42,111 nt of DNA, from positions 1 to 42,111 of IMG/VR virus record IMGVR_UViG_3300020477_000055; one strand, given 5' to 3'. Both the position numbers and the translations under genes were made by a program. The first letter of the stretch is position 1; every line of letters starts with the position of its first letter. Of this stretch, positions 1 through 42,111 are shown piece after piece. The notes beneath the pieces are model-generated. The model was not told the DNA's origin, made no database searches, and worked only from the letters and a program-made list of their open reading frames with translations. The stretch comes from a virus.

Positions 1-737
1 CCATCGAGCTTGGAGTGGTCTGCGTCAGTGAAAACATTTGAATCCGTAGCAGCATCAACAGCAGCACGAATCTCTGCGTCAGTTTGGTCTGCGGTAGCAC
101 TGGCTTCAATACCGTCGAGTTTAGTTTTGTCTCCGTCAACGAACGCACCTTCGGATGGTTTGGGCTGAAGGGTTGATATGGTGACACCCTTTACGCCAGC
201 TAGGTCAGTTAGCTCAGAGTCCATTAATGCACCAGCGGCAGTTACGTTGGTGGTGTCGGTTACGTCTGCGCTGGCTTCTATGGCATCGAGCTTGCTATGG
301 TCTGCATCGGTGAACACATTGGAGTCCGTAGCAGCCCCAACCGCCGTGCGAATCTCCGCATCGGTCTGGTCGGCAGTAGCTCCGGTTTCAATGCCATCAA
401 GCTTGGTGTTATCGCTGGCTGTGAAATGAACATTGGTTGTGCCTTCAGCTATCTCGTCCAAGTTGTCCTTGGTAAGGATTTGGGCATCAACGTAATCCTT
501 AACCGCAGCAGAGGTGGGCAGCGTGGTGTCGTTATCGTTACTTGATATACCCTCGGACTCAGTAACAACTGAAGAAGCTGCAAGCTGTGAAGTGGTAAGC
601 TCCGTTATCCCGCTAGAGAGGTTTGATATACTTAATTTCTTTGATACCGTACCTGATACATCGGTTACAACTATAACATCATTTGTTGCAGGAGATTCTC
701 CTAGAGCATCTAAATCAGTAATCTTTTTATTTGGCAT
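1..737 (-). CDS. Repeat-containing tail fibre, N-terminal part (runs off window edge)
   Basis: Begins at the ATG at 735-737 and stays open to position 1, giving 245 codons. The N-terminus (MPNKKITDLDAL) is the start often seen in phage fibre proteins that attach to the tail. From about residue 100 it carries repeats built on FTDADHSKLDGIEA followed by ATADQTDAEIR, a pattern common in fibres of marine phages. Two near-complete units lie at about nucleotides 15-120 and 297-402, with a shorter, more diverged unit between. The last complete codons spell HSKLD, followed by a partial Gly codon, so the protein stops in mid-repeat and its receptor-binding end is absent here. The fragment entering at 41680-42111 may be the C-terminus of the same gene. 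It lies at the end of the head and connector genes on the same strand. Tail fibre role is inferred from the repeats and position. Confidence 0.85.
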   Translation of the reverse strand, partial: MPNKKITDLDALGESPATNDVIVVTDVSGTVSKKLSISNLSSGITELTTSQLAASSVVTESEGISSNDNDTTLPTSAAVKDYVDAQILTKDNLDEIAEGTTNVHFTASDNTKLDGIETGATADQTDAEIRTAVGAATDSNVFTDADHSKLDAIEASADVTDTTNVTAAGALMDSELTDLAGVKGVTISTLQPKPSEGAFVDGDKTKLDGIEASATADQTDAEIRAAVDAATDSNVFTDADHSKLD

Positions 738-771
738 TTTCCCCTCCCAGTTACAGGCCTAAGGCCATTTT

Positions 772-1017
772 CTATTCGTTGTAAGCAACAACAGCACCTG
801 ATGCCAAAGTTATGGCAGTAAAGGACCCATACAATGATTGACCGGCCTTGAGGGTTGTTGAACCCATGCCGCTAACATTCCCTGTAAGGGTTGTAAAAAC
901 GGAATCAGAAAGAGCATCAATTCTGAACCAATTTCCGGTATATGCAGAAGTATCCGAGTACACAGTTCCACCATTGCTGGCACCTGAGTTGCTTTTTATA
1001 TTTACATTATTACTCAT
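772..1017 (-). CDS. Small probable virion protein, unknown function
   Basis: 81 residues, rich in Ser, Thr, Gly and Asn, with alternating hydrophobic residues in the second half (SVFTTLTGNVSGMGSTTL) that suggest an all-beta fold. There is no signal peptide, membrane segment or catalytic motif. It sits 2 bp after the connector gene and 34 bp before the tail-fibre gene on the same strand, so it is probably a minor structural, decoration or fibre-associated protein. No precise family was recognised. Composition resembles small beta-structured phage proteins, but this is inference. Confidence 0.65.
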   Translation of the reverse strand: MSNNVNIKSNSGASNGGTVYSDTSAYTGNWFRIDALSDSVFTTLTGNVSGMGSTTLKAGQSLYGSFTAITLASGAVVAYNE

Positions 1018-1019
1018 AA

Positions 1020-1880
1020 TTATCTGGTTGATACGGCCACCCTTCGGTACTGACCCTGCTGGCCTGAAACTAGAGTAACCTGGTTAGTTAAAAGTTCTGT
1101 TGCGAAAAGCTCTTCCTGGGCCTTTCGTTCGCCCTGCTGGTCTGTTGTTAAATAATCAACATAACCAGCGTGCGTAAGGTATCGCCCAAAAATGTAGGGT
1201 ATATCCACCTTGGTCCACTTTGCGGCAGCGGATGAAGGTGATTCATTTAAGTTAGTGGCCGTAGCACAATCGTAAAAATTCCCCTTAGTTGTTGAATCAG
1301 AAAAATAAACCTGGTCAGCAACTGAATAAGTCTTTGCATTGCTCCATGTATCACCAAAAAGTGCCGGTGGTCGGAGCCTGTACTCAACGTATGCAAAATT
1401 TTTATTATCCGTTAACTGAATACCATTACTGCTAAGGTGCCAATCATACTCCGTAACAGTCTCATATCTGAGTGGGTCCTTATTGTATAAGGCGTAAACC
1501 GTACCTATTACAGTTTTACCAGTCTGTTCCAGTGAAATGTAGGGGTCGAAATCAGTTACCCTGGTAACCTCTTTCCAGTATGTTGTGTTTGTTGGTCCAT
1601 TGCCAGTGGTTGATGATAGGGCCTGATAGTATTTATCAGTCGATGAATCATAAACCTCATCACCAAGAACATAAGCTGTGGAAGCATTGTAATCTGGCCG
1701 CAGGTATCGCTTTTCCACACGCATAAGCTCAGGCCAGTCATACCATTCATAAGCTGTCGCAAGCCTGTTATTATGGGAAGTCCTTAACTTCCTGAAATCA
1801 AAAGAAGAAAGATTATCACGGTCTAGGCCGCTCAGATCCGCCGTTGCCGAGAGTATATCTATGTAATCAATTTTCCTCAC
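1020..1880 (-). CDS. Head-tail connector/adaptor with two chitin-binding-like inserts
   Basis: 286 residues with a probable GTG start preceded by AAGG. The N-terminus (AYEWYDWPEL near residues 43-51) and the C-terminus (IPYIFGRYLTHAGYVDYL near 227-244, then a Gln/Glu-rich helix) match the pattern of podovirus adaptor proteins that sit under the portal (role of P22 gp4 or T7 gp11). Two short modules at about residues 65-105 and 179-225 each follow the pattern Y-x-x-x-D-x-V-Y ... Y-x-x ... P ... W-x-x-V. That is the layout of small carbohydrate-binding modules of the CBM5/12 type. They look like two inserted copies of one domain. It overlaps the upstream gene by 14 bp. The connector role is inferred from position and terminal patterns. 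Confidence 0.7.
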   Translation of the reverse strand: MRKIDYIDILSATADLSGLDRDNLSSFDFRKLRTSHNNRLATAYEWYDWPELMRVEKRYLRPDYNASTAYVLGDEVYDSSTDKYYQALSSTTGNGPTNTTYWKEVTRVTDFDPYISLEQTGKTVIGTVYALYNKDPLRYETVTEYDWHLSSNGIQLTDNKNFAYVEYRLRPPALFGDTWSNAKTYSVADQVYFSDSTTKGNFYDCATATNLNESPSSAAAKWTKVDIPYIFGRYLTHAGYVDYLTTDQQGERKAQEELFATELLTNQVTLVSGQQGQYRRVAVSTR

Positions 1881-2235
1881 TGTAAACCTTCTTGAAGCGC
1901 GGTTTTGCCCTTCCAGTATAGCCTACCTGAAGCCTCGTTCCGCCACATTTTACTCTTGCAGAAGGAAAGCCCTTCTCAAAATCCCTAATAAACCCTTCAT
2001 CCCCCCAACACTCATAACCGTACCTATCACCGTAATAATGGTATATGGTTGGGTTTATGTTCAATCTTTGCCGTCCAAGCTCATCCACGGCCTGCTGCTC
2101 ACCAAGAGCCTTAGCAGCCTCTGCCTGCTCTATGGTTGCCTTAACCAGAGCTTCATCCTGTACGCGATTAATTTCGTTAATAACCTCATTTGCAAGGGAT
2201 TGCGGAAGCTCTTCTAAGGATTCAAACTGGTTCAT
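1867..2235 (-). CDS. Hypothetical protein between capsid and connector
   Basis: 122 residues. The first 50 are a charged helical segment rich in Glu, Ala and Gln. The rest is aromatic- and glycine-rich (NPTIYHYYGDRYGYECWGDE, then GYTGRAKPRFKKVY at the end) and probably a compact domain. No catalytic motif or membrane segment is visible. It overlaps the connector gene by 14 bp and follows the capsid gene across a strong hairpin, so it is made with the head genes but perhaps at a lower level. Similar short proteins occur at this place in marine podovirus-like genomes, but the function is not known to me. Confidence 0.7.
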   Translation of the reverse strand: MNQFESLEELPQSLANEVINEINRVQDEALVKATIEQAEAAKALGEQQAVDELGRQRLNINPTIYHYYGDRYGYECWGDEGFIRDFEKGFPSARVKCGGTRLQVGYTGRAKPRFKKVYSEEN

Positions 2236-2246
2236 TTTTTGTGGAA

Positions 2247-2278
2247 AGCCCCCCGCCCAGTTTCCTGAGCGGGGGTTG
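2247..2278 (-). terminator. Strong hairpin after the major capsid gene
   Basis: On the minus strand an 11-bp stem (CCCCCGCTCAG with CTGGGCGGGGG, one T-G wobble) closes a GAAA tetraloop at 2250-2275. A short CTTTCC follows it. It lies 31 bp past the capsid stop and before the next start at 2235. The stem is very stable but the T tract is weak, so it may act as a partial terminator or an mRNA 3'-end stabiliser that keeps capsid expression above that of the downstream genes. Confidence 0.65.
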
Positions 2279-2305
2279 TATTAGCTACTAGTTGAGTATG
2301 GTTGT

Positions 2306-3307
2306 TTACGAGGTAGCCGCGAATTTCCCAAGTCCCAGAGGGTTCTTACAGGTCAAAGCATAAATAGCCTTAACAACTGCACGAGGACCACCATCCAAAT
2401 CAGGAAGGCGATTTACCTGCGGGTGCTTATTCCAGTTAAGCTCAAGCATTGCCATGTCGAGGACATATCCACGACGAGTAGGGGCATTGGATGTACCACT
2501 TGCCAGCAATAAGCTCGGGTGAATAGTGACCCGGTTAAAGTCACCTTCATAAACCGTGATATTACTGATGATACTACGCTCCTTGGAATGCTGGTTATAC
2601 GTCTTGATTGACGCATACTCGTTTGTGCCACTGGCGAACTGAGTAAAACCAGTAATGGTTTTTTTCAGGTCTGTACCGCAGAGTAACTGCAGGTCCTGAG
2701 CTCTTCCACGTTGCTCAAAAACGCTCTTCAAAACGTCTTTGAAGGTGGACTCAGTTAGAGAGGCCATTGCTGTTGAGTCAATACTCGCACTTGGCGTGCG
2801 GAATGCAGAATCAACAGGGAGCGTGGATTGAGCGCCGTTCTGAATCCAGCTACCAAGTCCACGAGTTTTGTATGCAGCAGAGCCGTCATCGGCAACCGTG
2901 TCATTATCGCTGCAAATAACAGCTTCAATGTCACGGCCAAGCTCTTCGAGCTTCTTGCGAATAGAGCGAGCAAACTCACCCTCAGACGCACCGGCCACAC
3001 GACTGATATCCTCAGCCATTTCCGACACCTTCGCACTGCGGCGAGACTTCTGACAGTAAATGGAAACTTCTTTCCGGTTTGCTGCAGCATTCTCGTAATC
3101 CGAGTCACTGATGTCTGCTCCGTCCACGATTCCGCCCGTTGCTGGCGATTCGTATGCATCGACTTGCCATCTGTGAAGCGTGTTCACCACACGTTCACCT
3201 TTTTTAATCATCGCAAGTAAAGGTTTTTCTTTGGCATCTGTAATGGTGATATAGTCAGATAACCACTCCCTTTTTCCTACCTGCGAGCGTTCTAGCGTCA
3301 TAGCCAT
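2306..3307 (-). CDS. Major capsid protein (SU10-like/DUF5309, HK97 fold)
   Basis: 333 residues, a typical length for unprocessed podovirus capsid proteins. The N-terminal pattern GKREWLSDYITITDAKEKPL, then KKGERVVNTLHRWQVDAY, matches the SU10/DUF5309 capsid family. The middle carries YCQKSRRSAKVSEMAEDISR and a long helix with ELGRDIEAVIC, corresponding to the spine region of the HK97 fold. AGGAG lies about 10 bp before the ATG. The gene follows the scaffold gene by 16 bp and ends ahead of a strong hairpin. It forms the icosahedral shell by assembling around the scaffold and portal. No protease-type head maturation gene is next to it, and the protein lacks an obvious cleavable N-terminal delta region. 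Confidence 0.92.
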   Translation of the reverse strand: MAMTLERSQVGKREWLSDYITITDAKEKPLLAMIKKGERVVNTLHRWQVDAYESPATGGIVDGADISDSDYENAAANRKEVSIYCQKSRRSAKVSEMAEDISRVAGASEGEFARSIRKKLEELGRDIEAVICSDNDTVADDGSAAYKTRGLGSWIQNGAQSTLPVDSAFRTPSASIDSTAMASLTESTFKDVLKSVFEQRGRAQDLQLLCGTDLKKTITGFTQFASGTNEYASIKTYNQHSKERSIISNITVYEGDFNRVTIHPSLLLASGTSNAPTRRGYVLDMAMLELNWNKHPQVNRLPDLDGGPRAVVKAIYALTCKNPLGLGKFAATS

Positions 3308-3323
3308 GATTCTAGTTCTCCTT

Positions 3324-4382
3324 TTATTCTACTAATGTTCCAATGAATTTCTCAATATCCCCTTCATTACCTGTCTGGCTCCATGACTTCAAAGCATCAC
3401 TTCCCTTATCAGAGGGAGCATTGGGCTCCACTGGCGGCGCAGCCGCCGGGGCTCCAGGTTGCACGGAGGGAGGCTCAGAGCTTTTTGCGCGATTAGACTT
3501 CTGTTCCGACTCTATTTGTCGCAACTGTTTAAGCCCTAACGCAAAAACACCAGCCGCAGTTTTGTGGTGTGGCAGGCGTTCTATCTCTGGGAGTGTATTC
3601 ATCACATCCTGGGCATCCTTATAGAGCTGAGAACTTTCATCCTCCATCCAGGGAAACATTTCCTTGGCTCTGGCATCTGAAATCTCTTTAGCCTCCAGGT
3701 ATCCCTTACGGTCAGGCACATCCCGCCTCAGTGTGCGGTCAGCACTTCTTCGTAATCCTGTGAGAAATATATCCATCTGCTCAGATGAATAATCCTCCTC
3801 CCCATGCTGGTCGCGCAAATCGACCTTCTGCTTTCTTAGTTCTTCCGCAACCCCATCAGGGTCGGACTTTAACCTTATTAACATGTCATCGGAATAATCC
3901 AACAACTGCTCTGCGCGTTGCGCTTCGCGGTGAAGCTCTTCAAGGGTTTTTGCCTTTGAAACCGGACTGGTGTTATCCTGCTTATCACTAGCCAAATAAG
4001 GCTTGTCTTTAAGCTCCTCAACCATTCCGGTAAGCTCATCCACCTTTGCCTCTGCCTCGCTGGCTCGCTCTTCAGCGGTCTTTTGCTTGGCAACTGCTTT
4101 CGCAATACGCTTGTCTATTGCGCGTTGTATGTCTGGCGATAAATCGCCGTCTCCACTTTCCTCCTTAGGCTCCCCCTCTGCAGGGGGTGCTGCTTCTTCG
4201 TCTTGAGAAAGAACAGGTTCCTCGGGGGTATCCACCACCGGCTCCGACTCTGCAGCCGGTTCTGGGGCTTCACTCTCGGGGGAAACTACTTCTCCAATAA
4301 TCTCAGAGAGATTCGTTTCCATTTCCGCAGTTTGGTTAGAGGGTGCTGCTTCCTCTTTGGTATCTTCTGACATATATTCCAT
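3324..4382 (-). CDS. Capsid scaffolding protein
   Basis: 352 residues, strongly acidic and low in aromatic residues. The N-terminal 80 residues are a Glu/Pro/Ala-rich disordered stretch. Residues of about 90-140 form a predicted coiled coil (IAKAVAKQKTAEERASEAEA and following). A Pro/Ala-rich linker (PPSVQPGAPAAAPPVEPNAP) precedes the short C-terminal segment that usually contacts the capsid protein. This composition and its place between portal and capsid genes are typical of podovirus scaffolds. The first ATG is at 4382. A second in-frame ATG at 4373 (MSEDTKEE) has GGAAT just before it and may be the real start. A candidate promoter with an internal palindrome lies 70-97 bp upstream. Confidence 0.85.
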   Translation of the reverse strand: MEYMSEDTKEEAAPSNQTAEMETNLSEIIGEVVSPESEAPEPAAESEPVVDTPEEPVLSQDEEAAPPAEGEPKEESGDGDLSPDIQRAIDKRIAKAVAKQKTAEERASEAEAKVDELTGMVEELKDKPYLASDKQDNTSPVSKAKTLEELHREAQRAEQLLDYSDDMLIRLKSDPDGVAEELRKQKVDLRDQHGEEDYSSEQMDIFLTGLRRSADRTLRRDVPDRKGYLEAKEISDARAKEMFPWMEDESSQLYKDAQDVMNTLPEIERLPHHKTAAGVFALGLKQLRQIESEQKSNRAKSSEPPSVQPGAPAAAPPVEPNAPSDKGSDALKSWSQTGNEGDIEKFIGTLVE

Positions 4383-4450
4383 GCGTTTAATGCCCGCAAG
4401 TCGGCTAGTTTCCAGCGCTTTTTTAAGCCAGCGCAGTAGGGCTTAATTAG

Positions 4451-4479
4451 ATAAGACTAGCCCGTAGGGCTAGTGGCAA
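4451..4479 (-). promoter_or_regulatory. Candidate promoter with palindromic operator before scaffold/capsid genes
   Basis: On the minus strand TTGCCA (4474-4479) and TCTTAT (4451-4456) stand 17 bp apart, matching a sigma70 -35 at 5 of 6 bases and a -10 at 4 of 6. The spacer is almost filled by a perfect palindrome, ACTAGCCCGTAGGGCTAGT at 4456-4474 (8-bp arms, GTA centre). Transcription would start about 60 bp before the scaffold ATG. The palindrome could be a repressor or activator site, or a hairpin in read-through mRNA from the portal side. Promoter activity is inference. The whole 4383-4521 stretch holds no gene. Confidence 0.4.
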
Positions 4480-4521
4480 CATGATGTTTGTGAAATGAAC
4501 CCTAATGGCCCGCAATAAGAC

Positions 4522-4740
4522 CTAATTCTTGTTATCCAGGCCCCTGCGTTCCTCAAGAGCTAAATCAATCTCTGTTACATTATGCAAGGCACCGGAATAG
4601 AAATGACGCTCATCACTTGAAAGGCCCGGGTTACATAAAGCTTGTGTGCAATGATTTTTACCATCTTCAAGTAACCCCTTAAGCTCCTTATAGACAGGGT
4701 GGTCATCTGTGAGTTGAGTGAAGGAAGTGTTGACGCTCAT
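4522..4740 (-). CDS. Small hypothetical protein after portal
   Basis: 72 residues, acidic and helical (DHPVYKELKGLLEDGKNHCT, then YSGALHNVTEIDLALEERRG), with two Cys and no recognisable domain. It lies 50 bp after the portal stop and 139 bp before the scaffold gene on the same strand, but the start lacks a clear Shine-Dalgarno sequence. Small genes at this place in related genomes are usually conserved but uncharacterised. A packaging or assembly accessory is possible but not supported by any motif. Confidence 0.6.
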   Translation of the reverse strand: MSVNTSFTQLTDDHPVYKELKGLLEDGKNHCTQALCNPGLSSDERHFYSGALHNVTEIDLALEERRGLDNKN

Positions 4741-4790
4741 TTTAATCGTAAATTGATTGGCTATGAAATTTGTCGCTCACAAGTGAGTGG

Positions 4791-6980
4791 CTAATACGTT
4801 TGAGTAGCACCAGGGGCAACACCAAGACGGCCTATCATGCTATTTTGCTGTTGATTTACTGATTGCTGACGATTCTGCATCCACTTCTGCATTAATGCAC
4901 CAAATTGCTCATCAGCCTGTAACTGTTCCTGATATTTTGGATTAGCGGCAATAATCTGCTGAGCAGCCTGCAGTTGGCCTTGAGCGGTTGGATCCTGCTC
5001 CACATAAGGCACCTCATTACCTTGTGACATCGCCATAATGTCAGTGAGGGTGCGCTCATAGAGCTTCTGGCTTGCGGCCTGAGGGCTGGTCACAACAGCC
5101 CTGCGAATAGTTGGGTCAACCATATTAGCCATCAACTCGACTACAGCCGCCATATCCACGACTCCCGCACGGTCAGCGTTAAGCACGAATTGAGTGAAGT
5201 ATTCCAACTTCTTACCCATGAACTCAGTATCAAGTTCCCGCACATCAAAACGCAGTTTCCAATCATGTTGCCGCTGTATTTCAGAGAAATCCCCGGCAGC
5301 CCCAGGAGCACCGCTAATCCTCATTAAATTCTCTTCACCCATAAACTGAAGCATCAAGGCATCAATCTGCTTAAACACATCAACCCAAAAGGATAGGTCG
5401 GAATCCACCATATTTTGCTGCCTAACTTGGCTCTTGGCTGGTGGAACCAGCTCACTCGTGCGACCAAAGTATTCATCACAATCATTCTTAACGCTCTGTA
5501 TTATCTCCAGAGCCTCACGGGGGTTGCCCGGGGGTGGCTCCATCCACTCAATCTCATCAGGCCTGGTAACACCCACCTGCTGCATTGGTGCAAGCCGATA
5601 AGCCTTGGACATGTTCCGTAAGGGGACTTTTAATGGGGGTGATATACTTAAACTTGTACGGTCCACCAAGCTGTCCCTCTGACTTTTAATTTCATTTTGC
5701 CATGTCAAAACAAGCTCAGGTACTCCCCGTGAATCACATACACGCCTACTGGTGGATTCACGCACCTTGACAACAAACGGATATTCTCCGTGTGCATAAT
5801 TCAGCATCTCATGCTTACCGTAAAGCGAGTCATCCACATCCTCGAAATGAGCTGCCTGAAGATGCGGACAAAACACTGTGCAATAAATACATTCAACGCC
5901 GTCCTTTATTCCCCGCGTATAAGCCCAGACAATTTCATGTAAATGCTGCTTATCAAGGCCATTAAGGTTATAAATCGTATCCTTATTGCCTTCACGTAAA
6001 GTTGGCAAAGGGATAAGGGGGCTGTGCGCTCCCTGTGCATCATCAACCACCTTATCCACCCAGGACTGATTCCAGCCCTCTGTGCGAACCTTGCCCCTGA
6101 GCTCTGATTCAGTTAACCAATCAACACGAAACACGGCACGAGCTCTCTGAATTTCCGTACTCTCAGGCGGAAAGAAAAATTCCTCAAATGGTTTTAAGGC
6201 TGAAACTGAAGGATTATTCCTTGAAACATACGGAACAGGAAAACTTGCCTGCCCGTTTTCCCTTAGCTGTTTCACGGCCTTTCGAGCCTGAGCCTTCGTC
6301 ATACTTGTAACCTCCTGTGGGTATATCTCGGGCGACTGACGAGAAACGAACCCAGGATATAAACTTTGAACAAGCTCGGCTGCAGCCTCTTCTGATGATG
6401 AATCCGCAACCATAGCTGCAAGGTCAGCCGCAGGGTTGTTTGGCTCCACCTGTTGAATCTGGGCTGACAACATTAGGAGCTGGTCCATTGTGACCGTCTC
6501 TGTTCTTTTACCTAATCGACGGTCCCAGGTTACCTGCAGAGCTGCCCAACCATAGGTTTCAGCATACTGCTCCAATAACTCATGCTCGCGGCCAAGATTA
6601 TCAACACCGCAATTGCGAGCCCAATCCAGACGCTTGGTTGTTATCCCGGCCCTCTCTGCATCCTCAGCACCAATTCCTTCAGCAACAAACTGGGCTCTTT
6701 GAAACGCAGCCTTTAATGTGTCCACCCGGTCCTGAATAATCTCATCAGCCAACCTTATCCTGGTATCCGATGAACCATTAAAAGGGAAAGCCCTCTTTCC
6801 TTCGGCCATATTCTCATCCCACTTCTTTCCGTCATCACTCTGCTCCTCCCAGAAAGCATAACGGGTGCGTTCTGCAGTTTGTTGGCGGCTACGATATGAC
6901 TCATCCACACTGCGCTGAAACTCGCCGTGAATAACAGAAAGATTTGGCGTTCTGTTCGCCTCAAGAAGTTCGTCTTTCAT
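4791..6980 (-). CDS. Portal protein (P22-size podovirus type)
   Basis: 729 residues, close to the 725 of the P22 portal. The N-terminus (RYAFWEEQSDDGKKWDENMA, then RAFPFNGSSDTRIRLADEII) carries the pattern seen in large podovirus portals. The middle has many Trp/Tyr-rich strands (KPFEEFFFPPESTEIQRARA) and a region resembling the portal clip and wing. The last 100 residues are Gln-rich helical (QLQAAQQIIAANPKYQEQLQ), consistent with a barrel that extends into the capsid. It forms the dodecameric ring through which DNA is packaged and ejected. It lies 22 bp after a small HTH-like gene that follows the terminase. Confidence 0.9.
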   Translation of the reverse strand: MKDELLEANRTPNLSVIHGEFQRSVDESYRSRQQTAERTRYAFWEEQSDDGKKWDENMAEGKRAFPFNGSSDTRIRLADEIIQDRVDTLKAAFQRAQFVAEGIGAEDAERAGITTKRLDWARNCGVDNLGREHELLEQYAETYGWAALQVTWDRRLGKRTETVTMDQLLMLSAQIQQVEPNNPAADLAAMVADSSSEEAAAELVQSLYPGFVSRQSPEIYPQEVTSMTKAQARKAVKQLRENGQASFPVPYVSRNNPSVSALKPFEEFFFPPESTEIQRARAVFRVDWLTESELRGKVRTEGWNQSWVDKVVDDAQGAHSPLIPLPTLREGNKDTIYNLNGLDKQHLHEIVWAYTRGIKDGVECIYCTVFCPHLQAAHFEDVDDSLYGKHEMLNYAHGEYPFVVKVRESTSRRVCDSRGVPELVLTWQNEIKSQRDSLVDRTSLSISPPLKVPLRNMSKAYRLAPMQQVGVTRPDEIEWMEPPPGNPREALEIIQSVKNDCDEYFGRTSELVPPAKSQVRQQNMVDSDLSFWVDVFKQIDALMLQFMGEENLMRISGAPGAAGDFSEIQRQHDWKLRFDVRELDTEFMGKKLEYFTQFVLNADRAGVVDMAAVVELMANMVDPTIRRAVVTSPQAASQKLYERTLTDIMAMSQGNEVPYVEQDPTAQGQLQAAQQIIAANPKYQEQLQADEQFGALMQKWMQNRQQSVNQQQNSMIGRLGVAPGATQTY

Positions 6981-7002
6981 TACTTAATATTCCACAAATA
7001 TT

Positions 7003-7194
7003 TTATACAGGAAGGCCAACGATTTTCGCAACCTCTGTTTTGCGATATTTTGCATAAGCATCATCCTTTTTCTTCCAGGGTGTTAACAGGCCTTCCTCGA
7101 CCAGGGCCTGGACATCATTTTTAGTGAGGCCGCAGAGGTAGAGGTCTGAGCGGCTCATCATTAAGGGAAGTTGCTTCCACTGCTGTAAATCCAT
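7003..7194 (-). CDS. Small winged-helix-like protein between terminase and portal
   Basis: 63 residues from the ATG at 7192-7194, which overlaps the terminase stop by one base (TGATG) and has GGAGGGGG six bases upstream. The middle (LYLCGLTKNDVQALVEEGLL, then YRKTEVAKIVG) follows the helix-turn-helix plus short wing pattern of small MerR/excisionase-like DNA-binding domains. A DNA-binding accessory to packaging is a reasonable guess given its place, and it is a weak candidate for a small terminase partner. Its length is well below that of normal small terminases. Confidence 0.65.
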   Translation of the reverse strand: MDLQQWKQLPLMMSRSDLYLCGLTKNDVQALVEEGLLTPWKKKDDAYAKYRKTEVAKIVGLPV

Positions 7195-8897
7195 CAATAA
7201 CCCCCTCCATCAGTAAATAAAGGCACATTGGTGTCATAATACACTGGGCCACTTTTAAGAAAATACCTATCAGGGTCTATTACGTCTTTCATTGCCCCTT
7301 TAAGGCCGTCCTTACCTGTATATTCATGGTATGCGAATATGCTCTGCTCACACTCATCAGTAACAAAAAACCTCGGACTATTCATAACATTAATACTCTC
7401 TGAGTCATCAAAATCCATATAATCATTAATCATCTGAATGCCTTCATCAATGGAGCCACCGTCTGCACGGAGCCACACCATTGATGGGCCTATATTCTGT
7501 CCATCTTTCTGCTGAATATCCTCCATTAAGGAAATTATAGAAGTTCCCTCTTCCGCAGAAGGTACTTCTGCACCCCCCATGCGGGGGTCAATATACCTGG
7601 CTGCTATATCCTCAGCATTCTTACCGTCCCACTCACCAAGCTCCTCATTCCACTTCCAGCCCTCCAGCTCCAGTATTAACCGCTTATAACCAACAATACT
7701 ACGGCCCTGTTCGTTTGTCTGAGCCGGGCCAGGAGAACCATCAGGCTTCTCGCTGGGTAAAGCCCATTCACCGTATATCCTTCTATCGGGCCATTCCCGA
7801 TACAAAAACACCCGCCCAATTTCATCAACCAGATACCATTTTATAAACCAATTCTTTAATCCTGCCGGGTCACACGAACAGTACCGCGTCCCCTCTTTCG
7901 GTACTTTGTTAGGGGGTATGACATGAACAGCCTCATCGAACTTGGCAAACGTGTTGCCATCCAATTTTTCGGCCCAACCATAGGCCCGAATCTTAATTTC
8001 TGAAGATGGTTTCCCATCGAGCATTTTCTTGATGTTCTCATAACCTCCGTAAGGGTTGTCCTCTGAAAAGAAAGTCATTGCCCTGGCGTTCTTGCGATAG
8101 GGCTGCATAACATAAGGCATTGTGCCAACTGGACAATTCTGGACATTAACCGTATCAGGCAATAACTCCGAATGCCTGGTCTTAATCACACTTGAACCAG
8201 CAATATAATCTTTCACCGTCATGCTGTACCCCTTCACTGGGGTAAAGGTGATTACTAATTTCCCTTGGCGAGTAACAATACGAAACCGCAATGTTTCGAG
8301 CCAGGTGAGCGGGACAAGCTCATCGCACCATATCAAGTCGCATTCACCGCCCTCCAAAACCCGAATATCCTGTGTGTAGTTCAGGAATCGGCACCTGGAT
8401 CCATTGGGCAACACAAACACCTGCTCGCTAAACCCGTTTTTCACGGTAAAGGATACATTCGCTACCTGACCCCTTTTCCCCATAGCCCTCCACTGCGGGG
8501 GCAAGTAGCGGCGGACCACGGGTTGCTGTAATTCAATGGAGGATGGCAAGGAACTATGAAGGCACCACACTACGGCATTCTCCTTCTGTGTAAGTGTTTC
8601 GCTAACCAACTTGGCAGCCCATTCAGTTTTCCCGGCACGATTCCCTCCCAGAACTAAAAGCTCATCTGCCTCAGTTAATTGGCTTCTAGCTTCTTTCCAG
8701 CACTCCAATTCAAATCCGTAATTCAATGGGTCCTCTTTTGCGAGAGCTATGGACTTTTCCCGTCTCTGAAGGAAGTCCATGACAAAATCAACACCCTTTG
8801 ACTGAAGTAGGGTTTCAATCTCTAAATCAGATAGAGCCGGAATCATTGCGTCCGGTGTCTGATTAAATTTATTGGTCGCAATAGACGGTATCATCAT
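7194..8897 (-). CDS. terL: Large terminase subunit (packaging ATPase/nuclease)
   Basis: 567 residues from the ATG at 8895-8897, chosen because GGGAGGAG lies just before it. A longer reading from 8924 would overlap the primase gene more. Walker A is GGNRAGKT at about residue 83 and Walker B is CDLIWCDE near 185. The C-terminal nuclease domain begins near residue 339 with SCDPAG, whose Asp is the expected metal ligand. The GGNRAGKT form is typical of podovirus terminases. It cuts concatemeric DNA and drives it into the prohead through the portal. The mode of end formation cannot be read from the sequence. It overlaps the primase-helicase gene by 29 bp. Confidence 0.92.
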   Translation of the reverse strand: MMIPSIATNKFNQTPDAMIPALSDLEIETLLQSKGVDFVMDFLQRREKSIALAKEDPLNYGFELECWKEARSQLTEADELLVLGGNRAGKTEWAAKLVSETLTQKENAVVWCLHSSLPSSIELQQPVVRRYLPPQWRAMGKRGQVANVSFTVKNGFSEQVFVLPNGSRCRFLNYTQDIRVLEGGECDLIWCDELVPLTWLETLRFRIVTRQGKLVITFTPVKGYSMTVKDYIAGSSVIKTRHSELLPDTVNVQNCPVGTMPYVMQPYRKNARAMTFFSEDNPYGGYENIKKMLDGKPSSEIKIRAYGWAEKLDGNTFAKFDEAVHVIPPNKVPKEGTRYCSCDPAGLKNWFIKWYLVDEIGRVFLYREWPDRRIYGEWALPSEKPDGSPGPAQTNEQGRSIVGYKRLILELEGWKWNEELGEWDGKNAEDIAARYIDPRMGGAEVPSAEEGTSIISLMEDIQQKDGQNIGPSMVWLRADGGSIDEGIQMINDYMDFDDSESINVMNSPRFFVTDECEQSIFAYHEYTGKDGLKGAMKDVIDPDRYFLKSGPVYYDTNVPLFTDGGGY

Positions 8898-10497
8898 CAA
8901 GCTCCTCCCAGCAAACCCCCTCAACCGAATGCCTTAACATCACCTCTTCCTGCTCAACACGCCTTCCACGCTTGGCAAAGGTAAGACAAAAATTACCATT
9001 TCTAGGCTTTAGTAGACAAACCGCACGAGCCCAATTAACCAGCTCAGCACTACCAAACATGTCATAAGACTGCCAACTACCTGCATATTCATGCTCCCTG
9101 GGCTTCGTGGTGTGGTGAATCACCATCCAAACCACTCCCGTTCTTGCGCTGATAGGATTAAGGCCCTCCCTTAAAAACCTACTACAAACCTCCTGCGAAC
9201 AAACATCACCACCAATGTATGAGAACAGTGGATCTATCCAGCAAACATCAGGCTTATGCTTTTCAATAATCTTATTAAGCATTGAAATAAACCTGTCCCC
9301 GGCGAATGCGGTGCAATGAATAATGCTTATATTCTTATCCAGTAAGTCAGGCTCATTAATCCCAAGACCAGCTTCAACGCCAAGCACTTCTTCAGCCAGG
9401 TCCCCTTTATCATTCTCTGCCTGTATAATTAAAGACTTTAACGGCCTGGAACATCTAACACCAAACGCGGTCTGGCCGGTTGCCCAAAGCATGGCCATTT
9501 GCATGGCGAGAGCTGACTTGCCAATACCGGACGGACCGGAAAGAACACAGGACCCTCCCTCACAGAGCCACCTGCTACCGAGTAAGGAGGTTTTGTCCCC
9601 TCGGTTAAGATACCCGCGCAAGTGGGATAACTTCATTGTTGGCCCCGCAGAGAGGCTTTCCATGTGTTCAATCCAGCCATCCCAGTCAGGTAAACCGATT
9701 TTAATGGCCAGCAAATCCTGGGTTTTCCCGTTACGATTTGCGCCCGGCAATCTGGACAACCTACCGGGGTTCTTATTCTTTGTATCCAGATTGTAGTTTG
9801 AAAAATAATCGTAAACAGTATCAACACGCTCATCATATTCCTCGCGTGTCAACGCATCCACCCGCACCCAGGCATGCAGGCTTTTACCTCCACTATAAAT
9901 CACCGCAGTAACCGGAAGCTTGCTTTGCTCTATAAGTTTCCACTGAACATTAATAGGCTCATCATCAAACTCGACCAAACAATGCCTGTAACTGGTAACA
10001 TCAACATCCTTTATCCCCCCATCCATAGGGTTGATGGCAATAAAGGTCCCATTATCATCAAGCTCAAGAACACCTGGAGACTCAACCAACTCCTCACATG
10101 AATGTAAAATACCCGCACCCTGTGGGCGGCCATCAGTTCCATTTCCACGACAGACACGGATACGCTCCCCCTCAGAAAACGCAGCCCTTACAAGTTTGGC
10201 TATAGGTTCCTGCTTAGGGGAGGGCATCCGCTTCCTTGTCGGCACCAGCTCAATCGGCTTATAGCTTCGGGAGGTAGCGGGTTCCCTGGCCGTTCGAGCA
10301 TAGGCACTTTGAATTGTCCCAATTAACTCCGCTGCCCCAAGGCCGGAGCTGGCACCTGCTGGTCCCAGTAAATCAAATGCCTCTTTATTATTCATACCGG
10401 AATCACGCAACTGACAAGCTGCATTAAATAACTCCTCATTACGGTTCCCCTTGGACGCACCGTTTGAGATGAAATCAGCGGTCCTTGAAGGAATCAT
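8869..10497 (-). CDS. Primase-helicase (prim-pol-like plus RepA/RecA-type ATPase)
   Basis: 542 residues in two parts. The primase-like half has VEFDDEP near residue 172, SGGKSLHAW near 200 and the RLSRLPGANRNGK pattern near 245. These together mark the AEP/RepB-type primase fold (acidic metal site, S-x-x-H site and the arginine loop). The second half is a RecA-fold ATPase of the RepA/AAA_25 type, with Walker A GPSGIGKS near 320-328, AEND after the next strand, and Walker B CWIDPLFSYIGGD near 414. It would prime and unwind phage DNA. No DNA polymerase is encoded in the window, so the host replisome must finish the job. An N-terminal helical segment may be a PriCT-like or loading domain. Confidence 0.88.
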   Translation of the reverse strand: MIPSRTADFISNGASKGNRNEELFNAACQLRDSGMNNKEAFDLLGPAGASSGLGAAELIGTIQSAYARTAREPATSRSYKPIELVPTRKRMPSPKQEPIAKLVRAAFSEGERIRVCRGNGTDGRPQGAGILHSCEELVESPGVLELDDNGTFIAINPMDGGIKDVDVTSYRHCLVEFDDEPINVQWKLIEQSKLPVTAVIYSGGKSLHAWVRVDALTREEYDERVDTVYDYFSNYNLDTKNKNPGRLSRLPGANRNGKTQDLLAIKIGLPDWDGWIEHMESLSAGPTMKLSHLRGYLNRGDKTSLLGSRWLCEGGSCVLSGPSGIGKSALAMQMAMLWATGQTAFGVRCSRPLKSLIIQAENDKGDLAEEVLGVEAGLGINEPDLLDKNISIIHCTAFAGDRFISMLNKIIEKHKPDVCWIDPLFSYIGGDVCSQEVCSRFLREGLNPISARTGVVWMVIHHTTKPREHEYAGSWQSYDMFGSAELVNWARAVCLLKPRNGNFCLTFAKRGRRVEQEEVMLRHSVEGVCWEELDDDTVYCDQ

Positions 10498-10705
10498 TTC
10501 TACGGGGCCTACAGTAACCGGATAAAGAGTTTAGTGTTGCGTCAATAGCTAAATCAACCTCAGTACACTGCTTGCAGAGTGGTTCCTGAAACTCCATATC
10601 ATACCACCTGCACAACCCCACGCGGCCACAAATGCCGCATGGTCTGTGCAGGGGTATCAGGAATGTCTTTATTCCTTTTGAATGAATGAAACCCACGGAA
10701 CTCAT
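10475..10705 (-). CDS. Small zinc-ribbon protein
   Basis: 76 residues with two Cys pairs, CGIC at about residues 23-26 and CKQC at about 44-47, plus a further Cys between them. This is a treble-clef or zinc-ribbon pattern. The tail is basic (CRPRRNDSFKDR). It overlaps the primase-helicase start by 23 bp and follows the DUF669 gene by 4 bp, so it belongs to the replication block. A DNA-binding or primase-accessory role is plausible; the specific function is not recognised. Confidence 0.7.
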   Translation of the reverse strand: MSSVGFIHSKGIKTFLIPLHRPCGICGRVGLCRWYDMEFQEPLCKQCTEVDLAIDATLNSLSGYCRPRRNDSFKDR

Positions 10706-10709
10706 TATA

Positions 10710-11096
10710 TCAGAAAGGCTCTGATACTGAGAATCGTTTTATATCGTTTCTCTTTTTGTCGTTGTATTCCTTAATCTCCACCTCACCCGCAACCTTTTTT
10801 CCCACCAAATTACCGGCCACATACTCCTCATTAATATCCAGAGCCTGCCCCTCAGTAATCTCACAACCAGCCGCTTTGAGTAATGACTTTATTTTCCACC
10901 CCGCTGCGGGCGTGAAAAACAGCTTTGTCCATACTCGACGACTATCATTCACCTCACGGAGCTGAATCTCCATGACATCATTTCCATTTTGAGTTTGGCT
11001 AAATTCAGCGCCAATAATCTCAAAGTTATACTTCCCCTCTGCGAGAGGCTCCCTGGAGACTTGCTCCTTATCTGCTGGTAATACGATGCTAGGCAT
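10710..11096 (-). CDS. DUF669-type probable ssDNA-binding protein
   Basis: 128 residues from the ATG at 11094-11096, preceded by AAAGGGA at good spacing. A longer in-frame reading extends upstream into the neighbouring gene without a better start. The pattern EGKYNFEIIGAEFSQTQNGN, then MEIQLREV, WTKLFF, KSLLKAAG, and VGKKVAGEVEIKEYNDKKRN matches the DUF669 family, phage proteins found beside annealing proteins and nucleases and thought to bind single-stranded DNA in place of SSB. It overlaps the C-terminal nuclease-half gene by 8 bp. The role is inferred from family context. Confidence 0.78.
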   Translation of the reverse strand: MPSIVLPADKEQVSREPLAEGKYNFEIIGAEFSQTQNGNDVMEIQLREVNDSRRVWTKLFFTPAAGWKIKSLLKAAGCEITEGQALDINEEYVAGNLVGKKVAGEVEIKEYNDKKRNDIKRFSVSEPF

Positions 11097-11592
11097 CTCG
11101 TTTTCCCTTTCGTAGGTATGTTGTTGTTTTGTTTTCTCCGACTGCCTTTGAAACAAGGGTATAGCCTTCAGGCACCTCACCATCTCGGGCCGCAGCAAGG
11201 GCATCTCTCTTGACACCTTCAGCCCAGGCAGCGGCCTTAGTGGCCGCATCGAGCTTCCTGCCCATATCCTCACAGTCGAAATCTTCCTTAATAATTATTT
11301 TAACCATTTCAGTAAGCGCCGAACACTTGCCCCGACGAGAACACCAATTGCAATAATCGCATGGAGTTTCCTTCTTATCCGGGCTCTTGACGGAATCAAC
11401 GATACGAAAGACAACATCTTCTGCCTCTTCCCTGGTAATCGTGTAAACATCCGCGTCCTTATACTTACTATAAACCAAGTGAACCTCACATTTGCGCTCA
11501 TTATATTTTTGCATAAGCCCCAATGCGTAAAAAGCCATCTGCGGTCTATAATTGCGCTTCTGCCCTGTCTTTAAGTCAAATAGTCTTACCAT
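11089..11592 (-). CDS. PD-(D/E)XK (Cas4/RecB-like) exonuclease, C-terminal half
   Basis: 167 residues. It begins MVRLFDLKTG, placing the D-x-K catalytic pair of the PD-(D/E)XK nuclease at residues 6-8. It continues YRPQMAFYALGL, the QxxxY motif of Cas4/AddB/lambda-exonuclease-like enzymes. CDYC-NWC ... C near residues 78-90 resembles the iron-sulfur Cys cluster of this family. The upstream half of the fold (RGTxxH and the first acidic residue) is missing here but is encoded at 13165-13491, four genes upstream. GAAGAGGA before the ATG gives it its own ribosome-binding site. The last 50 residues form a helical Ala/Lys-rich tail ending in a beta hairpin. Together with the other half and the ERF protein it would resect DNA for annealing. 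Confidence 0.78.
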   Translation of the reverse strand: MVRLFDLKTGQKRNYRPQMAFYALGLMQKYNERKCEVHLVYSKYKDADVYTITREEAEDVVFRIVDSVKSPDKKETPCDYCNWCSRRGKCSALTEMVKIIIKEDFDCEDMGRKLDAATKAAAWAEGVKRDALAAARDGEVPEGYTLVSKAVGENKTTTYLRKGKRDA

Positions 11593-11938
11593 TAAAAATC
11601 CTCTTCAAAGGCAGCAAGTAACCCCTGCTGCCCATTTGGTCCCCACCGTTAACAATAGTAGTGTTAACGCAGAGCTCTCTTAATTTATCCTTACTCAATA
11701 TAAAATACATCCCATTATCAAGGTGGAACGTCCACCAGTCAGCCGCAGTGGTTTCGATTCCACTTGGATTCCCCTTGTACTCAAACTCAACAAACAGGTT
11801 GCCGGTATTCAGGGCCATCCTGTCAGACTTCACCTCATGGAATCCGGTAAGCATCTTGGCAACCAATCGCTCGCACTCCTTTCCATACCGCAGGTCAATA
11901 TCAAACTGCGGGTGATAACCGTCAGGTATATTAACCAT
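11576..11938 (-). CDS. Probable PD-(D/E)XK-type nuclease
   Basis: 120 residues. The sequence YGKECERLVAKML, then GNLFVEFEYKGNPSGIETTA and DWWTF, fits a small restriction-like nuclease: an N-terminal helix with Glu, then a strand with E-x-E-x-K, and a conserved GI-x-TT-x-ADWW region. This arrangement occurs in phage proteins annotated as endonuclease-like. It overlaps the downstream nuclease half by 17 bp and the upstream gene by 8 bp. The catalytic assignment rests on the E-x-K pattern alone, so a non-catalytic relative is possible. Confidence 0.68.
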   Translation of the reverse strand: MVNIPDGYHPQFDIDLRYGKECERLVAKMLTGFHEVKSDRMALNTGNLFVEFEYKGNPSGIETTAADWWTFHLDNGMYFILSKDKLRELCVNTTIVNGGDQMGSRGYLLPLKRIFNGKTI

Positions 11939-12152
11939 GCAACTTCACCTCACCCTTAGTTTCTATCCAAACCCTGGCACCACACTTCAGCGGCTTATCA
12001 GGGCTATACACTACACGGCATGGGCCGAGAATATCGACCTCATGCGCGTAGGTATTACTCTTGTAGTTCTTCACTGTTAGAACCGGCTCCCTCTCGCCCG
12101 TCTTATGATTGCTCTTAATAACGTGCTGGTTAACATGAACTATGGTTTTCAA
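11931..12152 (-). CDS. Conserved small phage protein, unknown function
   Basis: 73 residues, starting at TTG (12150-12152) that overlaps the preceding stop (TTGA). The protein is beta-rich (TIVHVNQHVIKSN, then EPVLTVKNYKSN, then CRVVYSPDKPLKCGARVWIE). It has no catalytic motif. Similar short proteins occur in replication blocks of many tailed phages, without known function. It is one of four genes that separate the two halves of the exonuclease. Confidence 0.68.
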   Translation of the reverse strand: MKTIVHVNQHVIKSNHKTGEREPVLTVKNYKSNTYAHEVDILGPCRVVYSPDKPLKCGARVWIETKGEVKLHG

Positions 12153-12352
12153 TCCCTTAACATCCCCTCGGATCTAAGCTCCATCAGCCTCCACATTTTA
12201 TCTATAGGCAATCTAAGCCTATAATTCGTGTTCTTCGGCCAGGCCTCAATATGGGTGGGATGAACCTCAATACAGATAACCCTATCGCGGCCAGCATCCC
12301 TGATTGTGACGGCAGTTTCCCTGGTAAAGGGCTTATTAATCTTTGTAGGCAT
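12149..12352 (-). CDS. Small conserved phage protein, unknown function
   Basis: 67 residues with ATG at 12350-12352 overlapping the stop of the upstream gene by one base (TAATG). The first part is beta-rich (ETAVTIRDAGRDRVICIEVH), and the end is basic and helical (LPIDKMWRLMELRSEGMLRD). No domain is recognised. Tight coupling on both sides shows it is a real gene of the recombination block. Confidence 0.62.
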   Translation of the reverse strand: MPTKINKPFTRETAVTIRDAGRDRVICIEVHPTHIEAWPKNTNYRLRLPIDKMWRLMELRSEGMLRD

Positions 12353-13161
12353 TAGTTTTGGCCAAGGTTCCCTGTCATAAGACTATTAAGCTTTTCCTTT
12401 ATGAGGGCTGGCAACTTCGTGTGAATGTTCAGGGTATGCTTGTGCTGCACCCTAACCTCACCGCAGAAGGCCAGGTTGTCACAAACAAACGGAGCCTCAG
12501 CCAGCAGAAAACCAGCACGGAACTTCATCCTATTGCTATTCCTGAGCCCTATAACATAGCGACTATCCTTATCCTCACTAAACAACTTCTCCTGCTGCTC
12601 TGAAACAGGAGGGAGTGTTCTTAAAACCATATCCATAAACGCATTGCTACGGCTTGCGATTCGATTCAATACAGAGAAATCACTTGCAGCTCTACCCATC
12701 TTTTTCTGGTTTACATGGGTAAAAGCCTGCACTAAACGATTAGCGTCCCACTTATCCTGAAACGCCTCCCTTTGAGCATCACTCTCACTATTAAAATATT
12801 CGTCAGCAACAGCCTTCATCATTGAAACAGGCATAACACCCCTCCTTACAGCATGAACCATCTGAGTACAACCTGCACTAGGACTGTAGGGGCTCCTTAA
12901 ACGGTCCCTTACGTTTTCCATATACGGCAACTCAACATTCTTAGGCAGCTCTATAAGCCCAAACAGGTCCTCACCGTCCGGGGTGAGGCCGTACTGGCCT
13001 TCACCGGCTTCAATACCCAAATCACTTAACGCACCTCTTGTCATATCAATAAACTCACCGTGGTCCAGTGGTTCATGTGTCAGGCTCTTTGCTGTAGCCC
13101 TAACGGCCCTAACGGCCTTCTCTGATGCGGTACTCGCACCGCAGTGTAATAATAATCCCAT
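12352..13161 (-). CDS. DUF932 family protein
   Basis: 269 residues. The second half carries YVIGLRNSNRMKFRAGFLLA, then FVCDNLAFCGEVRVQHKHT, the core signature of the DUF932/TIGR03299 family found in phages and plasmids (conserved GLRNS-x-D/N and the Cys/Asn-rich strand). The family is unassigned, but its members lie in recombination and replication blocks. Here it lies between the two halves of the PD-(D/E)XK nuclease, 3 bp after the first half. A DNA-repair or recombination role is guilt by association. Confidence 0.78.
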   Translation of the reverse strand: MGLLLHCGASTASEKAVRAVRATAKSLTHEPLDHGEFIDMTRGALSDLGIEAGEGQYGLTPDGEDLFGLIELPKNVELPYMENVRDRLRSPYSPSAGCTQMVHAVRRGVMPVSMMKAVADEYFNSESDAQREAFQDKWDANRLVQAFTHVNQKKMGRAASDFSVLNRIASRSNAFMDMVLRTLPPVSEQQEKLFSEDKDSRYVIGLRNSNRMKFRAGFLLAEAPFVCDNLAFCGEVRVQHKHTLNIHTKLPALIKEKLNSLMTGNLGQN

Positions 13162-13164
13162 ACT

Positions 13165-13491
13165 CTATTTCTCCAATTCATGTGCATCGGCGTGGCCGAA
13201 GCTAATTTCTGTTTTATTGTCTCTATCTTTTACACTAACCAACTCCTCAACTATTACCCCGCCAGGCACCTTCCGTTTCTTAGTGATGTAGGCTAAAGCC
13301 CACAGCATTTCTTCCATATCCTCACCCTGCAGTGAGTGAGGCATACCAACACCCTGTAGGGCCGCACCAAGGCACTCATGTATTATGGTGCCCCTCTCCG
13401 CAGCGGGTGTGCTTGCGGAATCGGACTTGTAACAGGGACACTGCAAAAGCGCAGGGGCACTGGACGGGGGTAAATCTTTATGATGCTGCAT
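13165..13491 (-). CDS. PD-(D/E)XK (Cas4/RecB-like) exonuclease, N-terminal half
   Basis: 108 residues from the ATG at 13489-13491, which overlaps the ERF gene by 14 bp. It has LPPSSAPALLQCPCYKSDSA, then AAERGTIIHECLGAAL, the N-terminal pattern of Cas4/RecB-type nucleases (Cys in the first helix, R-G-T-x-x-H). Near the end comes GHADAHEL, where the Asp matches the first catalytic acid. It then stops at TAG just where the family continues with the D-x-K strand. That continuation is encoded as a separate gene at 11089-11592. The two products could reassociate into one enzyme. A longer reading upstream is open but overlaps the ERF gene more and has no family match. Confidence 0.75.
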   Translation of the reverse strand: MQHHKDLPPSSAPALLQCPCYKSDSASTPAAERGTIIHECLGAALQGVGMPHSLQGEDMEEMLWALAYITKKRKVPGGVIVEELVSVKDRDNKTEISFGHADAHELEK

Positions 13492-14077
13492 GAGCCTCAA
13501 CCTTGGCTTTGAAGTCATCAAACTTAGTAGCCACCTTCTTATTATTGGCAGCAGTAAGATTCTGCCATGTCTGGCCTTCCTTAATAAAACCAATGCTCTT
13601 CAGGTAAGCATTAACCTTGTCAGCATTTACAACAAAATACTCCTCCAGTGGAGCGGGCTTGCCTGATGCTTTTGCTCCATCATCATCGGCAACAGGTAAA
13701 CCCAGAATAGACATATAAGCATACCTGCGAGCATAAGTAAGAGCCCCACCCATATCCTGGCTTGTTTTCTTTCCACCCGGCTCAACAGGCAGTGTACCTT
13801 TAATATTCTGGCCACTCGCATGGCCGAGTATTGTTTCAAGCAAAACACTCTTATCAGGTAGTGTTTGTGTGGGTTGGATAACACATAAATTGTTTTCCTT
13901 TAACGGCGCTTGTGCGGCTTCAATAACCCCGGCTATATCCGCATATTTATACGTATATCCCTGTTTCGTTTTCAGGGCAGCTTTAAGCTGTCCCTGAAAC
14001 TTACTTACTGCTGTAAACAGCTTATCAAAGCCATTACCATTATCCTGCACTTTGTCTTGCACTTCTTCCATACTCAT
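13478..14077 (-). CDS. erf: ERF-family single-strand annealing protein
   Basis: 199 residues. The core (YTYKYADIAGVIEAAQAPLK, then LLETILGHASGQNIKGTLPV, then QDMGGALTYARRYAYMSILG) is the ERF superfamily signature, including the G-x-x-x-TYARRYA motif. Such proteins form rings on single-stranded DNA and anneal complementary strands during recombination and genome circularisation, as P22 Erf does. The C-terminal 50 residues are a small Lys-rich domain. It lies between the Hjc-like resolvase (overlap of 4 bp) and the nuclease half, which completes the usual SSAP-exonuclease pairing. Confidence 0.9.
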   Translation of the reverse strand: MSMEEVQDKVQDNGNGFDKLFTAVSKFQGQLKAALKTKQGYTYKYADIAGVIEAAQAPLKENNLCVIQPTQTLPDKSVLLETILGHASGQNIKGTLPVEPGGKKTSQDMGGALTYARRYAYMSILGLPVADDDGAKASGKPAPLEEYFVVNADKVNAYLKSIGFIKEGQTWQNLTAANNKKVATKFDDFKAKVEAHAAS

Positions 14078-14400
14078 TCCTTTACTGGTGGGTAAACAGC
14101 CTTCACTAATTCAGCCCAATCATTAGCCCTCATAGTAACCAGCGGTTCAGTTCTATTCTTCCGGTGATAAACAACCGGCACTTTACTCTCTGGAGCTTCT
14201 TCAGCGGCCTGCTCCATAGCCTTATATAAATTCAATGCTTCCCGCAGCTTCACCTCTATATGATAAGGAATCCCTGTTATCACATCGGGACTATCAGCAG
14301 TTCCCTTAAACTGTTGACCCCTGCGGGCTTCCCACCCGTGGGACCGCAGCCAGTGCGCACACTCCAATTCACCACGCTTACCCTTCTGCCTGGAGTTCAT
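14074..14400 (-). CDS. Hjc-like/PD-(D/E)XK Holliday junction resolvase
   Basis: 108 residues from the ATG at 14398-14400, preceded by CGGAGGAC at good spacing. The N-terminus KGKRGELECAHWLRSHGWEA carries the G-x-x-x-E of the first helix. SPDVITGIPYHIEVKLREA then gives the P-D and E-x-K catalytic residues of archaeal-Hjc-type and related nucleases. The length fits the family (110-140). It would resolve branched recombination intermediates before packaging. It overlaps the downstream ERF gene by 4 bp and the upstream gene by 23 bp. Confidence 0.82.
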   Translation of the reverse strand: MNSRQKGKRGELECAHWLRSHGWEARRGQQFKGTADSPDVITGIPYHIEVKLREALNLYKAMEQAAEEAPESKVPVVYHRKNRTEPLVTMRANDWAELVKAVYPPVKE

Positions 14401-14665
14401 TGTAGTCCTCCGGTTCCAACTTCCTCTTGATGGCTTCCACATCCATCTCTAAACCACCCAGCTCTGCGGCGATTTCCACGCCGCCTTGCCAGAAGAACCA
14501 CACTGCTGAGCTCACATCTGTTATCTTCGCATTCTTCACCCGGACCTTTTGACCAGCCACTACCCGACCCCTCACAATCAGGCCATGCCTCTGGAATACC
14601 CGGTAATCCTCGTAGGCAACGAGAATCAGGTCTACCATTAGCTCCCTTATACTTTCCTCTACCAT
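14378..14665 (-). CDS. Hypothetical protein
   Basis: 95 residues, a two-helix start (SIRELMVDLILVAYEDYRVF) followed by a short beta and helix region (SSAVWFFWQGGVEIAAELGG) and an acidic tail. No motif is recognised. The gene overlaps its upstream neighbour by 7 bp, and the resolvase start lies inside its last 23 bp. It is part of an unbroken chain of early genes. Confidence 0.68.
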   Translation of the reverse strand: MVEESIRELMVDLILVAYEDYRVFQRHGLIVRGRVVAGQKVRVKNAKITDVSSAVWFFWQGGVEIAAELGGLEMDVEAIKRKLEPEDYNELQAEG

Positions 14666-15078
14666 CTACCAACATAACGCGGACCTCTTCCCTCTTTTAT
14701 CCAACCATCTCCATCTCTCCTCACAGTTAAAGTCATCGGTTTGCCTGTAGTCAGATAAGGACAATAATTACTATTATCCCTAACCCTCACCCAAGTAGTC
14801 TTACCCTCTTCATCAACACAAAGCAGAACACGCTTGTTCTGAAACCCACTGCGCTTAACTGTTACCTCTTTATACTCCTTATCCTTAAAGTAAAACCCCT
14901 CAGGAATCTCTCTTAACCCAAGCTTCTCCTCAATAATCCGCACCCCGTCTGCGGTGTAGGTTATCTTCCCCTTAACCTTACCCCAGTCTCTCCCCTCTTC
15001 CATCTCCCTGCGGAACTCACGAAGTACACTCCTTGGCACTCCAAGCTTCTCAGCCAATTCCTTCTCGTTAGTCGTCAT
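14659..15078 (-). CDS. HTH-domain protein of unknown function
   Basis: 139 residues from the ATG at 15076-15078, which overlaps the stop of a 28-codon gene as ATGA and has GGGAAGGA upstream. A GTG at 15105 in the same frame would add nine residues but has no better site. The N-terminus (EKELAEKLGVPRSVLREFRR) is a helix-turn-helix. A WGKVKGKITYTADGVRIIEE segment resembles the wing region of phage antirepressor-like proteins. The C-terminus is beta-rich and basic (VLLCVDEEGKTTWVRVRDN, then PMTLTVRRDGDGWI). A regulatory or DNA-binding role is likely; the target is unknown. Confidence 0.72.
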   Translation of the reverse strand: MTTNEKELAEKLGVPRSVLREFRREMEEGRDWGKVKGKITYTADGVRIIEEKLGLREIPEGFYFKDKEYKEVTVKRSGFQNKRVLLCVDEEGKTTWVRVRDNSNYCPYLTTGKPMTLTVRRDGDGWIKEGRGPRYVGRW

Positions 15079-15161
15079 AAACTCAATATCCTTCCCGCAA
15101 TCCACGCAAACACGGCTGCGGTAATTAATGCCAATACAAAGCTCTCAGTTTCGGCTCGCAT
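15075..15161 (-). CDS. 28-residue single-membrane-segment peptide
   Basis: The reading MRAETESFVLALITAAVF continues AWIAGRILSL to a TGA, with one strong transmembrane helix (about residues 8-27). The start has an excellent Shine-Dalgarno sequence (GAGGAGG, six bases upstream). It begins 17 bp inside the end of the 15145-15432 gene and overlaps the next gene's ATG as ATGA. Good ribosome site, coupled start and a hydrophobic sequence together support a real gene below usual length cutoffs. Function is unknown; a membrane toxin, superinfection or lysis-control peptide is possible. Confidence 0.68.
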   Translation of the reverse strand: MRAETESFVLALITAAVFAWIAGRILSL

Positions 15162-15432
15162 CAAAATCCTCCTCACCAAATCTCTCAACAAACACCGGGG
15201 TAGTAGGCCCAACCCAGGCACCTATAATATTAAAGTTGAAATGTTCTGTAGCCTCATCAGGGTCCAGACCGTCTTTAACTAGCTTATCGATTACCATGTC
15301 GTAATCGTAAGCAATACGCGGCTCATGGCCGTAACAATGGCAGACACCAACAATTGCATCATCCCAATCCTCTTGAGGTTCAAGGGCCATGCAGCCTGGG
15401 TAAACGTCAGCTATAATTTCAGCTATCAACAT
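15145..15432 (-). CDS. Hypothetical conserved phage protein
   Basis: 95 residues, acidic, with a characteristic pattern GYDxxxVIDKLVKDGLDPDEATEHF, then NIIGAWVGPTTPVFVERFGE, found in small phage proteins of unknown role. There is one cysteine pair (CMAL..., CHCYGHEP) near the N-terminal half that might bind metal. It overlaps the upstream HTH gene by 14 bp. The sequence of its last codons carries the ribosome-binding site of the 28-residue membrane peptide. Confidence 0.7.
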   Translation of the reverse strand: MLIAEIIADVYPGCMALEPQEDWDDAIVGVCHCYGHEPRIAYDYDMVIDKLVKDGLDPDEATEHFNFNIIGAWVGPTTPVFVERFGEEDFDASRN

Positions 15433-16063
15433 TTGGTGAAATTTTTTCTATGGGGGAATCATTTTGTTTCGGGGGAGGGTGCGGCTTCGCCGACCCCCCC
15501 CGCCCCTCGTTGGCCGCTAATATAGATTCAGGCCCCGAAGGGGGCTGAAGCTCTGCTGCAGCTCTCTGAGCTGGAGTGATACCCTCTTTTATAGACTCTT
15601 TATCCTCTTTAAGCTCTGCAGTCCCTTCCTCAGGCCCTACATCAACCGCAGCCCTTTTTTCCTCCGCAGCCTTCAATGCTTCCTCCAGCATCATTTTAAG
15701 CTCTGCAGGGCCATCAGCACGCTCATGTACGACTCTGGCCGTCGGTTCGCCCTTGAGCGCCAGCAATTTGTCTGTCGCCACGGCTGAAACAATCGATAAT
15801 TCCTTAAGACCTGGCTCTTCACCCCCGGCAAGGCGCTCCTGTATCTGCTCAACTCCAAGCTGTGCGACGTTCGTCCACTTCTTAGCAAGCGTGGCCTGCT
15901 CGTCTGCTATTGGCTCTGCATCCATCTCCCGCACTGCTGTAACTGTGTGAGCGCTGCATTTTAATTGCTCTGTAATGGCCTTGATAGTCATGCCACGGGC
16001 CAGAAGGCCTCTGATGGCCGCTCTGCGCTCGTCTGAAGTCTTTGCGAGGTTATGAACTCCCAT
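15419..16063 (-). CDS. HTH protein; possible small terminase or regulator
   Basis: 214 residues from the ATG at 16061-16063, which shares a base with the previous stop (TGATG) and follows GGAG. Residues of about 10-48 (DERRAAIRGLLARGMTIKAI, then CSAHTVTAVREMD) form a resolvase-like helix-turn-helix. The middle (LKELSIVSAVATDKLLALKG) resembles phage HTH proteins that have a GI/AxTDKxLxLxGEP motif. Some of these are small terminases or transcription regulators. The C-terminal 90 residues are disordered, rich in Glu, Ala and Pro. It is the best small-terminase candidate in the window by fold, but it lies 6.5 kb from the large terminase among early genes, so a regulator is just as likely. Confidence 0.65.
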   Translation of the reverse strand: MGVHNLAKTSDERRAAIRGLLARGMTIKAITEQLKCSAHTVTAVREMDAEPIADEQATLAKKWTNVAQLGVEQIQERLAGGEEPGLKELSIVSAVATDKLLALKGEPTARVVHERADGPAELKMMLEEALKAAEEKRAAVDVGPEEGTAELKEDKESIKEGITPAQRAAAELQPPSGPESILAANEGRGGSAKPHPPPKQNDSPIEKISPNVDS

Positions 16064-16326
16064 CAATTAACTCCGGTAATTGGCTCACCCTTATTGAGGA
16101 GCTCAAGGAGCTCATCTCTCCGCACCAGTGGGATTTGAGAGCTGAAACCCTGCTTTTTCAGTTTACCCGATGAAACTAGCCTCTGAATTGTATCAGGCCT
16201 GCAGCGTGCTATGCCTGCGGCTTCCTTGTAATTAAGGAAAGGACGGCCAGCGTCTATGATAGGCTCAAGGCTAGCATTAATGGACTGTAACACTTGGATT
16301 ATTTCCTCGATGCGCTTTTCAGTCAT
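16063..16326 (-). CDS. HTH_17/excisionase-like DNA-binding protein
   Basis: 87 residues, first gene of the leftward unit. FLNYKEAAGIARCRPDTIQR, then LVSSGKLKKQG, then IPLVRRDELLELL is the MerR/excisionase-type (HTH_17) fold, preceded by a 28-residue helix. Such proteins serve as excisionases or as regulators of lysis-lysogeny. A candidate promoter (TTGCAC, 16 bp, TATTTT) ends about 7 bp before the ATG, so the mRNA may be nearly leaderless. The -35 element overlaps the 13-base box at 16349-16361. Confidence 0.75.
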   Translation of the reverse strand: MTEKRIEEIIQVLQSINASLEPIIDAGRPFLNYKEAAGIARCRPDTIQRLVSSGKLKKQGFSSQIPLVRRDELLELLNKGEPITGVN

Positions 16327-16476
16327 GAGAGAGAAAATAACCCATGTTCCGCAGTGTGCAACATCGTCTTTTTATCGGCCAATTAACCACCTGTTAACAG
16401 TGAGGGCTCTGCGGGGCTCTGCATGCCCTCTGCGGTATTGTGTTGCTTTTTAGCTGATTATAACTTTTTTAGGTCT
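16327..16476. promoter_or_regulatory. Divergent control region between the two transcription units
   Basis: 150 bp without genes between the leftward HTH gene and the rightward RHH gene. Leftward, TTGCAC and TATTTT stand 16 bp apart just before the ATG. Rightward, a TATAAC box lies at 16459-16464, 12 bp before the RHH ATG, with a weak -35 (TTGTGT, 15 bp away). The region holds CCGCAGTGTGCAA (16349-16361), which recurs inverted at 16815-16827, and GGGCTCTGC twice (16404-16412 and 16414-16422). This is the pattern of a lysis-lysogeny switch with shared operators. Promoter calls are inference. Confidence 0.55.
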
Positions 16477-16662
16477 ATGGAAAAGAAGCCTAGCCAGATT
16501 ACTGTATCAATGCCGAAAGAGCTCTTGGAGTTTATAGAACGCCGCAGTGGTGAGTTGGGCATTGGTCGTGCCCAGCTTATAGTACAGTATATACGGTCAG
16601 ATATGAATAATGAGGGTAAACCGTTGGTAGTTATTCCTACGCACAAAGAGAGAGGCCTATGA
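16477..16662 (+). CDS. Ribbon-helix-helix regulator
   Basis: 61 residues starting at ATG 16477. PSQITVSMPKELLEFIERRS, then LGIGRAQLIVQYIRSDM is the Arc/CopG/MetJ fold: a strand (QITVSM), helix, turn and helix. No longer domain is present, so it probably acts as a dimer. It is the first gene of the rightward unit and diverges from an excisionase-like gene. No CI-type repressor is present in the window, so this protein is the best candidate for the prophage repressor or for a Cro-like control factor. Repeats around the gene are plausible operator sites. Confidence 0.8.
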   Translation: MEKKPSQITVSMPKELLEFIERRSGELGIGRAQLIVQYIRSDMNNEGKPLVVIPTHKERGL

Positions 16663-16891
16663 GGGCTCTGCATTCCATTCTCACCCTTCGCTGCGGCCCT
16701 TGGTGGGCCGCCCTTAACAGTTAAAGCTCTGTAACACTTCGGCCTTCGGCCTCAGATTGTAACCCCTCTCAAAAACTTGTCAACAGGGTTACGAATAGAT
16801 TACGAAATAATTACTTGCACACTGCGGGGCACTGTGGCACCTTACCCGAGCTGTGCGACACTGTGCAGCATTAAAATAAATCCAAAAAAAA
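16663..16891. promoter_or_regulatory. Intergenic control region upstream of the small-gene operon
   Basis: 229 bp without a gene. It contains a perfect 7-bp-stem hairpin (GCGGCCC, TTGGT loop, GGGCCGC at 16693-16711) that may end the RHH transcript; an inverted repeat GTAACCC (16759-16765)/GGGTTAC (16786-16792) around a TTGTCA -35-like box at 16777-16782; the box TTGCACACTGCGG at 16815-16827; and three copies of CACTGYG (near 16820, 16830, 16859). The TTAACAG...GCTCTG element of the divergent region recurs at 16712-16731. The following gene starts after a poly-A stretch without a clear Shine-Dalgarno site. Together these suggest a regulated promoter for the small-gene operon. Confidence 0.5.
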
Positions 16892-17119
16892 ATGAGTATA
16901 TATAATCAAGCAAGCATAAGCGACATCCAGCGCTCAGTGTGGCCTGAAGTCGAGAACTTTATTAATCAAAACCCTGACCTCCCAGATGTGACCGTTTCGG
17001 ACATATTCACGCCGCATAGCGTGATGGAATTTGCGGGTAAATTCGGAACCACCAGAACAACAGTTCGCTACGCAATCGATGATTGTATTGAACAGGTATT
17101 AGAGGAGGGCGAGGAATGA
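16892..17119 (+). CDS. Small HTH-like hypothetical protein
   Basis: 75 residues, acidic. The C-terminal half (VMEFAGKFGTTRTTVRYAID) looks like a helix-turn-helix, with an N-terminal helical segment (SISDIQRSVWPEVENFINQN). It starts after a run of A residues with no clear Shine-Dalgarno sequence. It overlaps the next gene by 4 bp (ATGA), which couples the operon. A regulatory role is possible, but the fold match is weak. Confidence 0.62.
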   Translation: MSIYNQASISDIQRSVWPEVENFINQNPDLPDVTVSDIFTPHSVMEFAGKFGTTRTTVRYAIDDCIEQVLEEGEE

Positions 17120-17421
17120 ATTCACCAGAAATAAAAATAGGCCGCAATGCTCGCGGTTCATGGACTGCCGAGACTTACGCGCTCGGCCATCTAATCACCA
17201 CCACCAAGTACGGCAAGCATGTTATTTGTCATGCACGACTCGCCGAAAAGGAAGTCAGCGAGGGGTTTGTGAATTACATTTACGACCCAATTGAAGACCC
17301 ATCCTTTGAACTTGAGCGCGAGCAGTTCAACCGCGTGACCCCTAAGAGCGTCGACAGTGTCCATGCTCGCGGGCTTCACAAGTTCTTTACCATCATGGCA
17401 GACAAGGAGGCCGTAGCATGA
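17116..17421 (+). CDS. Hypothetical protein
   Basis: 101 residues with no recognised domain: GSWTAETYALGHLITTTKYG, then HVICHARLAEKEVSEGFVNY, giving an alternating strand pattern, then a helix near the C-terminus (LHKFFTIMADKEAVA). A Shine-Dalgarno site (GAGGAGGGCGAGG) precedes the ATG and the gene overlaps both neighbours by 4 bp. It is part of the coupled rightward operon of unknown genes. Confidence 0.62.
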   Translation: MNSPEIKIGRNARGSWTAETYALGHLITTTKYGKHVICHARLAEKEVSEGFVNYIYDPIEDPSFELEREQFNRVTPKSVDSVHARGLHKFFTIMADKEAVA

Positions 17422-17687
17422 TTGAAATTAAACAAGGTTCTTTCAAAGGCAACGACACGCTCGAAATCCACCGCGACGGTCAACGGGTTATCTCGTTCGG
17501 CAAACGCAAAGCGCAGGCGATTGTTGAAGCCATCCGCGATGAAACCGCGCTCCGGTGTCTGGAGATATTCAGTGGTTACGCCAAGGCAGACTACGAGGCC
17601 AAGCAGGCCGCAGCAGAAGCCGCAGACCGTAACAAGTTTGACGAAGCTTACTGCGCTGCGGGTATGGGTGAGGAGGTGTCACAATGA
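17418..17687 (+). CDS. Hypothetical protein, helical
   Basis: 89 residues. A short beta-hairpin start (IEIKQGSFKGNDTLEIHRDG) is followed by a basic turn (SFGKRKAQAIVEAIRDE) and a long Ala-rich helix (YEAKQAAAEAADRNK). No enzyme motif is visible. It overlaps both neighbours by 4 bp. Function unknown. Confidence 0.6.
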   Translation: MIEIKQGSFKGNDTLEIHRDGQRVISFGKRKAQAIVEAIRDETALRCLEIFSGYAKADYEAKQAAAEAADRNKFDEAYCAAGMGEEVSQ

Positions 17688-18073
17688 GTCGCACACGAAC
17701 CAGCATCACTGAGCTGCAAACGCAGCGTGACAACCTAGAGCGCGAGCTAAACACCCTTGACACCGCATGTGTCAGGGGTGCGGGCTTCACAAAGCACACC
17801 CAGAAAAAACACAATAGCCTTGCCAAGAAAATAGCAGAACTTGACAGGCGAATCCTTGCCACCATTGACGAGCCACATAAGGCCGCTGGAACGCATGACG
17901 ACCCAGTGAGGTACACACACAACGCCAGCACTGCGGAGGGCCGCAGGCGTGAAAATAAGGCTAATTGGGACGCAGCAGAAAAGGACGCGAAGGAGGGGAA
18001 AGTGCTTTGCCTTTCAGACCTCATCTGCAGCGCTGAAGCTGTCCACATTGACCAAATAAAGGGGGGCAAATAA
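17684..18073 (+). CDS. Coiled-coil hypothetical protein
   Basis: 129 residues. Residues 5-65 are a predicted antiparallel coiled coil (SITELQTQRDNLERELNTLD, then KKHNSLAKKIAELDRRILAT). The rest is polar and likely flexible, ending KGGK. No domain is recognised. It overlaps the previous gene by 4 bp and shares a base with the next start (TAATG). Function unknown. Confidence 0.6.
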   Translation: MSRTRTSITELQTQRDNLERELNTLDTACVRGAGFTKHTQKKHNSLAKKIAELDRRILATIDEPHKAAGTHDDPVRYTHNASTAEGRRRENKANWDAAEKDAKEGKVLCLSDLICSAEAVHIDQIKGGK

Positions 18074-18237
18074 TGCCACGCAAATACACCAACAAGCTCC
18101 TTGAGGGCCTTGATGAGGGCATTTACGCCAAGGATGAAATAATCAACGCATGCCTCACTTATATGAGCGAGGACGATGTTGCCGACATGTGCCACAGTGA
18201 AGGGCTTATTGAGGAGGACGAGGAGGGTGAGGAATGA
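18073..18237 (+). CDS. 54-residue acidic hypothetical protein
   Basis: Reading from ATG 18073 gives MPRKYTNKLLEGLDEGIYAK, then a helical acidic sequence with YMSEDDVADMCHSEGLIEED and a Glu-rich tail. SEDDVADM is a short motif seen in small phage proteins. Its start overlaps the preceding stop and its stop overlaps the next ATG, so it is coupled on both sides although short. Function unknown. Confidence 0.6.
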   Translation: MPRKYTNKLLEGLDEGIYAKDEIINACLTYMSEDDVADMCHSEGLIEEDEEGEE

Positions 18238-18374
18238 TGCACCAAGTCATACCCCACACAGGAACAGAGGAGCCCGTAAAGGGCTCCTCTAATCCTTACT
18301 ATGAATACTACATCACCGGACAAGGTGAAGTTGTGTTAATCGATATTGAACCAGCAGAAGAGAGAGAAGAATAA
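18234..18374 (+). CDS. 46-residue hypothetical protein with internal hairpin
   Basis: Starts at the ATG at 18234 within the previous stop (ATGATG) and reads MMHQVIPHTGTEEPVKGSSN, then YYEYYITGQGEVVLIDIEPA and an acidic end. A perfect 10-bp stem lies inside the reading frame (18266-18290). No domain recognised. Coupling to the upstream gene supports translation, but at this length coding status is uncertain. Confidence 0.45.
   Translation: MMHQVIPHTGTEEPVKGSSNPYYEYYITGQGEVVLIDIEPAEEREE
18266..18290 (+). terminator. Perfect 10-bp hairpin inside the rightward operon
   Basis: AGAGGAGCCC and GGGCTCCTCT close a GTAAA loop, then AATCCTT follows. The stem is terminator-like but the T tract is poor. 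It lies inside the frame of the 46-residue reading, so it could be an attenuator or RNA-processing site separating expression of the upstream small genes from the downstream ones. Confidence 0.4.
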
Positions 18375-18380
18375 TTAATA

Positions 18381-18791
18381 ATGAATATCAAAACAGAATA
18401 TATTGAAGCACGGGAAAAATACGAGGCCCACCTAGCCGCTCAAGTAGAGCGGCTGGGTGCTGCCTTACCCGACGGCCACAAAATTGAAATAGGTGAGAAC
18501 CTAATTAGAGAAAGCTACTTCGTTATTAAAGGAGAGTGGACAGATTCAATCTATGGAGTAGGCAAACATCAGGGAGAGGTTTTTGTCCTCTGGGGGAATA
18601 GCGCTTGGGGAAGGTGCTCAGATGCGCTAGCGGCGGAAGCGACAGGAAGTGCGTTCAATTGTGCACCCCTCAGACAGGTTGAGCTCTTTATTGAGATACT
18701 GGCCAAGGCTACCCCAACACCAATGGATAAAGTGGAACAGGAGGCATGTTTAGGTGATTGGGAAAAAGAGAGAGGAGAAATCAAACAATGA
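18381..18791 (+). CDS. Hypothetical protein
   Basis: 136 residues: an N-terminal helix (YIEAREKYEAHLAAQVERLG), then strands (YFVIKGEWTDSIYGVGKHQG, then EVFVLWGNSAWGRCSDALAA) and a C-terminal helix. No catalytic motif identified. It lies 6 bp after the previous stop and overlaps the next gene by 4 bp. Function unknown. Confidence 0.65.
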   Translation: MNIKTEYIEAREKYEAHLAAQVERLGAALPDGHKIEIGENLIRESYFVIKGEWTDSIYGVGKHQGEVFVLWGNSAWGRCSDALAAEATGSAFNCAPLRQVELFIEILAKATPTPMDKVEQEACLGDWEKERGEIKQ

Positions 18792-19291
18792 ATATAATAA
18801 TAAAATGCGAAAATTGCGGAGCACACGGCACCACATTACACAAGATGTGTCACGGATACTGGGATGAACAAACGCAGCGCATGGAGGTATTCAGTGAGTG
18901 TGAAGGTATAGACTGGTACTGTGATGAATGTGAAACCGAGGTGGGTGTTGAGGAGGTTACTGTTGAAATTAATTTCTGCCGCACTTGCGGGCAGACAATT
19001 GACAGCAGGAAGCATATCAATTGGACCGAGGCCTTTTGCAAGTTCGGATACGGTGACGGTGACGGTGAAGTGTTCACACCGGAGATAGTAGAACACATTG
19101 AAAAGCTTGGGCTAATTTGCGAGTGCAGCGGATCCATGCATAACACTATCATTGACTCAATCAAGGACAAGGACGGCAAAGAGCTCATTGGTGAGAGTGT
19201 GGAAACGGGCTACGACTGCCCGCGAGTCTACTTGCCTAGCTTCCTTATCAAACACCTCGACGCTAAATATAACGGGGAGAGCGTGGTATGA
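18788..19291 (+). CDS. Multi-cysteine zinc-finger-like protein
   Basis: 167 residues from the ATG at 18788 (coupled as ATGA to the previous gene). The first half has three Cys pairs: CENC at about residues 7-10, CDEC at about 44-47, and CRTC at about 61-64. Additional Cys lie at about 18-20 and 35-45, so at least one or two zinc-ribbon folds are expected. The rest is a compact region with two Cys (ICECSG) and a C-terminal helix (SFLIKHLDAKYN). Phage zinc-ribbon proteins often bind nucleic acids or host factors, but nothing here points to a partner. Confidence 0.66.
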   Translation: MNIIIKCENCGAHGTTLHKMCHGYWDEQTQRMEVFSECEGIDWYCDECETEVGVEEVTVEINFCRTCGQTIDSRKHINWTEAFCKFGYGDGDGEVFTPEIVEHIEKLGLICECSGSMHNTIIDSIKDKDGKELIGESVETGYDCPRVYLPSFLIKHLDAKYNGESVV

Positions 19292-19833
19292 GTAAACACC
19301 AACAAAAACATAACGAATATAAGCAGGTGATAAAGGAGGGCGCTAGGAAGGGCGTAGAACACGCACAGGCCCTCTTGTGGACGCTTTTAGAGCGGAACCC
19401 TGACAAGTGGGTGGTACTGCTCGGTGAGTGGTGTAATTACGCTTACAGGGGCCAAGACAATAGAGCCTCATGGTGGCCAGCGCTTCACGCACGCAGGCCA
19501 TCATGGCCTGCACCAGCTCTCAAGATGCAGGTGCGTGACCTTGACCCCTGCGTGCATTGCTTGGAGCCAACATTTTACGGCTCCGGTAGATATGTGAACC
19601 GCATCCCTGCAGACCGACCCAATGACCTCGACGAGGCAGGGCCAAACAAAGCCATGCGCGAGGGGTACGCATGCGCGGAGTGCATGGGCCGCGAGTGTGA
19701 CCACTGCGGCAATGATATTGCGATGGATGAGGACTTGAAACACCCAGAGACAGGCGAGGGAGATTACCACGAGGAATGCCTGAAGGCGCTCGGATTTACA
19801 GATAAACAAATTGAAGAAGGACAAGAAATATGA
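19288..19833 (+). CDS. Zinc-ribbon protein of unknown function
   Basis: 181 residues. The N-terminal half is helical and Trp-rich (QALLWTLLERNPDKWVVLLG). The C-terminal half has CVHC at about 88-91, CAEC at about 128-131, CDHC at about 137-140, and HEEC near the end, a double treble-clef or LIM-like pattern that should bind two zinc ions. It overlaps both neighbours by 4 bp. The mixture of a helical N-terminus and double zinc ribbon is not one I recognise. Confidence 0.66.
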   Translation: MSKHQQKHNEYKQVIKEGARKGVEHAQALLWTLLERNPDKWVVLLGEWCNYAYRGQDNRASWWPALHARRPSWPAPALKMQVRDLDPCVHCLEPTFYGSGRYVNRIPADRPNDLDEAGPNKAMREGYACAECMGRECDHCGNDIAMDEDLKHPETGEGDYHEECLKALGFTDKQIEEGQEI

Positions 19834-20285
19834 GCAAAGAAAATATGACTAACGACATCACGGGCGAAGAGTATAGCATGCTGATTGTATGGGAATACTG
19901 CATCGAAATAACAGCGCCGCATAGCTACAAGAAATTACTGGAGAGGACTGCAGAGATTCAAAACGATAAAACCATGAACCTCGCCAGTTTGATTGAGTGG
20001 AAGCGGAACAGTGTTGGCTCCTTCGAGATGCGGCGCTGGGCGGGCCTTGTCGGGCGAGAGCTGGACAGAGCTTTCGACAAAGCCATTGAAGCAGGTGCAG
20101 CCGAAGCAGGAGAATACTGCGTTGCGTTCGACTTCGATTGGATACCTGCGGTGCTTGAGGATTACGCACAAGCGCACAACGAGCTCATTCCACCCCAAGA
20201 GGCCTTCCAGTACGGCAAGGCCCATTACAAACAGTATATGGAACGAGTTCAGGCTGAGGATGAGAAGAGGAGGACTATCGTATGA
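19830..20285 (+). CDS. Hypothetical helical protein
   Basis: 151 residues, almost wholly helical (SYKKLLERTAEIQNDK, then SFEMRRWAGLVGRELDRAFD, then WIPAVLEDYAQAHNELIPPQ). It has no metal or nucleotide motif. It is coupled at both ends by 4-bp overlaps, to the zinc-ribbon gene and to a 31-residue membrane peptide. Function unknown. Confidence 0.63.
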   Translation: MSKENMTNDITGEEYSMLIVWEYCIEITAPHSYKKLLERTAEIQNDKTMNLASLIEWKRNSVGSFEMRRWAGLVGRELDRAFDKAIEAGAAEAGEYCVAFDFDWIPAVLEDYAQAHNELIPPQEAFQYGKAHYKQYMERVQAEDEKRRTIV

Positions 20286-20377
20286 GGAAAGAGTGCAGAG
20301 AGCTGCTTGTGGGGGCCGCAATGGCCCTTGTAAGCATTTTATTAATCAAAGGAATAATCTTATGGCTATTAAATTAA
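20282..20377 (+). CDS. 31-residue single-membrane-segment peptide
   Basis: The reading MRKECRELLVGAAMALVSIL, then LIKGIILWLLN ends in TAA. It has one transmembrane helix from about residue 8 to 30 and a basic N-terminus that would stay in the cytoplasm. The ATG lies inside the previous stop (ATGA), so translation is coupled. The next gene begins inside its last codons. A short hydrophobic peptide of this type could be a holin-like or superinfection-exclusion peptide. No function is proven. Confidence 0.6.
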   Translation: MRKECRELLVGAAMALVSILLIKGIILWLLN

Positions 20378-20619
20378 AGAGAGACAGAGAATCGTTACAG
20401 CCAAAAAAGGGCCGTAAACTTGGCGAATATGCAGAGGCTATCACTGCAGAATTTAGGGATATGAGAAGGGGTGAAAGCTTCACCCTTAAAGTTGATGGTG
20501 CCAGTGAGATGTGGGCGGTCAGGCAGGTGCTTCATCGACTGAAACGGTCAAAAGTAATACGCAATTACCGCACGAATTTTGACCCTATTAATAACAAATT
20601 GAGAGTATGGAAAGCATAA
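20362..20619 (+). CDS. Small basic protein ahead of integrase
   Basis: 85 residues from ATG 20362, preceded by AAAGGAATAATCTT. It is basic (IKLKRDRESLQPKKGRKLGE), with a two-helix middle (SEMWAVRQVLHRLKRSKVIR) and a short C-terminal strand pattern (FDPINNKLRVWKA). It begins within the end of the membrane peptide gene and ends 3 bp before the integrase. Basic charge and position suggest DNA binding, perhaps an accessory or excisionase-like factor, but no HTH is clear. Confidence 0.66.
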   Translation: MAIKLKRDRESLQPKKGRKLGEYAEAITAEFRDMRRGESFTLKVDGASEMWAVRQVLHRLKRSKVIRNYRTNFDPINNKLRVWKA

Positions 20620-20622
20620 ATT

Positions 20623-22005
20623 ATGAGTAAAAGTAAAAAGTGGAAAAGGAATCCAACAGAATTAAAGGTGCCTAACCTGTACCAGTCCCACTCCGGTAAG
20701 TTTATTTATCGTTTCAAGATAAACGGTGTTAATAGGGATAGGCAGCTAGATGCCATGACAAAGAGCACCGCCCGAATTGAAGCCTTGCGTAAGCAGAGCT
20801 TGCACGACAAGGTGCGGAACGGTTTAGAGCCCCCAGAGAAAGACCCTTTTGCGGCTAAAAGCGTGGTGGCACTCACCACCGTGGATTCGCTTTATGCCGC
20901 ATGGGAGGATGCGGGTTATCCCGATTTTAAGGATGACCCGCGCCTCCTAACAGAGCAGAGGCAGGGTGAATACAAGGCCGCAATCAAGTCGGCTATAGAG
21001 TTCTTTGGGTCGTATGAGGCTGAAGCCATTAGCCCCAAGGACTTGGATGCCTTTTTTTCATGGAAAACAAAGGGCCTGGCCGAGGGAGCAAATGCCAGGG
21101 CAACCGATACCGCACTTGATAAGTTGAGTGGCCTCTTTAAGTGGGCCAGACGAAGAGAGCTGGTCAAGAGACTCCCTGAGGTTTGCAACAACCGGAAGAA
21201 GTACCAGAAGTGCGAGGAGGTTGCTCACTGCACCGATTTCATGTGTAAGAGCGACGAGGAGCTGCATGAGTTCTGCGGCCTAATCATTAATGCACCCCGC
21301 AAAAAATACTGCTCGGTGTATGCTCACAATGCAAGGGTTGCTGTCGGTTGGGCCTTACTGTTTGAAGCATTAATGTCACCTCGCAAGAGTGAGCTCCTCA
21401 GAGCCCGAATGGATGCTAAACCAAAAGAGACGGGCCATATGAGCTGGGCCACAGACCCGGCATGGATGTTCGTGGAGCGAAGCAAGAAAGGCTGTAACCC
21501 TCATATTCTGCTTGAGCAGGTGGATGGTAACAGAGCCCTATACGACCTCATTCAGAGTCATCGTGCTTGGCATAAAGCCACCTACAGAGAAGAGGTCTAC
21601 GGGCGGAAAGTTCCTTGGTTCTTCCCGAATCGTGATGGTGGGAAAGTTGAGCCAGAATCAAGCCATATCACGCAAGTAATCAAGTGGGCTTGTGATGAGC
21701 TGGGAATCCCAGACAAGATAGTAAACGGGAAACGGCGAAATGGCCGCTCATCCCACGGGATGAGAGCTTTCTTTGTCCACACACTCCGCAGTCAGGGTGT
21801 GAGTGATGGCGAAATCGCAATGCGTTTAGGCCACAAGGGGGGACCAGATTTGGTTGTTCAAGTCTACGGCATTAACGAGCCGGGTTGGGGTGGAAAAAAG
21901 AAACAAGACTGGCTACCAGAGGACCCAAACAAGACCGCATGGGCTAAATGGTTGCCCGAATCACACACCCTACCACACACCCTATCTCTCTCCGTATCTG
22001 GCTAG
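20623..22005 (+). CDS. int: Tyrosine site-specific integrase
   Basis: 460 residues with all tyrosine recombinase catalytic residues visible: R254 (SPRKSELL), H378 and R381 (HGMR), H404 (LGHKG) and nucleophile Y415 (QVYG). The second-domain Lys is not securely placed. The N-terminal 80 residues are basic and carry a strand-rich segment (SGKFIYRFKINGVNRDRQ) like the arm-binding domain of lambda-type integrases. The middle core-binding domain begins near residue 85. It would recombine attP at 22056-22105 with a tRNA-Gly gene of the host. It is the last gene of the rightward unit and ends before the attachment region. Confidence 0.94.
   Translation: MSKSKKWKRNPTELKVPNLYQSHSGKFIYRFKINGVNRDRQLDAMTKSTARIEALRKQSLHDKVRNGLEPPEKDPFAAKSVVALTTVDSLYAAWEDAGYPDFKDDPRLLTEQRQGEYKAAIKSAIEFFGSYEAEAISPKDLDAFFSWKTKGLAEGANARATDTALDKLSGLFKWARRRELVKRLPEVCNNRKKYQKCEEVAHCTDFMCKSDEELHEFCGLIINAPRKKYCSVYAHNARVAVGWALLFEALMSPRKSELLRARMDAKPKETGHMSWATDPAWMFVERSKKGCNPHILLEQVDGNRALYDLIQSHRAWHKATYREEVYGRKVPWFFPNRDGGKVEPESSHITQVIKWACDELGIPDKIVNGKRRNGRSSHGMRAFFVHTLRSQGVSDGEIAMRLGHKGGPDLVVQVYGINEPGWGGKKKQDWLPEDPNKTAWAKWLPESHTLPHTLSLSVSG
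21962..21988. promoter_or_regulatory. Left arm-type-like repeats of the attachment region
   Basis: Two direct copies of CACACACCCTA lie at 21962-21972 and 21974-21984, spaced 12 bp apart. The second extends to CACACACCCTATCTC (21974-21988). They fall within the last integrase codons. The same 14-base run, ACACACCCTATCTC, recurs at 22148-22161 on the other side of the tRNA-like core. Spaced direct repeats flanking a tRNA-derived core are the usual layout of integrase arm sites. This assignment is inference. Confidence 0.6.
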
Positions 22006-22055
22006 TATCTCTGCAACTCTCTGCAGTGGGGAGTTAAAGAATAACACTGAAAAGT

Positions 22056-22105
22056 TGGAGCGGGTGGCGAGAATCGAACTCGCGTCATTAGCTTGGAAGG
22101 CTGGA
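22056..22105 (-). other. Probable attP core: 3' half of tRNA-Gly(UCC)
   Basis: Reading the minus strand from 22105 to 22056 gives the anticodon arm (CCTTCCAAG with UCC anticodon), a short variable loop, T-arm (GCGAG, TTCGATT, CTCGC), acceptor strand CACCCGC, T and CCA of a tRNA-Gly. The 5' half is absent. The 5' side of the anticodon stem mispairs in its outer two bases (CC against AA), so identity with the host gene likely begins inside the anticodon stem at about 22102. This is the form left in attP by phages that integrate at tRNA 3' ends and restore the gene. It lies 51 bp past the integrase stop. Confidence 0.85.
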
Positions 22106-22112
22106 GATAAAG

Positions 22113-22147
22113 CAAAAAACCCTCGGTAAAACGGGGGTTTCTTTTTT
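22113..22147. terminator. Bidirectional terminator between convergent units
   Basis: AAACCCTCG (22117-22125) pairs with CGGGGGTTT (22132-22140) around a GTAAAA loop, with one T-G wobble. The + strand stem is followed by CTTTTTT and the minus strand stem by TTTTTTGCT, so both converging transcripts could end here (integrase from the left, metallopeptidase from the right). It lies inside the attachment region between the tRNA fragment and the right arm-type repeats. Confidence 0.8.
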
Positions 22148-22172
22148 ACACACCCTATCTCACGCCCTATCT
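22148..22172. promoter_or_regulatory. Right arm-type-like repeats of the attachment region
   Basis: ACACACCCTATCTC at 22148-22161 repeats the left copy exactly, and ACGCCCTATCT at 22162-22172 is a second copy, again with 12 bp between CCCTA motifs. The last bases overlap the stop of the metallopeptidase gene. Symmetry with the left pair across the tRNA-like core supports an integrase arm-binding role. Confidence 0.6.
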
Positions 22173-22450
22173 TATTCCTCAACCTTTCTGTAACCCTCTT
22201 TCCAGAGGACTCTACTGAGCAACTTACCTGCGGCATCGACATTCTCTTCACTCTCCTCAGGGTAGAGCAGATGGACCAGCTCGTGCAAGGTAATCTCTAA
22301 ACGGCGCTTACCCCGCAGGCGCTTGTCCAGCCAGATGGTGTGGCCCTCAGCCATGCCCCAAGCTCGTTCCCTGCCAAACTTGCCGTGGATGACCTTGACC
22401 CGCTTTACTTCAGCAAATTGAACGCATCCTGGTACTTTTGGTACTGACAC
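22172..22450 (-). CDS. Small HExxH zincin-like metallopeptidase
   Basis: 92 residues from a GTG start (22448-22450) with AAAGGA ahead of it. EITLHELVHLLYPEESEENV carries HELVH at about residues 55-59 and a downstream Glu (EESEENV) that may be the third zinc ligand. The N-terminal pattern PKVPGCVQFAEVKR and the short length match a phage family annotated as metallopeptidase-like. Its substrate is not known; the lack of a signal peptide argues for action inside the cell. It overlaps the upstream nuclease gene by 46 bp and ends at the attachment region, a typical place for accessory cargo genes. Confidence 0.76.
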   Translation of the reverse strand: MSVPKVPGCVQFAEVKRVKVIHGKFGRERAWGMAEGHTIWLDKRLRGKRRLEITLHELVHLLYPEESEENVDAAGKLLSRVLWKEGYRKVEE

Positions 22451-22851
22451 AAATTATCCTTTCTCGCACCCAGACCCGCAGGCCAAAAGTGAGCAGTGGT
22501 TTTATTAACCTCACCAACCGGAATGATATAGATACCATCATCATTGAGCTCCTTGTAATCACGGCTATAAGGGAGGAACACGGCAATCACATCAGTTTGC
22601 TCCCGAGTATAAAGAGAACCATTCTTACCCGACTTACCCATGTTGACATGATAGGAGGTTCTAACGCGAGTGGCAGTCTTGACCTGTACCCGGTTAATTT
22701 TACCATCCCAGTCAGAAATAATATCCCACCCCATGTAATCCCCATGACTAAAAGAAACACCAAAACCCTCACGAAGGAGGGCCGTAGCGGTAGCAGTTTC
22801 AGCTATGGTGCCTGACTCACTGCTTGAATTGCGTTTCCGTGATTTTTTCAA
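22405..22851 (-). CDS. PD-(D/E)XK endonuclease (group I intron endonuclease-like)
   Basis: 148 residues starting at a TTG (22849-22851) with a strong AGGAGG upstream. SSSESGTIAETATATALLRE, then GDYMGWDIISDWDGKINRVQ, then VKTA reproduces the PDDEXK_5 layout: Glu in the first helix, an Asp after the G-x-D, then Q-V-K with the catalytic Lys. Members are related to intron-encoded I-Ssp6803I-like nucleases, though here it stands alone rather than in an intron. It overlaps the end of the polyvalent gene by 35 bp. It could cut host DNA or resolve phage DNA. Confidence 0.76.
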   Translation of the reverse strand: MKKSRKRNSSSESGTIAETATATALLREGFGVSFSHGDYMGWDIISDWDGKINRVQVKTATRVRTSYHVNMGKSGKNGSLYTREQTDVIAVFLPYSRDYKELNDDGIYIIPVGEVNKTTAHFWPAGLGARKDNLCQYQKYQDAFNLLK

Positions 22852-25800
22852 GGTGCCTCCTGAGCTTTTCAGCCTGTGCCTTCATGCCTAATTCCATTGC
22901 AGAGAGTATATCAGTATTATAGTTATTGAAATCATTCTGATACCAAAAACTAAGGTCCTCGAAATCAGCTTCTTGCTGCGGAGTGCGGCCCTGCTCCCCG
23001 AAGCGCTGAAGCTGGTAGTATTTCCGCAGAGCGTCCTTGGTGGCCTCGCCATACTTCTCGCGGTGGATAAGGCTTGCGCGTTGCTTCTCGCTTAACTGGT
23101 TAAACTGTTGCTCTCGATAACCATAATCCGACACCTTCAAAAAGCGATTAACAAGAGGAGTGTGGAGAGCAAGGCTTGCAATAAACCCATCCTGCTCGTC
23201 ATCCGCTAATTTAGTGAAGTTAAATGCGTCTCTAGCGCCCATTTGATTCAGTGACCATGTTGCCATACCCTTAGCCCCTTCAAGGCCTCTGAGGCCCTCC
23301 TGAGTGCGGTTAAGAATGGGCCTGTCGCGGAAGGCATCTTCTGGATTCCTCCCCTGAGCGTACTCCAGCCATTTCCCTGGAACTGAGATGAGGGGATTAT
23401 CACTTGGACCCTGTTCAACTGTATAGTTTAGAGCTTCATGGAGCTTGGAGGGGTTGTCTCCAAATTGCCGGGTGAGCTTGTATATTAATCCACTAACAAA
23501 CTGAGCAGTAAAGTCTCTTGGAATACGGATATAAACCGTTTTCTTGCCGTAATCACCACCGGCCTGCTGGCCAAGCGGCACAATCAGATAATTGGTCTTA
23601 TCGTACTCAGAAACACCGTTGTAGAGCTCTTTAGCATCATCACCAATAAAACCACCATCCGATAATCCCTGAAAGAGGGCAAGTAATCCATGAGCCTTGA
23701 CATACCACCACCACCATCCTGCCGCAGTCCTTGCCCGCTCCCAACCCTTCTTCTTGGCTTTATCTTCAGGAGATGAGTGCCCCTTCTTGTGGGGATGGGT
23801 GCGGGTATGGCCATAAGAGCCTGAAGCCATCTCGTAATCCGCCTTCATACCCTCCTTAAACACATTAAAGAAAGGTATCTTAGCCTTAATGATTGAAGCA
23901 TAAGCCCCGGCTCTACGGGTATGAGGGGTGCCTGCATAGTTCCTAACAGTAAAGCCTGCGTCACGGGGAGTCTTTTTATTGTAACGCCGCAGGTATTTGT
24001 AAGTGGAAATCTTAGGCAGAGCCTCAAAGAGGTCGCCAAGGTTAGCCATCCAGCTCATTAACCTGTATTTACCCAGCTTATCCATCAGGGTTTCAGGTTC
24101 AGGATTAATAAGGCCGTATTCTTCCAACTGTTGCCCAACAGTGCCCTGCTCATCGTAATGCTGGGTGTGGCGCTTATTAGCAGGCCCAATAGCCATGTTA
24201 CCCATCATTTCTGCAAGCAGAGGGTGCTCGTTAGAGCCCTTCATCCTAACAAATCCCGCATCCATTGCCTTGAGATACTCCCCAAGCATCTCCCTGCGGG
24301 AAAGTTTAAGAGTCCGCCTGGTACGGCCAAAGTCCCTAACCACGTTGGAACCATGAAACCCAATATTGTAGGTGATGAAAATAGGATAGAGCCATTTCTG
24401 GAATGTTTCAGTGAAGAAACCGGCCATAGCCTGCAGAGAGGCATGGGTTTCATGGTTAAAGCCATCAGCTATCAATGGGTCCACATCGTAATGGACCGGC
24501 CTACCATTCTCAAACACCGTAAGGATTCCGAAATCAGGGTCAGGGATTGGCTTCTCCCAGAACGGGTTAGCTTCCCTGTCTTTTATTGCAGGGTCACGGT
24601 ACTTCTTAACTGCTGTTTTCTTAATATCACCCCCATGCCATTCAAGCAGGTGGTCGCGCACAGTGCGCTTAGCTTTATTGACAGCAATAAAGTTGTGCAT
24701 ACTCACGGCCTTCATCAGCATGGAGGTGAGCGGGTTGGCAATCTTCTCAAATGTACCGTACTGACGTTTAACCCCCGCAGGCATGCTGGCCTGCAGATAT
24801 TTCATCACTGCAAAGGGAACATAGGCATTTCGGTTCGGCTTAATAACACGGTCAAATGTAGTGGCATTAATGACACCCTCTTGAGCGGCCATCTCAGCTA
24901 CCTCAAAGAATAAATCGTGCAACCTGGGTGCGGCCCAGTTCTGAATAAGACCGGAGCGCCTGGGACCCAGCCTATTGCGGAGTGCAATCAACTGCTCTTT
25001 GGCAGCAAGCGGCCCTATGCCTCCGGGGTTTGCAAGGGACGAACGCTCATTAATGATACGGTCAAGCTCCAGCCATTTACCAAGAACATCATAGGAAACA
25101 CCCTCAGCCTCCAGCTCCTTGATTACATCAAATGATTTCTTCAGGTAACGAGTGTTATGGTTCTCAGCCCACCAAAGGGATTCTTCCACCATCACACGAG
25201 GGTCAGTCTCGATGCTAGGGTTGTAACCCCTATCCTTGGCCTCAACCAGTTTCTTCTCAAACTTGGAATGCCGGTAATTGAACATAAAGGAAAGATGGTC
25301 CCACCAGCTTTTCCAGTGCTTACGCCGGTTGCGGGCTTCCTCCGCTTTCTGCTTAATTATCTCATCAGCCTTGGCGTACTCCTCCAGACTGTCATTGATA
25401 CGGCCCTGGACGGCATCAACATAATCATTGTCAAGAGTCTCCCAGAGCTTAATAAGTTCCTGCGATAGCTGCGGTTTTGAGTCAATACCCTCAAAGAACC
25501 CACGGTAAAAGTTTGGAGCCATCTCCTGCAATAGCGCCGGGTCATTGAACAGTACAGAGAGAGCATCAGCATAGAGCTCCTTGGAGCTGTTGCGGTATTT
25601 CTTAAATGACTCAGGTGAATTAGCAGGGTCCCACGGCCTCCAGTACATGCTAAGCTCCTTGAGTTCCTCCCTTAATTCGGCATCACTCAAGTTACCAAAC
25701 CTCTTCTCCATAAAGTTGTGCAGAGATTTAAGGCGGCCTATAACATTGCCGCGAGCCATAGTCCTGTCATCCATGAAATCAACCCAGTGGCCTATTTCAT

Positions 25801-28800
25801 GGGCAAGAGTCTGAGCTGCACGCATCTCATCAGTGAACATGCCCACATCAATGACAATATCACCACCCTTATGGTAGCCGTGAATTTTCATGCCACCCCT
25901 GGAAGGAATGTGCTGCACCTTCGGGCGCTTACCCATTACGGACTCATAGAGTTTAACCAGCCAGGTCATCTTCATGGGCCGCACGTTCTCCATGCCACCC
26001 AACTTGACAGGCACCTTGGTCATCTTACCACCTGGTCCTAGCATGCGATAAGTATAAGCCTCATCACTGCTCTCGTTGCTGGGGTTGTATTCAGCGCTTT
26101 GAGCCTCAAACTCTCCCCAGGATTCAATAGGTACACCCAGTAGGTGATTAGGCAAGGTAGGTTGCGGTAGTCGTTGGCTTATTTTCTGCAGAGCTGTTTG
26201 GTTAATATCCGCATACCCCATGATGTCAGCAAAAACCCCTGATTGATGCAGGTTAACGAAACCACTATAATGTTTACTATCCGCTATATTCTCAGCCGTA
26301 TAAACACCAAAAGCCTTCGTTGCCCCTGCAGCCGCAGCCTGCCTGCGAACATAATCTATCCCATCATTTGTTACAGCAAGAGCGGGGTCCATCTCTATAA
26401 CTGCGCGTAAATGCCCATGTGGACCAAGAAGCGCAACAGCTAGGTTATTGCCCCATCCCACGCCGTATTTAGATTCACTAATAGATTTTGCTATAGCGTT
26501 TGCATCGATTACATAATCAGCTATCTCAGGTGAATACTTGGAAAGGTTTTTACCTATCAAACTTGCACTTTGCTTAGTGCCTCTTGCGGTTAAATAACTA
26601 TCAATTAATTCCTTTGGATATTGGTGGTGTTCTGAAGGACCATTAGGATTTAATACTTTGTATTTGGTGAAATTATGAACAATACCTATTGTTGGAATAA
26701 AGTCATTATAAGCATCAATTACCTCCTGGTCCCTGGGGGAACTAGTAGCTAGGTCCTCACCAATTGGCTCATTATGAACAACAACTAATTTCTTTACCCC
26801 TAAAGCAAGAGCCCTGCTAAGGAAGTCTTTAGCCGCAGGTGCAATGTGCGGTGCTCCTAACCCTCCCCATTCACTAATAATTACATTGCCAGCATTATCA
26901 AGACCAACTAAGTGGGAGCTCTCTACATAAGGATTTCGGATAAGTGAGGTTAGCGCTGCAACCTCGTGCTCACCCTCTACTCTTCGGTTGAGGAGGTCGG
27001 CAACCCCGAATTTATTGACTTCAAAATCGATACCGGAAATGAGCTGTCCACCTGGTAAGGGACTTCCGGGTCGTAAGAGATGTAGAAGGTGTTCCCTGGC
27101 TGCGACACTTTGGGATGATTGTAGAGATGCTTTAAGGAAGGCCGCTCGTTCTTCTGCTTTCTGTCGCTCTCTTTGCTCACGGACTGGTGCTTCTTCTGTT
27201 ATGTAGGGTATCTGCTTAGCTTCAAGCTGGGCCTTGGCTTTTTCAGGCTTCTTTATGTCGCCTTTAACTGCGGCTTTAAGAGCCTCCAGCTTTCGCAGTG
27301 TAATACCAATATTCCATCTGTCAATAGGATGAGTTGTTAACGGCACCACAACCTCAGACTTACTCTGAGTGGTAAGGCGACTGGCGCGACCTATCATCTG
27401 GACAAATTCAAGTGAAGAATATGGCGGGGTAACAATTATGGTTACACGAGGTTTATCCCCATAAACATCATCCAAGCTAACTCCTGTCCCACCGGAGCCA
27501 GGTGTTGCCAGAACAATATCCGCTACCCCTTCCTGAAACTTGGCCATCTCAGCCTGCTTCTTACCCTTGGTCATAGGGCCAAATAGTTTGGCGGTTTTTA
27601 CTCCTTCATTCTGCAGAGACATTTCATAGGCAGCCAGCGTCTCTTCATTAGTGCCAATAGTTGATTCACCCGCAACACGATGAGCAAACAGAATTACCTT
27701 CTTACCATCTTTAATATGCTTCTTGGCTTCATCAATGGCATATTTCATCTTAACCGACTCAAGAAACTTGCGGCCCTGGTTCTTCTTCAGGCGTTCAAGG
27801 CCGCCCGCAGTGGGGTTGTTGGAGGTAGCCAGATATTGCTCCTCCAAAAGCTCCATCTTCTTCTGGATGGTAAGAACATCTCGTGGAGTCAACTTCACAT
27901 TGCGATAAAAGATTTCCGTGTTGTTCAGTGGCACTTCATCCTTAATGGCTCTACCAGCCGCATAGACATCCTCCCAAACTACATCAATATTCTCCTCAAT
28001 CTGCTCCCATGTCATACCCTTAATGGGGGTCCACTGGCCTTTTGCGTTTTGTTCCAGCCCCATCTTGGCCATAGCCCTTTCAACAGATATATCGAGTAAG
28101 TTTCGGTAGGCATATACCTGGTGCGGTTGGTCCATCGGGCTTGCGGTTGCATACATTACATGCTTCGCCTTCTTAATTAACCTGTCAGCCCGCTTCGCTG
28201 TGGCTGTGTTGATAAGCATGTTACGGATGTTATGGGCTTCATCCATAATGATGGTATTAAACTCACCGGGCTTAACCTTCATCATCTGCACATCAGTATA
28301 AGTACCAATGTAAATTTTCTTATCCTTCTCAGGCGGCTTGCCTCCAAACTCGTAAATAGGTATCCCCATCAATTCAGCATCCTTTGCAAATGCAGAGTGC
28401 ATGATGCCACGGTTCTCAGTGAGGATGAGAGTGTAATCACCTTCCTGGCCGTACTTGGCCATGTAGTCAGCAATGGCTAACTGGGTCATCGTCTTACCGG
28501 AACCAGTACCACTGGAGTTAAGGAAGTGGCCGCCCTCACCCTCAGGGCCAATCATCGCAGACAAGGAGCGCACAACCGCATCAGCTTGGTGCGGTTTAAG
28601 GATTGGGTGGTGCTCCTTAACCCAGCTAGATAAAAACTTATGACCCCAAACATCTTTAAGTTTAGGAACCAGGTCAGCCCTGGCCCGTATCATTTTAGTG
28701 TTAGGTGGTGGAGGTAACTCCCGCTTATCACCAAACTCAATTTCCTTCTGGATGCCCTCAGCCTTAGCCTCCTTGGGGCCAAGTATCCTTTCATGTTCCT

Positions 28801-31800
28801 TTACCGCGCCACGCTCATAAACATATAGAGCTGGCTGGATAGCTTCCACCGGCATACCGTCAAGAGTCCATTCAAGCCGCAATTGGCCACCCTCCTCAAA
28901 GAGAATATCAGCAATTAGCTTACCCTCAGACTTCTTGTAACTTGTTACCTGGCCGATACCTGTAACCCTATCTTCGGTCAACCCCTGGGTATCAAGGAAG
29001 TCCTGCAGGCCTGGAGTACCAAACTTTAACTCAACCTCAGCACCCTCACGCAGAGCCCTTGGATCCGCAGCCTTCTCGCCCTTGGTTGAATACAACTCTC
29101 CCTCTTCAAAGGGGAGATATTGAGCGCTACTGGCCTCGAACAAGCCCATCTGAGCACCGGGCTCTATAAGGAAATCCTGTTGCCTGTTGGTAATGGGGAA
29201 TGCGGGTGGCTTCTTCTTGGCTTGGTGTCGCTTCTTGAGCTCCTCTTTTTCGGCATGACGCTTGGCAAGCTCTTCTTCCCGCAGTCGGGTTTGCTTAAAG
29301 AAGCCCATGAACTCCTGGCCTAGTGCCTGCTCTATGGCGTAAATCTCGTCACTGAGCTTCTGGGGCACTGGCTTGCGGTCCCCGGTAGGTTTCTTTAACT
29401 GATTCTCCTCATGCTGTTTAAGGCGCTTGTATAGCTCGTTAAGGCGCTTTACCTGCGGGTCGCCTTCACTGGAAGGAAGGTACTGAATCTCTTCAGCTTC
29501 AAGCACTCCTTGCTCCTTAACTTCAATAACAGAATCATCAAAAACGACATAATTTTTTGCGCGTGTTAAACCTGTATATGTAAGGCCCATCACACCACGA
29601 GCAAACAGTAACTCGGATGCCTTCCGGTCTGATTCGTAATCGGCCACCTTGCCTTCTGCTAATTTCGCGCTCAACTCTAAATATGCGTCATGCCCTGAAA
29701 TTGAGGAGTCAGTAACTCCTGAATCCGCAAACGCTTTCTTCACGACCTCCGACTGTGAACCAAGTGGCTCAGACTCAACCAGAAACTCATCTAAACTTGC
29801 CCTGAGTTTTACTTGGAACGGAGCTCCTCTGTACCCTTGATATGACCGCGCATATTCTTTTGAGCCAGTGAAGTATGTCCCCCAGCCATGAAAGTTCTTC
29901 AAATTATCTTTATGAAGTTTACGCCAGTTACGAACGTGTTCAGAACTGGTAATAAATTCAGGAAAATCCTTTTTACTTCCGTGAAATACCTGAATCCCTC
30001 TTCCCTTAAAGTCCCTCTTGGGAAGCTCATGCTTGGCAAAAGGCAAATACTGAACCTCCTCAGCTTGCAGCTCCCCTGGCCCCATATCAGCAATTACTGT
30101 GTCCTTAAAGTTCTGATAGAACTTCAGGTTAACATCATCAAACAAGGCCTCTTGCGGGTCTACTTTATCAAGGGATTCCGCAGCCTGAATAGTGGTTTTA
30201 TTCCAGAACTCTTCCCATTTCCCAATAGTGGAATCAGTGTTGGGCCTTCCAGCCTTACCGTACTGAACTAGGCTCTTCATCCGTAGGGCCATGAGCTGTG
30301 CGGCCTCATAACCCGGGTCAGCAATTAACTCTCTTTGTCCATAAATGTGGGCAAGGTCTTTCGGCAGACCCTCACGGGGTTTACTCTCATGCCTCTCAAT
30401 AACCCTGGTAACAAGCACCCCAAACGGTTCCGTTATGTCCTGATAACCTTTTTGTTGAAGTGTAAGCAGAGCCTCAATAGGTGAGTTAATGAACCCCTTA
30501 TAAAGAGGTAAGGCACTGGCCTCAGCCCAGTCAGCAATGAAAGGGCCATGCTCAGTTCCGAAAGCCTTGGCCGTGGTGAGCATACGTGCATAGCGAGTGG
30601 CCTCCTCCATGCTCTGAGTAACCCTCACCCTAGTGTTGCGGTCAATGCGACCCATTGCAATGAGCTCACTGATTACATCCCTTGGGTCCTTGATTGCTTC
30701 AAATATCTCACCAACCTCCTGTGGGCTTAACAAGGCCGCATCATTAAAAGCCATGCTTGCTGTACCCTCAACCTGGCCCGCAGAGGGGTTTAGCAGGTCA
30801 ATGATTTCATTAGCGGCAGCAATGCCTTCCTTGCTGCTGACATCGTGCGGGGGAAGTATCCTGACAAGGAGGTGGTCACTGGAAGGGGACTTAGGTAGCC
30901 CAACCATGTCAGCCGTTTCATCTGATTGCCTGCGTAATTCCGAAAACTGTTCCTTGCTTAAATTATTAATTGCCTGAAATCGTGCATTCCCGCCAAGCAC
31001 ACGGTAAACACCATCAGAACCCTGGCTAACCATTATTGGACCTACCTCGGCACTTGCACCAAAGTTATTATACTGAAGCGGCTCAAACTCACTGGCCGTC
31101 TTGATAACCTTCTCCTGCTCAGTCTTGTCCTTCGAGTAATCCCTGGTGTTCTTGAGTGGGGCAAACTTCTCATTAGCCTTAAACTGTTCACCATGAGAAG
31201 CATTAAGCAATGCTTTGGGAGCCCAGGCATACTGGGCATCCATTGACTTGCCTTTCTGAAGGCCTCTCAGTGGTGCAGGCCGACCAACTACCACCTTTTC
31301 AGATGGGGTAATTGGTTCGACTGGCTCTTCAGGTAGCGGCTCCTCAGCAGGAACCTCAGCGGGCTCCGGTTCCCCAGCACGTTCCATTGCCTGCTGCTCA
31401 ATAGAGGCCCAGTCCTCTTCCATGTTGCCTTCTTCAAGGAACTCTTTCTTGAGCCGGGTTATCTCATCATAAGCAGGACTACCTTCCTCGGTGGTATCAG
31501 TCATAGCCTCATTAATTAGGCCTGACACCTTAACAACCAATCGCTCATCCGCTTCTGCCCGGGTAATGTCCTCAAGTGATGATGGTTCTTCAGGTTTCGG
31601 TGTGGGCTCAACTATCTCACTAGGCGTAATGCCTTTTCCTTTAAGGTATTGGTCAAGGACAGCTAAACCTTTTTCCCTGCCACCCGTAAACCAACTTAGC
31701 TTTGTTACGAAAGGTATATCTACACCGGGGAAATTCTTATCCCAACCCTCACCAAGTAGCTCATACTCCATGAAGTCGCCAGGTAATGTTTCACCAGCAA

Positions 31801-34405
31801 GCTCATACTTGTCGTGCATCCTGTTAGCCCAAGACCGCAGGTTAGTTATCCTGTTACCTGCTTCAGAAAGTTTTTCCTGTGCCTCAACTATCCTGGCTGC
31901 CTGAGAAGGCAACTTCATGTTGGAGGTTATCTGATAGCCCAGCTCCCTCATGCGGCGCTGGAACACCTTTGGTGAACCCTTTGGGCTGTTGTAGTAATTC
32001 TCTAAAATCTGCTGCACCTCCTCAGCACTGCGATTCTCAAACAGTTGCCGGGTGTTAACGGGGTCAAGCCACGCACTTGCTGCAAGCCGTTGAGCTCCTT
32101 GTGACTTAGCATCAAGAACAGCCTGCGGCGTTACTGGGATGGCGGGAACCTCTACTGGAGCCGGTAACCCTCTTGGGCCTGGGCCGTCTGAAATGCGGGG
32201 AGTACCATAAGCAGTGCCAGGCTGCGGAATAGGGACATCAGGCCGCACACCTCCGGGGTCAGTTATTGTTCTCAGAGGTGGTGGTGGTATGCGAGGGAAG
32301 TTAGCTTCAGTTATTCTACCTCTTTGAACGGGCTTCAATCCAAGTGCATCTATTTCACCTATTATGCGAGTGGGTACACCCCGAGGCCTTTGCATCGGCT
32401 CGGGCGGAATGTGCACAAACTCAAGCTGTTTCTGTAAATCAGAAAATTTATTCTCCAGCTTCAGTCTAGATTCAGAAGTAGTTGCCTTTGCGTGTTGGTC
32501 AGCAACCATCTGCATCTGGCGGGTAATTCCTGCATTATGCTTGTTTTGTAACTGGAGCCACCCAGTTTCAAAACCCTCCCTGGCCGTTTCCACCCTAAGC
32601 CCAGCAGGACTTTCAGAAATCACCGTGTTTCTCGGTATTGAACTGCGGATAGATTGAATGGTTTCAACAGGCATACCCCTCATGCCAGAAGGTCTGAACC
32701 CGTACAGAACCCACGGAGCAAAGTGAAGCATGGATTTGAGGGCTTCTTCTTTAGGGTTTTCGGATTCCAAAACACCAGGGGCTTGCAGAGCTGCAAGATA
32801 TAATCCGTTGGAAACCGTTTGGCCGCCAAACTTTACCGCATTCCCCCAGTCCTGAATAAACTTCTGCTTGGAAATACCGCGCTTAGTCATTTCCTTGCCA
32901 TGACTTTTCCATGCCATATTCAAGAAATCACCAGTGCGGTTAGTTGCCATCTCAAGGGCAGGAGCCGTCTTTAACCATTGGCTTGCCAGCACCTTATCTA
33001 CCCCCGCGCCAGCAATCTTGGAGACACCAGGAAGTCCGGCACCAATAGCAATGCCCATTGGATTAATAGACCCATCCTCATTGAAACCCATCATGGCGGA
33101 TCCAAGGCCCGCCTGGCCAGCCGTGCTAGTAAGACCGAGAGCATGAGAAGCATGGAATACTGCAGCAAAAGGAAGCATTTCCGCAGTGGCCCCACCAAGC
33201 TCACCAGCAATCTTGGCCCAGGTATCCTGCTCGAAACTCAACTCAGCCAAGTCTCTGTCCATTGGTAGCGGAGCATCTGGATTGCCTGCTGCAACATTCC
33301 TTCTCCAAGCTGCATTGTTCCTGCCCAGCTCCGTCCAGTCCCCTGTTGCAAGAGATACGGCTGCCTCACCATATACTGCAGCAAGTGATTTAGTCCCTTT
33401 ACCTGCTCCGCGTAATGATTTACCAAAAGAACCAAGGGCTTTTCTTTGCATCCCGTACAGCCCTGAACGCCCATAGAATAAACCCTCTGCATACGGCTGC
33501 CCTTCCAGTGCCCCGGGTTTACCGTATAAAGCAGGAGCGAAATTCCTTATACCATCAATTACAGTCTTATGAAGGGGTGTTGCACTTACGCTCCCCCTAC
33601 TAGGTTTATTAGATGGCAAGGCCATCATATCTTTACGCAACTGCTTTAACCTATAGTTGCGCTCCATAATCATAGACTCGTAACCTCTGGCATCAAAGGC
33701 ATCAAAATAAGCCTTACCACCACCATCCATCTCTTGAGCCTTCTTGAGGCGCTCTTCCTCCCTCGCAATCCGGTCATCTAGATTGGCAAGCACATCCATC
33801 TGATATTTTATTACCGCAGACTTGCCCGCTTTTTCAGCATTAGCAGTAATAATTCCGTCAATATCAGGCGGCTCCTCGTCAGGTTTGGTTGGTTGCCGCA
33901 GTAGGGAGCGGCCAAGGGCTTGGCCGGGACCACTACGAAAAGCCTTATTGCCTGCCTTACGAACAGCATTTAACTCCTCAGGTAAGTCCCTTATCACATG
34001 AGGTATTAACTCACGCTCACCGGCTTCCTCCTTAACATCTGACTCAGACCTAAATCTATCACTGAAATCATCCCAAATATAATCCTCATTCCCCTCACCC
34101 ATTGTGATGCGACCAACATCAGTAAAGTCCTCAAGCCGCATATTATCAGCCTCATCCCTCGTAATAGTCCTGCTGCGGGCAGGCATCCCAGGCCGGGGGT
34201 CCTCGCCGGTAGGTAATGGCGGTATAGCGGGAGCATCTATCTCTGAGCCTGCACGAATCTTGCGGCGATATTCCGCAGAGGGTGTGGAAGGGTCAGGGAA
34301 CCACTCAGGGAACTCCTCCTTGAAAGCCTTATCTATGTCCTCATTGGACATGGAACTTGGAAAGCTGTAGCGACCCTTCCCTGGAACGGTGATAATTCTA
34401 TCCAT
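22817..34405 (-). CDS. Giant polyvalent ejection protein (3862 residues)
   Basis: Domains in order: N-terminal segment PGKGRYSFPSSMSNEDID typical of phage ejection proteins; hydrophobic/amphipathic region about 330-560; DdrB-ParB-like domain about 1055-1230; ADP-ribosyltransferase-like (ART-PolyVal) domain about 1468-1630 (FHGSKK, GTYFTGSKEYARSY, YVVFDDS); coiled segment; beta-rich domain about 1770-1870; SF2 helicase about 1920-2400 (GTGSGKT near 1969, DEAH near 2054, QMIGRASR near 2337); RadC/JAB-like domain about 2480-2610 (HNEP) and a possible second copy about 2645-2735; metallopeptidase HEIGH near 2868 with Glu near 2941; LPD38-like domain about 3290-3560. The mix matches the polyvalent-protein concept of Iyer and colleagues: effectors carried in the virion and injected. 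It is the last of three ejection-type genes, 2 bp after the 34408-35808 gene. Confidence 0.88.
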   Translation of the reverse strand: MDRIITVPGKGRYSFPSSMSNEDIDKAFKEEFPEWFPDPSTPSAEYRRKIRAGSEIDAPAIPPLPTGEDPRPGMPARSRTITRDEADNMRLEDFTDVGRITMGEGNEDYIWDDFSDRFRSESDVKEEAGERELIPHVIRDLPEELNAVRKAGNKAFRSGPGQALGRSLLRQPTKPDEEPPDIDGIITANAEKAGKSAVIKYQMDVLANLDDRIAREEERLKKAQEMDGGGKAYFDAFDARGYESMIMERNYRLKQLRKDMMALPSNKPSRGSVSATPLHKTVIDGIRNFAPALYGKPGALEGQPYAEGLFYGRSGLYGMQRKALGSFGKSLRGAGKGTKSLAAVYGEAAVSLATGDWTELGRNNAAWRRNVAAGNPDAPLPMDRDLAELSFEQDTWAKIAGELGGATAEMLPFAAVFHASHALGLTSTAGQAGLGSAMMGFNEDGSINPMGIAIGAGLPGVSKIAGAGVDKVLASQWLKTAPALEMATNRTGDFLNMAWKSHGKEMTKRGISKQKFIQDWGNAVKFGGQTVSNGLYLAALQAPGVLESENPKEEALKSMLHFAPWVLYGFRPSGMRGMPVETIQSIRSSIPRNTVISESPAGLRVETAREGFETGWLQLQNKHNAGITRQMQMVADQHAKATTSESRLKLENKFSDLQKQLEFVHIPPEPMQRPRGVPTRIIGEIDALGLKPVQRGRITEANFPRIPPPPLRTITDPGGVRPDVPIPQPGTAYGTPRISDGPGPRGLPAPVEVPAIPVTPQAVLDAKSQGAQRLAASAWLDPVNTRQLFENRSAEEVQQILENYYNSPKGSPKVFQRRMRELGYQITSNMKLPSQAARIVEAQEKLSEAGNRITNLRSWANRMHDKYELAGETLPGDFMEYELLGEGWDKNFPGVDIPFVTKLSWFTGGREKGLAVLDQYLKGKGITPSEIVEPTPKPEEPSSLEDITRAEADERLVVKVSGLINEAMTDTTEEGSPAYDEITRLKKEFLEEGNMEEDWASIEQQAMERAGEPEPAEVPAEEPLPEEPVEPITPSEKVVVGRPAPLRGLQKGKSMDAQYAWAPKALLNASHGEQFKANEKFAPLKNTRDYSKDKTEQEKVIKTASEFEPLQYNNFGASAEVGPIMVSQGSDGVYRVLGGNARFQAINNLSKEQFSELRRQSDETADMVGLPKSPSSDHLLVRILPPHDVSSKEGIAAANEIIDLLNPSAGQVEGTASMAFNDAALLSPQEVGEIFEAIKDPRDVISELIAMGRIDRNTRVRVTQSMEEATRYARMLTTAKAFGTEHGPFIADWAEASALPLYKGFINSPIEALLTLQQKGYQDITEPFGVLVTRVIERHESKPREGLPKDLAHIYGQRELIADPGYEAAQLMALRMKSLVQYGKAGRPNTDSTIGKWEEFWNKTTIQAAESLDKVDPQEALFDDVNLKFYQNFKDTVIADMGPGELQAEEVQYLPFAKHELPKRDFKGRGIQVFHGSKKDFPEFITSSEHVRNWRKLHKDNLKNFHGWGTYFTGSKEYARSYQGYRGAPFQVKLRASLDEFLVESEPLGSQSEVVKKAFADSGVTDSSISGHDAYLELSAKLAEGKVADYESDRKASELLFARGVMGLTYTGLTRAKNYVVFDDSVIEVKEQGVLEAEEIQYLPSSEGDPQVKRLNELYKRLKQHEENQLKKPTGDRKPVPQKLSDEIYAIEQALGQEFMGFFKQTRLREEELAKRHAEKEELKKRHQAKKKPPAFPITNRQQDFLIEPGAQMGLFEASSAQYLPFEEGELYSTKGEKAADPRALREGAEVELKFGTPGLQDFLDTQGLTEDRVTGIGQVTSYKKSEGKLIADILFEEGGQLRLEWTLDGMPVEAIQPALYVYERGAVKEHERILGPKEAKAEGIQKEIEFGDKRELPPPPNTKMIRARADLVPKLKDVWGHKFLSSWVKEHHPILKPHQADAVVRSLSAMIGPEGEGGHFLNSSGTGSGKTMTQLAIADYMAKYGQEGDYTLILTENRGIMHSAFAKDAELMGIPIYEFGGKPPEKDKKIYIGTYTDVQMMKVKPGEFNTIIMDEAHNIRNMLINTATAKRADRLIKKAKHVMYATASPMDQPHQVYAYRNLLDISVERAMAKMGLEQNAKGQWTPIKGMTWEQIEENIDVVWEDVYAAGRAIKDEVPLNNTEIFYRNVKLTPRDVLTIQKKMELLEEQYLATSNNPTAGGLERLKKNQGRKFLESVKMKYAIDEAKKHIKDGKKVILFAHRVAGESTIGTNEETLAAYEMSLQNEGVKTAKLFGPMTKGKKQAEMAKFQEGVADIVLATPGSGGTGVSLDDVYGDKPRVTIIVTPPYSSLEFVQMIGRASRLTTQSKSEVVVPLTTHPIDRWNIGITLRKLEALKAAVKGDIKKPEKAKAQLEAKQIPYITEEAPVREQRERQKAEERAAFLKASLQSSQSVAAREHLLHLLRPGSPLPGGQLISGIDFEVNKFGVADLLNRRVEGEHEVAALTSLIRNPYVESSHLVGLDNAGNVIISEWGGLGAPHIAPAAKDFLSRALALGVKKLVVVHNEPIGEDLATSSPRDQEVIDAYNDFIPTIGIVHNFTKYKVLNPNGPSEHHQYPKELIDSYLTARGTKQSASLIGKNLSKYSPEIADYVIDANAIAKSISESKYGVGWGNNLAVALLGPHGHLRAVIEMDPALAVTNDGIDYVRRQAAAAGATKAFGVYTAENIADSKHYSGFVNLHQSGVFADIMGYADINQTALQKISQRLPQPTLPNHLLGVPIESWGEFEAQSAEYNPSNESSDEAYTYRMLGPGGKMTKVPVKLGGMENVRPMKMTWLVKLYESVMGKRPKVQHIPSRGGMKIHGYHKGGDIVIDVGMFTDEMRAAQTLAHEIGHWVDFMDDRTMARGNVIGRLKSLHNFMEKRFGNLSDAELREELKELSMYWRPWDPANSPESFKKYRNSSKELYADALSVLFNDPALLQEMAPNFYRGFFEGIDSKPQLSQELIKLWETLDNDYVDAVQGRINDSLEEYAKADEIIKQKAEEARNRRKHWKSWWDHLSFMFNYRHSKFEKKLVEAKDRGYNPSIETDPRVMVEESLWWAENHNTRYLKKSFDVIKELEAEGVSYDVLGKWLELDRIINERSSLANPGGIGPLAAKEQLIALRNRLGPRRSGLIQNWAAPRLHDLFFEVAEMAAQEGVINATTFDRVIKPNRNAYVPFAVMKYLQASMPAGVKRQYGTFEKIANPLTSMLMKAVSMHNFIAVNKAKRTVRDHLLEWHGGDIKKTAVKKYRDPAIKDREANPFWEKPIPDPDFGILTVFENGRPVHYDVDPLIADGFNHETHASLQAMAGFFTETFQKWLYPIFITYNIGFHGSNVVRDFGRTRRTLKLSRREMLGEYLKAMDAGFVRMKGSNEHPLLAEMMGNMAIGPANKRHTQHYDEQGTVGQQLEEYGLINPEPETLMDKLGKYRLMSWMANLGDLFEALPKISTYKYLRRYNKKTPRDAGFTVRNYAGTPHTRRAGAYASIIKAKIPFFNVFKEGMKADYEMASGSYGHTRTHPHKKGHSSPEDKAKKKGWERARTAAGWWWWYVKAHGLLALFQGLSDGGFIGDDAKELYNGVSEYDKTNYLIVPLGQQAGGDYGKKTVYIRIPRDFTAQFVSGLIYKLTRQFGDNPSKLHEALNYTVEQGPSDNPLISVPGKWLEYAQGRNPEDAFRDRPILNRTQEGLRGLEGAKGMATWSLNQMGARDAFNFTKLADDEQDGFIASLALHTPLVNRFLKVSDYGYREQQFNQLSEKQRASLIHREKYGEATKDALRKYYQLQRFGEQGRTPQQEADFEDLSFWYQNDFNNYNTDILSAMELGMKAQAEKLRRHLEKITETQFKQ

Positions 34406-34407
34406 AA

Positions 34408-35808
34408 TTATCTACCCGGTTTCTGCATTCCTTTACCAGGGATATAAACACCATCAAGTCCTTGGTTGCCTAGCGGGCCAATCTTAGAAGGCTGCAACCT
34501 ACCGGCTTCTTCATAAATCTTTTCAATTTCTTTTTCAATTTGCTGAATCCTACCCCTTGCCTTGTTTTGTTCTTCCGTAGTTTCTGCGGCCGCAAGGTTG
34601 CGGCTTGCAGTTTCTAGGTTTTTCTCAAGTCCTTTAACCCTGTAGCCTTGGCTATCAGATAAGGCTCTATATTTATCTGCACGAGTTGAGGCTAAAATAT
34701 TCTTACGCTCATCATGGGCAATACCAATATAAGCTGCTCTTTTATCTGGCTCCTTTACTTCATCAAACAAACCTTTAAGGAATCTGCCATATTGCTCATC
34801 ATTGCCACCAATTCCTGCCATGTAATTATTCTCAACATACGGGTCAGACATGAAATCAGAACGCATCTTTTTGGCTTCATCTACGTTTACTCTTTGAACT
34901 GAACCTTTTGTAGTCCATATAAAGGTAGCCCCTGTTGGGTCTGTAAAGGTTGTCCCAACCTTCGACTCATCATCCGGCTTTAATCCAGCGATTATATTGG
35001 CCGTAGAAGCATCGGTAGCCTGACTCATTCCGGTTCTCCACTGGAAATCCTTTTGAGCTTTTGAACCGAACTCATAATTTGATTCCACAGGAATTGCACC
35101 TGAAGCAATACCAATTGCCTCAGCATCCCTTTGACCCATCTGTAGTTTTGCTTGCGAGGCTAGTCGTGCTGCTTCAATCTGGTCACGGGTAAGCTGTATT
35201 TTCTCGGCTTGCTGGCCACTGGTTATATTAAATTGACTTATACCCTCTATAAACTTTTGAAGGCTCAAGCCGTGCGTTTGCCAGAATTGGTCATTGGCCT
35301 CATCAAATTTCTCCCTATTGAATCCCATTGTTTCAGAGAACTGTTTGGCACTCTGGTCAATTCTCTGCTGCCCCTGGCCTTCCATTACCATCCGATGTCT
35401 TTGAGACTCCTCAAAAACACGGTCCTTTTCTAACTGCGACAACTTAAACTTCATACCCGATATGGCACCCTCCTGCTGGGATGTGCTCATGTCATTAAAC
35501 TTGGATATGGTCTTTGCAAATTCTTCTGTATAATCGGAAGGGAATGAATCTGCCCCACCAGACCCATATTGACCCTTCATTCTAATGTCATCAGCATACT
35601 CCTGAAGTGCTTCAAACTCCTTGGTGTTAAATTCCCTCTTCGCTTGGCCTTCCTTATACTTCTCAATAGCACCGGCAATACCTTCACCCGCAGCCTCTAT
35701 ACCCTTAGCCAAACTCTTTGCCCCTTGCGTATAGAGCCCCATAAGCCCGGGCGGCAGAGCCGTCAGGGTTGGTGAAGCTTTACTACGATATACACCTTGC
35801 ATTGCCAT
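34408..35808 (-). CDS. Internal virion (ejection) protein
   Basis: 466 residues, mainly helical and rich in Gln, Glu, Lys and Ala. The N-terminus (LPPGLMGLYTQGAKSLAKGI, then AAGEGIAGAIEKYKEGQAKR) is typical of podovirus internal core proteins. Long coiled stretches lie at about 170-230 and 400-445. No enzymatic motif, signal peptide or membrane helix is visible. It sits between a second small ejection-type protein and the giant polyvalent protein in the order usual for podovirus ejection genes (T7 gp14-gp15-gp16 or P22 gp7-gp20-gp16 roles). Assignment is from composition and order. Confidence 0.75.
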   Translation of the reverse strand: MAMQGVYRSKASPTLTALPPGLMGLYTQGAKSLAKGIEAAGEGIAGAIEKYKEGQAKREFNTKEFEALQEYADDIRMKGQYGSGGADSFPSDYTEEFAKTISKFNDMSTSQQEGAISGMKFKLSQLEKDRVFEESQRHRMVMEGQGQQRIDQSAKQFSETMGFNREKFDEANDQFWQTHGLSLQKFIEGISQFNITSGQQAEKIQLTRDQIEAARLASQAKLQMGQRDAEAIGIASGAIPVESNYEFGSKAQKDFQWRTGMSQATDASTANIIAGLKPDDESKVGTTFTDPTGATFIWTTKGSVQRVNVDEAKKMRSDFMSDPYVENNYMAGIGGNDEQYGRFLKGLFDEVKEPDKRAAYIGIAHDERKNILASTRADKYRALSDSQGYRVKGLEKNLETASRNLAAAETTEEQNKARGRIQQIEKEIEKIYEEAGRLQPSKIGPLGNQGLDGVYIPGKGMQKPGR

Positions 35809-35825
35809 AATTTAATTCCCTTCCC

Positions 35826-36686
35826 TTAACTTGGCCTAAAGGCAGACCCTCCAATTTTGCCAAGAGCCCCAATACCAGCACCCCACATTGCAGCCTTATT
35901 GGCCGCAGAAGCGGTTCTAGCTGCAAGTTGCCCTTGCCATTGTTGATTATACATTTGCTGAGCATAACCACTCTCAGGGTTAAATAGACCCGGCCCAGCG
36001 CCCTGCACGAGCCCCTGACCACCCTGCATGAATGATTGCCCTTGAGCAGCAACACCACTTCCACGACCTAGAATAGCCATGAACGGGTCAGATGCCTGGG
36101 CCTTACGTTGAGCCCATAACTGTGAAGCAGCCTGCATGTTTGCCCGTCTTTTTGCATCTTGTGTCATGTGTGTAATGTAAGCTTCTGACTGACCGGCTCC
36201 AGGGCTATAGGCTAAACCTCTTGCACCCCATGCCGCACGGGAAGCCTGCTGCACATCACGCCGCTCCCTGTCGCTCAACCGGCCCTCACTCTCAAGGTCG
36301 GATTGAACCTGCCTTGTTAATTCATCACCAAGAGCCTTACTCTTCGGATCCGCTGCCTCAACGGCTGCGGATGCTCTCTGCCCTAAAGCTTCAACATCAG
36401 CAACATCCTGTTCCCTCTGATATCTTAAATTCTGAGCATCAACCTCCCTTAGCACAGGGGCTATGGTGTTTTGGTACTGGCTAAGCATACCGGGCTCGTT
36501 TCCGTCCCCTTGAAGGCCCATCCTGAGAGTTTTTAAGGCTAACCCTGTGTACGCAGGTTGGCCGTACTCTTCACTTGCTTCAGCCTTAAAAAGCTGCGGT
36601 GCGAGTTCTATTTGGGCCTTTAAGGTGTCCTTAGTCTCTTTATAATAATCACGCGGTGGTGGTGCGGCTATTTTTGTGCTTCCCAT
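35826..36686 (-). CDS. Small internal virion (ejection) protein
   Basis: 286 residues, with a helical Gln/Ala/Arg-rich middle (LSDRERRDVQQASRAAWGAR) and a Gly/Gln-rich C-terminal third (GQSFMQGGQGLVQGAGPG, then YAQQMYNQQWQGQLAART) ending in a short hydrophobic segment (AAMWGAGIGALGKIGG) that may insert into membranes. This make-up resembles T7 gp14-like core proteins, which form part of the channel used during DNA ejection. It overlaps the upstream W-rich gene by 38 bp. Confidence 0.74.
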   Translation of the reverse strand: MGSTKIAAPPPRDYYKETKDTLKAQIELAPQLFKAEASEEYGQPAYTGLALKTLRMGLQGDGNEPGMLSQYQNTIAPVLREVDAQNLRYQREQDVADVEALGQRASAAVEAADPKSKALGDELTRQVQSDLESEGRLSDRERRDVQQASRAAWGARGLAYSPGAGQSEAYITHMTQDAKRRANMQAASQLWAQRKAQASDPFMAILGRGSGVAAQGQSFMQGGQGLVQGAGPGLFNPESGYAQQMYNQQWQGQLAARTASAANKAAMWGAGIGALGKIGGSAFRPS

Positions 36687-37020
36687 TTTTATTTACCTTT
36701 CCTTCGAGCGTGTCCCATTCCCAGACATGCCATTTTTCGTTCCCTCTCCTCTGCCATGTTAAATATTTCAGCCTGTAAGGCGTAACCTTGAAAAACCTTT
36801 TCCCTGGCTTCTTTCCAGCTCCAAGCTGAATAACCCAGCAATTCACTTTCCCATTGTCGTAGAGCATTTCTTTGCCGTCCCAAAAAGCTGGACGCGCAAG
36901 AATAAATTCGCTCGGTGAGGACCACACGTACCCATTCTGTATATACAGCCCAAGCAAATACTCGAAAGGAACTTCCGAGTTTTCTTCCTGCCATTTTTTT
37001 GCCTGCTGCCACGGTAACAT
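36649..37020 (-). CDS. W-rich hypothetical protein after glycine-rich fibre
   Basis: 123 residues with eight Trp and many Lys. GYVWSSPSEFILARPAFWDG, then GKVNCWVIQLGAGKKPGKRF, then KVTPYRLKYLTWQRR suggests a compact beta domain. It starts one base after the fibre stop and overlaps the next gene. No family was recognised. Position between a fibre gene and ejection genes suggests an assembly or receptor-binding accessory, without proof. A competing reading in another frame (36689-37012) lacks a comparable pattern. Confidence 0.62.
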   Translation of the reverse strand: MLPWQQAKKWQEENSEVPFEYLLGLYIQNGYVWSSPSEFILARPAFWDGKEMLYDNGKVNCWVIQLGAGKKPGKRFFKVTPYRLKYLTWQRRGNEKWHVWEWDTLEGKVNKNGKHKNSRTTTA

Positions 37021-37021
37021 T

Positions 37022-38212
37022 TTACCACTCGATTATTAATAACCCATCCCCGCCCTCACCGGAAGTGGTTCCATCTCCTCCCCCGCCTCCACCTCCGGGG
37101 AATCCACCCTTGCCGTACAACTCCTCATAACCCGTCCCCTCTGAGCCGCGCGGCGCAGTACCTTTGCCGCCACCAAAAGGAGCATTAGCACCACCGCCGG
37201 TCGTAGCTTGTAATCCGTTTAAAGCTATGTCTCCTGTCGCATAACCTGAAGTGTCTCTTCCCGTATGTGAGTTGCCGGGGTCTTGAGCGGGCCAATTAGT
37301 TCCATTCGCCGTTCCTCCATAACCATTGTAAGGCCTCCACACGCCAGCACTCCCGGTGGAACCTCCACCAGCCGACCATGTGTCATCTCCAACAGTGAAG
37401 GTGGTGTCTACTCCATGCCTGTCTGAGCCAGTTGCGGAGTGAATCCCTCCACGCCCCACCACATAAGCATAATCGGTTCCAGCAACTACTGTTATATTCG
37501 TTTTCCATACAAAAGCACCGCTACCACCACCCTGATTAGACCCTGATGACGTTGCTTCCCCAGCACCACCGCCACCCCACATCTTAATGCTTATTTTTGA
37601 AACCCCATCCGGGACAGTAAAATTACCTGAATTAGAGCTACCCGAAGATGCAGATATAATCTGAATACCATGCCCATCACCAGCAGACCACTCAGGCGCA
37701 GTCGCACCGGAGTTCATGCGGAGGTATTGACTAGCCGTTCCTTTTGCCAGCCTAGCTGGCGCACCGCTACCACCGTAATACAGAACATCACCCTCAGTTC
37801 CGTCCTCAAGTTTAGCCAACGTGACTGAGTTGTCTGCCAGTTTTGCGGTTGTAATTCCATCAGATGCGCCAGTTGAGTCAGCTATCATTGCTGTTTCAAT
37901 TGCGTTGTCAGAAATAGTGAGAGAGCCAGTGTTAGACAATGTTGCGTCACCTGACAATGTGACCGCAGTGGGTGTGTTTGAGGAATTACCTACAATAATA
38001 TTACCCCCAGTAGTGCTTTCCATCTTGGACCACTGTATGCCAGCTCCTGCTTGCACATGGGTGTTAACAATACTGTTACTATTGATACCTAATGAACCAA
38101 TTGCCCCCTGTATATCAACAGTAGGCGAGCCGAGCTGATTCAGTGAGCTTACAGTTATAGCGTCATTTTCCTGAAATACCCGACCTGGTGTGACTGATGC
38201 TGTAATTGCCAT
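37022..38212 (-). CDS. Glycine-rich tail fibre/receptor-binding protein
   Basis: 396 residues. The N-terminal 200 are a Ser/Thr/Asn-rich beta repeat region (SGDATLSNTGSLTISDNAIE, then TAKLADNSVTLAKLEDGT, then YLRMNSGATAPEW), which is common in trimeric phage fibres. The rest is a glycine-rich domain with motifs IKMWGGGGAG, GGGSGAFV and GFPGGGGGGGDG, ending LLIIEW. Such glycine-rich tips resemble the host-recognition adhesins of T-even phages and related fibres. AGGAG precedes the ATG. It lies 12 bp after the tail protein gene. Confidence 0.82.
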   Translation of the reverse strand: MAITASVTPGRVFQENDAITVSSLNQLGSPTVDIQGAIGSLGINSNSIVNTHVQAGAGIQWSKMESTTGGNIIVGNSSNTPTAVTLSGDATLSNTGSLTISDNAIETAMIADSTGASDGITTAKLADNSVTLAKLEDGTEGDVLYYGGSGAPARLAKGTASQYLRMNSGATAPEWSAGDGHGIQIISASSGSSNSGNFTVPDGVSKISIKMWGGGGAGEATSSGSNQGGGSGAFVWKTNITVVAGTDYAYVVGRGGIHSATGSDRHGVDTTFTVGDDTWSAGGGSTGSAGVWRPYNGYGGTANGTNWPAQDPGNSHTGRDTSGYATGDIALNGLQATTGGGANAPFGGGKGTAPRGSEGTGYEELYGKGGFPGGGGGGGDGTTSGEGGDGLLIIEW

Positions 38213-38224
38213 TCTGTTTTTCTC

Positions 38225-40378
38225 CTATGATTTAACCTGTATGCCCTTGGCACCTGTCTCAGTTGTCATTATAGCCTGTTTTATCTTAATCCTGCCCTTA
38301 TTATTTGAAACCTCCAATTGACTAAAGCGACCCTCCCGTACAGGTATTTGAAAGGATTCCTGAGTTTCCTGAAAAGAGAAGGGTGTTAAAGAGCTCCCTG
38401 GCACAAGCCACTCAGAGCCTTCAGTTGTTAGTAAATTACCATCTTCATCGGTTAAAGGGTTATTATCTTCCGTGGTTAAGTAATAACTTGTACCAACAAG
38501 AGCTGAATAATCCTCCCTGTAGGGAGTATTAAAATCAGAATTAATATTCCTTGTATCGAAAGGAGCAGCATCAAACGGCCTGTAATAACTAGTCCTACTC
38601 TTAGTCCTGTTTGAAGCCAGCTCCTTCCTCTCGTTAGCTCCATCCATTATTACATTAAAAGTGTACTGAGGGTTCCATGTACCCACACTAACCCTAACAT
38701 TCTTAAAAAATCTTTGATTTAAGTCGTTATGGTGGTAGCCACGAGTAGTGAGTTCAGAAGTTATTTCCTCAATACCAATATTATTATCCCTGTCAGTGTC
38801 ACGAACCTCATCGCCGTGGTCGGACTCATCCAGTAAATTCACAAAACCATCATTACTAAAACTAAACAATCGCTCTGAACCCTTGAAATACGCCTTAAAA
38901 AACTCTTTTATATTAACCGCAGTGCCGTCATACCGGCCCGACCATGAACGGTTGAGGAAATCATAAACAAGGCAGCAATTGTTTCCGTCACTTCCATCAT
39001 CAAGCGGAATTGCACAAAACAATTTATTATCAGCATAAGCCAACCGGATAAGGTTTTCGTAACGTGGGTCAATTCGGTCAATTAAAGGCTGTATGCTTTC
39101 AGAGATAGGAATATCAATGCCCTGAACCTTGCCTTGTTCAGTTTGCTTCATTGAAACAATTCCTCTTCGACCAGCATAAAAGTAAACATCAGACCCAACC
39201 ATAACCACAGCCCCCTTTGATGGTGTTCCATAGTTAGGAATCAATGTTTCCAGCTTAACACTGCTAGATATATCCGCATCAGATGTGACCTGCGTAAGAA
39301 GATAACAACTTTTGCCCTTAAACACCGCAAGCTGGTTATCGTTGAGCTTCAATAAATCAACAAGCTCATCATCCGACCCCTCATTAATCCTAAACTGGCT
39401 CGTGAAAAAAACGTGTTGATAATCAAGCAGGTCGGTTGCAAACAGAAAATCCTTCTTACTGGTAGTATAATCCATTGTTGAAGTATTAAAGGAAGTGCCA
39501 ACCACAATCCTATTCTGTATAAACTCAGCAATATCAGAGTTAGGAAGTATTGTGGTTAACTGGGTCCAGTTGGTGATGCCTGGCTCATTTCCCGCAGTGT
39601 AGCCTGAATCCGCTTTCCAATAATTTTGCATATTGGAACATGTTATGGTTCCGCCCGCAGAGCTGTTGCTGCTTGTTACAGAGTATGTAAATGTAGCCTC
39701 ACCCGTAACTGTTATATTAAAACGACCGTTAAACTCAGTATTGGTTGCCCCTTTTATTGTTATATCCGCACCAGTGATATACCCATGATTTGTCCCGAGG
39801 GTGACTGTGGCCACGCCTGAGTCATGGGTTATGCTTGTAATACCCTTCCACGGCCCCCAGGCAACTTCACTTGTGCTGGCTGTGTACGTTGTCTCACCCG
39901 TGGAATCCCAGTGGTCAATTAAATCAACGAAACCATCATCCACATTGCTCATAACAAGGGGTGCAAGCTTTTGCCCTCTAAACATCAACACCTTATTGAA
40001 TGCCTGGACAAATATAACATCAGAAAGAACCTTCACCCCGGTAGGCAGGGGAATGCTTACGGGCAGGTTGTTTTCCGTACAAAAATAAACACCCCCATCT
40101 GCGGCCAATATAACGTACTCAACAGCTTCCGGGTCCTTATACGTACTCACACCATATATCGCCCCCCAGGGGTTTATTTCGCTTCCGCTTTCAGATGGAT
40201 CCACCTTGTTTAGCCACGCGGGCTTCACGAAACCCCTCCTGGTTTCCGCAACTCCCCTGCGAAAGACAATGTTTCTTGCATCGGAAGCCAGACCGGGCTC
40301 TAGGGAGGCCGGGTCTGAGCGCATGTTTATACCAATAAAATTGGTGTCTCCATCCGCTAATATCTGTTTATCTGGCAT
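38225..40378 (-). CDS. Large tail protein (T7 gp12/P22 gp10-like stabilisation or nozzle protein)
   Basis: 717 residues. The start (GDTNFIGINMRSDPASLEPG, then ASDARNIVFRRGVAETRRGF) is the signature of podovirus tail hub proteins of the T7 gp12/P22 gp10 group. Beta-propeller-like strands follow (EYVILAADGGVYFCTE, then KVLMFRGQKLAPLVM). An inserted domain near residues 170-240 (GVATVTLGTNHGYITGADIT, then FNGRFNITVTGEATFTYSV) is a small beta sandwich also seen in other tail proteins. It would close the head and lead DNA into the tail tip. Its ATG overlaps the preceding stop. Confidence 0.82.
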   Translation of the reverse strand: MPDKQILADGDTNFIGINMRSDPASLEPGLASDARNIVFRRGVAETRRGFVKPAWLNKVDPSESGSEINPWGAIYGVSTYKDPEAVEYVILAADGGVYFCTENNLPVSIPLPTGVKVLSDVIFVQAFNKVLMFRGQKLAPLVMSNVDDGFVDLIDHWDSTGETTYTASTSEVAWGPWKGITSITHDSGVATVTLGTNHGYITGADITIKGATNTEFNGRFNITVTGEATFTYSVTSSNSSAGGTITCSNMQNYWKADSGYTAGNEPGITNWTQLTTILPNSDIAEFIQNRIVVGTSFNTSTMDYTTSKKDFLFATDLLDYQHVFFTSQFRINEGSDDELVDLLKLNDNQLAVFKGKSCYLLTQVTSDADISSSVKLETLIPNYGTPSKGAVVMVGSDVYFYAGRRGIVSMKQTEQGKVQGIDIPISESIQPLIDRIDPRYENLIRLAYADNKLFCAIPLDDGSDGNNCCLVYDFLNRSWSGRYDGTAVNIKEFFKAYFKGSERLFSFSNDGFVNLLDESDHGDEVRDTDRDNNIGIEEITSELTTRGYHHNDLNQRFFKNVRVSVGTWNPQYTFNVIMDGANERKELASNRTKSRTSYYRPFDAAPFDTRNINSDFNTPYREDYSALVGTSYYLTTEDNNPLTDEDGNLLTTEGSEWLVPGSSLTPFSFQETQESFQIPVREGRFSQLEVSNNKGRIKIKQAIMTTETGAKGIQVKS

Positions 40379-40561
40379 TTATTTCTTGCGACCCTTTCCT
40401 TTACGTACTCCGTCGAGCGGACCAAAAACACCCTCAAGTGCATTGATTTTTTGACGCATTAAATTGGCATCCCTCAAGCCCTTCTTAATCTCCGCATCAA
40501 TACGCTTATCCTTGGCTGACTTCCTTGGCTGATACGGTTCTCCCTTATACTCTTTCGGCAT
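40379..40561 (-). CDS. Small basic protein
   Basis: 60 residues, 40% charged and strongly basic (KEYKGEPYQPRKSAKDKRID, then IKKGLRDANLMRQKINALEG, then GVRKGKGRKK). No membrane segment. It lies between the lipoprotein-like gene and the tail hub gene. A structural or DNA-binding accessory is possible; no family was recognised. Confidence 0.6.
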   Translation of the reverse strand: MPKEYKGEPYQPRKSAKDKRIDAEIKKGLRDANLMRQKINALEGVFGPLDGVRKGKGRKK

Positions 40562-40564
40562 AAT

Positions 40565-40792
40565 CTATCTTCCTCCCTCAATCATTTCTTCAAGCTCTGC
40601 TATGTAACGGCCCAACTGCCTGATTAACTCAGTTCCCTCAGGCGTTGCTGTCGCCTCCTCCATCCCCACCTGATTCCTCTCCGCTATCTCCTGAAACCCG
40701 TTTAACTTCTTGCTTACGCAACCGGCGCTCACGAGCAGAAGCAATAAGGTCATCAACCAAAGTCTGCTTCTCTTCTTTCCTGCGGGCTGCAT
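40565..40792 (-). CDS. Probable outer-membrane lipoprotein, o-spanin-like
   Basis: 75 residues from ATG 40790-40792 (AAGGA five bases upstream; a longer TTG start at 40816 has poor spacing). KKRSRLWLMTLLLLLVSAGC is a lipoprotein signal: basic start, hydrophobic core, and a lipobox ending SAGC, with Ser in place of the usual Leu at -3. The mature chain is about 50 residues, polar and helical. Over half of the gene is nested in another frame of the gene 40638-40880, the arrangement of Rz/Rz1-type spanins. It probably serves in outer-membrane disruption at lysis, as an o-spanin. Lipobox is suboptimal, so confidence is moderate. Confidence 0.65.
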   Translation of the reverse strand: MQPAGKKRSRLWLMTLLLLLVSAGCVSKKLNGFQEIAERNQVGMEEATATPEGTELIRQLGRYIAELEEMIEGGR

Positions 40793-40880
40793 TAGCTTCC
40801 TTGATTCCCGTTCCAAGCTCCTTTAAGGCTGCCGCAATCTCGGGCAGCGCCCTTAAAGCAGCTAGAACTTCCATTATCAT
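40638..40880 (-). CDS. Lysis-cassette protein overlapping the lipoprotein gene
   Basis: 80 residues. It is amphipathic and helical at the start (VLAALRALPEIAAALKELGT), then basic coiled (ARRKEEKQTLVDDLIASARE) and ends in a Gly/Asp/Ser-rich tail. It overlaps the 2-TM holin gene by 4 bp. By position it should be the i-spanin partner of the nested lipoprotein, but no transmembrane anchor is evident. It could instead be a holin regulator or unrelated protein. Confidence 0.6.
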   Translation of the reverse strand: MIMEVLAALRALPEIAAALKELGTGIKEANAARRKEEKQTLVDDLIASARERRLRKQEVKRVSGDSGEESGGDGGGDSNA

Positions 40881-41104
40881 CCCAAAGGCTTATGTGTTTC
40901 CGAGCTCTTATCTTTGCCGACCATTGCCTCTTTTGCGGCATCAACAATTGACTGACCGCCAACATAGGCGACGACAATTGTAACCAGGCCAGTAACCAGG
41001 TTGTCAGCGAGCTCTGGCGATAATGATGCCCAATCCGTAAGGACAACAGTCAGGACACCACCAATAGCAATCCACAGTTTACGGGATTTTAGTTTCTCTT
41101 TCAT
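40877..41104 (-). CDS. Two-TM holin-like protein
   Basis: 75 residues with two hydrophobic helices (KLWIAIGGVLTVVL at about 9-22 and VTGLVTIVVAYVGGQSIV at about 40-57), a basic N-terminus and a polar charged C-terminus. That is the class II/III holin pattern. It overlaps the upstream membrane gene and the downstream gene by 4 bp each (ATGA). The role is inferred from topology and its place in a row of small membrane proteins. Confidence 0.7.
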   Translation of the reverse strand: MKEKLKSRKLWIAIGGVLTVVLTDWASLSPELADNLVTGLVTIVVAYVGGQSIVDAAKEAMVGKDKSSETHKPLG

Positions 41105-41262
41105 TTTTCTTCTTTGATTAGTTTAACAATTTTCACGCCTGTCCAAATACAAGTTAGGAAAAGCATTAGTATCTTTAGAAGTAGCTCAAGGTCGGACAAT
41201 GACACAGTTGCAAACACGCCACCATTCACTCCGAATATCTTTAACCACTCTAAATCATTCAT
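41101..41262 (-). CDS. 53-residue membrane protein, holin-like
   Basis: The ATG at 41260-41262 is preceded by GGAGA at good distance. The protein begins MNDLEWLKIFGVNGGVFATV and has one clear transmembrane helix (LLLKILMLFLTCIWTGVKIV) plus a basic end (KLIKEEK). Similar short proteins lie next to lysis genes in marine podoviruses. It overlaps the two-TM holin gene by 4 bp. Together the two could form a holin/antiholin pair. Confidence 0.65.
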   Translation of the reverse strand: MNDLEWLKIFGVNGGVFATVSLSDLELLLKILMLFLTCIWTGVKIVKLIKEEK

Positions 41263-41293
41263 AATAGTCTCCACCCGATTCTATCCTGTAAAA

Positions 41294-41647
41294 TTATTCA
41301 GCGGGTTCCTCCTGTGCTTCTTCCCAAGGCCAAGGACCGCTCATTGGTCTAATCCGCTTGGCTTCAATCCGCTTATCGAGTTGCTCTTTCCAATTATTCT
41401 CTTCTGCATATCTCTCAGCGATTGCCATCGGCCATTCAGGTGTTAAATCCTTGAACTGAATGAAGTTTTCAGGGTCAACCGTCAGCTTGATTTCAGCATC
41501 AATCATGTCACTGTACCCATCTTCCAGGCAAGTTGCTGTCATCGCTGCGATGACCGATGTCACCACGTTATCTGTCAAATTACCGCCGACATCCAAGGTC
41601 ATGCGTCTATTTTCCAGCCTCGTTATTTTATACTCATTTTTTGGCAT
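41294..41647 (-). CDS. Probable fibre-associated assembly protein
   Basis: 117 residues: NVVTSVIAAMTATCLEDGYS, then MIDAEIKLTVDPENFIQFKD, then LTPEWPMAIAERYAEENNWK and an acidic Trp/Pro-rich end (GPWPWEEAQEEPAE). Small proteins of this type follow fibre genes in marine phages and may chaperone fibre assembly. The gene has no Shine-Dalgarno sequence; four TTTAG repeats lie between the upstream fibre stop and its ATG. Role inferred from position. Confidence 0.62.
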   Translation of the reverse strand: MPKNEYKITRLENRRMTLDVGGNLTDNVVTSVIAAMTATCLEDGYSDMIDAEIKLTVDPENFIQFKDLTPEWPMAIAERYAEENNWKEQLDKRIEAKRIRPMSGPWPWEEAQEEPAE

Positions 41648-41652
41648 AATAT

Positions 41653-41672
41653 TTTAGTTTAGTTTAGTTTAG
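41653..41672 (-). repeat. Four tandem TTTAG units
   Basis: Four perfect copies of TTTAG (CTAAA on the coding strand) fill most of the 32 bp between the fibre stop and the ATG at 41647. No ribosome-binding site is seen. Short tandem repeats at a start can change number by slippage and alter translation, but here it may be only a spacer. Confidence 0.7.
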
Positions 41673-41679
41673 TTGTTAT

Positions 41680-42111
41680 CTATAGACCTCCTGAATCTGT
41701 CCAAACCGCAGTCACGCCCGTGTCTGAACTTGTCCAAGAAGTTAATTCGCAAATCACAATTCCGTTGTTTGCTGCGGACGATGGGTCATCCCCAAGATTA
41801 TTCCAGTTTGATGGTGTAGTGATTCCGTTCATGTGAGCATCATTGGTCATGTCAATCATCAATCTAACGGTTCTTCCTGCCGCATAATTGGAGCCTGTTA
41901 ATTCAGTGTCCGACTCATTGCCGTCCATCGTAAAGGTCTGGAGGTTGCTCTTACTGAAATCTATGTTAACAGTATCACCAGTGGTAAGGGTTTCAACGGT
42001 TTGGGAAACTTGGCCACCGGAACCAATCCGCATTCTTTCAGCACTGTTAGCGTAAAAGGCTAAGTAGTTATTCGCTGAACTTCCATAGATTGCTTCGGCA
42101 GTACCACCAAA
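41680..42111 (-). CDS. Tail fibre C-terminal part (enters from window edge)
   Basis: Open from 42111 to the TAG at 41680-41682, giving 143 codons with no start in the window. The first residues (YGSSANNYLAFYANSAERMR) are the typical lead-in to a fibre C-terminal domain. The rest (TVNIDFSKSNLQTFTMDGNE, then TGSNYAAGRTVRLMIDMTND, then ITTPSNWNNLGDDPSSAANN) is a beta-rich module common at fibre tips. It is probably the C-terminus of the fibre that starts at 737. The frame is not continuous across the joined ends (245 codons plus 2 bases on one side, 144 whole codons including the stop on the other), so bases are missing or the ends are not adjacent. Confidence 0.8.
   Translation of the reverse strand, partial: FGGTAEAIYGSSANNYLAFYANSAERMRIGSGGQVSQTVETLTTGDTVNIDFSKSNLQTFTMDGNESDTELTGSNYAAGRTVRLMIDMTNDAHMNGITTPSNWNNLGDDPSSAANNGIVICELTSWTSSDTGVTAVWTDSGGL

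Follow-up and report, generated by a model that had tools for sequence, protein, structure and literature searches.

Coupled small genes ending in an integrase gene as a probable site for swappable accessory genes in a temperate phage

The exo-xis region of phage lambda, part of the pL operon, consists of small genes that precede the integrase gene in the same orientation; it combines a conserved block with a variable set, encodes small zinc proteins, and includes a coiled-coil protein whose N-terminal part varies (PMC8614690). We analyzed a 42,111-nucleotide stretch of viral DNA (IMG/VR record IMGVR_UViG_3300020477_000055, positions 1 to 42,111; "the window"), in which a block of twelve open reading frames (ORFs), g1 to g12, compares with exo-xis on each of these points. 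The block is likewise co-oriented with and upstream of an integrase gene, it has conserved and variable sets in a comparison of three phages, two of which are truncated where their contigs stop, and it encodes zinc proteins (g8 and g9) together with a coiled-coil-like protein of variable N terminus (g4). An excisionase gene lies beside the lambda integrase gene, whereas here the basic g12 occupies that place and an excisionase was not identified, and the exo-xis genes are transcribed among the earliest, a timing that is predicted for the present operon. Judged by match name, homologs of orf60a, orf63, orf61, orf73, and ea22 were absent from the matches of nine products in PHROGs and NCBIfam (g5, g6, and g11 lay outside the PHROGs scan) and of all twelve in Pfam. 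Lambda relies on a CI-like regulator, whereas an RHH-like regulator gene adjoins the operon here, and the host phylum differs. The best reading is that the block may be a region of small accessory genes within an operon that has the integrase gene at its end and functions in the manner of exo-xis. In the literature, we found no account of this gene block.

A preliminary description had placed ten rightward genes at 16892–20619, between a repressor-like gene and the integrase gene. The rightward chain and both flanks proved correct, with an RHH-like gene upstream (16477–16662) and the integrase gene downstream (20623–22005), but the interval is filled by twelve ORFs, not ten, encoding 75, 101, 89, 129, 54, 46, 136, 167, 181, 151, 31, and 85 amino acids from g1 to g12, and the integrase gene starts 3 bp after the last of them. 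The 4-bp overlaps said to chain the genes are exact at eight of the twelve junctions, counting that of g12 with the integrase gene, but not at the other four (−1, +6, −16, and +3).

Two related contigs allow the kept genes to be told from the traded ones. Contig L058 carries, in order, RHH, g2, g4, g10, zr64, g11, and g12 and stops before the integrase gene, while contig L059 carries RHH, g2, g4, and z65 and stops there. RHH, g2, and g4 are thus kept in both and g10, g11, and g12 in L058, while neither contig has g1 or g3 and L058 also lacks g5 to g9, with other small genes in their stead. From these contents it follows that three different genes come after g4 in the three phages. The absence of g5 to g9 is that of one phage, because L059 ends past g4 and no related contig other than these two extends into the operon; profiles m7, g10, and g4 retrieved no contigs from IMG/VR beyond those already found. 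The gene contents suggest a modular operon, with a skeleton of g2, g4, g10, g11, and g12 and accessory genes g1, g3, and g5 to g9. In the skeleton, g2 (17116–17421, + strand, as are all genes of the chain) is 72% identical in L058 and 69% in L059 (dN/dS 0.27 and 0.31), g4 (17684–18073), which has a conserved C-terminal part, is 94% and 73% identical, g10 (19830–20285) is 75% identical in L058 (dN/dS 0.27), g11 (20282–20377) keeps 24 of 31 residues in L058, and g12 (20362–20619) is 51% identical there. In both contigs g2 comes immediately after the shared leader, without g1 (16892–17119), and is itself followed directly by g4, without g3 (17418–17687). The remaining accessory genes are g5 (18073–18237), g6 (18234–18374), g7 (18381–18791), g8 (18788–19291), and g9 (19288–19833). 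The newcomers have relatives in unrelated phages, zr64 in Rhizobium and Pseudomonas phages and z65 in a Tunturiibacter phage and one cyanophage. This division within an otherwise anonymous block provides a short list with which testing could start.

Several sequence features indicate that the operon is a real gene chain. With 11 other genes of the same phage as the training set, a codon-usage score was highest in the gene's own frame for 11 of the 12 operon ORFs and for RHH, and dN/dS against the relatives was 0.16–0.35 for g2, g4, and g10. The exception is g11, whose own-frame score is not the highest and whose dN/dS is 1.31, so that its status as a gene is weakly supported. Long antisense ORFs scored negative in all four cases tested, and an antisense gene at 17569–18195 was ruled out by its negative score and by the constraint on g4 on the + strand. 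It could be argued that most of the accessory ORFs do not code for protein and are noise among a few real genes, as g1, g3, and g5 to g7 have no convincing homolog and g8 bears only a zinc-finger resemblance. However, each of g1, g3, g5, g6, g7, and g8 has its best codon score in its own frame, most start codons in the operon overlap the preceding stop, and a purine-rich sequence resembling a ribosome-binding site precedes most of them by eye, making this explanation very improbable.

The operon products are almost entirely of unknown family, in agreement with the preliminary description, and the block forms part of a temperate phage's integration module. The features that had been noted from the sequence were also recovered: zinc-type cysteine motifs in g8 and g9, a coiled-coil-like N-terminal part in g4 and a weak helix-turn-helix in g1 (both below threshold in Pfam), and hydrophobicity in g11. 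For g1, g3, and g5 to g7, no convincing homolog was found in the libraries searched (Pfam for all five, PHROGs for g1, g3, and g7), and g2, g7, g8, and g10 each gave no match in the phage collection. The g8 protein contains 12 cysteines and is zinc-ribbon-like, with weak zinc-ribbon matches in Pfam and a provisional match of residues 4–52 to PHD finger protein 14 in a PDB sequence search (E = 3.9e-4); no phage relative of g8 was found, and kinship with zr64 of L058 was dropped (E = 0.23 across 6 residues). Among nine operon products scanned with PADLOC, a library whose subject does not extend to anti-defence, the sole match was a weak one to g10 residues 10–59 (E = 0.027), and g10 was found in 0 of 293 Verrucomicrobiales genomes in a search run without a positive control. 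A clear homolog with a replication or packaging role, which would have spoken against the earlier proposal of exclusion or anti-defence genes, was sought in Pfam, PHROGs, and NCBIfam, and none emerged. The g4 matches to head-tail joining (E = 0.035), head-tail adaptor (E = 0.098), and tape measure (E = 0.027) proteins are below threshold, and we read them as coiled-coil noise rather than as evidence of such a role. The very basic g12 protein (pI 10.8) was modeled with a pLDDT of 76 as an alpha-beta-alpha-beta-beta domain with weak likeness to Stn1, R3H, Alba, and other folds (Z up to 8), and it possibly binds nucleic acid; the predicted structure gave no support for a winged-helix excisionase.

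The g9 protein belongs to a well-conserved family that turned up in phages, with no convincing member among the cellular genomes and plasmids searched. Its residues 87–152 match phrog_35699 (E = 1.8e-8, PHROGs), to which the libraries used assign no function. Relatives occur in cyanophages P-RSM1 and MbCM1, both classed in Kyanoviridae, where the MbCM1 protein is annotated as hypothetical with the note 'T4-GC_82', and at 32 IMG/VR loci. An alignment of 24 relatives, comprising 22 of the 32 loci with L004 and L005, places in g9 a double-zinc domain at about residues 88–164 with GSGxxVNR and CAEC motifs. The ten loci left out (L013, L018, L021, L026, L030, L035, L036, L038, L039, and L042) were duplicates or near-duplicates, or had another ORF read (L038 and L039), and the row for L017 begins within the domain, having been started close to the match. 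The zinc-type ligand pairs are CxxC, CxxC, CxxC, and HxxC, and the motifs that g9 shares with the cyanophage proteins are CxxC, GSGxxVNR, GYxCAEC, CDxC, and DED. In contrast to most of the 24 relatives, g9 adds an N-terminal part of ~80 residues that is predicted to be helical.

Four metal-ligand pairs are also found in LIM, RING, and PHD double zinc fingers. With the g9 model, the first 11 Foldseek matches in the PDB were all LIM proteins, but the best was not significant (E = 0.23). Comparison of the zinc part by VIA-align gave Z up to 3.8, with LIM domains up to 3.3, and a PDB sequence search with the g9 profile returned one LIM protein (E = 0.56). In the LIM consensus the middle ligand pairs lie two residues apart, whereas in g9 four residues separate them, and Pfam, listing matches with E up to 1, gave no LIM match for g9. 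The highest-scoring VIA-align result for g9 as a whole placed its N-terminal helices on a CTLH ligase subunit (Z = 4.5), which was not taken as kinship. We interpret g9 as probably a phage-specific double-zinc module that serves as a protein-binding adaptor. More speculatively, and in our view improbably, the domain could be a general-purpose effector passed among unrelated phages (a temperate phage of Verrucomicrobiales, cyanomyoviruses, and others); with a GSGxxVNR–CAEC face it would bind a single conserved host protein and switch host transcription or defense, with the helical extension retargeting it here to the lysogeny decision. The cyanophage members make the function of the family testable in cultured laboratory hosts.

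A host origin of g9 was considered and dropped. A single peptide pattern found 16 stretches in a collection of 84,980 species, none of them relatives, and 293 Verrucomicrobiales genomes gave one weak match, possibly a relative (E = 2.9e-4), at whose locus a crude script did not see the CAEC motif. Plasmids gave no match, and a search of IMG/VR with g9 alone gave 6 pattern stretches and no relatives.

The neighborhoods of g9 homologs are mixed, with one integrase among 31 larger neighboring proteins picked from 12 loci (25 of 49 families listed; 20 of the 31 were also scanned singly). In L015, an otherwise unrelated contig, the homolog lies ~0.75 kb upstream of an integrase gene on the same strand; PHROGs detects this integrase, although our home-built integrase profile found none among the 31 neighbors or the early locus ORFs. 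In L012, the homolog lies 131 bp after a phrog_7245 gene annotated as anti-restriction. The latter arrangement bears on the suggestion that g5 to g9 counter restriction or other defenses in the first minutes of infection. DNA-mimic inhibitors are small and acidic, and several products here seem to be so as well (net charge −10 for g1, −13 for the very acidic g5, −8 for g6, and −18 for g8). However, phrog_7245 is a neighbor at one of 12 loci in the part of the neighbors scanned, and g8 residues 41–82 match a Lar-like restriction-alleviation PHROG at E = 0.67. Superinfection exclusion or anti-defense, the roles first proposed for the block, are possible, but early anti-defense by g5 to g9 seems unlikely.

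The integrase gene (20623–22005, +) encodes a tyrosine integrase of 460 residues (PHROG integrase, E = 3.1e-14; Pfam, E = 0.098). Of 293 Verrucomicrobiales genomes, 26 encode relatives, while IMG/VR and the phage collection gave no match. Just past it, the 3′ half of a tRNA-Gly(TCC) gene (22052–22102, −) is identical at 51 of 51 positions to L043, a contig of a Verrucomicrobiales metagenome-assembled genome, and thus marks a probable attP core and a probable host. ARAGORN found no tRNA in the window or in L043, where the contig end cuts the tRNA. L043 is short, belongs to a genome without an integrase relative, and is the sole contig behind the host call. We consider the host to be probably a marine Verrucomicrobiales bacterium. 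A probable host is thereby offered for a phage group known here from metagenome contigs only.

The same gene order bears on lysogenic conversion, in which the lysogen would express accessory genes, g8 and g9 in particular, that keep other phages out. Swappable genes of unrecognized family adjoin the integrase gene of a temperate phage, and g11 is small and hydrophobic. Both g8 and g9, singled out in the preliminary description as the strongest candidates, do lie in the part missing from the only relative that spans it, as expected of accessory genes. However, the accessory genes share one chain with the integrase gene, and integrase is usually off in a lysogen. Because the integrase gene is the last of that chain, the operon would be used during infection or when lysogeny is decided, and the prophage expression once envisaged is doubtful. 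Moreover, g9 has relatives in P-RSM1 and MbCM1, and Kyanoviridae are mostly lytic phages; g11, the sole membrane candidate, belongs to the skeleton; and no exclusion family was matched in Pfam, PHROGs, or PADLOC scans. We judge conversion to be improbable.

The scheme that we favor, and consider reasonably probable, is that the operon belongs to the integration side of a temperate phage whose host is a (probably marine) Verrucomicrobiales bacterium, with translationally coupled small genes that end in the integrase gene and double as a site for swappable accessory genes. The gene chain, the gene-content difference among relatives, the integrase with its tRNA core, and the g9 family are its sequence-based elements, to which the timing, the roles of the RHH protein and its repeats, and every protein activity are added by inference. 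On this scheme, g1, g3, and g5 to g9 would be gained or lost as whole genes at gene junctions while g2, g4, g10, g11, and g12 stay. After DNA entry, transcription of the operon would start in the conserved control DNA that precedes g1, at a time when little RHH protein has accumulated. The small proteins would target proteins or nucleic acids of the host, thereby tilting the choice between lysis and lysogeny or helping the phage to take over the cell. The integrase, encoded last on the transcript, could then integrate the phage genome at the tRNA-Gly gene. Once lysogeny is established, this operon and a leftward replication operon would be silenced by the RHH protein, probably on CASTGTG repeats.

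The candidate repressor gene RHH (16477–16662, +) encodes a 61-residue Arc/CopG-like ribbon-helix-helix protein with sub-threshold profile matches (Pfam, E = 0.017; PHROG Arc-like, E = 0.013) and with 46 of 59 residues identical in each of L058 and L059. It was said to share a transcription unit with the block, which is not supported: 229 bp (16663–16891) with stem-loops and conserved repeats separate it from g1, though transcripts may read through. This control DNA contains two GC-rich stem-loops (16693–16711 and 16741–16751), three CASTGTG-type repeats (16818, 16830, and 16859), and a conserved leftward sigma70-type promoter match (16783–16756) that is the best there; no clear rightward sigma70 promoter was found upstream of g1. 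A further repeat, at 16352, lies in the control DNA that separates RHH from the leftward operon (16327–16476), a stretch covered by the three-phage alignment. The pattern was picked after viewing the alignment, and with it 4 of the window's 8 repeats fall in these 379 bp against 0.036 expected from the density elsewhere; by eye, three of the four sites fit CASTGTG exactly in L058 and two of the four in L059. These arrangements suggest RHH as a candidate repressor and the repeats as its putative operators. The leftward operon encodes an Erf-like annealing protein, a RusA-like resolvase, an SSB-like protein, and a primase, and the two sides would thus divide replication from integration.

The preliminary description placed ten genes in a rightward operon at 16892-20619. 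The chain there is real and consists of twelve small ORFs (g1 to g12), with the tyrosine integrase gene (20623-22005, +) starting 3 bp after g12. Exact 4-bp overlaps occur at 8 of the 12 junctions, counting that between g12 and the integrase gene. With codon usage scored by training on eleven further genes of the phage, including the integrase, 11 of the 12 ORFs score highest in their own frame and all four long antisense ORFs score negative. The exception, g11 (31 aa), is the weakest gene call, yet 24 of its 31 residues are kept in one relative. The operon is real, modular in relatives, and familiar in kind. The best explanation, which we consider reasonably probable, is that it is the integration-side operon of a temperate phage and doubles as an accessory-gene site; our confidence is slightly reduced by the imperfect conservation of the candidate operators in relatives.

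A search with the primase retrieved four related contigs (L056-L059), two of which reach the operon. L058 carries the candidate Arc/CopG-like ribbon-helix-helix repressor gene (RHH; 16477-16662, + in the window), g2, g4, g10, a gene for a 64-aa zinc-ribbon-like protein (zr64), g11, and g12, in that order and without g1, g3, or g5 to g9; these genes overlap, except that 3 bp separate g4 from g10. L059 carries RHH, g2, g4, and a gene for a 65-aa protein (z65) before the contig ends, and also lacks g1 and g3. The leader preceding g1 in the window joins g2 directly in both contigs. Therefore, the gene that follows g4 is different in each of the three phages. Between the window and L058, g4 is 94% and g2 72% identical, and the higher identity of g4 is a sign of recent exchange. 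The genes g2, g4, and g10 are under constraint (dN/dS 0.16-0.35), and synonymous sites in RHH and g12 are too diverged for a ratio. Between g4 (17684-18073) and L059:273-701, the C-terminal half is kept and the N-terminal, coiled-coil-like half is strongly different. The preliminary description had favored g8 and g9 as superinfection-exclusion or anti-defense candidates, a choice that fits their absence from the sole relative spanning that place.

Three of the accessory proteins have relatives in various phages. zr64 matches phrog_32296 and seven records from Rhizobium and Pseudomonas phages. For z65 there is a match in a Tunturiibacter phage and a weak one in a cyanophage. g9 matches four records from two cyanophages and 32 of the 42 IMG/VR stretches taken as candidates; in a comparison of the window's ORFs with those of loci L002-L042, it was the sole gene in common, overlapping same-place frames aside. 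No g9 relative was found among plasmids or in a genome-collection scan with a single peptide pattern. No operon product scanned has a Pfam or NCBIfam match above the curated cut-off, and PADLOC gave one weak match; the Pfam scan took in all twelve products, and PHROGs, NCBIfam, and PADLOC nine (all but g5, g6, and g11). The sole convincing operon match is that of g9 to phrog_35699, the phage family of its double-zinc domain (E 1.8e-8); the integrase matches phrog_1 (E 3.1e-14). Next in strength among the operon products are two matches of g8 (18788-19291): its residues 4-52 resemble a PDB entry for PHD finger protein 14 (E 3.9e-4), and a small PHROG of unknown function is matched at E 0.0026. 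g8 also shows zinc-ribbon resemblances and, below threshold, matches TIGR03830, an MqsA-type antitoxin family (E 0.025). The matches of g4, to head-tail joining and tape-measure families, are likewise sub-threshold.

The ligand pairs of g9 are C88-C91, C129-C132, C137-C140, and H161-C164, with GSGxxVNR between the first two. Its model (mean pLDDT 74.8, pTM 0.42) reaches pLDDT 87-97 in the blocks of residues 131-180 and 75-83 in the mainly helical residues 1-50; around the first ligand pair it is less certain, with block values of 65 and 80. The first 11 Foldseek matches in the PDB are LIM proteins, none significant (best E 0.23), and VIA-align of the zinc part gives Z of 3.8 at most, so a LIM/RING/PHD-like binding module is a lead only. 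Two uncharacterised phage proteins in a viral library match the model significantly. Neighbors of g9 elsewhere are mixed (31 larger neighbors from 12 loci, searched with PHROGs, one scan listing 25 of 49 families), and include terminase, DNA polymerase, primase, helicase, HNH endonuclease, and queuine tRNA-ribosyltransferase, as well as one anti-restriction protein and one integrase. At L012:6991-8327, the gene for the former (phrog_7245, E 6.9e-67) is followed after 131 bp by the g9 homologue. In L015:5157-7480, the g9 homologue, the only gene shared with the window, lies ~0.75 kb upstream of the integrase on the same strand, and a 74-aa ORF, RHH-like by eye, overlaps the integrase ORF start.

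For the model of g12, built from two sequences (pLDDT 76), Foldseek gave no significant match; near the top of the VIA-align ranking are Stn1, R3H, and Alba domains with Z of 8.0 or less, possibly a common arrangement according to the tool's note. Given the pI of 10.8, a nucleic-acid-binding role is at most plausible.

In plan, the arrangement is that of the lambda pL operon: replication genes lie on one side of the repressor-like gene, and small genes ending in the integrase on the other. As no lambda exo-xis homologue was detected in the operon, we liken it to the exo-xis region, which by analogy it most likely resembles in the way it works, and claim no kinship. In reports on these lambda genes, ea22 is described as pro-lysogenic and orf63 as hastening lysis (PMC7093339, PMC10869804).

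RHH and g1 are 229 bp apart. In the window, a seven-pair stem at 16693-16711 folds at -16.3 kcal/mol. Across the whole region in the three-phage alignment, four pairs are changed on both sides and the covariation term is just -0.32, which lends slight support to a conserved structure. Four of the window's eight CASTGTG-type repeats, a pattern picked after inspection, lie in the control DNA against 0.036 expected; by eye, three of the four sites fit exactly in L058 and two in L059. The top sigma70-like promoter match of 16000-22600 (16783-16756, -; 11/12) is leftward and antisense to RHH, with both hexamers invariant in the three phages. Promoter-like sites total 8, not above shuffles (5.7, sd 2.3), and no rightward promoter could be named in the control region. 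GCTCTG-type words are repeated on either side of RHH (16400-16740). Its leftward neighbor, m8 (16063-16326, -), has an HTH_17 match just under the Pfam cut-off (E 3.2e-5) and is a candidate alternative excisionase or regulator.

Starting 46 bp past the integrase stop, 51 bp (22052-22102) are identical to an uncultured Verrucomicrobiales MAG contig (L043), from a sequencing run that we take to be marine (Tara Oceans). Searched exactly in the genome collection, a 41-bp pattern from this stretch hit a single contig; a 47-bp version, allowing up to 3 mismatches, is present in 7 of 293 Verrucomicrobiales genomes, in one of them exactly. ARAGORN places tRNA-Gly(TCC) at six of these seven loci, the seventh being cut by a contig end. 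Beyond the anticodon-stem side of the 51 bp, the sequences of the window and L043 part, as expected of attP and attB. The integrase has relatives (E <= 0.001) in 26 of the 293 genomes, and none was found in the MAG that supplies L043. A Verrucomicrobia-infecting phage, the lytic P8625, has already been described (PMC4642752).

The window is a 42,111-bp IMG/VR virus record in which no terminal direct repeat of at least 11 bp was found. The operon is on the strand opposite to the leftward genes, which include an SU10-type major capsid protein, a terminase match, a primase, Erf-like and RusA-like recombination genes, and an SSB-like protein. A 3862-aa protein (22817-34405, -) is probably polyvalent: it has helicase domains and weakly matches, below cut-off, an ADP-ribosyltransferase (ART-PolyVal). 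Two overlapping genes (22172-22450 and 22405-22851, -) adjoin the probable attP: one encodes a small protein with an HELVH motif and a weak Peptidase_M78/IrrE match (E 0.038), and the other a PD-(D/E)XK endonuclease (PF11645, E 9e-11). The small protein would be of interest as a repressor-cleaving protease beside the integrase.
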